Assembly (NCBI GenBank): GCA_033439265.1
Contig: JAVTVX010000017.1
Location: 13,166,001-13,230,000 of the forward strand
Direction of reading: 5' to 3'
Source: Dillenia suffruticosa
Lineage: Eukaryota > Streptophyta > Magnoliopsida > Dilleniales > Dilleniaceae
Length of the DNA stretch: 64,000 nt
How positions within the stretch are numbered: position 1 is the stretch's first letter; each line of letters begins with the position of its first letter. The position numbers and the translations under genes were made by a program. Below are positions 1-64,000 of the stretch, piece after piece. Below the pieces are notes generated by a model. It saw nothing but the letters and a program-made list of their open reading frames with translations. It searched no databases and had not been told where the DNA came from.

Positions 1-320
1 TTATGTAAAAAAATTTAGATCCGCTCAGTGTGGCGGCTGCTCATACTTTAGTTGGGCATGACAGTAGAGGTTTATGGCTAGGTCTATTGGAAATTTTTTA
101 TAGCCTTGCGTTGTTCTGGATGTTGGCTGTAGAATTGGTTGATTTTGGAGAGATCGGGATAGCCATTTATTTATTTTACGGGGTGAATGTTGATATACAG
201 GTCAAATTGTATTTGGAAGACCTCCAAAATATGAGGAGATTCTGTCTGATTTTTTATAAAATTGTAGCTGGCATCCAGGGCAATGGGCGGCTATTCATGA
301 CCCCGGTTCCGGACGTGACA
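1..320 (+). repeat. 5' LTR of gypsy A, right-hand end only
   Basis: This stretch aligns with 6465-6782, the end of the 3' LTR, and finishes in gacgtgaca just before a primer-binding site. The rest of this LTR lies to the left of the window. An open frame inside it has no known protein match and reads through LTR sequence. Confidence 0.88.
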
Positions 321-327
321 GTTCGGT

Positions 328-339
328 TGGTATCAAAGC
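328..339 (+). other. Primer-binding site, gypsy A
   Basis: tggtatcaaagc lies 7 bases after the LTR end. It is one base off the plant initiator-methionine tRNA complement tggtatcagagc, which gypsy D and F carry exactly. Confidence 0.8.
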
Positions 340-561
340 GTCTAGATTAGAGAAATGATAGTAATAAAAGTATTCCCAAGTACAAAGAAAAGTTCTCAAT
401 ACATTAGAGAATTTCATACAGTCATTTAAGTCCTCTATATGGTCATAGACCAATAACTTCATTCATTTTAGGGGTTTAGTTACGAAATAACTAACCCGAA
501 TTTTTAAATCATGCCAAATTTTAGAGTTATATCTAATTAAAAATTCTCTCTTTATAGAATT

Positions 562-2033
562 ATGCTGCCTAGATGCGGTAGACCAGCGGGACACGGAGCT
601 AGACTCGCGCTATCCGAGACTTCTTAAATGCCTGACCCTTCGAGGGGACCTGAGACCCTTGAAGTGCCTGAGGCTGCTTCCTCTTCAAGGGCGCCCCCTG
701 CAGCGCCTACTCAGCTAGCTGCTCCAGTCGAGATTCTACCACCGTCCATTGAGGCGTTTAGGTAGGTGTATGAGTGGTACACCTCCCACAGGATTCAGAT
801 GCCACCCCACCACCACCGACGGCAATGCTAACTTCTATGGCCATGCCACCTCCACCAGTACTGATGGTCGCGCCGACTTCTACGGCCGTGCCACCTTCAG
901 TTGTACCAGATCAGCCTCCAGTTGTTGGTCTTTCCACTATTTCAGGAGCTAATGACACTACCTCCTCCATTTTGAGGCGCATTCACGAGGTCACCCAATT
1001 GGTGAAGGAGGTGAGGCAGTTAGGCTGCACGGAGTTCGCGGGAACGAGTGATCCTACAGCAGCGAAGCACTGGATCAACCGAACCTGCAGAATTTTGACC
1101 GACCTGGGGTTGAGCGAGAACTACCGACTTCGAATAGCAGAGAGACTCTTGGATGGCGACGCCCTCACTTGATAGGAGGCGATTTGTGATGATGCTACCG
1201 AGCCGCTGCGATGGGAGGACTTCCTGCGGGAGTTCGATCGTAGGTACTTCTCTGAGTTCCAGTAGGACCGCAAGAGGGCAGAGTTTCTACACTTGCGGCA
1301 GGGAACCAGGACAGTGATAGAGTATGAGATGGAGTTGAGGCGACTAGCTGCTTTTGTTTCGGACTTGGCGATGCCAAAGCAGCTACGGTTCAAGTTTAAG
1401 GATGACCTCAATTTGAGCATCAGGAGGTATATGACAGTGACTCCTAGTCTCTCCTTTGCAAAAATAGTGGACTCAGCACTTAAGGAGGAGGAGATCGTCC
1501 GTGCTGAGGGCAGACAGTGGGAGAACAGAGAGCTAAGGAAGAAGTGATCTGGGGCTTCTTTGAGCCCTGGCTGGAAGAAGGGCAGGAGTTCAAGATATCA
1601 GGAAAACTCCTCTCAACCGAGACAAGCACATCCTGGACAGGGATCACGATCTCAGGGATTTAGAGCACCGGCCCTTAGTGCTACTACTCAGACTTCAGAT
1701 CAGCGGCACCCCTTTTGCCGCTGATGTGGTGGACACCACCCTCTTAGAGAGTATAGGGTGCCTGTTACATGCTTTCGGTGTAGGAAGCCAGGGCATATCA
1801 GGAGCACCTGCCCTGAGTTGGGATTTGGAGGTCAGATAGATTCAGGACACTCGAGTGTTCCCTGAGGAAGACGGTAGGGAGCACCTGTGCACTCGAGTCA
1901 CACCACTCCACAGACAGCACGACAACACGGTGCCAAGACCATTCTGATAGCAGTAGAGGACACAGGCCCATGTATACTCCATGACACAGGAGGACGCTCA
2001 GGCGAGTCCTGACGTGATTATTGGTACTCTTCC
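562..2033 (+). pseudogene. gag of gypsy A (fossil)
   Basis: The retrotransposon gag core (Retrotrans_gag family) is recognisable from wording such as LRRIHEVTQLVKEVRQLGC and AKHWINR around 970-1170. It is followed near 1290-1540 by the arm reading ELRRLAAFVSDLAMPKQLRF, and then by a CCHC-like zinc knuckle remnant near 1710-1820. Gypsy F has the same wording at 29700-30240, so the family call is safe. The start is taken at the ATG of MLPRCGRPAGH, which corresponds to MPPRRGRRG in gypsy F. It is broken in several places and is not expected to be expressed. Confidence 0.8.
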
Positions 2034-2137
2034 CACTGATCCCCATGTTTAAAGATATTTTTTTATGTACCTTCTTTTGAGCACCATCACTAGTTAAAGC
2101 CTTAAAGGCTTAACTATGTTGGTTTGTACATACATTT

Positions 2138-2174
<37 letters not shown>

Positions 2175-2226
2175 AGCATATATCTTTCCATATTTATCAA
2201 CAGATCTTTTTATTTACTCACAATAG
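2034..2226 (+). other. Intron-like gag/pol spacer with bulged hairpin and AT microsatellite
   Basis: This AT-rich spacer lies between the end of gag and the protease region. It opens with GT and closes with a pyrimidine-rich run ending in cacaatag. At 2091-2116 it holds a hairpin with inner arms AAGCCTT and AAGGCTT, outer arms TAGTT and AACTA, and one bulged A. An (AT)n run follows at about 2139-2171. Gypsy F has the same arrangement at the same place, and gypsy D has a shorter spacer with similar edges. That it is spliced is inference. Confidence 0.5.
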
Positions 2227-2231
2227 GAATT

Positions 2232-3590
2232 ATGAAAATATGGGGAGTCGACGCTCCTGTTTTTATTGACACCGGGTCGAACTATTCGTATGTGAGAATG
2301 TCTTTTTGCCCATAGGTTGGGTAAGCCTTGTCGCCACTTAATGAGAAGATATTGGTAATTTCTCATATCGGTGAACAGATACTTAGAGATTCCGTCTACA
2401 GAGGGAGTAAGTTCATGGTTAGAGATGCGATACTCGAGGTTGACTTAATTCCACTTGAGATGATGGATTTCGATGCCATCCTAGAAATGGATTGGCCAAG
2501 CATGCATAGGGTCTCAGTAGATTGCTTCACTAAAAAGTGGAGTTTCGGAGACTCGAGGGGCCATTGTTGAGGTTCCTAGGCGAGAGGCAAGTGTTACCTC
2601 GCTGTGTTGTTTCGGTGATGAAAGCCAGGAGATTGATACGCCGAGGGTGCATGGCATACCTGACTCATGTTATTGCTACCACTGTGGAGGGGCCGAGGCT
2701 TGAAGAGGCCCAATGGTGCAGGAGTTTTCAGATGTATTTTCTGAGGAGCTACCTAGACTACCACCAGTTCGGGAGTTTGATTTCGAGATTGACATAGCTC
2801 CAACCTATACCTATTCCGCCATACAGAATGACGCTAGCTGAGCGTAGAGAGCTCAGGGTCCAGTTACAAGAATTGCTGGACAAGGTTTTAATCTGTCCGA
2901 GCACTTCACCGTGGGGTGCTCTGGTGTTATTCGTGAAGAAGAAGGATGGAATTCTACGATTGTGTGTGAACTATAGGTAGCTAAACAAGGTTTCCATCAA
3001 GAATCGTTACCCTCTGCCTTGTATTGATGATTTATTTGAGCAGTTCCAGGTGAGCATGCTTTTCTAAAAAATCGATCTTCGATCTGGATATCATTAGTTG
3101 CGGATCAGGGCTGAGAATGTGCCCAAAACCGCATTCTGTACCCAATATGGACATTACGAGTTCGTAGTCACATCGTTTGGGCTGACCAACACACCAACAG
3201 TCACAGACAGTGACCAAGGTACGGAGTTTCCGTGGTCTTGCAGGGAGTTATCGACGGTTTGTAGAAATATTCTCTGGTATCGCTGCTCCACTTTCCAAAC
3301 TAATATGAAGGGCGTTAAGTTCTTAGGGGACGATCGTTGTGAAACAAGCTTTCAGGAGCTCAAACAACGACTGACGACGGATGGCCAGTCAGAGAGGACC
3401 TCAGTGTTCTAGCTCAGCACGTAACTATTTTAGATCGACGGGTTAGAAAGTTGTGGAGCAAAGAAGTTTTATTGGTCAGAGTTTTGTGGAGTGACCAGGT
3501 CGAGGAGGAGACCTGGGAGCCTGAGAAGACTATTAGGAGACAGTACTCCCACTTGTTCAGTGTATTGCTTTCTTTTAGTTTCGAGTACGA
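2232..3590 (+). pseudogene. pol remnants of gypsy A (protease, RT, chromodomain-like end)
   Basis: The aspartic protease region starts near 2232 with IWGVDAPVFIDTGSNYSYV, the usual DTG signature. The linker to reverse transcriptase (LEMDWPSMHRVSVDCFTK) is near 2490. Reverse transcriptase wording runs from about 2840 to 3190 ([16 protein letters not shown], then the gypsy RT block with YGHYEF). The 3' end near 3430-3590 reads LWSDQVEEETWEPEKTIRR, the chromodomain-like end typical of this clade. The body is shorter than its relative's and has many breaks. It is a fossil. Confidence 0.75.
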
Positions 3591-3599
3591 AACTTATTT

Positions 3600-3615
3600 T
3601 TAAGGGGTTAGAAAA
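3600..3615 (+). other. Polypurine tract, gypsy A
   Basis: ttaaggggttagaaaa lies directly before the 3' LTR. The same position in gypsy F reads tttagggggttagaaaa, and gypsy D has aggggg on the minus strand. This supports the LTR start chosen. Confidence 0.75.
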
Positions 3616-6600
3616 TATAACACCGACATAAGAAAAAGAAAAAAAAACAGTGGGGAGGAGACGCAGTGTTTTGCTTCAAAACGCTGCGTCCTCAAGGAAT
3701 TAGGATGAAACCCTAATTCCTCTTCTCTCTCATCCCGTCTCTTCGTCTCCCACTCATCTCTCTCTCTCTCTACCCCTACTCGACTGTTCTTTTCCCATGG
3801 CCGTGCCTTCCTTTGCCGTCGCCAACAGCCATCATCTTCTTCTTCTTCTTCTTCTTCTTCTTCTTCTTCTTCTTCTTCGTCTTTCCCTCTCGGTTTCTCT
3901 CTCACAGTCTCTCCCTCTTGCGATTTCTCATGATCACTCTCCCTCTGCCATCGCCGCCGCTCGCCACATCTGCTCTTTCCTCCCGCGAGCACCACCTTCC
4001 GCCACAGCGCGCGACTACCGTCTCCTCCCGCAAGCCTCTGCGAGCGTAACCCAGCACTTGCAGGCGATTGAGCCACAGCACGTCAAATGAGCGCACCAGC
4101 GTGCACTAGCACAGTGCACGAGTGCACGGGTGCGCACCAGCGCACGGGTGCGCACCAGCGCACGGGTGCGCACCAGCGCACGGGTGCGCACCAGCGCACG
4201 GGTGCGCACCAGCGCACGGGAGCGCACCAGCCCGCAAACCACTGCGGCCTGCGAGCCACTGTCGGCCCGCAGGCCCATTAGCCGTAGGCCCGCCAGCCTG
4301 CAGGCCAGCCAGCTCGCAGGCCCATCAGCTCACAGGCCTGCCGGCCGCTAACTCGCTGGCCCGTTGGCCCACAGACCAACGAGCTAGCTAGAGGAAGCCC
4401 ACTGGCCCGCTGATCTATAAACTTATGAGCCTGCGACAGCCTATGAGCTCGTGATAGTCCACGAACCTCTACGCAGGTAACTGACTTAGGGTTTTGCTTC
4501 CGATCTATGTGTTTGAACCTAACTAATAAACTCTGTCTTGATAGGTAGCATTCAGATCTTAGAGTGATCGAGAAAACATTCGGACAAAGGTCTGCAATTC
4601 GAGAAAAACCATAGGTGAGTGATTTCGGAACCATTCGATTTGGTTATCGAATTTAGGGTAAATTTAAGATAAAAAGTCTTGTATATACTAGAATGTAAAC
4701 CAGATTAGCAATGAATGCATTTTCGGACATTATATGCGGTTCATTAGATTAAGTATAGGAATTTATATGAAATGGGACTGTTCAGAATGATAGAATCAAA
4801 TTAAGTTGATTTGAATAATTTCTCTTAGAGTTTAAATTGACCTATGCATGAAAATAATCGAAAATTGGGATTTGAGTGCAAGGGTTGATGCAGTCTTTCT
4901 CATTATAAATTGTTCTACTTGTAGACAATTTAAATACGATCTCCGTATTATGAAAATAGACTCATATACCTGGAAAAAGACATATGGCTTGAAATATTTG
5001 GATGGGAATCGAAAAAAGCAAGATTTTTCAAAAATTTTCCATCTTATAGAAAAATTCTTTATTTTCAAGCTTATTTCCGACCTTGAGTGGTTTTAGGGTT
5101 GAATTTGACTTGGATTAAAAGTACGTTAATTGTTTCTAACTGAAATGCAACTGAGAACATTAGAGTGTATTCATAAATTGAAAAGTTAATGTTTGTACAA
5201 ACTTAGGGAAAATAGATAAACCCTATAATACTTGAAAATTTGATGTTAACTTGCGATGATCTGATTAGGTTGATATTTTTAGAAATTCGAGGAGTCAGAT
5301 TGAATTGTTTTGAAAATAGGGAGTGACCACCTTCCCTAGAACTGTGAGTGGGACATTAACATCTTCTATTGATTGACAAATCATGTTTTACTGATTTTCA
5401 AATGATATGATTTCTATATGTGTGAAAACTAAATTTTTGGATTTTGATAGATATATTTTTGTGACCATTGGAGTGTCCCAACTGCTGATTTTATAGATTA
5501 TGCAACCATGAATTTGATAACTGATATTGTACCACTTTTTTGACATATACTATTTGGGCTATACGCCCTGCTGAAATTATGTTACGATGCATGGGGCTAT
5601 ATGCCCGGCCGACATGATGATGTGATGCATGAGGTTACGTGCCCGGCCGATTTGGTGATATGGTGATATGTTTCCTATAGCATTCCGTAGCTACGAAGGA
5701 CATTTAGTAGAGACACCCCTTGTGCTCGGATATGTTTCGGCCGGAGATATTCGCCAGATCGTCACGTGTATGGGTGTCCCAGGTTGACCCTCATCGGGGA
5801 GGACGTGAGTTTACCTCTGTCTAACACTGGACGGGACACCATACATGGCCGACTATATATATGTATCATTATTATTATTTACAGGCTAGTTTGAGTAGTC
5901 TGTGACCAACATTGGGGTGAAAAGCCATTATTTGATATTTGCATAGTGAAAACCCCCAATGCGCCCGTTCTTGGTCTAGGTAGACCATTGCTGGGGTTGT
6001 TTGTTCGGCCGGCTTTACATATGTGATTTGATACATGGATGGATGTATATGTTATTTTCTTTTGTGTGTCTTGAGATATATTTTATTCTGAAACAACACG
6101 TTATTTTCGCACACTCGATATTTTGTTACATGCTTTGACACTCCAAATTCACTTTTGATATTGATAGCATGATATCAATCCCCTCACTTGCTGAATATCC
6201 TCCCATAGATACTTACCCATCACTTTCTCCCCATAGGATTAGTTTTGGACTGAAGAAGAATTATTGTGTTGTGACACGGAATTGATAGTATCAGGTTTGG
6301 GTATGGATGTTACCATATCTTCCGCTACGATTATTGGAGATTTTAGTTTGATAAATGTATTTATTTATTTATTTTTGGGATGACCGTATAGTTTATGTAT
6401 AATTTATTTGCAGTGAAACGATTGTACGTATTTGAATATCACTTGAGTAAAATTATTATATATTATGTAGAGAAATTTAGGTTCACTCGGTGTGGCGGCT
6501 ACTCATACTCTAGTTGGGCATGACAGTAGAGGTTTATGGATAGGTCTGCTGGAAATTTTTTATAACCTTGCGTTGTTCTGGATGTTGGCTGTAGGATTAG

Positions 6601-6782
6601 TTGATTTTGGAGAGGCCGAGATGACCATTTATTTATTTTACAGGATAAATATTGATATATATGTCAAACTGTACTTGGGAGACCTCCGAAATATGGAGAG
6701 GTTCCATCTGATTTTTTATAAAAATGTAGTTGGCATCCAGGGCAATGGGCGGCTGTTCATGACCCCAGTTCGGGGCGTAACA
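3616..6782 (+). repeat. 3' LTR of gypsy A (about 3.2 kb)
   Basis: It starts tataacacc right after the polypurine tract and ends ggcgtaaca. Near the start are pyrimidine tracts (CT near 3758, CTT at 3838-3878), then a GC-rich block (3940-4400) with a minisatellite, then about 2.3 kb of AT-rich sequence. The palindrome TTCCGTAGCTACGAA lies at 5683-5697. The last 320 bases match 1-320 and resemble the ends of the gypsy F LTRs. Placing the promoter by the CT tract is inference. Confidence 0.85.
4123..4230 (+). repeat. 18-bp GC-rich minisatellite in the gypsy A LTR
   Basis: Six or so near-perfect head-to-tail copies of an 18-base unit, cgcacgggtgcgcaccag. Because 18 is a multiple of three, every frame on both strands stays open across it and yields spurious repetitive peptides. 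It belongs to the GC-rich part of the LTR. Confidence 0.93.
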
Positions 6783-7607
6783 GCTATTTTAGCATGTAAC
6801 CAATAGATCATGATTGATTCGGTTTTGCGGTGCATGACTAAGAAAGCAGCTAAAATGAAGTGGAAATATAGTAGTGCGAAAGGAAAACTATCTTAAAGCT
6901 TGTACGTAATTTTTGTATTCACAGACTGACTAGTTATGTTTTTAACTTGATATTCTAAAACATAATTGTGAGTGCATAGTTGAGATGAGTCAACTATGCT
7001 CTTATTCATTAATAGAGAGATAAGAGGTACGGTGATTTTGTATATAGTAAAAGAGGTCTGGGGTATAGCGAGACTTGATATCCTCATTGTATTAGATCTT
7101 GAGTTGCTACATATTCTTAACCGGTGTATAGCTATAATCTCTCAATATACTCGCCGGTCACATGATCTATTTGTCTGTATGAAATCGATAGTATATGGAA
7201 GTGATTGAGCAAAATGTAGGTCTAACCCTCATGTGCGAGTGAGAGATGTAAGTTATAGGTATTGGGTCGGGTTGACCATGTTGGTTTGACCCAAACTCAT
7301 TCCCTTAACATGTTTTAAATTTCAAAATGAGAGAAGGGAGGGAATGATTTTTTAAGAGAAAAACCAATTCCAACTCCAATAACTATCCTTCATGCACATT
7401 GAAGGTTGAGAGGGAATTCACAAAGAAGAAGAGAGATCTACACTATATACATCTTTGAATTAAAGACTCTTGGATTGTGAACAAGAAGGAGATTGATCCA
7501 TTGGTGATATTTTTCGGATCCGTATATCGAAAAGGTTAGTGATCCAACCATAAATCTTGAGACATTAAATATTTGTTTCGCTGTAATTGTATCAGAAAAT
7601 ACTTTCA
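6783..7607 (+). repeat. Solo LTR of copia C family
   Basis: This matches the right-edge LTR at 63502-64000 and then the LTR remainder at 59404-59765, so together they cover its whole length at about nine in ten identical positions. No primer-binding site or coding region follows position 7607, which fits a solo LTR left by recombination. It abuts the end of gypsy A exactly. If the true LTR is longer on its left, gypsy A inserted into it. Confidence 0.78.
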
Positions 7608-10415
7608 CAACTAAATACTCAGAAAAGACTGTTCAAAATTAAATAAAAAGCCATATCAATGTGCATAAATGATACTCAACGGCTAAATATATATCTCTAG
7701 CTATAAATACAACTCAATGATGAAGGAATGGCAACTTTTGATTGCTCGAACAATTTCCAGAACTTTACTCTGTTTCTTCATTCCTTGGTTGTAATCATAA
7801 TTGTGCTTCCCAAAATATATATAAAGTTTGCAAGCTTCGTTTTGTGCTTTATTCTCGCTCTATAATTTGTGTAAAGATCAGAATATTGGTTCTTCTTAAT
7901 CGTGGGTTAATTTGTAACAAGTGAAACATTTGTTAAGCACGGGAAAAGTAACTGTTGTATTAAGGACAATACTTATAAGGTTCATTAATTCCTAAGAAGT
8001 TAGTATATGTAAACTATTTTAGAATAATGGATTAAAAAAAATCCTTGTAAAATATGTATGAGAACCACTATAAATTGTGTGTTCCTTTTTTCTTTGTCAT
8101 CCTCTATTTTTAAGATCCTCTTTAATCTTCCCATAAATCTTTGCAAAGCCATTTTTTTAAAGATAACATATTCACTACCCTTTCGGTTTTCACAAGAGTA
8201 TCTATGTAATGCATTTCTTTTTCCTATTTATAAAATTCAATATATTTTGTAATATGAACTATGTTTATTTAGATTACCTTATATTAAATTTATCTTTCTC
8301 AAAGGATATATGTATATATAATAATCTCTTTTGCAAAATTTATTAAAAATTTACAAATTTTAATATATAATTTCACGCAAAATATCCGTATCTTAAGACA
8401 TGCAAAATTTGATCATTTTTTTTTTTTATTTGCAAAACTTTATTCCCTTATGGTGCTATCTCCAAAAGTGTATAGAGCTTTCCACTACTAATATTTTTTA
8501 AATTTCCATTTTGGGTCATATATTTTATCAAAAATGTTTGGCCTTTTATGTCATTTTAATTTTATATCAAGAATGTAAGCATTTTATGATTTTTTACCGG
8601 GTGAGGAGCATGTGGGGGAGTTGAAATTAGTGTTTTAAAAACTATATTATGTTGACCGGTTAAACTAGTTTCATCAAGAATCAGAAAATTTTATGATATA
8701 ATATATATATAAAATATTAGATATTTGATAAAATCAAATTGAAAATTGTATATTGTATCAAACTCAATTAAATGGTGTTCAACCACTCTTGTTTTTAACT
8801 TAATTTTTAAAATGTAATCTTTTCAAATTTTAAAAATTAAAAAAAAAAAAAAACTCTTGTTTCCCCCGATTAATTAGCATTCGCATGTACATCCCTTCAT
8901 TTTCCCTTTTCTGTTTTTATTTTTAATCTTTTAGTATTCTTTTTCTATTCTAACCAATTGTTGGCTCTTGTTTTTAACATATACTAATTCTTATAATAGT
9001 TGAAGTCATTAATTAATATGAACAAATTTATATCTCTTATTTTTTATTATTTAAATAAATTTTTATTATTTATTACATTAGCTAGTCCACAAGTGCTCAC
9101 TTCACTAATTTATGATTCGGTATGATGCTTAAAAGTAAGGTTGAAATATACAATAATTATCCAATAAAAATCCAACTTAATTATCAATTTTGAACAAAAA
9201 TTAAAACCAAAGTAGATCAACTTTTCTTAGATGACTAAATTAACCTAGTTCAATCAAATTTTTAAAAAGCTCAAGTAGTCTCCTATATGACACACTGTAT
9301 ATATTTACTATCTCTTATATGACGGACTTTATATATTTACTAAATTTTTTTATTTGAGTGGTCAGACATTCTATTTTTTTAATCAGTCAAAACCTGACAA
9401 TGGAGAAAAAGAATTTGGGATAGTCAATTCCTTGATGGGCCTCTAATGTTCAGACCAGATTAATCAGATAAATTCTGAACAGTAAAAACCAAAAAAAAAA
9501 AAAACTAAATGTTAAGAAGACCTCGTGAAAGATTCAAACACCTAGAAAACATGGTGTGCTTAGGGGTAATTTCCAACTTACAATCGCCCAAAAAATCCAT
9601 TGAAATCCTTCATACCTGGACTGGCTTAAAAGCTCTAATTAAATATTTACCCCAAAGGTTGGGGGGTGGGGGTTTTAATATTGCCCAAGCGTGGGGCTAG
9701 GGTAACAGAAGCATAAAGGAAAATTATTGTACACCCCTAAAAAATAATTGTTTTTTTTTTTTTTTGACTCAAATGACAAGTGCAGTCAGCTTATCAATAT
9801 CATCGACAGAAAGTGCACAAAAGCAATCACAACCACATGATTAGTAACTTGACCTGGTGAAAGACATTGGGTTGGATAACGAGAGTTAACTCCTTGTTTT
9901 CCTTCTAAGCAAAGAAATCAGATAAATGGCTCCTCTATAGAACAAAACAGTCAAGAAAATGAAGGCCAAATTAATCATTCCAAAACATCTCAAGATAAAC
10001 TCACCACATGAACACCTCAAAAGTGAACGGATTCGCTAAGTTTTAGGAAATAGGCAATCATATAGACATTGCAGAAAAGGGAAAGACACGTAGATGTTTT
10101 GAAAGGCCCCCACCAGTTGCACCACTATAAATTCCATCTTGGTGAAGTATTGCAATCCCACAACCAACTCAAGCTCAAAGCTAATTGCATACACCTCTCA
10201 CCATAAAAGAGAACAAAAAACCTCAACCACCTCACAAAAACTGACCAACGAATTTCCCCAGCAATTATAGAAAATATTGGCACTCAAGATTAATAGATTC
10301 TCCTCTTAGAACACAAGGAGCTGAAGTTAGTGCCATACTAAGCTTTTATATACATGTTTTTACCTCCTGCCAAAAGCTCACTAGGTGAAATTCAGCAACA
10401 AAAAATAAACCTCAT
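7608..10415. other. AT-rich region with no recognised gene
   Basis: About 2.8 kb of AT-rich sequence with several homopolymer A or T runs (near 8420, 8840, 9490 and 9750). The open frames are short and read as noise. The last few hundred bases before 10415 could include 3' untranslated sequence of the neighbouring patellin copy, but nothing in the sequence proves this. Confidence 0.6.
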
Positions 10416-11147
10416 TCAAAATGTTTTAAGTTTAAACCTGTAAAGTAGCTTTTTCTTCTTTGATGTTGGATTGTCAATTCAAACTGTAAGCATCACTGAA
10501 GCGGGTTCATCAATTTTGAAGCTACCGGAGATAATTGGTTTGTCAGTTGGAGCCATTTGTTTCGGCTTTTGTATGATCACCGTGTACCCATGCCCAGAGC
10601 TAGGCACATATTCAGCTTTTTATAGCTCACTTCCCATCCCATGACATGGAGTTCCCAAACAAGAACACATTTCTGTACAAAGAGAGAAGCAAAATCAATG
10701 GCATAAGAAACTCAAGGAAAACGAAGCCGTCTTGATAGCAAGAATGAGCCTAATGGAAAGCATATATCTCACCTCAGAAGTGAAGATCACAACAGTTTGC
10801 TTAGTTGCTGGTTTAACAGTTAACTCGGTAGCTGGATCTGCTGTGCTGAAATCCGGGTTGCAGTCACAATAATCCACACTCAGTCCACCATATTGCACCT
10901 GTACTTGCTCGGGATATGTAACTAATTGACAAATAGAACGAAAATCAAATCCAAGAAACCAAAAGACAAGACCAACTCACATTTTCTATTAGAAAAAAGG
11001 GAGCAAACCCAAATCATTACTAACTTGAACAGGGTGTCTGCAGTTTTAGATGGCCCCGAGAACACAAACTTGCTCTTGTTCCCATCAGTCAAGAATGGAC
11101 TAATAATTGCATAAAATGCCATGTACCACCAAGGAACATTGATAAAA
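10416..11147 (-). pseudogene. Patellin-like (Sec14/CRAL-TRIO plus GOLD) pseudogene, C-terminal three exons
   Basis: Three exons read right to left. The first (about 11147-11025) gives INVPWWYMAFYAIISPFL and KSKFVFSGPSKTADTLFK, the end of a Sec14 lipid-binding domain. The second (10921-10773) gives VQYGGLSVDYCDCNPDF and DPATELTVKPATKQTV, the linker and start of the GOLD domain. The third (10672-10416) gives KCVLVWELHVMGWEVSY, GYTVIIQKPKQMAP and IDNPTSKKKKLLYRFK, the GOLD domain end. Patellins are plant phosphoinositide-binding proteins acting in cell-plate and membrane traffic. Intron edges are canonical (GTGAGA at 10772, cag at 10673). The copy is dead: there is a frameshift at the start of the second exon, another after WEVSY, a stop before IDNPT, and no upstream exons before the LINE. 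The introns show it is a genomic copy, not a retrocopy. Confidence 0.88.
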
Positions 11148-11229
11148 GTTATGTAGGGACTTGCACTTGTCCCACATCAGATAACCTTGCCCAAACAATA
11201 ATAATAATGAAGTATTGAATGTTCTTTAT

Positions 11230-12287
11230 CATGGTGGGCTTGGATTCATAAGACTAGCCTCTTTCAATCAAGCTAACCTTGCCCAAACAAGGATGGTGAA
11301 TCTTCACAAAATCTGCCTCCTTGCTCAGATGAGTTCTGAAAGCTAAGTATTTTCCTTGTTCCAATTTTGGGCAGGCACAGTCGAGTCCGTACCCATGTTG
11401 CTCTTGGCAGAGTATTCTTGAAGGGATGAAGGTACTTGAAGCGGGTGTAAGATGGGTCGTAGGGACTGGCCAATTAATTAAAATGTGGGAAGACAAATGG
11501 GTACCCCGACCAGAACAGTATGAGAATCTGGTCTCTAGTTTCAGTTTTACGAAAAGAGACATCAGTTGAACCTCTTATTGATCAACGTACCAGAAGCTGG
11601 AATGTTCCCCCTTTGCAATCCATTTATTTCCCTTTTGAATGTGATCAAACCCATTCCATTCCAAACATCTATCGGCTCCCAGAAGATAAGTTAATTTAAT
11701 TTAGCACTTTTCAGATGATCAAATCTACTCGGTCAAGAGCGGGTACTTTCTGAGGTTGATGTTGGACAATACTCCCTTAAAAGTCTTCTGATATAGGTCT
11801 ACTCTAAAAGGGAATGGTGACAAACACCGGAAACTTTGTATACCCCCTAATATCAGAAATTTTATACGTAGGGCATGCAGCGGCACCCTCCTGACAAGAG
11901 AAAAATTAGCAGAAAGATTAGCTTTCCCAGATATTTCTTGCATAAGCTATGGGCACCCCATCCCGGTTATCATTGAAAGTTTTGGATGAAATGGAGTCAA
12001 ACTCATTCAGGTCCTAGATTCAGGGCTAACTCTGAATCTACGGATTCAGTCTTTTTGGCACTCCTGTGTTGTAGCTCGGGCAATTTGGACAAGCAGAAAT
12101 GAGCTTTTGTTTTGCCAAAAACCTGCAGATAACCTTAATTTTCCCACTGAGAATAGGCATTGTGGCCAAATTATATATCTGAAAATGCATGGGAACAGAG
12201 AACCAAAGTCGGATCCTCAATCTTGCAACCTCAATGGATGGGCCCTCTTATTGGTCTTGTCAAAATTAACTCAGACGTGGGATAGGG
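11230..12287 (+). mobile_element. LINE (plant L1 type), 3' coding part, left fragment
   Basis: The region after the LINE reverse transcriptase is clear: GGLGFIRLASFNQANLA, KAKYFPCSNFGQAQSSPYPC, then SILEGMKVLEAGVRWVVG and IKMWEDKWVPRPEQYENL. A zinc-knuckle/RVT-like part follows with KSTRSRAGTF near 11720. The end (LIGLVKINSDVG near 12240-12285) is the start of the RNase H-like domain of plant LINEs. Several frameshifts and stops interrupt it, so it is dead. It is 5' truncated, as LINE copies usually are, and begins beside the patellin pseudogene. Copia B splits it in the RNase H-like domain. Confidence 0.85.
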
Positions 12288-12514
12288 TGTTAATGTGAGA
12301 TGCCTCAGCAGCTGCAGATAAGATTGTTCAGGTTTTGATGGTTTGAATTTGTTAAACATTTAATTTTTATTGATTAGGTTGTTATTCTTTATCAAATTTG
12401 AATTTGATTTGGTTGTTATCTTTTAGTTACATTTTATGTATTTAAGGATCATATGTTTCAATAAAACGTAAGAGTGATTTGTAGCACTATTTGTTGCTTC
12501 TCTTAAAACCAACA
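12288..12514 (+). repeat. 5' LTR of copia B
   Basis: It starts TGTTAATGTGA and ends AACCAACA, with the primer site just after. It pairs with 53125-53337; the shared words include cagataagattgttcagg and ctttatcaaatttgaatttg. Confidence 0.92.
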
Positions 12515-12517
12515 AAT

Positions 12518-12529
12518 TGGTATCACAGC
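12518..12529 (+). other. Primer-binding site, copia B
   Basis: tggtatcacagc starts four bases after the LTR end and is one base off the initiator-methionine tRNA complement tggtatcagagc. Confidence 0.8.
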
Positions 12530-12579
12530 CCATTTTCTTGAGGGATCTTGTGAGTTTGAGGGTTCTCCACATTTCAAAC

Positions 12580-12955
12580 ATGCAATCTGAAAATTCTTTT
12601 GCAATACCTACACCACCTATGTTTGAAGGAGACAATTATCAGGTTTGGGCAATCAGAATGATGACCTATCGAAGCAAGTGACCTTTGGGAAGCTGTTGAG
12701 GAGGCGTATGAGATTACTCCTTGCCAGATAAACCAACCGTTCCTCAAATGAAGAATCACAAGGAAAGAAAGCAAAGGAAATCAAATGCAAAGTCATGTCT
12801 TTTCACTGTTGTCTTACCAGCAATCTTTACCAGAATCATGAACCTGAAGTCAGCCAAGAAGATTTGGGATTTTCTCAAGCAAGAATACAAAGGTGATGAA
12901 AGAATCAGAGGGATGCAAGTGCTGAATCTGATCAGGGAATTTGAGATGCAAAGGA
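12580..12955 (+). pseudogene. gag of copia B, first part (fossil)
   Basis: Copia gag of the UBN2 type: MQSENSFAIPTPPMFEGDNY, then QVWAIRMM, and later KSAKKIWDFLKQEYKGDERI and LNLIREFEMQRM. The ATG at 12580 lies 50 bases after the primer site and fits the usual copia gag start. The frame is interrupted by gypsy D, and the gag wording resumes at 23180 (SKTVKEYSDKLLRIVNRVR). Confidence 0.82.
12951..12955. repeat. Target-site duplication of gypsy D, left copy
   Basis: AAGGA stands directly before the gypsy D end TGTCACG. The identical AAGGA at 23180-23184 stands directly after the other end, TTTTACA. Both flanks are copia B gag sequence. Confidence 0.95.
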
Positions 12956-15331
12956 TGTCACGCCCCGATCCTTCTGGAATCGACCACACGACAACCGCCG
13001 CGTTGTCTCGATAAACGGTCAGAACCTCCCCGTATACTGGGACTGCGCAAGACTATCAAATTTACAATAAATCATCGAAAACATAAAACTCTTCAAAATG
13101 TGAAATCACATAACAATACACACGCAAAGAACCTATCCGGCTCATCCCTGAACATTCAAACACACACATTGGCACACATCGGGGAGTGGGATCCTGTACA
13201 AGCACGCATGCGATGTGGCCATCCTAACCATTCAGAATTCTCACCTCAATAAAGCGTATGACAAACAAGAAGTCCCAAAACATAACCGTCGGATTTTACC
13301 AACACTTACCTGAGGAAGACAAGCCAGTATCGGTAGAATCCTAACGGTATGAGTTGTACAGAACTTCACAAAATTAGACAAAAGTATCGAAATTAAGATT
13401 TACAGTCCAAACGGTATGAGTTGTACAGAACTTCACAAAATTAGATAAAAGTATCGAAATTAAGATTTACAGTCCAAATATCCCGGCACAGATATAAACG
13501 GTTTTACAAAAATAATCGAGTAATTAAAATAATAAAGAACAAATCAAAAAATCAGCAGATTTTATCAATATTTGCCAACAACTCGGCCAGTATCAATGAA
13601 ATCTGCATGACAGGGGATGTACGGTCTTCCCTTTCCATGGTTTGAGATCTATAAATCTCCAAAAGTAACCCTGCATATGCCAAATACCTATACAATCCGC
13701 AAAAATACTGCACAAACTCCGTCGAGTAGTCTCCCAACTAAGCCTCCTCTGAAAAAGGGGAAGAGAGGGGTGAGTATAAGGGTATACTCAGTGAGTGGAG
13801 TGCAATGGTGTGATTGTTGTGTTCATAAATAAGGGGTACATGTGGGACAGTCAAAACATATCTCATAAATAACAGTTCATATGCATAAAACATTTCAATA
13901 AATCACAATTTACAAAATATGCATCCATGTCAATTATCATTTCAGAAAATTTTGGGGTTCCATCGAAAAACACTTCCGTCTTAGGGCGGCCAAACCCAAA
14001 CGAAATCCCGCAAAGGGTTTTTCTATCCAATGTCTCAAAACAAACCCCCTACCTTGGCGTTGGCTCATACCTCACCAGGGTGCACTAGATATAGTACGAC
14101 TTCGGCAGAGGGAGGGACGTCTAACTCCCCTGCACATCCAAACCCCAAACCACGCCACCCCGTCGGGTCACTCCGTGGTGGGAATATGACTATAGTCATC
14201 TGCGACACCCTTCATTTCTAAATCAATCTAGTTCACAAGCAATGTGCCATAATTTTCCATCAAATAATCAACAATCTCATGCCAAATCAATTCATAGAGC
14301 AATATCAAATAACATATGGCACTGAATCATTTTTAAACACAACAGATGCATTTATACTTTATAATTCAGTTTAGACAGCCCACAGTCACAAAACAATTCG
14401 CATAAATCACGTAAAATCTTTCGAAAATCATTTGTAAAGTAATTTAAAACAGGTTTCTCATTCATGAACACAATGAACCATCCACTCACCTCTAGAGAGG
14501 GTATTCACTCCCTACACCCTATCCATACTCAAGAAATCTCCTTTCAAACTCCAATGGATTGTCCTGAAGCAACCATAACAATTCTCAAGTCATTGCTCCT
14601 CTAAACTCAAGGGTTCACAAACTTTCCTAATTTTGTTTAACCCTCATTTCTAACATTTTCTTGTTCCTATCCTCATTTTACCAATTTATCGCCATTTACA
14701 TCTTTACAAAATTCATATTCACAACTCTCCTAGATTTTCTTAAATTAACATAGTCTTAGTTTTTTTTCTAATTTTTCCAATTCATGGACATACATTCCAA
14801 TTCTACCATATTGCAATTATTTCACAATCCTAGAGTTATTTTCAGAAATTAGCCCTTACCTGCGCAGAGAAAGGAGTGCAGATTCAGACCTAGGGTTTTC
14901 GCATTTGCCTACCAAACCTTCGTGCGCTGTTCGATTTAATTCGAACTCTGCAATGCTTCCGATTTGAAGCAAAATTTAGTATTTAGGTTCAATCACCAAA
15001 GGAAATTGAAACCTTAGAAAATATATCAATCGGAAATTCATACCACATGTACAGGGGATGAATTGAAATCTCGGCTAGAGTTCTCGAGGGCTTACCGATG
15101 ACTGCCGAGTTGGGGTCTCTTCTGGGGTTGCAGCAAGTGTTTCGGCAGAGGGCAGCATGCGAACAGGCGAGGGAGAGAAGCAGTGGGCTGTTCACGCATG
15201 AGGGAGAGGGGTCGCGGCTGGTGCGCGTTGGAGCGCTCGCGAGATGGAGCTGCTCGCGGGCTGTAGCAGCGCGGGAGGCAAGTCGCGCGCTGCGGCTGTG
15301 CAGCGCCCGCAAGAGAGAGAGAGAGAGAATC

Positions 15332-15375
<44 letters not shown>

Positions 15376-15529
15376 CTTGTGAGTATGTAAATGGAGGGAG
15401 GGAGGTGGAGAAATTGAGAGAGTGAGAGAGGGTCAGAGACAGAGAACATGGGAGAGAATGAGGGGAAGAGAAGGTAAATTGGGAAAGTGACTTTCGCTTT
15501 TTTTTTTTTTTGACTTTGTCGGTTTTACA
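12956..15529 (-). repeat. 3' LTR of gypsy D
   Basis: It matches 20688-23179 along its whole length and is longer mainly because of a 67-base tandem duplication at 13343-13476. In element orientation the LTR begins TGTAAAACCGACAAAG, followed by CT-rich sequence, a GC-rich block and then AT-rich sequence. The inner edge abuts the polypurine tract. Confidence 0.93.
13343..13476 (-). repeat. 67-bp tandem duplication private to one LTR
   Basis: The unit beginning aacggtatgagttgtacag occurs at 13343-13409 and again at 13410-13476, differing at about one base (tagac versus tagat). The partner LTR has one copy (near 21069). LTRs start identical, so the duplication arose after insertion. Confidence 0.93.
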
Positions 15530-15549
15530 ATTCTTAACCCCCTAAAAAT
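15530..15549 (-). other. Polypurine tract, gypsy D
   Basis: On the minus strand this reads ttttagggggttaagaa just before the LTR. The same aggggg motif sits before the 3' LTR of gypsy F. Confidence 0.78.
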
Positions 15550-15637
15550 AAATTTCATCCTCGAAATTTCAAAATACAATTTATACATCAAAAAGTTGCG
15601 GGTGTTACTTCTGCATTAATTCTTCAGTCTTCCAAAT

Positions 15638-16897
15638 CTATTTCTCTACTTTATTATTTCTCCACAGTACCCTAACCATAGGAATCTGCTTACTCCTCAA
15701 CTGTTTGATCTGCCGGTCAATGATTTTCACCGGTTGTACTTTGAAACTCAAGTCTTCTTTCAGTTCTATTGGAGGAACTTCCAATACGTGCGAGGGATCC
15801 GGCAAATATTTTTTTAGCATCGACACATGAAAAACATCATGGATCCTCTGCAATTCTGACGGCAAATCTAGTTGGTATGCCACTGCTCCAATTCTTTCAA
15901 GGATTTTAAAGGGTCCGATATAACGAGGGTTTAATTTTCCTCGTTGCTGAAATCGAACTATGCCCTTCCAAGGAGATATCTTCAAGAATACCATATCTCC
16001 CACTGTGAATTCCAATGGCCTTCTCCTTTTGTCGGCGTAACTCTTTTGCCAATCTTGAGCTGCCTTCATTCTTTCCCGAATTAGCTTAACCTTTTCCTTG
16101 GTAGTTTCAATCAATTCTATGCTTTCAATTTTGCGTTCTCCAACTTCATCCCAACAAAGTGGAGCCCGACATTTCCTTCCATAGAGAGCTTCATAGGGAG
16201 GCATTCCAATACTAGATTGGTAGCTATTGTTATATGCAAATTCAATCAGCGAGATATGCCTATCCCAACTCCCATGGAAATCCATAACGCACGCTCTCAA
16301 CATATCTTCCAACGTTTGGATTGTACGTTCAGATTGCCCGTCTGTCTGCGGATGAAATGCAGTGCTGAATTTTAGTTTGGTACCCAAGGCCTCTTGTAAC
16401 TTAGGCAAGAATCTGGATGTGAATTGGGGGTTTCGATCTGATACAATCGATATCGGAACCCCGTGGAGTCGGACAATCTCATCAAGATACACCCTTGCTA
16501 ACTTCTCCAAGGAATAAGTATTCTGAACTAGGAGGAAATGCGCTGATTTTGTGAGTCTGACTACTATCACCCAAATGGCATCGTGACGACTTGGAGTACG
16601 TGGCAATCCTACCACAAAATCCATAGTAATATGCTCCCATTTCCATTCAGGTATAGGCAATGGTTTAAGCATTCCGGCTGGCTTTTGATGCTCGGCGTTG
16701 GTTTGTTGACACACCAGACATCTTGCTACAAATTCGGCTATTTCCCGTTTCAAGCCTGACCACCAATAAGTTTCTTTGATGGTTCGGTATATTTTAGTAA
16801 TTCCGGGATGCATAGCATAAGCCAAAAAGTGTGTTTCTTCCAGAATAGCCTTCCGAAACTCATCATTTTTGGGAACACAAATCTGCTTCCCATACAT
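15638..16897 (-). pseudogene. Integrase and chromodomain-like end, gypsy D
   Basis: This is a long open stretch of about 419 residues. The H2C2 zinc-binding start reads HFLAYAMHPGITKIYRT, then ARCLVCQQTNAEH. The rve catalytic core shows its acidic residues in ITMDFVVGLPRT, ISIVSDRNPQFTSR and DGQSERTIQTLEDM. The C-terminal part has LNPRYIGPFKILERIG and HDVFHVSMLKKYLPDP, then the chromodomain-like VRVLWRNNKVEK. Chromodomain integrases are known to steer insertion to heterochromatin. It belongs to an element that is broken elsewhere. Confidence 0.9.
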
Positions 16898-16899
16898 GG

Positions 16900-18545
16900 C
16901 TATACCATCCTCCCGAACATGGAAATCACTAGTTTCACCCTTGCGAACCTTTCCACTATTTGCTTTAACTTTTCATCAGTGGTTTGGAATTCTTTAATAC
17001 TGTCTACCAAGGTTGGTCGAATTTCAAATTTCGCTAATAATGCACCACTGTCATCACAAGTAATTTTGGCTCCAAGAGCACGAAATCTCACCAGGCATGA
17101 GAGGTAAGCATCTCCCTGAATCTGAGAAGATGAGGACTTGCGGCTTAAAGCATCAACAACTACATTTGCCTTGTCCGGGTGATAATCAATCACCAAATCG
17201 TAGTCTTTGATCAGCTCTAGCTATTTCCTTTGCCTCAAATTGAGCTCCTTCTGGGTGAGCAGGTACTTGAGGCTCTTGTGGTCGGTGAAGATTCTGCAAG
17301 TGGCTCCATATAAATAATGGCGCCAAATCTTTAATGCAAATACAATCGCAACCAATTCTAAATCATGTGTAGGATAATTCAGTTCATGCTTCTTTAACTG
17401 TCGAGAAGCGTAAGCGATAGTTCTGCCGCCTTGCATCAAGACGCATCCTAACCCCTGTTTACTAGCATCGCTGTAGACAACATAATCATCACCGAGGGTA
17501 GGAAGGGCAAGTATGGGAGTCGTTGTGAGTGTCTTCTTGAGTTCTTGAAAACTCTGCTCACATTTATCCGTCCATTCAAACTTGATTCCTTTCCGCGTCA
17601 AACCAGACAACGGAGATGCAATTTTGGAAAAATCCTCTACAAATCTTCGATAGTAACCGAGGAAGCTTCTCACCTCAGTGACGTTTTTGGGTTGTTCCCA
17701 TTTCAGAATTGCCTCAACTTTCTTCAGATCAACAAATATCCCTTTTCCAGATACTACATGTCCCAAGAACCCAATTTCCTTCAACCAAAATTCACATTTT
17801 GAGAACTTGGCATACAAATGCTTGTCTCGGAGAGTTTGCAACACAATCCGAAGATGATTTGAATGCTCTTCGTCATTTTTGGAATACACAAGGATGTCGT
17901 CAATGAAAACAATGACGAACTTGTCGAGATAGGAGTGAAAAACTCGATTCATTAGGTCCATGAAAACTGCTGGAGCATTCGTCAGGCCGAAAGGCATCAC
18001 CAAGAATTCATAATGTCCATACCTCGTCCTAAACGCAGTCTTGGGGATATCAAATCTATCTTGGAGAATACACTGGCCCCTTCGAGTTGATCAAACAAGT
18101 CATCAATCCTCGGCAAGGGGTATTTGTTCTTGATGGTCACCTTATTTAATTGTCGATAAACAATACACAATCGAAGAGTGCCATCTTTCTTCTTGACAAA
18201 GAGAACCGGAGCACCCCAAGGTGAAGTGCTCGGTCGGATGAATCCCTTTCTCAACAACTCTTGGAGTTGGACTTTCAACTCTTTTAATTCTGCCGGTGTC
18301 ATTCGATAAGGAGAAGTGGAGACTGGTGCCGTACCGGGAACAAGATCTATAGTGAAATCAAACTCCTGAATCGGTGGCAACCCCGGTAACTCTTCTGGAA
18401 AGACATCTGGGAACTCATTTACCACAAGGATATCGCTCAGGTCAGGGCTTGCTGCCATAGTGTCAATGATATGAGCCAAATATGCTTCGCAGCCCTTATG
18501 TACTAATCTTCGTGCCTCAAGAGCTGAAATCACACAAGTTGGCAA
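16900..18545 (-). pseudogene. Reverse transcriptase and RNase H, gypsy D
   Basis: Reverse transcriptase wording: [36 protein letters not shown], then [20 protein letters not shown] and the catalytic [10 protein letters not shown]. RNase H follows with [38 protein letters not shown] and [20 protein letters not shown]. The connection to integrase includes [18 protein letters not shown]. The domain order PR-RT-RH-INT is that of Ty3/gypsy. A few breaks are present. Confidence 0.9.
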
Positions 18546-18551
18546 TACTCG

Positions 18552-18913
18552 TCATTCACCAGCGAACACAAGTAGTGGATGTCTTGCCCTACGGAATTCC
18601 ACTTCTTTAGTGAAGCAATTCACTGAAGCTCGGTGAAAACTTAGCCAATCCATGTCTAGGATGGCGTCGAAGTCCTTCATATCCAACGGAATCAAATCCG
18701 CTTCAAGGATTGTTTCACCAACTTTCACCTCACAAGACTTATGTACAAAATTTCGAATTATATGCTCTCCTAAGAGAGTAATGACCAACAGTTCTTCATC
18801 AAGAGGAACTAAATCCCTATCAGAATGTCTTGCAAATCCTAAGCTTACAAATGAAATATTCGATCCGGTATCAATGAGTATATGTGCATCCACTCCAAAA
18901 ATTTTAATCATAC
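18552..18913 (-). pseudogene. Aspartic protease region, gypsy D
   Basis: IKIFGVDAHILIDTGSNISF carries the DTG-type active site. It is followed by LIPLDMKDFDAILDMDWLSF, the typical protease-RT linker of this clade. It lies just downstream of the gag/pol spacer. Confidence 0.87.
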
Positions 18914-19046
18914 CTATAAATGTAAACCATAAACATAATCATATCATCATACCCTTTCATTCATAATCACAAATCATCAAATCATAGTTATAATCCATAG
19001 ATATCACATTTTCAATTTTCAAACTTAAATTTAAATGAAAATTTAC
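18914..19046 (-). other. Intron-like gag/pol spacer, gypsy D
   Basis: This is a 133-base AT-rich stretch between gag and protease. On the minus strand it opens with GTAAAT after cacag and closes with atttatag. These are good plant splice-site edges. Gypsy A and F have spacers at the same position with the same kind of edges, but here there is no AT microsatellite and I saw no matching hairpin. Splicing here is inferred; gag/pol introns are established for Ogre elements. Confidence 0.5.
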
Positions 19047-20415
19047 CTGTGACTACGTCGGGATTAATCTGAACTTCTTCGTTCGTCATGGCAAAAACCC
19101 TAGCTTGAGCTCTCGGCTGAGGTCGCTGAGAGGGGGTAGCTACTGTATTGCTTCCTGTGCCCGTCCTAGGGACGGTACTAGTGGAAGGTGTCACCGAACC
19201 TGTTGGACCAGTTTTGGAGCCGCTAGAGGAACCTCTAACTTGCGGACTCCCTTGCCCTTCTTCTGTCAACTCAGGGCAAGAATAACGGAGGTGTCCGTCC
19301 TTCCCGCAGTGATAACACCTCTTAGGTCCTTTGCACAGACCCGTGTGATACCCTTTACAAGTAAGGCAAGTCTGCATTCCACTTCCTCTGGGTCTTGCTC
19401 CCGATCCAACATTTTCAACGCCAGAAGCATTCGATCTATGAATTTGTTGGCTTTGAGGAAATCCCACCGATCCTGATATAAATCCACCACTTTGATAGTC
19501 TGTAGTTATGTTCTTCTTAGAGCTTTGGCCCGGTACAAATCCGCTGGACCTCTTCTTCCCTTGGTGGTCCCTAACATTTCCCCTTTCAAGCACCATCTGT
19601 TCAGCCCTCAAGGCCAATTGCAACACGTTCTGGTATGTGTGCTCATCCGTGACTGACATCTTCTCTCGGATATTCAGGTTCAAGCCATCCTCAAACTTGA
19701 AGCGTCTGCACTCTTCGGAGGTGATTAGCTCTGGTACGAATGAGGATAGATTTCTAAATTTCGCCTCATATTCCTTCACAGATAGATTTCCTTGGCGAAG
19801 CTGAAGGAATTCTTTTCTCTTCAAGTCCCGATCGAATCGGGTATAGAACCTCTGGTTGAATTCCCTAAGGAAATCGTGCCAAATGAGAGGTGCAGCTGCC
19901 CCTTCCTCTACTCCATCCTACCATGTGCTAGCATCTTCGTCCAACAATCTCACGGCTACCAAGAGTTTCAAACTATCCTCTATTCCCATATCCGTTACCG
20001 CTTTTCTGACCTTCTTGTTCCATTTCTTTGATTCCGTAGGATCACCAGATGCCGAGAAGGTTTCACAACCAAGCTGCCTTGCTTCTTTAATCAGCTTGGA
20101 CAATTAAATTGGAGAGCGGCTGCTTGGAGTGGCAACCGGAGGAGTGGGTGCTAGTAGGGCACCGGGTGCAGCAGCTGGTACCGAAGGAGGAATAGGTGGT
20201 GGAACTGTAGTCGGCCGCGGAGCTCGGTACGGTGCTCTAAAGGTACTCCACCACTCCATAACTTCCTGAAGAGCAGCAACAGAAGGAGGAGCAGGACCAG
20301 TAGAAGGAGCCGGGAATGTGGACCTAGGTGGAGGAAGAGCATGCGAGGACGACTTATCCTCGTGCTCCTGTGGAGGAATTTCGCTCACATTCCTCATTTT
20401 CCTTCGCAGAGGCAT
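19047..20415 (-). pseudogene. gag of gypsy D
   Basis: The N-terminus MPLRRKMRNVSEIPPQEHED is followed by a proline-rich stretch, then the gag core (ARQLGCETFSASGDPTESKK; KRKEFLQLRQGNLSVKEYEA; FKFEDGLNLNIREKMSV). The CCHC zinc knuckle CYHCGKDGHLRYSC follows near 19280-19320. The start codon at 20415 lies about 250 bases downstream of the primer site in element orientation. A few breaks are present. Confidence 0.87.
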
Positions 20416-20668
20416 TGCAACCTATACAAAATAAGAAACTAGAATTAAGTCAAGGGTTAAGTGAAGACTAAGACTTAACCCCCTAAAAAATATTCTTAAT
20501 TCCCTAAGAAAACCATGGCAAGTTTTGTACAATTTTCGAAGACCCTTTAAAAGAGCTTAACCTTTTTTTTCAAAAATCAAACATTTCAAAACCTTTAGAA
20601 ACTTTCGGGACATTTGGAAACATTTCAAAACATTTCGAAACCAACATGCCTTTAAAATCGTGAACCTA

Positions 20669-20680
20669 GCTCTGATACCA
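20669..20680 (-). other. Primer-binding site, gypsy D
   Basis: On the minus strand this reads tggtatcagagc, the exact plant initiator-methionine tRNA complement, seven bases inside the 5' LTR. Confidence 0.9.
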
Positions 20681-20687
20681 ATAAAGT

Positions 20688-22987
20688 TATCACGCCCCGA
20701 TCCTCGGATTGATCACGCGACAACCGCCGCGTCGTCTCGATACACGGGCAGAACCTCCCCGTATACCGGGACTCTGCAAGGCTATCAAATATACAATAAA
20801 TCATCGAAAGCATAAAACTCTTCAAAACGTGAAATCACATAACAATACACACGTAAGGAGCCCATCTGGCTCATCCCTGAACATTCAAACACACACATTG
20901 ACACACATCGGGGAGTGGGATCCTGTACAAGCACGCATGCGATGTGGCTATCCTAGCCATTCAGAATTCTCACCTCAATAAAGTGTATGACAAACAAGAA
21001 GTCCCAAAACATAGTCGTAAAACTTTACCAACACTTACCTGAGGAAGACAAGCCAGTATCGGTAGAATCCTAACGGTATGAGTTGTACAGAACTTCACAA
21101 AATTAGAGAAAAATATCGAAATTAAGATTTACAGTCCAAATATCCCAGTATAGATATAAACGGTTTTACAAAAATAATTGAGTAATTAAAATAATAAAGA
21201 ACAAATCAAAAAATCAGCGGATTTTATCAATACTTGCCAACAACTCGGCCAGTATCAATGAAATCCACATGATAGGGGATGTACGGTCTTCCCTTTCTAT
21301 GGTTTGAGATCTATAAATCTCCACAAGTAACCCTGTATATGCCAAATACCTATACAATCCACAAAAATACTGCACAAACTCCGTCGAGTAGTCTCCCAAC
21401 TAAGCCTCCTCTGAAAAAGGGGAAGAGAGGGGTGAGTATAAGGGTATACTCAGTGAGTGGAGTGCAATGGTGTGATTGTGTTCATAAATAAGGGGTAAAT
21501 GTGGGACAGTCAAAGCATATCTCATAAATAACAGTTCATATGCATAAAACATTTCAATAAATCACAATTTACAAAATATGCATCCATGTCAATTATCATT
21601 TCAGAAAATCTTGGGGTTCCATCGAAAAACACTTCCGTCTTAGGGAGGCCAAACCCAGAAGAAATCCCGCCAAGGGTTTTTCTATACAATGTCTCAAAAC
21701 AAGCCCCCTACCTTGGCGTTGGCTCGTACCTCACCGGGATGCACTAGATATAGTACGACTTCGGCAAAGGGAGGGACGTCTAACTCCCCTGCACATCCAA
21801 ACCCCAAACCACGCCACCCCGTCGGGTCACTTCGTGGTGGGAATATGACTATAGTCATCTGCGGCACCCTTCATTTCTAAATCAATCCAGTTCACAAGCA
21901 ATATGCCATAATTTTCCATCAAATAATCAACAATCTCATGCCAAATCAATTCATAGAGCAATATCAAATAACATATGGCACGGAATCATTTTTAAACACA
22001 ACGGATGCATTTATACTTTATAATTCAGTTCAGACAGCCTACAGTCACAAAACAATTCGCATAAATCACGTAAAATCTTTCGAAAATCATTTATAAAGCA
22101 ATTTAAAACAGGTTTCTCATTTATGAACACAATGAACCATCCACTCACCTCTAGAAAGGGTATTCACTCCCTACACCCTATCCATACTCAAGAAATCTCC
22201 TTTCAAACTCCAATGGATTGTCCTGAAGCAACCATAACAATTCTCAAGTTATTGCTCCTCTAAACTCAAGGGTTCACAAACTTTCCTAATTTTGTTTAAC
22301 CCTCATTTCTAACATTTTCTTGTTCCTATCCTCATTTTACCAATTTATCGCCATTTACATCTTTACAAAATTTATATTCACAACTCTTCTAGATTTTCTT
22401 AAATTAACATAGTCTTAGTTTTTTTCTAATTTTTCCAATTCATGGACATACATTCCAATTCTACCATATTGCAATTATTTCACAATCTTAGAGTTATTTT
22501 CAGAAATTAGCCCTTACCTGCACAGAGAAAGGAGTGCAGATTCAAACCTAGGGTTTTCGCATTTGCCTACCAAACCTTCGTGCGCTGTTCGATTTAATTC
22601 GAACCCTGCAATACTTCCTATTTGAAGCAAAATTTAGTATTTAAGTTCAATCACCAAAGGAAATTGAAATCCTAGAATATATCAATCGAAAATTCATACC
22701 ACATGTTCAGGGGATGAATTGAAATCTCGGCTAGAGTTCTCGAGGGCTTACCGATGACTGCCGAGTTGGGGTCTCTTCTGGGATTGCAGCAAGTGTCTCA
22801 GCAGAGGGCAGCATGCGAACAGGTGAGGGAGAGAAGCAGTGGGTTGTTCGCGCGCGAGGGAGAGGGGTCGCGGCTGGTGCGCGTTGGAGCGCTCGCGAGA
22901 TGGGGCTGCTCGCGGGCTGTAGCAGCACGGGAGGGAAGCCACGCACTGTGGCTGTGCAGTGCCCGCAGGAGAGAAAGAGAGAGAATC

Positions 22988-23025
<38 letters not shown>

Positions 23026-23179
23026 CTTGTGAGTATGTAAATGGAGGGAGGGAGGTGGAGAAATTGAGAGAGTGAGAGAGAGTGAGAGACAGAGAACACG
23101 GGAGAGAATGAGGGGAAGAGAAGGTAAAATGGGAAAGTGACTTTCCCATTTTTTTTTTTTTGACTTTGTCGGTTTTACA
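20688..23179 (-). repeat. 5' LTR of gypsy D
   Basis: It pairs with 12956-15529. In element orientation it begins TGTAAAACCGACAAAG at the right, soon enters CT-rich microsatellite (near 22990-23090), then a GC-rich block, and ends by the primer site. The CT tract near the LTR start is a plausible core-promoter or leader element, by analogy with plant Y patches. Confidence 0.92.
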
Positions 23180-23184
23180 AAGGA

Positions 23185-24083
23185 TGTAGGAGTCAAAAAC
23201 TGTAAAGGAATATTCTGATAAACTTCTCAGGATTGTCAATCGGGTAAGATTGTTTGGAACTGAATTTTCTGATTCCAGAATTGTTCAAAAAATTCTTGTA
23301 TCAATTTCAGAGAGGTTTGAATCAACAATCTCCTCTCTAGAAAATACTAAAGGTCTATTAAGTATCACCTTGGTAGAATTGTTGAATGCATGAGAGGCTC
23401 AGGAATAGCACAGATTAATGAGACAGGAAGGTTCAATGAAGGGTGCTCTCCAAGCCAAATTGCAGATCAACTAGAGTAACATGTGGAAGAAAAGCAATAG
23501 CTACCAATCTAAAGTTGCCAACATTATTACCACCAACAATGCAGAAACTAATAAGCCAAGTTATCCTCCATGTCAGCATTGTGGAAGGAGGGGCCATCGT
23601 CACTTGAAGTGTTGGAAAAGGCTTGATGTGAGATGCAACGAATGCCATCAACTAGGTCATATTGCAAAGATCTGCAGAAACAAAAACCAGCAGCAACAAA
23701 TTAAAGCCCAAAAAGCTAACCAACAAGAGGAAGGGCAATTATTTGTGGCAACTTGTATTTCCACCAACAATTCAAGCGAAAGCTGGGTGACCAATGGTGG
23801 TTGCACCAACCATATGACTCATGATGTGGAGCTCTTCAAAGAGCTTGATAAGAATGCTATCTCTAAAGTCAGAATAGGCAATAGAGAATGCATTGATGTC
23901 AAAGGAAAAGGAACAATTGCAATCGAATGTTGTACAGGTACAAAATTAATTACTGATGTTTTATTTGTGCCCAACATTAATCAAAATCTAGGTGTTGGCC
24001 AGCCGCTCGAAAAAGGATTCAAGGTTCTATTTGAGAATCGAATGTGCTTGATTAAGGATCATGAAGGGCTTGGTTTGTTCTGA
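23185..24083 (+). pseudogene. gag end and protease region of copia B (fossil)
   Basis: The gag C-terminal part reads SKTVKEYSDKLLRIVNRVR and VSISERFESTISSLENTK. Two CCHC-type knuckles follow at 23570-23690 (CQHCGRRGHRHLKCW and CNECHQLGHIAKIC). The region reading CTNHMTHDVELFKELD and GTIAIECCTGTKLITDVLFV is the copia protease to pre-integrase stretch. It is separated from the first gag part only by gypsy D and its target duplication. A few breaks are present. Confidence 0.85.
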
Positions 24084-24239
24084 GTGAAGATGAGAGGCAA
24101 GAGTTTCTCATTTGACTTGATGGAAAAAGAGCAAGCTGTCAAACAATACAACTGCTTTGGTACAAAAGGATCGGCCATTTCAATCACGCTGTACTGCTGC
24201 TGATGAAGAAGATGGAACCTGTGTGAGGCTTACTACCAC

Positions 24240-25396
24240 TTGATGAGCATCTCGAAAGCTATGCAGCATGTCAATATCAAGCAAACTAGGTTGCCATTCT
24301 CATCGGCAGCTTGGAGAGCATCAGAGAAGTTGCAGCTGATCCATATAGATCTTTGTGGACCTATGCCAGAACCCTCATTAAAAGGAAGTAAATATTTCCT
24401 TAACCTTATTGATGACTTCTCCAGAATGTATTGGATTTACTTCTTGAGGTTTAAGTCACAGGTTGCAGAAGTTTTCCTCAAATTTAAAACATGGATAGAA
24501 AATCAAAGTGGATGTAAAATACAAGTCTTGAGATCTAATATGGAAAGGAAGAATAAAGCAATAATGGAGATGGTTCGATGTATATTGCATGATAAAGGAA
24601 TTCCAAAAAGGTTCTGGGCTGAAACTACCAATACAGCCGTGTTCTTGATGAATAGACTTCCTACCAAAGGAGTGAATGGAAAAACTCCATTTGAAGCTTG
24701 GTACGGCTCCAAACCTTCTCTTCAAAATCTAAAAGTCTTTGGTTGTGTTTGCTTCTCACATGTACCACAGGCAAAAAGAGATAAGTTTGATAGAAAAACA
24801 AAATCTTAAAGCTTACAGCATTTTTCAACTACAAACTAAGAAAATCCTTGTGAGCAGAGACGTTCATTTTGTGAAGGAGCAGCAATGGTGTTGGGAAGGA
24901 GAACAAGGAAAAGAGGTTGCAAATTATCCTCAAGTTGATAAGGAAGATGTTGATGATGAACCTATTCCAGGAACAAGACTACTCTCTGATGTTTATCAGA
25001 GATGTAACATTGCAACATATGAACCTGTTGGTTTTCATGAAGCTGAAAAGGATCCAAAATGGATGACTGCAATGTAGGAGGAAATAAATATGATTGAGAA
25101 AAATCAAACATGGAAGTTGGTTGATAGACCTTCGCATAAAAAAGTCATTGGAGTCAAGTGAGTTTTTAGAACCAAGTTGAACGCTGATGGTTTTATTAAC
25201 AAACACAAGGTTAGGCTTGTGGTGAAAGGATATGCACAAGTGCTTGGGAGTGGATTTTTCTGAAACATTTGCTCATGTTGCACATCTTGACACCATTAGA
25301 CTACTTCTGGCATTCGCTGCGTAAAAGGGTTGGACAGTGTTTCAACTAGATGTCAAATTTGCCTTCCTCAATGTTATTTGCAAAAGGGGACGAAAT
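24240..25396 (+). pseudogene. Integrase and start of RT, copia B (fossil)
   Basis: Copia integrase core: LQLIHIDLCGPMPEPSLKGS, KYFLNLIDDFSRMYWIYFLR, then FWAETTNTAVFLMNRLPTKG and TPFEAWYGSKPSLQNLKVFG. From about 25040 the RVT_2 start is seen: EAEKDPKWMTAM, then IEKNQTWKLVDRP and VFQLDVKFAFLNV. The left LTR of gypsy E begins directly after. RNase H of this element appears only at 52541. Confidence 0.85.
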
Positions 25397-26542
25397 TGTA
25401 ATACCAAAAAAAAAAAAAACTCCCTTCACTCTTCCCCCCCTTTCTTCACCCGAGAGCCCCCTCCCCCCTTCCCCCTCCCCCCAAACTCCATTTTCCTTTT
25501 CTTTCTCCCATTCCTTCTCTCTCGGCACTTTCTTTCTTTCCCTTCTCTCCTTGCTCTCTTCAAGTGCAACTAACTTCAAGCAAAAACTCTTATATTGAAG
25601 GTTCTAAAACTCCAAACAAACCATTAGAGGTTGAGTTAGTGAAGGAAGTGGATATTTAGAGGGAGAAAAATCTAGAGTTTTGGAGTGGTTCAATAATTGA
25701 TGAAATTGACGGTTCTAATAAAGGTAATACTCTATCCTAAACTTGAGTTTTAATTATTTTTGTATAAACTTAATATTTATATTGAGATTTGGGATTTTGT
25801 AGAGAGAAAGAGATTTAGGATTTGAAGGTGATGTAACCAATAGACAAAATTGATGGTTCAAGTGAAATAATTTATTTTCTTTTATCTTAAATTAGATGTT
25901 TTTTATTAATATATAAATTTTATGTTGAGATTGGAAGAATAAAGTTTAGCGATTTTAACATAGAATGTATGTAATGTTAATATTTGGAAAAATCTTGGAA
26001 GGGGAATTATTTCCCTAGGTTGATGATATAGTTTGATAAAATTAGATGATAGATTGATGAATTCTGAAAAAATAGAATTTGGGTTGTGCGAAAAATATTA
26101 TTTTTTCCTAGTGTTTGTCAGTGATTAATTGATAAATTCGTATCTAATGATTTAGATTAAAATAATTAAAGAGTCAAGAAGAATTTACCTTGGATTGGAT
26201 TATGGATCGGGAGTAATTACTAGCCCAAGAGATAAGTGGATGCATAATTATGATTTTAAATGAGAAAATGTTTTACCAATATTTTTAAAATTGATTTATA
26301 AATTAGTTTGTAATCGTAGAGTGTCCCAAAAGGGAGTTTGGAATGAAATGCATTCAAATATTTTATTGAAATAATGTATCATATTTATTGATCATATTAA
26401 ATATGTTAGTATTGAACTCACGATTTAAGTAATGTTTGAACTATTGTAGCATATTTTGATATATGCTATGAGATTTGGGAAATAATGTTTGAATGTATAT
26501 TCCAATGGCTATAGTCATTCCCCCACGGTGTGGTCTGACGGG
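25397..26542 (+). repeat. LTR of gypsy E, left piece
   Basis: It begins TGTAATACCA, the same start as the gypsy F 3' LTR (TGTAATACCAG). Then come a pyrimidine-rich leader (25425-25560) and AT-rich sequence. The phrase ggctatagtcattccccc near 26505 resembles a phrase in the gypsy D LTR. It is cut by gypsy F at acaacg. Confidence 0.72.
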
Positions 26543-26548
26543 ACAACG
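26543..26548. repeat. Probable target-site duplication of gypsy F, left copy
   Basis: acaacg here recurs at 36919-36924 at the other end of gypsy F. The exact boundary is uncertain by two or three bases because the hexamer overlaps the terminal ca of the LTR. It still shows that the sequences on both sides once joined. Confidence 0.7.
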
Positions 26549-29100
26549 TAACACCAGATAAAGAGAAAAAAAAAATTTCTGGATTAGGGCTAAAAAGCCC
26601 TGATCTCTTTTTTTCCCCATTTCTCTCTCTCTCTCTCTCTCTCCCTCTCTCCCTCTTTCTCTCTTTCTCTTCTCCTCTGCCGCGGCCTCTCCCTTCCGCC
26701 ACCTTACCCAGCCGCAGCGCGACCACGCTGCTGCGGGTGCCACCCTTCCGCGAGCACGCCACTGCGCAGAACCTTCCTCCCGCGAGCGCTACCACCTCGA
26801 GCCATCGCGAGCCTTGCGAGCGATCTCTCGCGACCCAGAGCTCAAGCCAGCGCGTGACTCCGCACAAGCAAGTGCACGACCCAGCGCTAGCTAGCGCGCG
26901 GCCCAGTGCGCTACCCAATGCGCGGCCCAGTGCGCGGCCCAGTGCGCGCCCCAGCACGAGCCAACGCATGACACCTACGCGAGCCAACGCGACCCACTGT
27001 GCAAGCGTGAGCCCTAGCCCGTGAACGGGCTAGCCCACCAACCGCGAGCCCACCAGCTGCCCAAGGCCCAGTCAGCCGCGGCCCACTACAACCCACGACC
27101 TATTGGGACCCGTGCACCCATTATCGACCCACGAGCCTATTGCGGCCCGCAAAACCCGCTACGGCTAGCAAGCCAGGCTGAGAGTCCGCAAGCCCACAGC
27201 GGGCCAGCCCATTAGCCCGCCAGCCGTGACGGCTAGCGAGCCCGCGACCGGCTTTCCCTTTCGAGGGCTCACCTGCATCTTCTGTACTGCAGATAACGAC
27301 TATATTTGGTTGAAATTCTAGGATTTGGTGTTGGAAATTTAATTGTTTCTAATATATTTGAAATTTGGAATTATTACAGGTTTTAGATCAACCCGACGGG
27401 AGAACGACAGTTAGGTTTGAAACCCGAGGAACCCTATATGAGAGAAACGCATTCACTTCACAATGTGAATAAATTTTGTTGATAAAATCCCATATTAGGG
27501 TTTTATTTGATATAAAATTTGATGATTTGATTAGATTTGTCTTTTGGAGAGTCGTTGAAAAATAGGGAGTGACCACCTCCCTAGATAAATGAGTGAAACT
27601 CTAATCTTTTGTATAAAATAGTAAAACGTGTTTTCTACTATGTTTTCGATAAAACATGCTTTAATATGCATTCTTTTGACGTATGATATTAAATTTAAAA
27701 ATCTGTTTTGTGATTTTTGGAGTGTCTTGAATTATATTTACAATTACTATGCATCCATGGTTTGAAATTAAACAATAATTGTACCATCGCTTGAAAATGT
27801 ATAAATTTCATTTTTATACCGTTCCATTGATATGTTGTTTTGAAATGAATTGATAAGACGTATTTGCACGTAAATTTAAAAATGTTTTTGATGAACTATG
27901 TGGGTTGGATGCCTACTAGTCATGCGATGATATGATTTTACTTGTGGGAAGTTGTGCCCTTGTGATACTATGAGACGTTGTGCCCTTATGATACTATGAT
28001 GATTCCGTAGCTACGAAAGGCGTTTGTAGAGGTTCGGGTTGCCCGGATACGCTTCTGCAGGAGATATCCACAAATGTCATTTATTCTAAAGGTTATAGGC
28101 GCGGCCGGTTGAACCCACGTAGGGGGAGGACGTATGTGACACCACCATCTAGCACCGGGCGGGGTCCTATACACGTTGATGAGTTAGCCCCAACGAACTC
28201 ATGGCCAATGTCGGGATAGAGAGCCTTTAAAGTCTATGCATAATAAAACCCCCGATGCGCCTGTTCTTGGTCACGCTTAACCTTTACCAGGACCATTTTT
28301 TGGCTCTCTCTGATATTACTTGATTTTAAATGGATACATATATGCTTGTTATCGTGTGATTGATTAAATGATTTCAAATTGCTAAATATATCATGTTTTG
28401 CTGCAAAATGTAAATTTTTGTTCCAAATGATATTATTTGACACTCTAATTGTTCACCTATACTATTTATGCTTGATATTATCCCCCTCACTCACTGAGTA
28501 TCTTCACATGATACTCACCCCTCCATTTTCTCTCCTCAGACAGGTTTTTTGTGATAGAGCGACATTACAAGCTCTATAGCGGATTTGGTGTTCCCGACAG
28601 TGAGATTTACTTTAAATAGAAATATGAAATCTTAATTCAGTTTTGACCCTGTGAGGTTTTGACATTGAGGTCCGTATTTGGCCGTGTATTTATTTTGGGA
28701 TGACTGTATAATTTAACTCTCATATTTCATTTGTATTGAGGCGATTGTATATATTTAATGTTACTTGGGAAAATTATTGTATATAAGATAAAAGTTAGAT
28801 CCGCTCAGTGTGGTGGCTGTTCAATCTCTAGTTGGGCATGACAGTAGAGGTCTGTGGTTAGGACTATTAGAAATTTTATAGTCTTGCATTGTCCTGGATA
28901 TTTGGCAGTGGTGTTTGTTGATTTTGGAGAGGTCGGGATGACCATTCATTTAAATTACACGTTGATTTTAATTATACAAGTTTAATTGTACAAAGAAAAC
29001 TTTCGATTTATGGGGAGATTCTACCCGATTTTCTGTAAAAATACAGTCGGCATTCAGGGACAACAGGCGGCTGTTCATGATCCCGGTTTGGGGCGTGACA
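26547..29100 (+). repeat. 5' LTR of gypsy F
   Basis: It pairs with 34410-36921. Near its start is gggctaaaaagccct (26586-26600), then a CT tract (26623-26670), then a CpG-rich block to about 27260 and AT-rich sequence after. The palindrome TTCCGTAGCTACGAA lies at 28003-28017, as in the gypsy A LTR. It ends gggcgtgaca before the primer site. Confidence 0.92.
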
Positions 29101-29107
29101 ATTCTAT

Positions 29108-29119
29108 TGGTATCAGAGC
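29108..29119 (+). other. Primer-binding site, gypsy F
   Basis: tggtatcagagc, the exact initiator-methionine tRNA complement, lies seven bases after the LTR. Confidence 0.9.
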
Positions 29120-29395
29120 GTCTAGGTTTGAGAAAAGATAAAAGTCTTCCCAAGTATACGAAAAGTTCTCAATGCATTAAAAAGTTTCATACAGTCATTT
29201 AAAGTCCCGTACTTGGCCATAGGTATATAAATTCGTCTATTTTAGGGAGTTGGATACATAACGCATCTAACTCATTTCTTCACATTCGAATGTTTTAAAT
29301 CATAGTTCATTTATTTTTAGGGGGTTAGTTACGGAGCAACTAACCCTAATTCTTGATTTCTATTTATTAACAATGTATTTTTTTTCGCTGAATTA

Positions 29396-30757
29396 TGCCA
29401 CCTAGACGTGGTAGGAGAGGTGCTAGATTCGCCTCACTTGAGGGTCCTCACTCGAGCACGCTCACTAGCACCACCCCCAGCACCTCCACCGGCTATTACA
29501 GTCGAGATTCCTCCACCACTACTCGATGCCTTGATGCAGTGGCAAGAGTGGTACAATAGATATGGGGCGCAGATGCCACCACCTCCACTACAGACTCCAG
29601 CGACCGCACCTACGGCCGTACCTTCTCCTTCGGCATTGATTCCTCCTTCGATGGTCGGTCCTTCCGTTTCTACTCCGACCGATGAGACGTCGGCTACCTT
29701 GAGGCGCATCCATGAGCTCACACAGTTAGTAAAAGAGTCTCGGCAGCTCAGATGCACTGATTTTTCAGGATCCAATGATGTAGTAGCGGCGAAACACTGG
29801 ATCAACAGGATTCGTAGGATCCTTACAGATTTGGGGTTGTCAAATGAGCTAAAATTGAAAGTTGTTGAGAGACTCCTCGATGGAGATGTCATCTCGTGGT
29901 AGGAGGCTATCCGTGACAGTGCTACACAAATCCTGCGGTGGGAGGACTTTCTACGAGAGTTCGACCGTAGGTACTTTACCCCATTCCAGCAGGACTGGAT
30001 GAGGACGGAGTTCTTGCACTTGCACCAGAGGACGAGGTCAGTTTCAGAGTACGAGGCTGAGCTTAGATAACTAGCGGCCTTTGTCCCCGATATGGCTATA
30101 CCGGCTCAGATGAGGTTCAAGTTTGAAGATGGCCTCCAATTGAGCATCAGGAAGTATATGACGGTGACTCCCTCTTTTACACTATTAGAAGTGATTGATT
30201 CAGCATATCAGGTGCAAGAGATCGTCCGAGCAGAGGCTAGACAGAGGGAGAGTCACCGAAGAGGAAGACTGGGTCACAGGGTGGACAGTCGTCGAAGAGG
30301 GGTATAGATTCTGGATATCCCGGAGGTTCTTCTAGCTTCAGACCAGCAGCACTGGGACAGGGACCTCGACCACAGGGTTTTGGGGTACCAGCCCCTAGTA
30401 TCTCTACACAGTCTACTACACAGAGACCGCTCTTCTACCGTAGATGCAGCAGCCACCATACCTTTGGGGCATGTAGAGTACCAGTTACTTACTTTCAGTG
30501 TGGGAAGCAAGGTCACGTTAGGAGTGTCTGTCCCGCTCACTAGACTGCAGGGGGCACCTGTACTACATTATAGAGTCGTACTGGTACTTCTGGCACAGGC
30601 CAGCAGGGGGCACCTGCACACTCAGCTCTTACTGCTCACCAGACTGCAGCCGGGAGTAATGTAGTGTCAGGATCGTCGCGACAGCAGCCTAGGGCCCAGG
30701 CTCGTATGTTTGCGATGACACAGAAGGATACACAGGCAAATCCTGATATTATTGTGG
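29396..30757 (+). pseudogene. gag of gypsy F
   Basis: It starts at the ATG of MPPRRGRRGARF. The gag core is clear: LRRIHELTQLVKESRQLRC, AKHWINRIRRILTDLGL, LKLKVVERLLDGD, then LREFDRRYFTPFQQD and MAIPAQMRFKFEDGLQLSIR. A degenerate CCHC knuckle lies near 30490-30540. The wording is close to gypsy A gag at 960-1540. Several breaks are present. Confidence 0.85.
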
Positions 30758-30878
30758 GTAATCCTCCCACAAACCTCTCAGTGTAGGACTTTTGTTGTAC
30801 CTTCTGTATGATATATATATATATTTTGATGTCGATGTACAGTTTTGACTAGTTAAAGCTTTTGAAGCTTAACTAGTT

Positions 30879-30929
<51 letters not shown>

Positions 30930-30978
30930 CACTTTTTCTTCATATTTTAAATTATGTTGATATTTTTCTTACTTTTAG
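30758..30978 (+). other. Intron-like gag/pol spacer with bulged hairpin and AT microsatellite, gypsy F
   Basis: It opens with GTAATC after gag and ends with cttacttttag just before the protease. The hairpin at 30848-30877 has inner arms AAGCTT and AAGCTT, loop ttg, outer arms ACTAGTT and AACTAGT, and one bulged A. A long (AT)n run follows at about 30882-30924. Gypsy A has the same order of edge, bulged hairpin, AT run and edge. Confidence 0.55.
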
Positions 30979-30983
30979 GTACC

Positions 30984-32810
30984 ATGCGAATATTCGGTAT
31001 CGACGCTAGTATTCTCATAGATATCGGTTCGAATTTTTCCTATGTGAGCGACACGTTCGCTCGCCATTTTGATAGACCTCTCTCGCCACTTGATGCGGAG
31101 ATTCTGGTAGTCACTCTTCTTGACAAGCATATCATTCGAGATATAGTCTATAGGGGCTGTGAGGTTGGTATTGGGGAAGCGATATTGGAAGCAGATCTGA
31201 TTCCGCTCCCTATCATGGATTTCGATGCCATCCTAGAGATGGATTGGCTGAGTTTACACCGAGCTTCCGTGGATTGTTTTACGAAAGAGGTTGAGTTTAG
31301 GAGATCCGAGCAGCCACCATTAGTATTCTGGGGTGAGAGACGAGTATTGCCCCCTAGTATTATCTCTGTTATGAAGGCCAGACGCTTGGTACACCATGGT
31401 TGTGCGGCTTATCTAACTTATGTTGTCGACACCACCGTTGAGGGATCGAGGCTTGAAGATGTCCCTGTGGTGCAGGAATTTTTAAATGTGTTCCCCAAGA
31501 AGTTTCCCGGATTACCACCAGTTCGGAAGTTCGATTTCGAGATTGATCTAGTACCGAGGACCAATTCTATTTCTATTTCGCCAAACAGAATGGCACCTGC
31601 TGAACTGAGAGAGCTTAAAACTCAGTTACAGGAACTTTTGGACAAGGGGTTTATTCGCCCGAGCACTTCACCTTGGGGTGTTCCAGTGCTGTTTGTAAAG
31701 AAAAATGATGGTACATTTCGATTTTGTGTGGATTACAGACAATTGAATAAAGCCACCATAAAAAACAGATATCCCTTGCCACGTATAGATGATTTGTTTG
31801 ATCAGCTGCAGGGAGCTAAGGTTTTCTCTAAGATTGATCTCCGTTCGGGTTATCATCAGTTGAGAATTCAAGCCGAAAATGTGCCTAAGACAGCTTTTCG
31901 CACCCGATATGGTCATTACGAGTTTCTAGTCATACCATTTGGGCTGACTAATGTCCCAGCTGCTTTCATGGATTTGATGAATCGAGTTTTTCACGACTAC
32001 TTGGATCGGTTCGTCATCGTATTCATCGATGACATCTTGATATATTCACGGAGTGATGAAGATCTTGTTGAGCACCTTCGGGTTGTATTGTAGATACTCC
32101 GTGAGAAGCAGCTATATGTCAAATTCTCAAAATGTGAGTTTTGGCTTAGACAAATTGGGTTTTTGGGGCACATTGTTTCCACGGAGGGTATTTATGTTGA
32201 TCCGCGGAAGGTTGAGACTATAGTGAAGTGGGAGCAACCACAAATAGTTACCGAAATTCATAATTTTCTCAGTTTGGCTGGGTATTATTGCAGATTTGTA
32301 GAGGGATTCTCCCAGATAGCTGCTCCGTTGTCGAGATTGACCCAGAAGGGGGTCAAGTTTGTTTGGGATGATCGTTGTTAGGCGAGCTTCCAGGAGCTCA
32401 AACAACGGTTGACATCCGCTCCTATTTTAGCAATTCCCACTAGTAGTTGGGAGTATACAGTGTACAGTGATGCTAGTCGACAGGGATTGGGTTGTGTTCT
32501 AATGCAGGATGGTCGGGTTATTGCATATGCCTCGCGACAGCTGAAAAAACATGAGATTAATTATCCGACACATGATTTGGAGTTGGCAGCCATAGTTTTC
32601 GCATTGAAGATATGGCGGCATTATCTTTATGGGGTGACCTGTAGAGTATTTATAGATCACAAGAGTTTGAAATATCTATTAACCCAAAATGAGCTAAATT
32701 TGAGACAAAGGAGATGGTTAGAACTCCTCAAAGATTATGACCTCATTATTGACTACCATCCGGACAAGGCGAATGTTGTAGCAGATGTCTTGAGTCGGAA
32801 GTCAGCATGA
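30984..32810 (+). pseudogene. Protease, reverse transcriptase and RNase H, gypsy F
   Basis: The protease region opens [20 protein letters not shown] and leads to [19 protein letters not shown]. Reverse transcriptase runs from about 31640 to 32240 with [58 protein letters not shown] and the catalytic [11 protein letters not shown]. RNase H (about 32400-32810) shows [38 protein letters not shown] and [18 protein letters not shown], then [19 protein letters not shown] few breaks are present. Confidence 0.9.
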
Positions 32811-32984
32811 TCCTCACAGTCAACAGAGAAAACCTACCTTTCTTGTTTAGTGGGACTCCGAGCCTTAGGAGTCAGTTTGACTAACGATGATCAGGGAGGC
32901 TTACTAGCCAGATTTGAGGTCAGGCCGACTTTGTTCGACCGTATCAGAGAGCTCTAGAGTACAGATAAGGAGATTCAGGGTTTT

Positions 32985-34360
32985 GTGGATAGAGTCCGCA
33001 GAGCTGAGGTCGGAGACTTCAGAGTCCTTGATGATAGACTCATGGTATTTAGAGACAGAGTGTGTGTCCCGACCGATAGTGATCTTCGACGTGCTATTCT
33101 TGAGGAAGCACATTCTTCTGCATATGCTATGCATCCCGGGGGTATGAAGATGTACCGGACCATCAGAGGTAGCTATTGGTGGTCAGGCATGAAGAGAGAT
33201 ATAGCAGAGTTTGTGGCACGATACTTGGTGTGCCAACAGGTGAAGGCCCGGCATCAGCGTCTAGCGGGCACACTGCAGCCTCTTCCCATTCCTGAGTGGA
33301 AATGAGAGCATATTACTATGGAGTTCGTGATGGGGTTGCCGCGGACTTCTACACGGCATGATGCGATTTGGGTGATTGTCGATCGACTCACCAAATCTGC
33401 ACATTTTATCCCTATCTGCGGTGACTATTCCCTAGAGGCGTTGGCACGTCTCTACATTGATACCATAGTTCGGCTTCACGGGGTGCCTGTGTCGATTGTT
33501 TCAGATAGGTACCCTAGGTTCACATCTAGGTTTTGGCCCAAGTTGCAAGAGGTATTGGGTACTAGATTGAATTTCAGTACAACATATCATCCTCAGATGG
33601 ACGGCCAGTCTAAGAGGACCATTCAGATCCTTGAGGACATGCTGAGGGCATGTGTGATGGATTTCCGAGATAGTTGGGATCGGCACCTTCCACTGGTCGA
33701 ATTCGCATATAATAACAGTTATCAAGCCAGTATAGGGATACCCCCGTATGAGGCACTATATGGTAGGAAGTGCCGCACCCCGATATGCTGGGATGAGGTC
33801 GGAGAGCGACGTCTCAGCAGTGTTAAATTGATTGAACAAACAAAGGATAAAGTTAAGGTTATCCGTAAGCGGATGAAAGCCGCCCAGGACAGACAGAAGA
33901 CGTATGCTGATCGTAGGTGGCGACCTCTTGAGTTTGCTACGTGAGATAGGGTTTTCTTAAGGATATCTCCTTGGAAGAGAGTTATACGGTTCAGGCAGCG
34001 GGGCAAGTTGAGCCCCAGATATATTGGGTCCTTCCGTATCCTTGAGAGGGTCGGGAGTGTGGCATATAGATTGGAGCTGCCAGATGAACTATCCCGTATT
34101 CACGACGTATTTCATATCTCAGTACTCAGGAAATACTTGACCGATCCTTTTCATGCACTTGAGCCTCCACCTCTTGAGTTACGAGAGGAGCTTAGCCTTC
34201 CAATTCAGGCCGTGACTATTCTAGATCGGTAGGTTAGAAAGCTGCGAAGTAAGGAAATTTCATTGGTCAAAGTTTTGTAGAGAAGTGATCAGATCAAGGA
34301 GGAGACTTGGGAGCCCGAGGAGGCCATGAGAAGACAGTACCCCCATTTGTTTGCAGCTTA
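32985..34360 (+). pseudogene. Integrase and chromodomain-like end, gypsy F
   Basis: The H2C2 zinc region reads HSSAYAMHPGGMKMYRTIRG and ARYLVCQQVKARHQ. The catalytic core includes HDAIWVIVDRLTKSAHFIPI, VSIVSDRYPRFTSRFWPK and LEDMLRACVMDFRDSWDRHL. The C-terminal part has LSPRYIGSFRILERVGSVAY and HDVFHISVLRKYLTDPFHAL, ending with the chromodomain-like EETWEPEEAMRRQYPHLF. A few breaks are present. Confidence 0.9.
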
Positions 34361-34391
34361 GTCCTCTTTTAGTTTCGAGAACGAAACTTGA

Positions 34392-34409
34392 TTTTAGGGG
34401 GTTAGAAAA
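34392..34409 (+). other. Polypurine tract, gypsy F
   Basis: tttagggggttagaaaa lies directly before the 3' LTR start TGTAATACCAG. Confidence 0.8.
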
Positions 34410-36921
34410 TGTAATACCAGATAAAGAGAAAAAAAAATTTCTGAATTAGAGCTAAAAAGCCCTAATCTTTTTTTTTCCCCATTTTTCTCTCTCTCTCTCT
34501 CTCTCCCTCTCTCCCTCTTTCTCTCTTTCTCTTCTCCTCTGCCGCAGCCTCTCCCTTCTGCCACCTCACCCAGCCGCAGCGGACCTCGCTGCCGCGGACG
34601 CCACCCTCCCGCGAGCACGCCACTGCGCAGAACCTTCCTCTTGCGACCGTTGCTGCCTCGAGCCATCGCGAGCCTTGCGCGCGATCTCCTACGAGCCAGA
34701 GCTCAAGCCAACACGCGATCCCGCGCAAGCCAGCACGCGACCCAGCGCGACCCAGTGCGCGCCCCAATACTAGCCAGCGCGCGACACCTGTGCTAGTTAG
34801 TGCGACCCTCTGTGCGAGCGTGAGCCCTAGCCCGTGAACGGGCCAACCCACCATCTGCGAGGCCACTAGTGGCCCAAGGCTCAGTCCAGCCGCGGCCCAC
34901 TGCAACCCGCGGCCTATTGCGACCCGTGCACCCATTGTCGACCCACGAGCCCATTGCAGCCCGCGAAACCCGTTGCGGCCAGCAAGCCGGGCTGAGAGCA
35001 CGCGAGCCCACCAGCGGGCCAGCCCGCCAGCCGTGATGGCCAGCGAGCCCGCGACTAACTTTCCCCTTCGAGGGCTCACCTGCATCTTCTGTACTACAAG
35101 TAACGACTATATTTGGTTAAAATTCTAGAGTTTGGTGTTAGAAATTTAGTTGTTTCTAATATATTTAAAATTTGAAAATGTTACAGGTTTTAGACCAACC
35201 CGACGGGCGAACGACAGTTAGATCTGAAACCCGAGGAACCTTAGGTGAGAGAAACGCACTCACTTCACCGTGTGAATAAATTTTGTTGATAAAATCCTTT
35301 ATTAGGGTTTTATTTGATATAAAATTTGATAATTTGATTAGGTTTGTCTTTTGGAGAGTCGTTGAAAAATAGAGAGTGACCACCCTCCCTAGATAAGTGA
35401 GTGAAACTCTAATCTCTTGCATAAAATAGTAAAACGTGTTTTTTGCCGTGTTTTCGATAAAATATGTTTTGATATGCATTCGTTTGACGTATGATATTAA
35501 ATTTAAAAATCTGTTTTGTGATTTTTGAAGTGTCTTGAATTATATTTACAATAACTATGCATCCATGGTTTGAAATGAAACAATAATTGTGCCATTGCTT
35601 GAAAATGTATAAATTTCATTTTTATACCGTTGCATTGATATGCTGTTTTGAAATGAATTGATGAGACATATTGGCACGCAAATTTAAAAATGTTTTTGAT
35701 GAATTATGTGGGTTGGATGCCTACTAGTTATGCGATGATATGATTTTACTTGTGGGACGTTGTGTCCTGGGACGTTGTGCCTTGTGATACTATGGAATGT
35801 TGTGCCCTTGTGATACCATGATGATTTCGTAGCTATGAATGGCGTTTATAGAGGTACGGGTTGCCCGGATACACTTCTGCAGGAGGTATCTACAAACGTC
35901 ATTTATTCTAAAGGCTATAGGCGCGGTCGGTTGAACCCATGTAGGAGGAGGACATGTGTGATGCCACCGTCTAGCACCGGACGGGGTCCTATACACATTG
36001 ATGAGTTAGCCCCAGCGAACTCATGGCCAATGTCTGGATAGAGAGTGTTTAAAGTCTATGCATAATAAAACCCTCGATGCGCCTGACCTTGGTCACTGTT
36101 GACCTTTGCCAGGACAATTTTTGGCTCGCTCTGATATTACTTGATTTTAAATGGATGCATATATGCTTATTATCGTGTGATTGATTAAATGATTTCAAAT
36201 TGCTAACATATCATGTTTTGCTGCAAAATGTAAATTTTTGTTCCAGATGATATTATTTGACACTCCAATTATTCACCTATACTATTTATGCTTGATATTA
36301 TCCCCCTCACTCACTGAGTATCTTCCCATGATACTCACCCTTCCATTTTCTCTCTTCAGACAGGTTTATTGTGATAGAGCGAAGTTACAGACTCTATAGC
36401 GGATTTGGTGTTCCCGACGGTGAAATTTACTTTAAATAGAAATATGAAATCTTAATTTAGTTTCGACTCTGCGAGACTTTGACATTGAGATCCGTAGTTG
36501 GTCGTGTACTTATTTTGGGATGACTGTATAATTTAACTCTCATATTTCATTTGTATTGAGGCGATTGTACATATTTAAATATTACTTGGGAAAATTATTG
36601 TATATAAGATAAAAGTTAGATCCGCTCAGTGTGGCGGCTGTTCATGCTCTAGTTGAGCATGATAGTAGAGGTCTGTGGCTAGGACTACTAGAAATTTTAT
36701 AGTCTTGCATTGTCCTGGATATTTGGCTGTGGTGTTTGTTGATTTTGGAGAGGCCGTGATGGCCATTCATTTAAATTACAAGTTGATTTTGATTATACAG
36801 GTTTAATTGTACACGGGAAACTTTCGATTTATAGGGAGTTTTTGTTCGATTTTCTGTAAAAATACAGCCGGCATCCAGGGATAACGGGCGGCTGTTCACG
36901 ATCCCTGTTTGGGGCGTGACA
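34410..36921 (+). repeat. 3' LTR of gypsy F
   Basis: It starts TGTAATACCAGATAAAGAG and ends ggggcgtgaca. It is collinear with 26547-29100: CT tract at 34488-34528, CpG-rich block to about 35070, AT-rich remainder. The palindrome seen in the other LTRs is partly decayed here at 35825. Confidence 0.92.
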
Positions 36922-36924
36922 ACG

Positions 36925-37962
36925 TGGTTTAGGGCATTTGCTTTGGGAGATAGCTATGCTCGAGAGATATCTCCAAGACCATTATTATTATTTCTCAGAC
37001 TAGCTTGGTAGCACTCCAAGGAAGGCTCGAGCCAACACCAAGATTGAAGGTATTTGTGAATTGGAAAAATATGGAAACCTTTGCCGTTCCGTCCTTGATC
37101 ATGGTAAACCATTATCAAAAGTTATAATTTTGGCAACCTTATGGATTTCGGAAAAAATATGAATGTAAATCGGATATATAAATTTTATTTTTCATGATTT
37201 ATTTAAATTCATTTAAACTTGATGTTTAGTAAGAAATTATAGAATTTATAGATCTAATGACAATGGTTTGAAATTATATTTGATATGTTCATAATCACCA
37301 ATCATTTATTGTTATAATTTGTCACTCCACTCACTGAATATTGTTTGTACACATCACTCTTATTTCTATTTTTTTTAGAGGATATTTAGTTGAGAGTTAT
37401 GGTCGTCTAGTACCGGACTTGGGTAGACCACTTTCGGGGACTTCTTTAGTATAAAATTTTGTTTTCATTTGAGATATTTATTAGTGGATCCAAGTTGAGG
37501 CAAATTTTGTAACTGTTTTGGAAACCAACTTAGTATTATGGTTTTTCTTTTCATGTGAGATTTGGTTATGATTTGTCTACTTAAAATGAGAATCTCTATT
37601 TTATTTTTTTGAAAATTTTTGGAAATTGTGATTGGTAGAATTTGATGTGAATCTCTTGAGTAGAGATTTATTTTATATTTGTGGATTTGATTAGAATAGC
37701 CAATTTGGCCTCGTGGATGTATTTGGGTTTGAATGGTCAGGTTTGCCTTATGCATGTATGTTTTGAACAGGAACGGACTGGGTTAATTCTTTTGTTGTGT
37801 GATGAATGCATGTTGATTTGCTAAAAATGTTAGATTATTTTTGAAAAAGTTGATTGATATCATGAATGCCTTGCGGTACTTTGGTGTACAATTTAGCCTC
37901 ACCAGTATTCTGAGAGAACGCGGCAGTTGTCGCGTGCTCGATCTAAGGGCCTGAGCATGACA
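36925..37962 (+). repeat. LTR of gypsy E, right piece
   Basis: This continues the LTR cut by gypsy F. It is AT-rich and ends gagcatgaca a few bases before a primer site. The phrase tccactcactgaatattg near 37325 resembles cactcactgagtatctt in the gypsy F LTR (28491), a known-position match for related LTRs. Confidence 0.7.
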
Positions 37963-37969
37963 ATTTTAT

Positions 37970-37981
37970 TGGTATCAGAAC
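37970..37981 (+). other. Primer-binding site, gypsy E
   Basis: tggtatcagaac, one base off the initiator-methionine tRNA complement, follows the LTR end. Confidence 0.75.
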
Positions 37982-38099
37982 TTAAACTCTTATTTTCTAA
38001 AAGTTTAAGATATTTTAAATATTTTTAAAAGTTTTCAATTGTTTTCAATTATTTTAAGTTTTGATATTTAAAGTGTTTTCAAATGATTTTTAAAGCGGC

Positions 38100-40486
38100 T
38101 CCTATGAGTCCTAGGAAGTGGAGTTATATCTAGGTATGAGTGCATTTATCAAATATCAGCATATGATATAATCAAAAGTAAGAGATTTGTCAAATAACAT
38201 CTGAGAGAGAATGGAGAGATGATGAACAGAGACAAGAGCCTTAGTCCTAAATTCCCCGTATTTCTGATTCCACATGGACTAGATTGTTATCAGACCTTGG
38301 ATAGGTTGCTAGTTATAGTTGGCACTATGTCATGGGATATAAATAGGATGACAACTAGATTGTCTTAACCAATGATATGAAGTAAGACTGCAGGTGTTCC
38401 TCCAATTACTTAAATCACTACTACGCCTTCAACTACATCAGGCCACTCGTGTCTCCAACTCCAATAGTCAACATTTAATCAAATCTGGCCAAATTATATA
38501 GATAATAGAGTCAAAAAGTATAGAAATGGATATAGGGATACGAAAAGTAGATATGTCTCCTAAGAGAACTATCGGTTCTAGAAATTGATAGCTGAGTTTA
38601 GAAAAACAAAATCAATAATTTTTCAGGGGAGTAATGATCTCTAGGGTTGTAGAGTATTTCAGTGTTAAGTTGTCGAAACTTTTCTATAAATTCATGATAA
38701 CATAAGGGTACAAGGTTAGAATTATCACTTGTTACCCGAAGAAAGATCCCTACGATTGGTGGAATGTAGAGTTATGGGACTCTGATATGAAAGTAACTTT
38801 CAAGGTGTCATTTGAGATAATTTTACAAAAATCTATCATGAGAGATATGTACCTATCTATATTAGATATCAAAAAATATCTAAATTTCTGGACTTGTAAT
38901 AGAGTTGTTAGACTGTTAATGAGTATGTGACCACTTTGCCCAAATTTTTAATGCATACCCAAGAGTTAGTTAAAATAGACAAAATAGAATAAAGAGGTTC
39001 ATCGAAGGATTAACATCTTTTTTTTCTAGAAGTATTTAGTAGCTCAACTCTTTACTACTTCTAAAATCTAGAAAAAATAATTTAAATGCTTTGGAATTGG
39101 TTGCTAAGGACAAGCATGATATGTTACAAGGAAAAAGATCTATAAAAATTCAAACTTCAAACAAAAGAAGAAATAGGGAAAATAGAAACAGTATGAGAAA
39201 TGTGAGAGCTCCGATTAGAGGCTATTATGTTTTAGTTGTTGGAATATCCATGCAGGATTATGCAATGAAGTGATAAGACCTTTCTCACATATTTTCATAT
39301 GGGCTACCATACCTTGTGTTATCTTTTTAGCCCACGCTGCCATAATATGTCTCTTTATTGCATGTTGTATCATTCAGACCTATACCTCCTCATTAGTCAA
39401 CACTTCCTCGAGTTCTAAGGACAATGCCACCTAAACCGGTTGTATCACCATAGCTAAAATAAAAACAAGCTCGAGATATACCATCAGACCTAAGAGGTGA
39501 GGCTGGAGTTTACGTAGTTATTGTTTGTAGGTTAATGTTTTACCAAATGAGATTACAGGTAAGTTGCGGTTATTTTCTTATGATATACTTGTTTTAATCG
39601 ATCCAAGTACTGTAAAATTATTAGTTTCACTAGTAACATGTATTTACAACAAGACTCCGAACCATTAGAATAGTGATTGTAGTTATCGAGATTTATAAAA
39701 TTTGAGGTTATAGGGGTATGATTGTAATATCGATTTGTTGCCATTAGAGTTGATGGATTAGATATATTTATGTGTAAAATGGCTATTACCCAACTATACA
39801 TTGGTTAAATGATATTGAAAAATTGTTAACTTTTTATCACTAGAATAGCCATGGATTTTGTTTGTCAATAATAGATTTGTTAGAATTTCAGTTATATGTT
39901 TTATTTGAATAACTAGGAAGCTATCTAAAAGTTGTTATGAATATTTAGTCTTTTTCAATAAGGTTAGGGATGAGCAAACTTGTTGTTTAACATACCAATG
40001 GTCTAAGATTTTCATAATGTATTTCTTGATGACTTATCAAAAAGAGATTTCATTATTGATTTTATATTAAATACTACACTTATTTCTATAGATTTATAAA
40101 AAATGACACTAGTTGAATTGAAAGAGTAGAAAACTCCATTATATAAACTTGTGGAATGAGAATTTGTTTATTCTATTGCTTTTTCTTAATCTGTACTAGT
40201 ATCACTTATGAATTTTTGAGATAACTTATGGAATAAGGATGATTCCTTAAGAATATGTATTGACTGTCGAAAGTTGAATCAAGTTACTATCAATAATAAA
40301 TACCTTTGTGAAGAATTAATGGTTGTTTGAATAATTGAGCGATACCACAATCTTCTTAAAGTTAGAACTTAGATTAGGTTATTCGCATATTATGGTTTGG
40401 GAGGGAGAATGATATTCCAAAGATAGTTTTTCATGTTTTCTATAATTAGTATGAGTTCTTGGTGATACCATTTATGTTAACAAATG
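38100..40486 (+). pseudogene. Degenerate gag and pol start of gypsy E
   Basis: Only scattered gypsy wording survives: gag-like text near 38640-38960, protease-to-RT linker-like text, and RT-like DSLRICIDCRKLNQVTINNK near 40230-40310. Dozens of breaks. The CACTA element starts at its right edge within the RT region. Confidence 0.6.
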
Positions 40487-40489
40487 ATT

Positions 40490-40503
40490 CACTACAAAAA
40501 AAG
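40490..40503 (+). repeat. CACTA terminal inverted repeat, left
   Basis: CACTACAAAAAAAG, preceded by the target duplication ATT. The exact reverse complement is at 52362-52375. Confidence 0.95.
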
Positions 40504-40529
40504 ACAAATTTTGCAACAAAATTTGGGAC

Positions 40530-41285
40530 GAAATTGGAAGAAAAATTCGTCGGAAAACACATTTGCGACGAATTTTGCAACAAATATTTTTTCGTCGCTA
40601 ATAAGTTGTCGCAAAAATTTGGGACGAAAAATTAATTATTCGTCGCAAAAATTTGCAACAAATATTTATATGTTCGAAAATTTGTCGCAAATTTGCAACG
40701 ACATTTGCGACGAAAACGTTTTCGTCGCAAAATTAGCGACAAATATTTTTTTCGTCGCTAATTTTGCGACGAAAACTTTTTCGTCGCAAAATTTGCGACG
40801 AAAAGATTTTCGTCGCAAAACTTTGCGACGAAAAATGCCTTTGTCGTTAAATTTGCGACGAAAAAAATATTCGTCGCAAATTTTGCGACGAAAAAAATAT
40901 TCGTCGCTAATTTTGCGACGAAAAAAATATTCGTCGCTAATTTTGCGACGAAAAAAAATTCGTCGCTAATTTTGCGACGAAAACTTTTTCGTCGTAAAAT
41001 TAGCGACGAACAGATATTTCGTCGCAAATTTCCAACAAAAAATTTTATTGCAAACTTTGCGACGAATAATTATTCGTTGCAAAATTCGTAGCAAAATTTA
41101 GCGACGAAGATTATTTCGTCGTAAATTTTCGGACGAATACTATTTTCGTCGCAAAATTTGCGACGAATACTATTTTGTTGCAAAATTGCGACGAATCTTT
41201 TTTCGCCCCATATTTTTGCGACGAAACAATATTTGTTGCTAAATTTGTCACGAATATTATATGTTTTACAACGAATATAAATTCT
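40530..41285. repeat. Left subterminal array of TTCGTCGC/GCGACGAA motifs
   Basis: About 750 bases hold dozens of copies of ttcgtcgc and its complement gcgacgaa, often as head-to-head pairs joined by a-t-rich spacers (for example gcgacgaaaaaaatattcg). In En/Spm, subterminal repeats bind the TNPA protein; the same role is inferred here. The right end carries the same motif at 51745-52360. Confidence 0.9.
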
Positions 41286-41557
41286 ATTATAATATTTGGA
41301 CAAAATTTACGTGCTCACCCAACCTTATCAACAATATTATCATCCAAATCATTTTTAATATAAAATTTAAACAATCTATACTCATAATTATAACTACCTA
41401 TTCAATAAGATCAAAAAATTAAACATGTAACAAGTAATCATATTTATAATATCTAACCAAAAAGCAACATCAAAACTAAATAAGTTGTCGGAATATCTAT
41501 GTTCAAGCATAAAAAAAAAAAAAAATCAATATAACAGTAACATAACAGTTCACAATC

Positions 41558-43510
41558 TCAAGTATGACCTCCACCATCACCATCATCATCATCATCATCA
41601 AAAAAATCATCACCCTCATCACCAACACCCTCATCACCATCGCAAGCATTATCAGGAGGAGAAATAAAAGGGGGAATCTGATTTGGAGCGGAGAATAACT
41701 GAAGATGCTGCATGATTAACATTTGTTGCGTGCGGACCTCGTGCAATTCTTGCGTGTGCTTTGCTTGAAGTTCACTGAATGCCTGATCTCTTTTCAGTAG
41801 CAAGTTCTTCAATTGGCTCACCTCTTCATTCAATTGATTTATTTGTGCTCTAACTGCTGGTGGTGTGGAAGCAGATAAACCGGCGTTTTTGTATGTTCTG
41901 CTCAAAGAACCTAGCCCAACTACTCTACTCCCTTTTCGTCCACCAGTCACCTCAAGCCATGTATTCATGTTATCAACAGATGGCTCAGATCCGCCAGCAT
42001 CATCACTAGCACTCGAATTTCTACATGCTAGCTCGTCATATTTCTCCTACATTGTCATGACAACAATTAAAATAAAATTATAATAACATTATAATTCAAA
42101 CACATAATGAAGGAAAATAAATAATTTTGTAACATAAATCATGACACCATATAGGATCTAAATTATGAACATTCATATTAACATTAAATAAGTTGAAATT
42201 TGAGGAAAAAAAAGTAAAAGAGAATCTGTAGCAAGTAATTCATTAGAAATCAAAGAATCAAGTCAACAATAAAAATAAACTTGGGAGAGACTAACATAAA
42301 GAAATCATCTTCATACATCGTTATGATATGCTCAACATAAAATATTCATATTAACATTGAAAATGTAGATAAAGTAATTGATAAAATTGAAATTACAAAC
42401 CTTAATTGCTCTAGCTCTCTCCCCGCTCCAAGTCTTGTCTTTTTTCTGAAATGTGCGCGTGAAAGTATCTATGAATGAAGGCTCGGTCCCTATTTCCTTT
42501 GCCTAAAATAAAAATACACTATTACAATTAATGATATACTTTAAAGTAGATAAAAAAAATTAATATTTGTATAAAATTACCAATCTATTTCTATGTTCAC
42601 CGATAGTGATCGAGCCTCCCGCATACGTCGCAGACGATTCCCCTGAATTATAAGATCGATTTTTTTTATTTTGCTCACTCCTTCGTTGACTCTCCTCCGA
42701 TTCCCAAAAATTAAGAATCCTGCCCCAATTTTGCTCGGTGATGCAGTTGGGCTTTTTTGCATGTCTCTTTGCATGATTTAAAACGTGTCGAATGTGATCG
42801 CCACATTTTTTCTTCCAAATCCTTCTTACTTCCAATTCTTCAGTCTCGTCCCAAGTGAATACTCGCTGCAATGGAAAGCAAGCAATAACTTATAAAGCTA
42901 TTAACTTCATTTCATATATAAACTGATTGGGATAAGTTACCTTAAACTCGTTCCACCATAGTTCTTTTGTTTCATCCGGAGTGCTTGTGTAAGACATCGA
43001 AGCCCCTCCCCAATGATTATTCACAATTCTATTCAGCTCGTGAATAACATGTACAGAATTTGTAAATCTATCGTAAAGTTTCAAACAAACAATGTTAAAT
43101 AAATATGATAGTTAAAAGAAGAAATTATTTCATAAATAAAAAAAATAATACATCTAAAAATTTAAAATTTAGTACTTACGAATCTCCATATGGGGCTATT
43201 ATCTCTCGATTGTCTTCTCTATCGGCATGCAACTGTTCCACCGAAGGGACTGCTGAAGGTACATTGCTAGCGATGTGTTGAGAGTGTGAAGGGCCTGCAA
43301 TAGAAGGGGGAGGCGAAGGTACGTTGCCGGCAAGGGAATGCGATTGCGAAGCTGCCGAAGCGGACTGCGATGGTGAAGAGCGTGAATTTCCATCCGAATT
43401 GCGTCTATGGCCGCCACGTCGAAACTGTCAACCATATTACAATTTAAACAAAAAAATGTAAATTGCATATTCATCATATACCTAATTAAGAATATGAATA
43501 AACTTACCAT
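41558..43510 (-). CDS. CACTA accessory protein, Plant transposase Ptta/En/Spm family (TNPA-like), six exons
   Basis: Predicted exons in reading order: 43510-43508, 43424-43180, 43067-42941, 42865-42581, 42502-42401 and 42046-41558. All have GT-AG introns and phases that add up to 417 codons with stop. The first exon is the ATG alone, directly followed by GTAAGT. The N-terminus is Arg/Ser/Pro-rich (FRRGGHRRNSDGNSRSSPSQ). The family core holds VIHELNRIVNNHWGG, TKELWWNEFK, RVFTWDETEELEVRRIWKKK, HAKKPNCITEQNWGRILNFW and EPSFIDTFTRTFQKKD. A coiled-coil (INQLNEEVSQLKNLLLKRDQ) and an acidic tail follow. TNPA-type proteins bind the subterminal repeats and assist the transposase. Exon 1 is the least certain part. 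Confidence 0.8.
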
Positions 43511-43774
43511 ATTTAATTTGATAAATTATTTCCGACGAAACAAGGTACCAATATGTGAAGAAATTTTCTTGAATGACCTATACAAAAAAAAAGATAGTAT
43601 ATTAACAAATTCAATATATAAATTTAAGAATAAGAATGTAAATAAACAAGAATTTTTTTTAAGAAATTTGCAAAAAATACGTGTCGACTAACTTACCCAC
43701 TTAAAAGAAATATATTATCATATATCACGAAAAATATATGAAATTTATTATATGAAGAGAACAAAATTTACCCG

Positions 43775-46700
43775 TCAACAAAAATCATAATCGTCATTGT
43801 CATCCTCATCGTCATCATGCGTCTCCAAATTAGACTCTTCAACATCATTTTCATCATCCTCTTCATCATCTTCATCAGAATCCTCATCCTCATCATTTGT
43901 CTCAAAATTAGATTCTTCATCATCTTCTTCATGAATTTCACTTGCATCCACATCTATCACTACTCCGCTAGGATCTCGTAACGTAGGAATATTATATTCC
44001 TCGGTCTGAACTGTATTGACAACTTGCTCTTGTTGATATGCTGTTTCTTCCCAATGTTCTTCAATTTTTTTCCGTGCTTTCGTTTTAAAAACAGCCCACC
44101 AATCAATTTTGTCACGTTTGAAACTAGGATATGAAGCATAAAATACTTGAATCGCTTGTTGTGCCAACACAAATGGTTCATATCTTTTATACAATTTTTT
44201 ATGATTTATTTCAACCAAATTAAACTGTGGATGCACTTTCATCCCTTTCACAGGGTCAAACCAGCGACACATAAATAAAACAACCCGTAATGCTGGACCA
44301 GGGTACTCTACCTCAACGATTTCATCCAACAAACCATAAAAATCATTTTGACCTCCACCATCATTGGATGACTGAACGCAAACTCCACTATTCATTGTCG
44401 TTTTGCCCACTCCATATTCTTCAGTATGAAATTTATACCCGTTTATAAAATAGGATGGCCAAGTTAGTACCATTGCTTTTGGACCCCATGACAGATGGAT
44501 TAACAATTCTTGCTGAAGTTGAGCTTGATTATCATGGACCTAAAGTTAAGTAAATATGTTAAAATATTTTAACATAAAATTTTAAATAATTGATAGTCAA
44601 CTTACATATTTTTTGAACCATGGTGCAAATTCTTCATCGCAGTAACGATCAAACTCATGTCTCGAAAGTTGAGAATATACATTTTGGAAAATTCTACCAT
44701 CAAAGGAAATAATATTTATCACACATAATGTACGACATAAGAAATATATAAAATAAAAAATATACACTCACTCGAAAAATGGTGTCACTTCTGGACAGTT
44801 CAGTAAAATATATGTGTGGGCTGCCCTCCATTCTTGATCAGTTAAATATCTACGCTTACATGATCCACTTGGTCGACCAAGGTAGTTAAAAATTGAGAAT
44901 GAATTCTCATTTGGATCAATAGAACCCTCATCATTTCTTCCCGGTCTCCGCCTCTTGCACTGAACGTGAGGCTCAAAATAATATGATGCAAACGTTGTTA
45001 CTTCCTCCACAATATATGCATTGACAATAGAGGCTTCAACACGTGCCTTATTTTTAACTTTCTTCTTCAAATGATATAGGAATCTAATTGTAATAAAAAA
45101 AAATGTTTTAGAAATTTATATGTAATGAAATTACGAAATTTATATGCCTTCATAACGAAGAAAAAAAGATGAAAACTCACCTTTCAAATGGATACATCCA
45201 TCTAAATTGGACAGGACCTCCAACTTTCGCCTCATATGGCAAGTGAACCAAAAGATGTTCCATGGAATCAAAAAATGACGGGGGAAAAATCCTTTCTAAA
45301 TTACACAAAATTATTGGGATCTCTCTCTCAAACATCTCCATGTGTGAATGTTTCAACACTGTCGAGCAAATATCATGAAGAAAAATACTTAGCTCCGTAA
45401 TGGCACCCCAAACAAAATTCGGTAAGAGTTCCTTAAAAGCAATAGGAATTAATCTTTCCATAAATATATGGCAATCATGACTTTTCAAACCAATTAACTT
45501 GCATTCCTTTAAATCGACACATCTTCCAAGATTTGAGACATAACCATCAGGAAATCTCAATGATTTCAACCATTCACAAACAAGCCGTCTCTGATCCTTA
45601 TTCAATGTATAAACTGCCTTCGGTTTTGGTCCCCTACTACTTTCATCGACATCAAGAGTGGGTCGTTTACAAATGAGTCGCATATCTTTTCTTGCATTCA
45701 AGTTATCTTTCGTTTTCCCAGTGATATCCATCACTGTATTTATCAGATTATCAAAGACATTCTTCTCGATATGCATTACATCGAGATTATGATGAACCAA
45801 CAGTGTCTTCCAATACGGTAAATCCCAAAATAAACTTCGTTTCGTCCATTTATGCGAATGTCCATAGCCATATGTTGTACAATGTGGCTCTTCAATAACA
45901 GATGGAAAGTTAATGACTCTATGCCAAATTTGTTCACCGGTTAATCTCAGTGGAGGAGGTGTTCTTTCATTTCTATTCTTAGTGAATTCATCTTTATTTC
46001 TTCTGAATTTATGATTTAACGGTAAAAATTGTCTATGGCAATCAAAATAACTCGCTTTCTTCCCATGTTTCAATCTGAATGATTTTGATCTCTCCAAACA
46101 AATTGGACATCCTAAAATCCCTGCGGTACTCCATCCTGATAACATACCATACGCAGGAAAATCATTAATGGTCCAAAGAAGAGCAGCCTTCATTACAAAC
46201 GTCTGATTAGTATGAACATCATATGTAGGAACACCTTCATCCCATAGTTGTTTCAACTCCGCAATCAATGGTTGCATGTAAACATCTATTAATTTCTTTG
46301 GATTTTGCGGGCCAGGCACAACCAATGTTAAAAACATATACGGTGCCTTCATACACATACCGGGTGGAAAATTATACGGAGTTAAGATAACTGGCCAACA
46401 TGAATAATTTCTTCCTGATTTACCAAATGGTGCAAATCCATCAGCACAAAGACCTAATCTAATATTTCGAGTCTCTCTCGCGAACTCATGATATGTTCTA
46501 TCAAAATATTTCCACGCTTCTGCATCTGAAGGATGACACATTAACCCCTCTTCTGTTTCATGATTTGCATGCCAGGTCATGTGTTTAGCTGTGGTCTCAG
46601 ATGCATAAAGTCTTTGTAACCTAGGAGTTAAAGGCAAATAAAACATTTGTCTGTATGATTTACGCTGCTGAGTACGACCCGACCTCCGAGAATTCTTGTA

Positions 46701-47549
46701 TCTACTTTGATTACAGAATTTACAAAATTCTGCTTCTTTGTCATCTCCCCAAAATAGCATACAACCATCTCTGCAAACATCTATTCTCTGTACTGGAAGA
46801 CCTAATTCTTTCACAAGCTTTTTCATACTATAGAAGTCATTGGGCATAATATGATCACGCGGCAATACTTCTCCAATAACTTGAACAAAATCATTAAAAC
46901 AATTCTCAGACACATTATGCTCTGCCTTGACATTCAACAATCTTGCGGTTAGAGATAGTTTCGTATGGCTATCACAACCAGCCCACAAAGGTTCATCTGC
47001 AGCTCTTAAGACTTCCTGAAATTGGAGAGATGATTCATTTGACAGATTTTGATCAACACCTACTACTTCTACCTCCTCCAATGGTGATGCATAACTAGTA
47101 TACCCATGTTCAAATGTTGGAACAAAACTAGAACTTGCAGCGCTTGGATCAGGAACAAAATTCGGACCCACTGCATCAATTACCATCCTCTGATACGGAT
47201 TCAATTGTTCATAATAACTCCGATCCCCACTAACTGAGAATTGTCTATTTCGTCCATACTCTTCATCAGAAATGAATGGTTCACCATGGCATGTCCAATT
47301 ATAGTAATTCGGGGTAAAACCAACTCTACAAAGATGTTCCCTAACTTTATCACACTCCAAAAATTTACCATTCCGACACCTTCTACACGGACACCTTAGC
47401 TTATTCCCATCCATAAAATCAACTTGAGTACAAGCAAAATGTAAAAATTGCTCCAACCCAAATATAAATTCATCAGTTAAACCCCGACGATCAGATAAGT
47501 TCTTCTTATACATCCAACTTCTTTCGTTCTGCATTTTCCCTGTCTCCAA
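43775..47549 (-). CDS. CACTA transposase, TNP2/TNPD type, four exons
   Basis: Exons in reading order: 47549-45181, 45083-44772, 44693-44606 and 44539-43775. All introns are GT-AG and the phases add to 1178 codons with stop. Domains: Transpos_assoc (about residues 8-90; SWMYKKNLSDRRGLTDEF, LRCPCRRCRNGKF); the TNP2 transposase core (about 250-600; LCADGFAPFG near 370, NDFPAYGMLSGWSTAG near 461, HNLDVMHIEKNVFDN near 586) with candidate catalytic acidic residues; DUF4218 (about 690-810, crossing the first intron); DUF4216 (about 930-1010; YPGPALRVVLFMCRWFDPV). The tail is strongly acidic. The enzyme cuts the CACTA ends. Its length and domain order are those of full TNP2 proteins, and no break was found. 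Confidence 0.9.
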
Positions 47550-48189
47550 ATTTAAACTTTTTGAAATATTAATAAGAATTCAAATAAGATCTACAAACAA
47601 AACTACTAAATCATCATAAGTAATATAATCAATATTTCAAACTAAAATCATATAACAATAAACAAGAACGTTTATTGTACAAAAATGAAATGATCATAAA
47701 TACAAAAATTAATTTCACAAAAATTAAATATAATAATAAATAATATTATAAACTTATTTAATATAAAACAAATTAACTAAATTATTACAATAACATTAAA
47801 TATTATAATAAAATAAAATAAATTATCAAATATTAAACATTTAACAACATTGATTATTTAACAAATCCATATAAGATTTAATATAAACTACTGAGTATTG
47901 TTAATCACAAACATCTCATAATCATTTATCACATAAAATTTACTATTAATTACATTTTAACATCATTAGAGTACAAACTAAAACAATTATCACCACCAAT
48001 TAATAACTCACCGATAGAGTCTGATATCAACACCAGTAACAGCTTCCAATCCAAATAGTCGATAACCGCAAAACCTAACACATAAAAAAAGATTTATAAA
48101 TAACTAATAAGTTAGTTATTTCAATATTATAAAAAAATCTTTTAAATAACATTTCTCACAAAATTAAATAATACAATTCAAACTACATT
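47550..48189 (-). other. AT-rich stretch upstream of the transposase ATG
   Basis: About 640 bases, very AT-rich, without a credible coding frame. It lies between the transposase start and the GC-rich block and is probably an intron or 5' untranslated sequence of the transposase transcript. No splice sites were fixed. Confidence 0.45.
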
Positions 48190-48900
48190 GCTTTTTGTAC
48201 GGGACCGGGCCCAATGGGCCGGGCCGGGCCCAATGGGCCGGGCAGGGTCCAATGGGCCGGGCCGGGTCCAATGGGCCGGGCCCAGTCCAATGGGCCACGA
48301 TGGGAAGCCAGGGGCCATCGTGGCCCATCGCGCAGCAGGGACGCAACAAGGGCTGCGCGGCACCTTCCCGCGTCGGGGCCGCGCAGCCACTGCTACCCCT
48401 TCGCGCGGCGGAGGCGCAAAAAGGGACAGCGGCCCCTTCCCGCGGAAGACGCGCAAAGGGCCCAGCGGCCCCTTCGCGCGTCTGGGCGTCGAAGGGGCTG
48501 CAGGCCCTTCGCGCAGCAGGGCCGCGCAGCCCGGCCGCGCAGCAGGGCCGCGCAGCCCGGCCGCGCAGCAGGGCCGCGCAGCCCCGCAGCGCAGCCGGGC
48601 CGCGCAGCACGCAGCTCAGCGGGGCCGCGCAGCATGGCCGCGTAGCAGGGCCACGCAGCCCGGCCGCGCAGCAGGGCAGCGCAGCCCCTGCCGCGCAGCC
48701 CGGCCGCGCAGCAGGGCAGCGCAGCCCCTGCTGCCCTGCTTCGCGGCGGAGGCGCAAAGGGGACAGCGGCCCCTTTGCGCCTCTGGGCAGCGAAGGGGCG
48801 ACGGCCCCATTGGCCGTCTCGGCAGCGAAGGGGCGACGGCCCCTTCGCGCACCTGGGCAGCGCAGGGGAGGCAGCGCCTTCGCGCACCTCGCCCTTCATG
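48190..48900 (-). promoter_or_regulatory. CpG-dense GC-rich leader block of the CACTA element
   Basis: About 700 bases of strongly GC-rich sequence made of short degenerate tandem repeats: gggccgggcccaatgggcc-type units at 48200-48300, gccgcgcagcagggccgcgc-type units at 48500-48730. All six frames stay open for long stretches, which is an effect of composition. In maize Spm the first exon, the downstream control region, is GC-rich and repetitive and its methylation switches the element. By position (upstream of TNPD, downstream of a repeat array) this block could be the equivalent. That role is inferred. Confidence 0.55.
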
Positions 48901-48920
48901 GATCTGCCATAAAAAACTCA

Positions 48921-48944
48921 GATCCGGCGGCTGGCCGCCGGATC
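48921..48944. repeat. GC-rich perfect hairpin
   Basis: Arms GATCCGGCGGC and GCCGCCGGATC, 11 bases each, separated by two bases. It sits between the GC-rich block and the GA tract on the promoter side of the transposase gene. Confidence 0.9.
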
Positions 48945-49069
48945 TGCCGTCTACGGCCAAGAGAGAGAATGAGAGAGCGAGATTACCTAACACTATCGTA
49001 GATCCGGCATCCCTTCCGCCATCCCTTCGCAGTACCCCTTCGCGGCTGCTCTTCACAAACGAGATGAAC

Positions 49070-49072
<3 letters not shown>

Positions 49073-49115
<43 letters not shown>

Positions 49116-49119
49116 GAGT
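49073..49119. repeat. (GA)n microsatellite; CT tract in transcript orientation
   Basis: An almost pure GA run. In the direction of the transposase gene it reads CT, like the CT tracts near the start of the gypsy LTRs. It could lie at or just after the transcription start, but no clear TATA box was found next to it. Confidence 0.85.
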
Positions 49120-49132
49120 GTGGGAAAAATAT

Positions 49133-49830
49133 CTTGGATTTTGCTTCAAAATCCAAGTTGTCCCAAAATTCGTCCCTGATTCAGGGACGAAATATTTTTT
49201 CGTCCCTGATTTAGGGACGAATTTTTTTTTGTCCCGAAATTCGTCCCTGATTCAGGGACGAATTTTTTTTTCGTCCCTAATTCAGGGACGAAATATTTTT
49301 TCGTCCCTGATATAGCGACGAATTTTTTTTTGTCCCGAAATTCGTCCCTGATTCAGGGACGAATTTTTTTTTCGTCCCTGATTCAGGGACGAATTTGTTT
49401 TTCGTCCCTGATTCAGGGACGAATTATTTTTTCGTCCCTGATTCAGGGACGAATTTTTTTTTCGTCCCTGATTCAGGGACGAATTTTTTTTTCGTCCCTG
49501 ATTCAGGGACGAATTTTTTTTTCGTCCCTGTTTCAGGGACGAATTTTTTTTTCGTCCCTGATTCAGGGACGAATTTTTTTTTCGTCCCTGATTCAGGGAC
49601 GAATTAATTTTTCGTCCCTGATTCCGGGACGAATTAATTTTTCGTCCCTGATTCCGGGACGAATTATTTTTTCGTCCCTGATTCAGGGACGAATTTTTTT
49701 TTCGTCCCTGATTCAGGGACGAATTTTTTTTTCGTCCCTGATTCCGGGACGAATTTATTTTTCGTCCCTGATTCCGGGACGAAATTTTTTTCCCTCCCTG
49801 AAGCCGGAACGAATATCTTTTTCGTCCCAT
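49133..49830. repeat. Palindromic 30-bp repeat array, main block (about 22 copies)
   Basis: The block opens with a perfect hairpin (arms CTTGGATTTTG and CAAAATCCAAG, 49133-49157) and the phrase tgtcccaaaattcgtcc. Then a 30-base unit repeats in exact register: TTCGTCCCTG, att, CAGGGACGAA, then a run of about seven T. The two ten-base arms are perfect inverted repeats, so each unit is a dyad. Low variation between units implies recent amplification or homogenisation. It is likely a binding platform for the element's accessory protein. Confidence 0.93.
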
Positions 49831-50264
49831 CTCAACTATATTAACATGGTTTTTCAAGTCAAAATTGAAGGAAAAATATTGAAAGCAATCAAACAATATC
49901 GAGTCTACTATTTTTGATTAACTGAAAGATATGATTTATTCTTACGCTTTCTTGTTCAAAAGCATAATACCTTAACTACCAGTTCTAATAGAGCTAATCT
50001 GATCACATATCACAAAATGTACATTGTAAAGAAGGGAATGAGAGTGAATTATATGCCTTTTGCAGTGGGAAGATTAGAGAGTTTATAGAGTGTAGATTGG
50101 AATAAATTCAGATCGTAAAGGGGCTTGAAAAAGACCCGATAAATGAAAAATAGATCTTTGTTCAAATAGATTTCTACGCATATTCTGTTTTTCAACATGG
50201 CCAAGAATTTGTCATGGGAGAGATGGTTTTTATTTTTTATTATTTTTATATGAAATATCTTCAC

Positions 50265-50455
50265 TTTTGCTTCAAAAACAAATTTGTCCCAAAATTCGTC
50301 CATAATTCTGGGACGAAATTTTTTTTCGTCCCTGATTCAGGGACGAATATTTTTTTCGTCCCTGATTCAGGGACGAAATTTTTTTTCGTCCCTGATTCAG
50401 GGACGAAATTTTTTTTCGTCCCTGATTCAGGGACCAAATTTTTTCTTCTGAAAAT
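50265..50455. repeat. Second palindromic array (about 5 copies)
   Basis: It starts with cttttgcttcaaaaac and tgtcccaaaattcgtcc, matching the head of the main block, then about five dyad units with the same TTCGTCCCTG and CAGGGACGAA arms. It looks like a shorter segmental copy of the main block. Confidence 0.9.
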
Positions 50456-50914
50456 TTTTTTTCGACCGTAATTCACCGACAAAATTATTTTTTGAGGATG
50501 ATGGAACAACGTACAACAAAAATTATCTCGCTTGATATCACAACTCAATTTTATGTTTTCTTTTATCAACGATCATTTATCGACGGAATCATATTAAATA
50601 TATTTTATTTGTTTAATTTAGTTTAAAGCTAAATTATACTAATAACAAATGCAAAACGGAACGAAAATATCGAACTTGCTTATAAATTTTTAATTTTTTC
50701 GACAAGTTATTTTCTTACTCACTAACCCTTCAATTATGTTACGAAATATAAATTTCAAATTGTAATAGTATTTTTATAAATTTTACTAAATAAACAAATT
50801 CAAAATTGAATTTAAGTTTAGTAGAGGAAATTAATGATACACTATAATGTTCCTCCCGAAGATAGACTTTAGTAGTCCACTAATTTTCCCGGAAATCATT
50901 CCCTTATATTTTGA
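50456..50914. other. AT-rich spacer between CACTA arrays
   Basis: AT-rich, no gene and no repeat recognised. The interval 49831-50264 on the other side of the second array is similar. Confidence 0.5.
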
Positions 50915-51165
50915 ATTTTGCTTCGAACACTCTTTTGTCCCAAAATTCGTCCCTAATTCTGGGACGAAAAACCTTTTCGTCCCTGAATCGGGGACGAAAT
51001 TTATTTTTCGTCCCAGAATCAGGGACAAAATATTTTTTCGTCCCTGATTCAGGGACGAAAAAGTTTTTCGTCCCTGAATCAGGGACGAAATTTTTTTTTC
51101 GTCCCTGAATCAGGGACGAAATTTTTTTTTCGTCCCTGAATCAGGGACGAAATTTTTTTTTTTTC
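50915..51165. repeat. Third palindromic array (about 8 copies)
   Basis: It opens with attttgcttcgaacac and tgtcccaaaattcgtcc, again the same head. The units mostly read TTCGTCCCTGAATCAGGGAC with the centre aat instead of att. Three blocks with the same head but different copy numbers point to segmental duplication followed by local expansion. Confidence 0.9.
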
Positions 51166-51744
51166 GCTACAATCTACGACGAAAGAATGATTTCATCGCT
51201 AAATTTTCGATAAATATATGTTTTCGTAGCAATTTATAGTAAATTTAACGAAAAATAATTATTTTCTTTACGATTTTAACAACCATACTTATGGTTTCTG
51301 ATAATTAAACTCATTCAATACACTAAATTAGAAACTAAATCGATAAATTATTAATAATATTGGCGTATTATGATATAATTATAAAAAATTATTCAATGTA
51401 TTGATTATTATTTAACAAGTATTTCTACTTTAACTCTTCATTTACTTAATCGAATATTTAAACAAATATATAAAATAAAGTTATCAGTGTTATAAATGGA
51501 AAATTTAACAGATAATGAATAAAAAATGAATATACTAATAATAATATTTTGTAACAAATAAAAAGATACTATATTATAACTCTTTTATATAAATAGACAA
51601 TGAATGAAAGATTTTATTTAATATTTTTTGAACATTTTAAGATTTTTATACGCTCTAAGTGTATAACACCGTTTTCAAATCATTTTTTATATTACAAAAT
51701 GTTTATCATACAAGAAAATGTATCTAATTACTGAAAAATAAATT
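51166..51744. other. AT-rich CACTA interior, nothing recognised
   Basis: AT-rich sequence between the third array and the right subterminal array. No gene or repeat was seen. Confidence 0.5.
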
Positions 51745-52360
51745 TTAACGACGAATTTTATCATAAATGTTATTTTTCCCACTCATTTGCAACAAAATTA
51801 GCAACAAATAATCAAATTTGTTGCGACGAATATAAATATTCGTCGCTAATTTTGCAACGAATTTAGAAATTCGTCGCAAATTTAGGGACAAATTCATTTT
51901 CGTCCCAAATTTAGCGACGAATTCAGAAGTTCGTCCCAATAATTTTGAACAAATTTTAAATTCGTCCCGAATTTAGGGACGAATTTCGTTTTCGTCCCAA
52001 ATTTAGGGACGAATTTCGTTTTCGTCCCTATTTTTGGGATGAATTTATTTTTCGTCGCAAATTTAGGGACGATTTTTTAAATTCGTCGCAAAGTTTGCGA
52101 CGAATTTTGAAATTCGTCGCAAATTTAGCGACGAAATATTTTTTCGTCCCAAATTTGCCACGAATTTTGCTTCAAATAAATTTCGTCACAAATTTGCGAC
52201 GAATTTTGTAACGAAAAAGTTTTTAGTTGCTAAATTTGCGACGAAAATATTTTTGTTGCTAAAATTATGGCTAATTTGCGACGATAACATTTTTTGTTGC
52301 TAAATTTGTTGCAGATTTGCGACGAATATGTTTCGTCGCTAAAGTTCGTCGCTAAATTCC
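51745..52360. repeat. Right subterminal array, mixed TTCGTCGC and TTCGTCCC motifs
   Basis: Dense copies of ttcgtcgc/gcgacgaa on both strands as at the left end, mixed with ttcgtccc/gggacgaa forms (51895-52075). This is the one place where the terminal and the internal motif classes occur side by side. Confidence 0.88.
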
Positions 52361-52361
52361 G

Positions 52362-52375
52362 CTTTTTTTGTAGTG
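52362..52375 (-). repeat. CACTA terminal inverted repeat, right
   Basis: Reverse complement CACTACAAAAAAAG, followed by the target duplication ATT at 52376-52378. Confidence 0.95.
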
Positions 52376-52378
52376 ATT

Positions 52379-52540
52379 CCGTATGTTTTAAACACTATCC
52401 AGATGATTTTATGGTTGTATTTATAGGTGATATTCTAATTACTCTAAAGATATATTATGGTATAAGTACCATCTTTGGATTACTTTATGAACTTTGAAAA
52501 TCAAGGAATTGTATTGTTAGATTGAGTAAATTTGAGCTCT
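52379..52540 (+). pseudogene. Reverse transcriptase remnant of gypsy E, right of CACTA
   Basis: DDFMVVFIGDILITLK corresponds to the [14 protein letters not shown] motif of gypsy RT, followed by text like the next RT block up to RLSKFEL. It continues the frame region interrupted by CACTA. The wording changes to copia B after about 52540. Confidence 0.7.
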
Positions 52541-53115
52541 TACATTGTGCTAGTGAGGAGCATTCTAATGCAGCAAAACATGTGTTGCGCTATGTCAAAG
52601 GAACTTTTTACTATGAAGTGCTCTCTAGCTATGGTGAAGACTTCAATTTCCATGGTTTCTTTGATAGGGATTGAGGAGGATCTGCTGATGATATGAAAAG
52701 CTCCTCTGGGTATTGTTTCGCACTTGGTTCGGGCATGTTTTCATGGAGCTCAAAGAAGCAAGAGATAGTGGCACAATCATCTGCTGAAGCTGAATTCATA
52801 GTTGTTGCAATAGCTGTGAATCAAGTGTTATGGCTTAAAAATTTTTTTGCTTATTTGCATATGATGCAGAAGGAAAGTATTACAATGTTTCTGGATAATC
52901 AGATAGCAATAGCCATCTCCAATAATCCTATTTTTCATGGAAAAACCAAACACTTCAATATCAAACTTTATTTCCTCAGGAAAGTTCAGAAAAGTGGTGA
53001 AGTATGTTTACTGTATTGCAAAATGTGTGATTAGTTGGTCGATATACTCATGAAGGCTCTCCCCAGAACCAGAGTTGAGTTCTTGAGAGAGAAGTTGGGA
53101 GTCTGTAGCTGCCGA
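52541..53115 (+). pseudogene. RNase H of copia B (fossil)
   Basis: Typical copia RNase H: HCASEEHSNAAKHVLRYVKG, SSSGYCFALGSGMFSWSSKK, QEIVAQSSAEAEFIVVAIAV, then FHGKTKHFNIKLYFLRKVQ. It is followed by a short purine run (acgcaaggag) and the 3' LTR. A few breaks are present. Confidence 0.88.
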
Positions 53116-53124
53116 CGCAAGGAG

Positions 53125-53337
53125 TGTTAATGTGATATGTCTCAGCAGCTACAGATAAGATTGTTCAGGATTTGGTGGTTAGAACTTGTTAGACTTTTGA
53201 TTTTTATTGCTTAAGTTGTTATTCTTTATCAAATTTGAATTTGATTTGATTGCTATCTTTTAGTTACATTTTTATGTATTTAAAGATCATATGTTTCAAT
53301 AAAATGTAAGAGTGATTAGCAGTAGCAAAAACCAACA
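53125..53337 (+). repeat. 3' LTR of copia B
   Basis: It starts TGTTAATGTGATATG and ends AACCAACA. It matches 12288-12514 with about one difference in ten and a small length difference near the right end. Confidence 0.92.
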
Positions 53338-53342
53338 AAGGG

Positions 53343-53470
53343 CTATTCTTCACATTGATCAAGGGGAAATCTTAGTCTCAATAGCTACTGAGTTTGAAGG
53401 CCCTGTTGATTCTGATATTGCGGAGGCTTTGGCTGCTAGTTGGGGGGTCAAAATGGTTACAGGCTTATAA
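53343..53470 (+). mobile_element. LINE, right fragment (RNase H-like domain)
   Basis: AILHIDQGEILVSIATEFEG and DSDIAEALAASWGVKMV read as the middle of the plant LINE RNase H-like domain, directly continuing the left fragment that ends in VKINSDVG. Copia G follows at once, so the LINE's end and poly-A tail are not seen. Confidence 0.75.
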
Positions 53471-53836
53471 TTACATAAAAGGGTGTGAAACTTTTAAAAG
53501 TGTATAGAATAGAACTATAAAAAAATAAGCAATAATTTTAAATTTTAAAATTACAGATAGTTATCTGGAGTGGTTATAGTCCCAAATTAATATATCTCAT
53601 AACTCCTAATTCTCTATCGTTCAAGGAGAGAAAAACCCAGGGGATAGATATAATTTGGAAGATAAAAAATCTTGGATCTTAAGATCAAACCCCAAGTTTT
53701 GTACACTTATTTTATTTCAATGGATTCATTTACAATTTCTCTGGTTTTTTTGATAATTTTTTTTGGTGATTTAATATAAGATCTAAGGAATATAGAATAT
53801 ATTTATAATACTTTTCACCAAATTAGGTTTCTAACA
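53471..53836 (+). repeat. 5' LTR of copia G
   Basis: It pairs with 59008-59403; the shared words include aacttttaaaagtgtata, agttatct, gagtggttat and atatctcataactcct. It ends ctaaca before a primer-like ttgggatcagaat. Confidence 0.85.
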
Positions 53837-55010
53837 TTTGGGATCAGAATAATTATGCTTAGATTACTAAGAAATTGTGATGGAAATTAAGGACTTTTTA
53901 ATTTTAGGTATTTTATTTTTATAGGAATTTAGGGTTTGTTGGTTTTTGAAATAAAATAAATAAATATATATATCTATATCCGTGTATAAGTGGACGCAAA
54001 GCTGATTTTTCGTCTCCTGTTTAAGTTTTGTTTTTTCAAAATCAACAAACAAAATGGAAGAGCATTAAATGCAAGAAACCCCAACACCAACCAGGCAACC
54101 ACTCCGGGAGCATTAAATCTGGAGAGAGAAAGCACTTTCTTTCTCTCTTGTTTTTCTTTCAAAAAAAAAAAAAGAAAAAAAAAAAAAGGGAGACTTGTGT
54201 CTCTTCCAGACCTCCATATCTACTTCGAATCACAGAGAGAAAATGAGGTGGTCGTCTCTCACTCTCCCTCTGTGAAAAAGGCTAAAACCCATTGTGAATT
54301 ACTTGATTAAGTTAAAATAGGTCTAATTTTATTATATTAGCACGTGGACCTAATTTACTGGGGCAAATTCTGAAACGGCTTTATATTAAAAATTGTCCCT
54401 TCACGGGTTTAATTTCCTAATATAAGACTGAACTTTTATAGAGCCTAATTTAGAATACCGACTAAGTAAAATAAAGTATGGGTTATTAAGTTTAAAAATC
54501 CAAATAAATTATAAAATTGGAACTAAGTGTAGATCCAATTTTTGAGTTTAACCCCATTAAATCAAACTTAGACATATGTCTAATTAAAAATATAATTTTT
54601 AATTCAAATATTTGTTATATATATATTTTTGAAATATTATAATTAAAGTAGCATTTCGCCAACGTGAGCTCTCCTGTATAAATTATTTTATTTCAAAATA
54701 TAAAGGAAGGTTAATATTCTAACAAAATTGTATGTGCATTTACAGGTAATAAATGCGTGATAATTATTTGATTTTGCATGTAAATCGTAAATCACTTCAA
54801 AAGAAGTTTATAATTTGACATGTTAATTTATTATCAGTATTTAATTATTATATTAGGGTACCACTTATAAATTAATTATTTTATCTAAAGATAAAATATT
54901 AATAAAATTACCGATATTTTGTAATAGGGTTACATTTATTTGAATTATTAATTAATTGTTTTACCTTATTGTGAGTATATTTGTTAATTATTTATTATTC
55001 TTTGTTTAGT
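53837..55010 (+). other. Leader of copia G, no gene recognised
   Basis: It starts with the primer-like site (53838-53850). It is AT-rich, with an A-rich run near 54160-54190 and several open frames that look like noise. A short insertion of another repeat cannot be excluded. Confidence 0.5.
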
Positions 55011-55019
55011 TTTACCTTA

Positions 55020-58000
55020 TATTTCTACGAATATCAATGCCCAACTTAGTTCAACTTCTTTCATGAATGGCTCAAATTTTAAATCATGGCAAGGGAAATT
55101 ACATTAAGGAGTTTGGAGTTTACATTAAAGACCGACTCTCCTTTACCATTTACTGATAAGAGTACTCATAATAAAAGAGAGAGATAAAAAAGTGGGAGAG
55201 GTGAGATCACATGTGTTTGATGATCATGAAACAAGCCATCCCAAAGATATTTAGAGATACCATAGCTGATTCTATCACAACAGGTAAAGCTTTCCTTGCG
55301 GATATTGAGAAACGTTTTGTCAAAAATGAAAATGCTTAAATTGGTACACTTTTGGCAAAACTAATTTCAACACGGTATAAGGGTTAAGGCAATATAAGAG
55401 AGTATATAATTAAGAGAGTTGATCTCTAAATGAACTCATTTTGCACTGTGCCTAGGAAGAGTAAAGGTTAAAGCAAGACAGGCAAAAAGTGCATACTTGA
55501 TAACTAAGAACAAGAGAAAAGGAAATAAAATGAAACAAGATAAGGATATTACAGCTACAGCATCATAAAAAAAGCAATGTAAGACACCGGGTGAACTGAG
55601 AAAGTAGGGTTGTTTTTTTTTGTGGCGCTAAAAGGCACAAGAAGAAAAAATGCACCAATTACCATACTTGGCGTGCGAAGAAATGTAAGTTCTTTAATTT
55701 GGTTTGTTCTAAAATTAATTTAATTTTAGTATCAGGATACACTTGGTGGTTGGATTTCATTACTGCTACTCACATCAGTGTGTCTAGCAGAGCTGTCTAA
55801 ATTGTCGATAGCCAACTGATGATGAAAGTTACATCTACATGGGCGATGACAATAAAGTTCTAGTTGAAACCATCGTATATTTAGATTATTGTTAAGAACT
55901 GGATTGTATGTGGATCTATATGAAACTTTTATTGTACCATCTTTCAGACAAAATTTGATTTCAGTTTCTGTATTGGACAAATTTGACTTCACTTGTTCTT
56001 TCAAAAATGGAAAAGTTAGTTTATTTCTTGATACAAAATTGATAAGTTCAGGTTCTTTATGAGAATCCGATAATTTTTATCTACTTAATACCGTGATTTC
56101 TTTTAATAAATCCCTACAAACTAGTATTCGAAGTGTAAAACGTAAATCAATCAATGAAAAATTTTCTATATTATAGCACAAAAGATTATGTCATATCTCC
56201 ATATGGACAATGGAAAGACTTGTATCAGAAAGAATTCTTGATACTCTAAATTTCATGAATTTCGATATTTGTGTAAATTATATAAAGGTAAACAAACCAA
56301 TAAAAAAAGATTTGAAACTAATAGCTCTTTAGATGTCTTAAAACTGATTCTTACGAATATTTATAGGTTATTTCTTTCGGGTTCTTGGAATGGTTAGTGA
56401 TATTTTATCATATTCATAGACGATTATTCTCGATATGATTACATATATCTCATTGCAGATAAATCTCAATCTCTGGACGTATTCAAAATTTATAAGGCTG
56501 AAGTCAAAAACCAACTTAATAAAAGAATTCAAAGTGTCAAATTTGATCGTAGTGAAAAATACTACAGTAAAAATGATAGATTTAGTGAACAACATCCGGG
56601 ATCATTTGCTCTTTCCCTAGATGAATAGGTATCTTCACACAATTCACTATATCGGCTCTCTAGCCATGAATGGTGGTAAAGAGTATGATTGCTCATTCAA
56701 CCTTACCTGAGTCACTCTATGGAGAAGCTTTTAAAATTGCAGCATATACCTTGAATAGGGTTCCCACTAAATCGACTACCAAAACCTCCTACAAGCCCTG
56801 GAATGATAGGTATCCTAGTTTAAAACATTTTCACATTTGGGGTTGTCTAGCTAAGATTAAGCCTTATCAGCCAATTGAAAAGAAACTAGACTCCAAGACG
56901 GTGAGTTGATATTTTATAGAGTACTCTGAAAGATTTAAAAAGTATAAATTTTATGATCCCCTTAAGAAAAAGTTATATTTGAGTTGGAAATTACTCAGTT
57001 CTTTGAGAATGTTGAATTTGTAAGGGAGATTCAACTAGGAACATTATTTTTGAAGAGGAATATATAGATATTCCCATAGATGCCTTGGTTTCTATTCAAG
57101 ATTTACTTGATAGTGTCTAAAACACAACAGATCAAGACAATATTGAAGAATCTCCAATCAAGAAATTCTTCCACAAGAATAATATGAAGAACAAACTCAA
57201 CCACCTCCAGAATCTATGTCATTAAGGAAATCCATTATAAAAAGAAATGTAATTCTAGATAATTATATTGTATTTTTTCATAACATGAGGCAGATATTGG
57301 AATGATGGAAATGATCCAATCAACTTCTGTCAGTCCATGAGAAGTTCTAACTCTCAAAATTGGATAGTTGTCATGAATAAGAAGATGAAATCTATGAAGA
57401 CAATGACATATGGGATCTCATTCCATTGGTTGAAGATGCGAAACCCATTAGTTATAAATGGATATTTAAAACCAAAAGAGATTCAAACGGTAATGTGGAT
57501 TCATGTAAGGTTTGTTTTGTCATAAAAGATTTCACATAGAAGGAAGACATCGATTATAAAGATATTTTCTTTTCGGTTTTTTGGAAAGACACTTTAAAGA
57601 TTATAATTGCATTAGTAATACATTTTAATCTTGAACTACACCATATGGATATAAAAACAGTACTTCTCAATGGCGACATTGATTAAACAATCTATATTGT
57701 ACAATCAGAGTATTTTAGGTCAAATGACTTAATGGAAATGCTTTGTAAACTTAAAAAATCTATTTATAAACTCAAACAGGCATTTCGGTAGTGGTATTAC
57801 AAATTTCACCAAGTTATCATCTCATTTGATTTTGAAATGAATTTAGTTAATGATTGTGTACACCATAAGTTTTGTGAAAGCATGTATATTTTTTTGGTTT
57901 TGTATGTGGCTGACATATTACTTATCAGTAATGATATAGGTTTAGTATATGAAACCTAGAGATTTCTAACCAAAAATTTTGAGATGAAAGATCATGGTGA

Positions 58001-58890
58001 CGTCTCTTTTATATTAGCAATCCTGATTAAATGAGATTGCTCTCAAAGAATTTTTGGATTATCACAAAAGAGCTATATCAAAAGAGCTTTACAAATATAT
58101 GGCATGCAGGATTGTAAATCAGGAGATACTTCCATGACTAAAGGAGATAAGTTTAGTCTCGATTAATGCCCCAAAAGTGATTTTGAACAAAGAGAAATGT
58201 AGAAGATTTCCTATGCATCAGCAGTAGGAAATCTGACATATGCTCAAGTTTTTTCGTAATCGAATATTGTATACATTAAAGGAATGTTTGGTAAATACTT
58301 AATTAACCCAGAAATAGATCATTAGAGAGCAGTCAAATGGGTATTCAAATATTTATAAAGAACAAAAGAGTATATTCCCACATATCGGAAGTCAGATTAG
58401 TTTGAGATCATTGGGTATATTGACTTCGACTTTGTGAGATATCAAGATAGCATGAAGTCAACTTCGTGCTACATCTATCTACTTGGTAGAGGTTCTATCT
58501 CTTGGAAGAGTGCTAAACAATCACTTATAGCCTTTTCCATAATGGTAGTAGAGTTTGTAGCATGCTATGAGGTATTCAACTACGGGATGTGACTACAAAA
58601 TTTTGTTATGAGATTGTGTACATTGGAACATATTGAACAACCACTCAACTTATTTTATGACAATAAATCAGCGATATTGTATTTCAATAACAATAGGAGC
58701 TCAACAAACTCAAAATATATAGATATCAAGTTCTTAGTTATTAAAAAAATGATTTAGAGTGGACAGTTGTCGATGGAGTATTTTGGCACAAACTCCATGA
58801 TCGCAAATTCGCTTACTAAGGGAGTATCACTCAAAATGTTTCATGAGCACATTACTCGTATGGGTGTTATGTCGCTTGAGAATATATAGT
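55020..58890 (+). pseudogene. Degenerate gag-pol of copia G
   Basis: The gag region (55030-55480) shows NGSNFKSWQG, AIPKIFRDTIADSITTGKAF and LADIEKRFVKNENA. The integrase region (56670-56900) shows LPESLYGEAFKIAAYTLNRV and SYKPWNDRYPSLKHFHIWGC. RT text (57370-57960) includes ISYKWIFKTKRDSNGNVDSC, LELHHMDIKTVLLNGDID and LVLYVADILLISNDIG. RNase H text (58400-58870) includes GRGSISWKSAKQSLIAFSIM and SLTKGVSLKMFHEHI. Dozens of breaks. Confidence 0.8.
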
Positions 58891-59007
58891 TTTAGTGAGA
58901 ATTTGTATTTTCTTATACTTATTTATCGTAACTGATCATTGGATTATCACTTAAAGAATAGTCTAATTAAAATGATTTGTTACTGTATATTTATCATAGC
59001 GCTTTAA

Positions 59008-59403
59008 TGTATATAAAACGGTATGGAACTTTTAAAAGTGTATATATCAAATGGTAATATTCTATTGTGTGATCGGTCAAAATTACCAAAAGGTAAGTGG
59101 TGATTTTGAAATCTAAAATCACATATAGTTATCTTGAGTGGTTATGGTCTCCAGATTAACATATCTCATAACTCCTTCTGATTCCCCATCGTTTAGTAAG
59201 AGAAACCCAAGGGATACATATAATCTGGAAGATAAAAAATTTAGGATCTGAAGATCAAATCCCAAGATCTGTATACTCATTTGTTTTCAATGGATTCAGA
59301 AACATTTTCTCTGATTTTCTTGGTATTTCTTGATGATCTAACATGAGATCTAGCATATATGAATATATTGACGATGGTTTTCATTGTATTAGAGTTTTTA
59401 ACA
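59008..59403 (+). repeat. 3' LTR of copia G
   Basis: It starts TGTATATAAAACGG and ends tttttaaca. It matches 53471-53836 in order but with many differences. Confidence 0.83.
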
Positions 59404-59765
59404 AAAGGTAGTATAAGTTATGGGTGCTGAGTCAGGTTGCCCATGTGGGTTTGACCCAAACCCATTCCCTTAATCCATTTTGGGATTCAGAGGAGGGAAG
59501 GGAGGGAGTTGTTTTTTAAGAGAAAACCAATTCCTAACTCTTTTAATCATCATCATGCACATTGAAGAAATAAGAGAATACACAAAAAAAGAGATCTACA
59601 CCATATACACTTTTGAATCAAAGACTCTTGGATTGTGAACAAAAAGAGATTGATATATTCGTGATAGTTTTCGGACCCGTATATCGAAAAAATTAGTGAT
59701 CCGATCATAAATTTTGGAATATTAAATATTTATTTCACTGTAATTGTATCAGAGAATGCTTTTAT
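59404..59765 (+). repeat. 5' LTR of copia C, right-hand part
   Basis: It matches 7243-7607 of the solo LTR: taagttat, gggtttgacccaaac, aaagactcttggattgtgaac and ctgtaattgtatcag are shared in order. It ends just before the primer site. Confidence 0.83.
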
Positions 59766-59766
59766 T

Positions 59767-59778
59767 GGTATCAGAGCA
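59767..59778 (+). other. Primer-binding site, copia C
   Basis: tggtatcagagc, the exact initiator-methionine tRNA complement. Confidence 0.9.
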
Positions 59779-61661
59779 TAATTTAGGGTATTTCCTATTT
59801 TTTGATGTATATTCGAGTTCCAATTTTTTTAAAAAAATTGAAAATGGTAACTTTGATTATAGACCACGAAATATTTTGAAATTTGAAAAGTAGAGTATCC
59901 ATGATGTTAGAAATTGATTTGCAAAGTTTTATGCATGGTCGTCATGTATTTTTGGAGAAAAATGAAACCCTAGCCGAAAATGAAAATACTTATATCTATT
60001 TGCATGAGAGATTTTATGATTTAAAACTTGTATGGTTAAATTCTCCATTAAAAATCCTTTCCAACCATATAAATAACATGCAAAATGGTTTAGAAATGAG
60101 GGAGAAATCAAAATCTGAAAAACTGTTCGAGATACAGAAATCTGGACTTAGGGAAGACGATGAACAGTGTAAAAAATATAATCCCACTCTCGGGCCATGG
60201 GTTGTGAAGCCCAAACGTCACGATCCAAACCTCATATCGAAAAACTGATAGCACCATTAGATTCAGAGACCCCAAAAATGGGGGGCAGGCAAAATACGGT
60301 GGCTGCATTCAGCCGGGAAGGTGGCGCGTGGGCTTCACGCGCCACCTGGGCGCGTGGGCGGGTCACCCACGTGCTGCCGCCACCTGCGTGATGTGCCCTC
60401 TAAGGCCGCATTTTTTTAAAATTATTTTTTATTTGCTTATTTTTGTATTTTTTTATTTTTCTGTAATTTCAAATTATTATTTTTGGATTGAAAATTATTT
60501 TCTATTGATTTTAATTTTGTAAAATTTTTTTAAAATTGCAAAAAAATCAATTAACAAGTGAAACAAATTTATGAAAATTTTTTACATGTTTGAAAAAATA
60601 TTTTCTAATTTATGTCTACCTGAATTAAATTTTATAAAACACATTTGATTTGTACTCATTGATTTAAGTATAAATAATTATGGATGGTATTTTAAAAATT
60701 TTTGATTGGTTTCGTGTCCAATCTAATGTTTACCCCATTTTATGGATATGATGAGAATCAGATGTATTCTTGCACCCTTCGGGGGAGATGTAGAGACGAG
60801 AGGATCCCGAAACGTTTGGTAAAACTGTATATGATATTGCATTATAAGATTAAAGCAATGCACACTTTGCCGCAACATCTGTGGGTTATGAGTCGAAAAC
60901 GTTATGAATTTTGACGTTTGGGTCACTGGTTAGGAGGTGACGAAGCCGAGATTAAGATTATAAGGAATTCCCTCCCTGATCATTTGGTTGGAATGATTGA
61001 CAAAATAATAGAGGAAAATAAGTTGCTTTACCTCAAAGATTTCAAACTAAAACTGCTTAGGATGTAGAGAGTTAGGGAAATAGAGATTAAAATGAAAATG
61101 ACGTTGTCTCTAAAAATCAATGGCTCTAGACCCCAAGCTATTAGGAGATTCACCCCGAGATATAGACTTTCAATTGTGATGGTCAATATGGTTACTCGTA
61201 TGTATATGGAAGATAAGAAAGAAAAGAAAAAAGAAATTTGATTGTATATATATATATTTTTTTTCTTTTCTTTGTGCACAGTTATGTACTATGATGAGAA
61301 CAGTGCCATGAACATATGATATAATATTTTTCTCTTTAAATATATATCAAGAATGTGCATATTTTGTATATTTATGCGAATATGTGAAAAGATATATTCT
61401 AAATTCACATGATTTTAGTGGGAGTTTTTAGGTTAGTAGAATTTAAGTAATTATCACCTAAGAGTTAAAGGATTTTGCTACTTTGAAGTTAAATTTATGA
61501 TAATCAAACATTTGGATGATGAATGATGATTGGGAATTTAGTAATCTTTCGAGTTTACACCTTATGTTCGTTTATGATAAATTTATTAGATTTCATGTAC
61601 AAAATTATATGAATGAATGAATATAAATACTTATAATTATCTCTCTTTGAAAACCAAGACC
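59779..61661 (+). other. Long leader of copia C with an unknown 121-codon frame and GC-rich hairpins
   Basis: About 1.9 kb separates the primer site from gag. It holds an open frame at 59883-60248 (MKSRVSMMLEIDLQSFMHGR onward) without a family I recognise, and a GC-rich island at 60300-60410. In the island, arms ggtggcgcgtg (60320-60330) and cacgcgccacc (60336-60346) form a perfect hairpin, followed by a second shorter one around cgtggg/cccacg. A further frame near 60700-61080 is interrupted by stops. It may include an older insertion. Confidence 0.5.
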
Positions 61662-62395
61662 ATGATATCGAAATCAATAATAGCAGATTTGAATAAATAT
61701 AATAAGTTTAATGGTGACAATTATGACATTTGGTGCCATAAGATATGGTATGTGCTAGAAGAGTAAGATACCTTAGAAAATATCAATCATATCATGCAAA
61801 ACCCTGGAATTAGATATACTGCTCAACAGAGAAGAGATCAAGAAGTTTACTAGGCGTGGAAGAAAAAAAAATCCACTACACGTTGCATCCTGGTTAGTTT
61901 TGTAGTTGATGATCTCATACATGAATGTGAGCAATTTTTTACTGTTCATGACATATGGGTGTACCTCAGAGAGAAATATAGAGATGCCAGTGTGAACCGT
62001 CTGAGACAGTTGACTATTAAATTTGACACATACAAAAAGAAGTCTGATCATAATATCGAACTACACTTGAAAACTATGTCAAACATGATAAGGGAATTGA
62101 AATCAGTAGGTCATGTTTTATCTGATGAGCAACAGGTTCAAGCTTTAATCCGATCCCTTCCAGACCAGTGGGACCACTTGAAGGTCAATCTGACTCATAA
62201 TGATAGTATTAAGACTTTCGCTGATACTGCTCGCCACGTAGAACTCGGAAATGAGTGGTTTGGTACTGTAAAATCAATTTTTAATGCCTTTGTAGTTGAG
62301 TCCAGTTCCTAAAAAGTTTCAGACTTTAAACGAAAGGGGAACAAGAACAAAGGCAAGAAAGGGAAGGAAATTGCGGAAGGATCTAAGAAGAACAA
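61662..62395 (+). pseudogene. gag of copia C (UBN2 type)
   Basis: SIIADLNKYNKFNGDNYDIW and WYVLEE open it, followed by DASVNRLRQLTIKFDTYKKK, NMIRELKSVGHVLSDEQQVQ and ALIRSLPDQWDHLKVNLTHN. It ends in a lysine-rich stretch. This is the standard copia gag layout. The frame is broken in places. Confidence 0.83.
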
Positions 62396-62419
62396 TTCTA
62401 ACCGTAAGTCTATCTCATT

Positions 62420-62860
62420 TGAGCGGATACACAGATGCTGATTGGGGTGGTGACTTAGATGAACGTAAGTCTATCTCAGATTATATTTTCTTGCTAAATA
62501 AAGGCGCCATCTCTTGGAGAAGCAATAAACAAACATGTGTATTACTGTCCACGATGGAAGCAGAATTTGTAACTTGTGTTTCAACAGTTCAGGAGTGTGT
62601 TTGGTTAAAACGATTTTTACAACATCTGGGGATCGTAAGCGACAAATTGGAGTTGTGACAATTTATAATGATTGTCAATCAAATATCGCTTACATGAAAG
62701 ATCCCAAATATTATGGAAAAACCAAACACATTGATACGAAATTCAATTTTATTCAAGACATTGTTAAAAAAAGAGAGGTGATATTGAAATATTTATCTAC
62801 GCATTTAATGGTGGCTGATCCATTCACAAACCGATACCTAGAGATATATTTCTGAAATAT
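62420..62860 (+). pseudogene. RNase H of copia C
   Basis: LSGYTDADWGGDLDERKSIS, GAISWRSNKQTCVLLSTMEA and ECVWLKRFLQHLGIV, then YYGKTKHIDTKFNFIQDIV and LSTHLMVADPFTNR: the copia RNase H domain and its end. The frame is broken. Confidence 0.85.
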
Positions 62861-63501
62861 GTAAAATCTCTAGTATTGCGTAGAGTCTAATTATATGTGT
62901 ATACAATGAACGTGATGTAATGCTCATTATTATATGACATTTGAATTATTTATATTTGCGAATTCTTATGTCTTGATTAAAAAGTATGTCGGACAAGTTT
63001 GGAAGATTGATTTTTTCACACGAGCAATCGCCTATAATATTTGTGTAATATATAGAGATGAGACAATGTTAATTTTGGATAATTAACATAAATTAACCGC
63101 CTTAATACAAAACTAAGATGAGATTATTCTTGATATTTATTTATTTGATAATCGAAATGAATTTCTCACAATCCATTACATTTTTCTAGAAGCCAGGTGT
63201 GATTCTCTCTTGGAAAAGTGATTTTTTGGAGAATTTATAAGAAGAGAGAATTAAGTCAGTATCGTGATATATTTGAACTAAAATCTGTACGATACATTAT
63301 AATTTTGAAATAGACATACGCTTCTAAATAAATAGAAAATGTATTGTAATACGTGTTCGTACCACATGTGCTTTTAGTAACCTTATGGGTAATAAGTTAA
63401 TGAATTTCTCTATCTCATTATGTGAAACCCAGAGTTTTGTAATTAATCTCATTTAATACCCATAAAACTTTCGCTTGTTTTTTAAAACTTTATTTTAGTA
63501 T
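62861..63501 (+). other. Region between pol and LTR of copia C, nothing recognised
   Basis: About 640 AT-rich bases without a clear polypurine tract. The true LTR start may lie within it, because the solo copy at 6783 begins exactly at the gypsy A end and so cannot fix the boundary. Confidence 0.45.
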
Positions 63502-64000
63502 TGTTAGTTTAGCATGTAACCAATAGATCATGATTGATTCGGTTTTGCGAGAAAGTAGCTAAAATGAAGTGGAAAGATAGTAGTACGAAAGGAAAACTGT
63601 CTTAAAGTTTGTACGTAATTTTTATATTCACAAACTGGCCAATTATGTTTTTAACTTGATATTCTGAAACATAATTGTGAATGTATAGTTGAAATGAGTC
63701 AAATATGCTCTTGTTCATTAATAAAGTAATAAGAGGTACGGTGACTCTATATATAGTAAAAGAGGTCTGGGGTATAACAAGACTTGATATCCTCATAGTA
63801 TTAGATCTTGAGTTATTACATATCCTTAACCAGTGTATAGTTATGAGTTCTCGATATACTCGCTGGTCACACGATCCATTTGTCTGTATGAAATCGATGG
63901 TATATGGAAGTGATTGAGCAAAATATAGGTTTAACCCTCATGTGCGAGTGGTAGATGTAAGTTATGGATGCTGGGTGGGGTCGTCCATGTGGGTTTGACC
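63502..64000 (+). repeat. 3' LTR of copia C, left part
   Basis: It starts TGTTAGTTTAGCATG and matches 6783-7285 of the solo LTR at about nine in ten positions, with an 11-base length difference near 63550. tatatatag at 63750-63758 is a candidate TATA box, kept as tatatag in the solo copy. The rest is outside the window. Confidence 0.82.

What the first reader, a model, noticed from the sequence alone, without database searches (positions are those of the whole stretch)
40490..52375. A CACTA transposon that looks whole, with both genes open
Seen: perfect 14-bp inverted ends, a matching ATT duplication, a four-exon transposase whose exon lengths sum to 1178 codons, and a six-exon accessory gene summing to 417 codons. 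No stop or frameshift is left once canonical introns are removed. Known: most large plant CACTA copies are decayed or lack one gene. Inference: a recent insertion that may be autonomous, and a likely source for non-autonomous copies sharing CACTACAAAAAAAG ends and GACGAA repeats.
Basis: partly seen in the sequence, partly recalled or inferred. Interest (0 to 1): 0.78.

Follow-up and report, generated by a model that had tools for sequence, protein, structure and literature searches.

The report
Recently multiplied intact plant CACTA transposon
This is a complete CACTA-type jumping gene in a plant genome, one of a cluster of nearly identical copies that landed at separate places very recently, which makes it a good candidate for a family that can still move.

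Summary
Window 40490-52375 is an 11,886-bp CACTA (En/Spm) element with perfect 14-bp inverted ends and an ATT duplication. Both minus-strand genes are open once GT-AG introns are removed: a 1172-aa TNP2-type transposase (4 exons) and a 416-aa Transposase_24 protein (6 exons). Small corrections: 1173 codons with the stop, not 1178; 8 coding introns, not nine.

The unnamed host genome (596 Mb) could be searched. Five other copies share an identical 2354-bp first exon; each sits in different flanks with its own matched 3-bp duplication. All six keep both genes open and differ by 1-9 substitutions in 6.88 kb. Of the 30 best-matching copies whose transposase I read, 8 have both genes open and both ends perfect; the transposase is broken in 18 of 30. 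Shorter elements with the same ends exist. Five related sites read show the target uninterrupted.

So: a very recent burst of structurally complete elements, probably autonomous. The window copy is no privileged source: it alone of the 30 carries Arg943Leu, and five sisters are also structurally complete. No expression or excision data were available.

The parts
40487..40489 (.). target-site duplication ATT, left copy
   Evidence: five related sites without the element carry a single triplet (ATC) here
40490..40503 (+). 14-bp terminal inverted repeat, 3' end of the element relative to the genes
40504..41290 (.). subterminal repeats, GCGACGAA/TTCGTCGC palindromic units of about 30 bp
41558..43510 (-). 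accessory (TNPA-like) gene, coding exons 43510-43508, 43424-43180, 43067-42941, 42865-42581, 42502-42401, 42046-41558; 416 aa; Transposase_24
   Evidence: open in 6 of 6 youngest complete copies
43578..43771 (-). candidate intron joining the two genes: donor GTAAAT 3 nt after the transposase stop codon, acceptor TTGTATAG before the accessory first exon (inference)
   Evidence: sequence; donor context identical in 28 of 30 copies, GT kept in 29
43775..47534 (-). TNP2-type transposase gene, exons 47534-45181, 45083-44772, 44693-44606, 44539-43775; 1172 aa; D365, D458, C476/C479, H760/H764, E784
47540..48990 (-). candidate 5' leader exons and introns (donors at 48986 and 48011, acceptors at 48075 and at 47591 or 47540); inference
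48198..48900 (.). GC-rich block (about 75% GC) with 13-bp, 19-bp and 35-bp tandem repeats, length variable between copies
49169..49828 (.). array of 30-bp palindromic units TTCGTCCCTGATTCAGGGACGAA
50295..51161 (.). further arrays of the same palindromic units (50295-50444, 50946-51161)
51821..52361 (.). subterminal repeats at the 5' end
52362..52375 (-). 14-bp terminal inverted repeat, 5' end of the element relative to the genes
52376..52378 (.). target-site duplication ATT, right copy

Best explanation
A structurally complete CACTA (En/Spm) DNA transposon belonging to the youngest of several bursts of one family in this plant genome. Shown: complete ends, target duplication, two open genes, catalytic motifs, and seven almost identical insertions with separate target duplications (six with both genes full length; the seventh has an in-frame 588-bp deletion in the transposase). 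Inferred from the En/Spm family: the TNP2-type DDE transposase cuts at the 14-bp ends and inserts into a 3-bp staggered cut, while the Transposase_24 (TNPA-like) protein binds the TTCGTC/GACGAA palindromes near both ends and brings them together. Also inferred: both proteins come from one long primary transcript by alternative splicing. I think the youngest group supplies, or until very recently supplied, its own proteins and mobilises shorter derivatives with the same ends.
For: TIR and TSD. Genes, domains, catalytic motifs. First exon identical over 2354 bp in 6 of the 40 scored matches, window included. The five sisters have perfect 14-bp ends and matched TSDs TTA, TTC, AAA, ACT and ACC, unrelated flanks and both genes open; the six differ pairwise by 1-9 substitutions in 6.88 kb. 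Both genes open with both 14-bp ends perfect in 8 of 30 copies. TSD matched in 18 of 19 elements with both flanks read. Target without the element in 5 of 5 related sites read, out of 42 matches listed. Shorter elements with the same ends. Seventh young copy.
Against: No RNA, methylation or excision data, so autonomy is unproven. The window copy has one private missense change, Arg943Leu; two of the five sisters also carry one or two private amino-acid changes. Intact frames in very young copies say little: neutral survival is 84% at 0.03% divergence under assumed rates. Copies could have been mobilised in trans by one active sister. Leader exons and the single transcript rest on splice-like motifs only; their conservation across such young copies is weak evidence. 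One of 19 TSDs does not match (L018).
Confidence: 0.85

Rival explanations
1. The window copy is recent but functionally dead. It, and perhaps most sisters, were mobilised in trans by one active master, and all are now silenced.
For: Arg943Leu is found only in the window copy among 30. The comb-shaped tree, with 6 of 26 inner branches well supported and 11 unresolved, fits one or few masters. In Ipomoea nil most Tpn1 copies are non-autonomous and no transposase transcripts were found in the reference line (PMC5105172, passages read).
Against: Both genes are open with both ends perfect in 8 of 30 copies, including the six youngest. Residue 943 lies outside the four Pfam domains matched.
Confidence: 0.3
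2. The near-identical copies are allelic, segmental or assembly duplicates rather than separate transpositions.
For: Genome assemblies can duplicate repeats. A run of five equally oriented variant 3' ends at 25-40 kb spacing on contig C5 hints that some ends in the family did spread by duplication.
Against: The five sisters lie on five other contigs. BLAST of 150-bp flanks of the six against each other finds only matches within C31 and one 49-bp match between C31 and C15, both in repeat-motif DNA, and each copy has a different TSD.
Confidence: 0.03
3. The two genes are separate transcription units, not one alternatively spliced transcript.
For: No RNA was available. The accessory gene has its own ATG exon.
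Against: Only 264 bp separate the transposase stop codon from the accessory ATG. A donor-like GTAAAT starts 3 nt after the stop and an acceptor-like TTGTATAG precedes the accessory first exon. En-1 and Tgmt* use one transcript (PMC2613891, passages read).
Confidence: 0.25

Closest known systems
En-1/Spm of maize
   Same: CACTA ends, TNP2 transposase (PF02992) plus a second PF03004 domain, GC-rich exon 1 proposed as a regulatory site (PMC2613891, passages read); 3-bp TSD is a superfamily trait (PMC4158355, PMC4938662, passages)
   Different: Spm/En is 8.3 kb; here 11.9 kb, with TTCGTC/GACGAA palindrome arrays, and the GC-rich block is a tandem repeat of variable length. Shared transcript not tested here.
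Tgmt* of soybean (20.5 kb putative autonomous CACTA)
   Same: Both functions encoded by one element, TNP2 domain, hairpin-forming subterminal repeats (PMC2613891, passages)
   Different: Tgmt* has a TNP1 (PF03017) second domain, 24 exons, 13-bp ends with mismatches and no GC-rich exon 1; here Transposase_24 and perfect 14-bp ends
Tpn1 family / TpnA1 of Ipomoea nil
   Same: CACTA family with rare elements that carry both genes and many non-autonomous copies (PMC5105172, passages read)
   Different: There two elements with both genes were reported, one of them (TpnA1) putatively autonomous; here 8 of 30 copies read are structurally complete
LsC1 family of lettuce
   Same: High-copy CACTA family; Transposase_24/Transposase_21 gene pair with contiguous transcription found in the genome (PMC8195511, passages read)
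   Different: LsC1 itself is non-autonomous; somatic excision was observed there, not here

Membership tests
CACTA (En/Spm) superfamily | Inverted ends starting CACTA | tested here: met
   CACTACAAAAAAAG, 14 of 14 bases at both ends
CACTA (En/Spm) superfamily | 3-bp target-site duplication | tested here: met
   ATT/ATT in the window; 18 of 19 family members with both flanks read match, L018 does not; five related sites without the element
CACTA (En/Spm) superfamily | Transposase_21 (TNP2) transposase | tested here: met
   PF02992, 1.5e-82
CACTA (En/Spm) superfamily | D, D, E residues with C2C and H(3-4)H between second D and E; motif I of Transposase_21 | tested here: met
   Motif I at 358; D365, D458, C476/C479, H760/H764, E784; motif definitions from PMC1636069 and PMC12730594 (passages read); residue assignment is mine
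CACTA (En/Spm) superfamily | Arrays of subterminal repeats | tested here: met
   122 of 126 GACGAA/TTCGTC motifs of the element lie in the terminal 0.8 and 3.3 kb
Autonomous CACTA element | Both TnpD-like and TnpA-like genes open | tested here: met
Autonomous CACTA element | Transcribed, makes both proteins, excises and reinserts by itself | not testable with these tools
   No RNA, methylation or population data held
En/Spm-type expression | Both proteins from one alternatively spliced pre-mRNA | not testable with these tools
   Only splice-like motifs and the 264-bp gap
RNase H-like DDE fold | Predicted or solved fold | not tested
   Structure prediction never ran; no PDB sequence match of the exon-1 frame at E<=1

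The most novel reading that the evidence does not exclude
This plant carries a presently active, multi-copy autonomous CACTA family: six complete copies inserted within roughly the last tens of thousands of years, able to drive their own movement and that of shorter derivatives, with the GC-rich and palindromic repeat arrays changing length between nearly identical copies, perhaps as a by-product of transposition-linked repair.
Probability: 0.4. Interest if true: 0.6.

Novelty: new member of a known kind. Interest (0 to 1): 0.42.

Why it matters
Sets of complete, nearly identical autonomous-type CACTA copies are, to my knowledge, rarely reported. For comparison, the Ipomoea nil genome paper describes two Tpn1 elements with both genes, one of them putatively autonomous, beside 339 non-autonomous copies (PMC5105172, passages). 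Six sister insertions with known sites give ready markers for present-day movement and for how silencing acts on identical copies at different places. A seventh near-identical copy with an in-frame 588-bp deletion in the transposase (contig C19) may show how derivatives begin.

Tried and rejected
Allelic or assembly duplicates as the cause of the identical copies: rejected on flanks and TSDs. Solved relatives by sequence: none at E<=1 for the exon-1 frame. Structure prediction of the catalytic part: never ran because the queue was full (one search failed on my frame error). Pfam on a 36-aa piece of the target repeat, which to my eye reads like a Ty3/Gypsy reverse transcriptase (motif recalled): no match, so that naming stays unproven. 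A literature search for the start of the end sequence together with 'CACTA' found 0 papers; a search for the repeat motif returned 6,670 papers, and the 10 listed looked unrelated. Whether this family is in print is therefore unknown. Rfam and tRNA scans of the window: nothing at gathering thresholds. dN/dS of the window copy against 29 others ranged from 0.08 to 0.71: compatible with purifying selection on a master lineage plus decay of copies, but with few changes, so I do not lean on it. Substitution downstream of the stop codon looked high in the 15 older copies (7%), possibly an alignment-edge effect; not used.
Full report
WHAT WAS CHECKED. The ends, target duplication and both gene models were rebuilt from sequence. 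The inverted ends at 40490-40503 and 52362-52375 match in 14 of 14 bases. Among all 14-mers beginning CACTA in the 64-kb window this is the only perfect inverted pair 1-25 kb apart, and it is flanked by ATT on both sides. On the minus strand the transposase has coding exons 47534-45181, 45083-44772, 44693-44606 and 44539-43775 (1172 aa plus stop). The accessory gene has 43510-43508, 43424-43180, 43067-42941, 42865-42581, 42502-42401 and 42046-41558 (416 aa plus stop). All eight introns are GT-AG. Pfam finds Transpos_assoc, Transposase_21, DUF4218 and DUF4216 in the transposase and Transposase_24 in the accessory protein; DUF4218 and Transposase_24 each join into one better match across introns.

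CATALYTIC RESIDUES. Using motif descriptions in PMC1636069 and PMC12730594 (passages read), the protein carries motif I with D365, then D458, C476/C479, H760/H764 and E784. E784 is the last whole codon of exon 1. PMC4158355 (passages) reports conserved intron positions on or close to that glutamate, which independently fits the exon 1 boundary. The assignment of individual residues is mine.

THE FAMILY IN THE SAME GENOME. The host genome G000 (596 Mb, 37 contigs, unnamed) is searchable; the window is C17:13166001-13230000. The 14-bp end occurs 329 times exactly, against 19 for the reversed control. The 25-bp 5' end (up to 2 mismatches) occurs 147 times and the 3' end 167 times, controls 0. A search with exon 1 (2354 bp) scored 40 of 1154 first-look candidates; six, the window included, are identical over the full length, and all 40 are at least 97%. 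I read the whole transposase of the 30 best-scoring of these 40 (loci L009-L038). It is open with canonical splice sites in 12 of 30: the ten most similar, plus L021 and L033. The other 18 carry stops, frameshifts or both, and single ones also a lost start codon or splice donor. Of 27 stops counted in the aligned frame, 22 are C-to-T or G-to-A changes.

SIX SEPARATE RECENT INSERTIONS. For the five sisters I read both ends and the accessory gene. All have 14-of-14 ends and their own matched TSD: TTA, TTC, AAA, ACT, ACC. Their flanks are unrelated apart from repeat-motif matches. In 6.88 kb outside the GC block and terminal arrays the six differ pairwise by 1-9 substitutions, mean 4.5 or 0.065%, and the accessory gene is open in 6 of 6. 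With an assumed rate of 7e-9 per site per year (recalled, not measured here) the mean pair dates to about 46,000 years and the window copy's two private substitutions to about 42,000 (5,000-150,000) years. A seventh close relative on C19 matches the window at 99.93% over 4579 bp, has TSD GAG/GAG and lacks 588 bp of exon 1. Over 5.8 kb it differs by 8 substitutions, the deletion and one 18-bp insertion. The deletion is in frame and leaves a 976-aa open frame. Whether that shortened protein works is unknown.

HOW MANY ARE COMPLETE. I read the accessory gene in the 12 copies with an open transposase. It is open in the six youngest, L015, L018 and L016; it is broken in L017, L021 and L033. In L016 the 3' end was not found in the stretch read and the repeats stop short of it. 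That leaves 8 of 30 with both genes open and both ends perfect. L018 has non-matching flanking triplets (ATT/TAA). Counting every element with both flanks read (the window, five sisters, L015, L017, L018, L021, L033, six short elements, and one each on C19 and C26), 18 of 19 have matched TSDs. The ends of the other copies were not read.

DERIVATIVES. Pairing the first 100 listed 5' ends with the first 100 listed 3' ends (of 147 and 167) gives 38 correctly oriented pairs within 25 kb and 1 wrongly oriented; 12 of the 38 are 445 bp to 8.2 kb and 26 are 9.8-12.2 kb. Six short ones (445 to 3,026 bp) were read; all six have matched TSDs, and two of the six have a changed base in one CACTA end. One, 3,026 bp on C18, joins the left 296 bp to the right 2.8 kb at 98.5% identity, a clean internal deletion that removes both genes. 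The others match the ends at 81-97%, so they are older or more distant relatives.

EMPTY SITE. Joining 200 bp from each window flank matches related repeats continuously across the junction, up to 89% identity; 42 matches were listed, two of them the window's own flanks. Five were read: all are uninterrupted, with a single ATC where the window has ATT on both sides of the element. The target is therefore an old repeat; it reads like a decayed Ty3/Gypsy reverse transcriptase (recalled motif; a Pfam check of a 36-aa piece gave no match).

AGAINST THE 'SOURCE' CLAIM. The window copy alone has Leu at residue 943 where 29 of 29 others have Arg, plus one private silent change. The residue lies outside the Pfam domains. 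Three of the five sisters show no amino-acid change of their own in either gene and two show one or two. The window copy may work, but nothing marks it out as the source.

REPEATS. The right 3.3 kb holds arrays of a 30-bp palindromic unit (TTCGTCCCTGATTCAGGGACGAA plus a T-rich spacer); a 240-nt stretch folds far better than shuffles (z -21.6). A GC-rich block (about 75% GC, 734 bp between anchors in the window) varies in length among the youngest copies: 708, 746, 734, 714 and 793 bp in the five measurable ones. In L009, L019 and L030 the upstream anchor was not found. The 3' terminal array also differs by -30 to +238 bp between sisters. En-1 has a GC-rich exon 1 proposed as a control site (PMC2613891, passages).

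EXPRESSION, INFERRED. The transposase stop codon and the accessory ATG are 264 bp apart, with a donor-like GTAAAT 3 nt after the stop and an acceptor-like TTGTATAG before the accessory first exon. Of the leader motifs, the donor at 48011 is identical in 30 of 30 copies, the donor context at 48986 in 23 of 30, and the acceptor AG at 47591 is kept in 28 of 30. In such young copies this is weak evidence. It suggests, without proving, one alternatively spliced transcript as in En-1 and Tgmt* (PMC2613891, passages).

VERDICT. A genuine, complete, very recently multiplied CACTA element. It is ordinary in kind, unusual in how many nearly identical complete copies exist. Autonomy and present activity remain untested.

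Noticed in passing
window 13500-15319 and 21162-22975; 27214-28680 and 35021-36500: Two large LTR retrotransposons by the look of it: direct repeats 93-97% and 90-93% alike at about 7.66 and 7.81 kb spacing (scan limited to 13500-36500), with gag, RT, RNase H and integrase Pfam matches inside the first and protease, RT and weak integrase matches inside the second.
   Followed up: partly
window 24207-24806, 61854-62309: Copia-type fragments: SH3_retrovirus with a weak integrase match, and Retrotran_gag_2.
   Followed up: no
G000:C31:15625106-15637207 (L040, L045): One sister copy sits inside TTCGTC-type repeats that look like the subterminal part of another CACTA element: a nested insertion.
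   Followed up: partly
G000:C19:7896474-7907785 (L067-L069): A seventh near-identical copy with TSD GAG/GAG and an in-frame 588-bp deletion in transposase exon 1 that leaves a 976-aa open frame.
   Followed up: yes
G000:C5:6244250-6367931: Five variant 3' ends in the same orientation at 25-40 kb spacing, four of them with the same two mismatches, suggesting a tandem segmental duplication rather than transposition.
   Followed up: no
window 48198-48900: GC-rich tandem-repeat block whose length differs between copies whose coding DNA is almost identical.
   Followed up: partly
L018 (G000:C34:8498457-8510202): Complete-looking copy whose flanking triplets do not match (ATT/TAA), perhaps a later rearrangement or recombination.
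   Followed up: no
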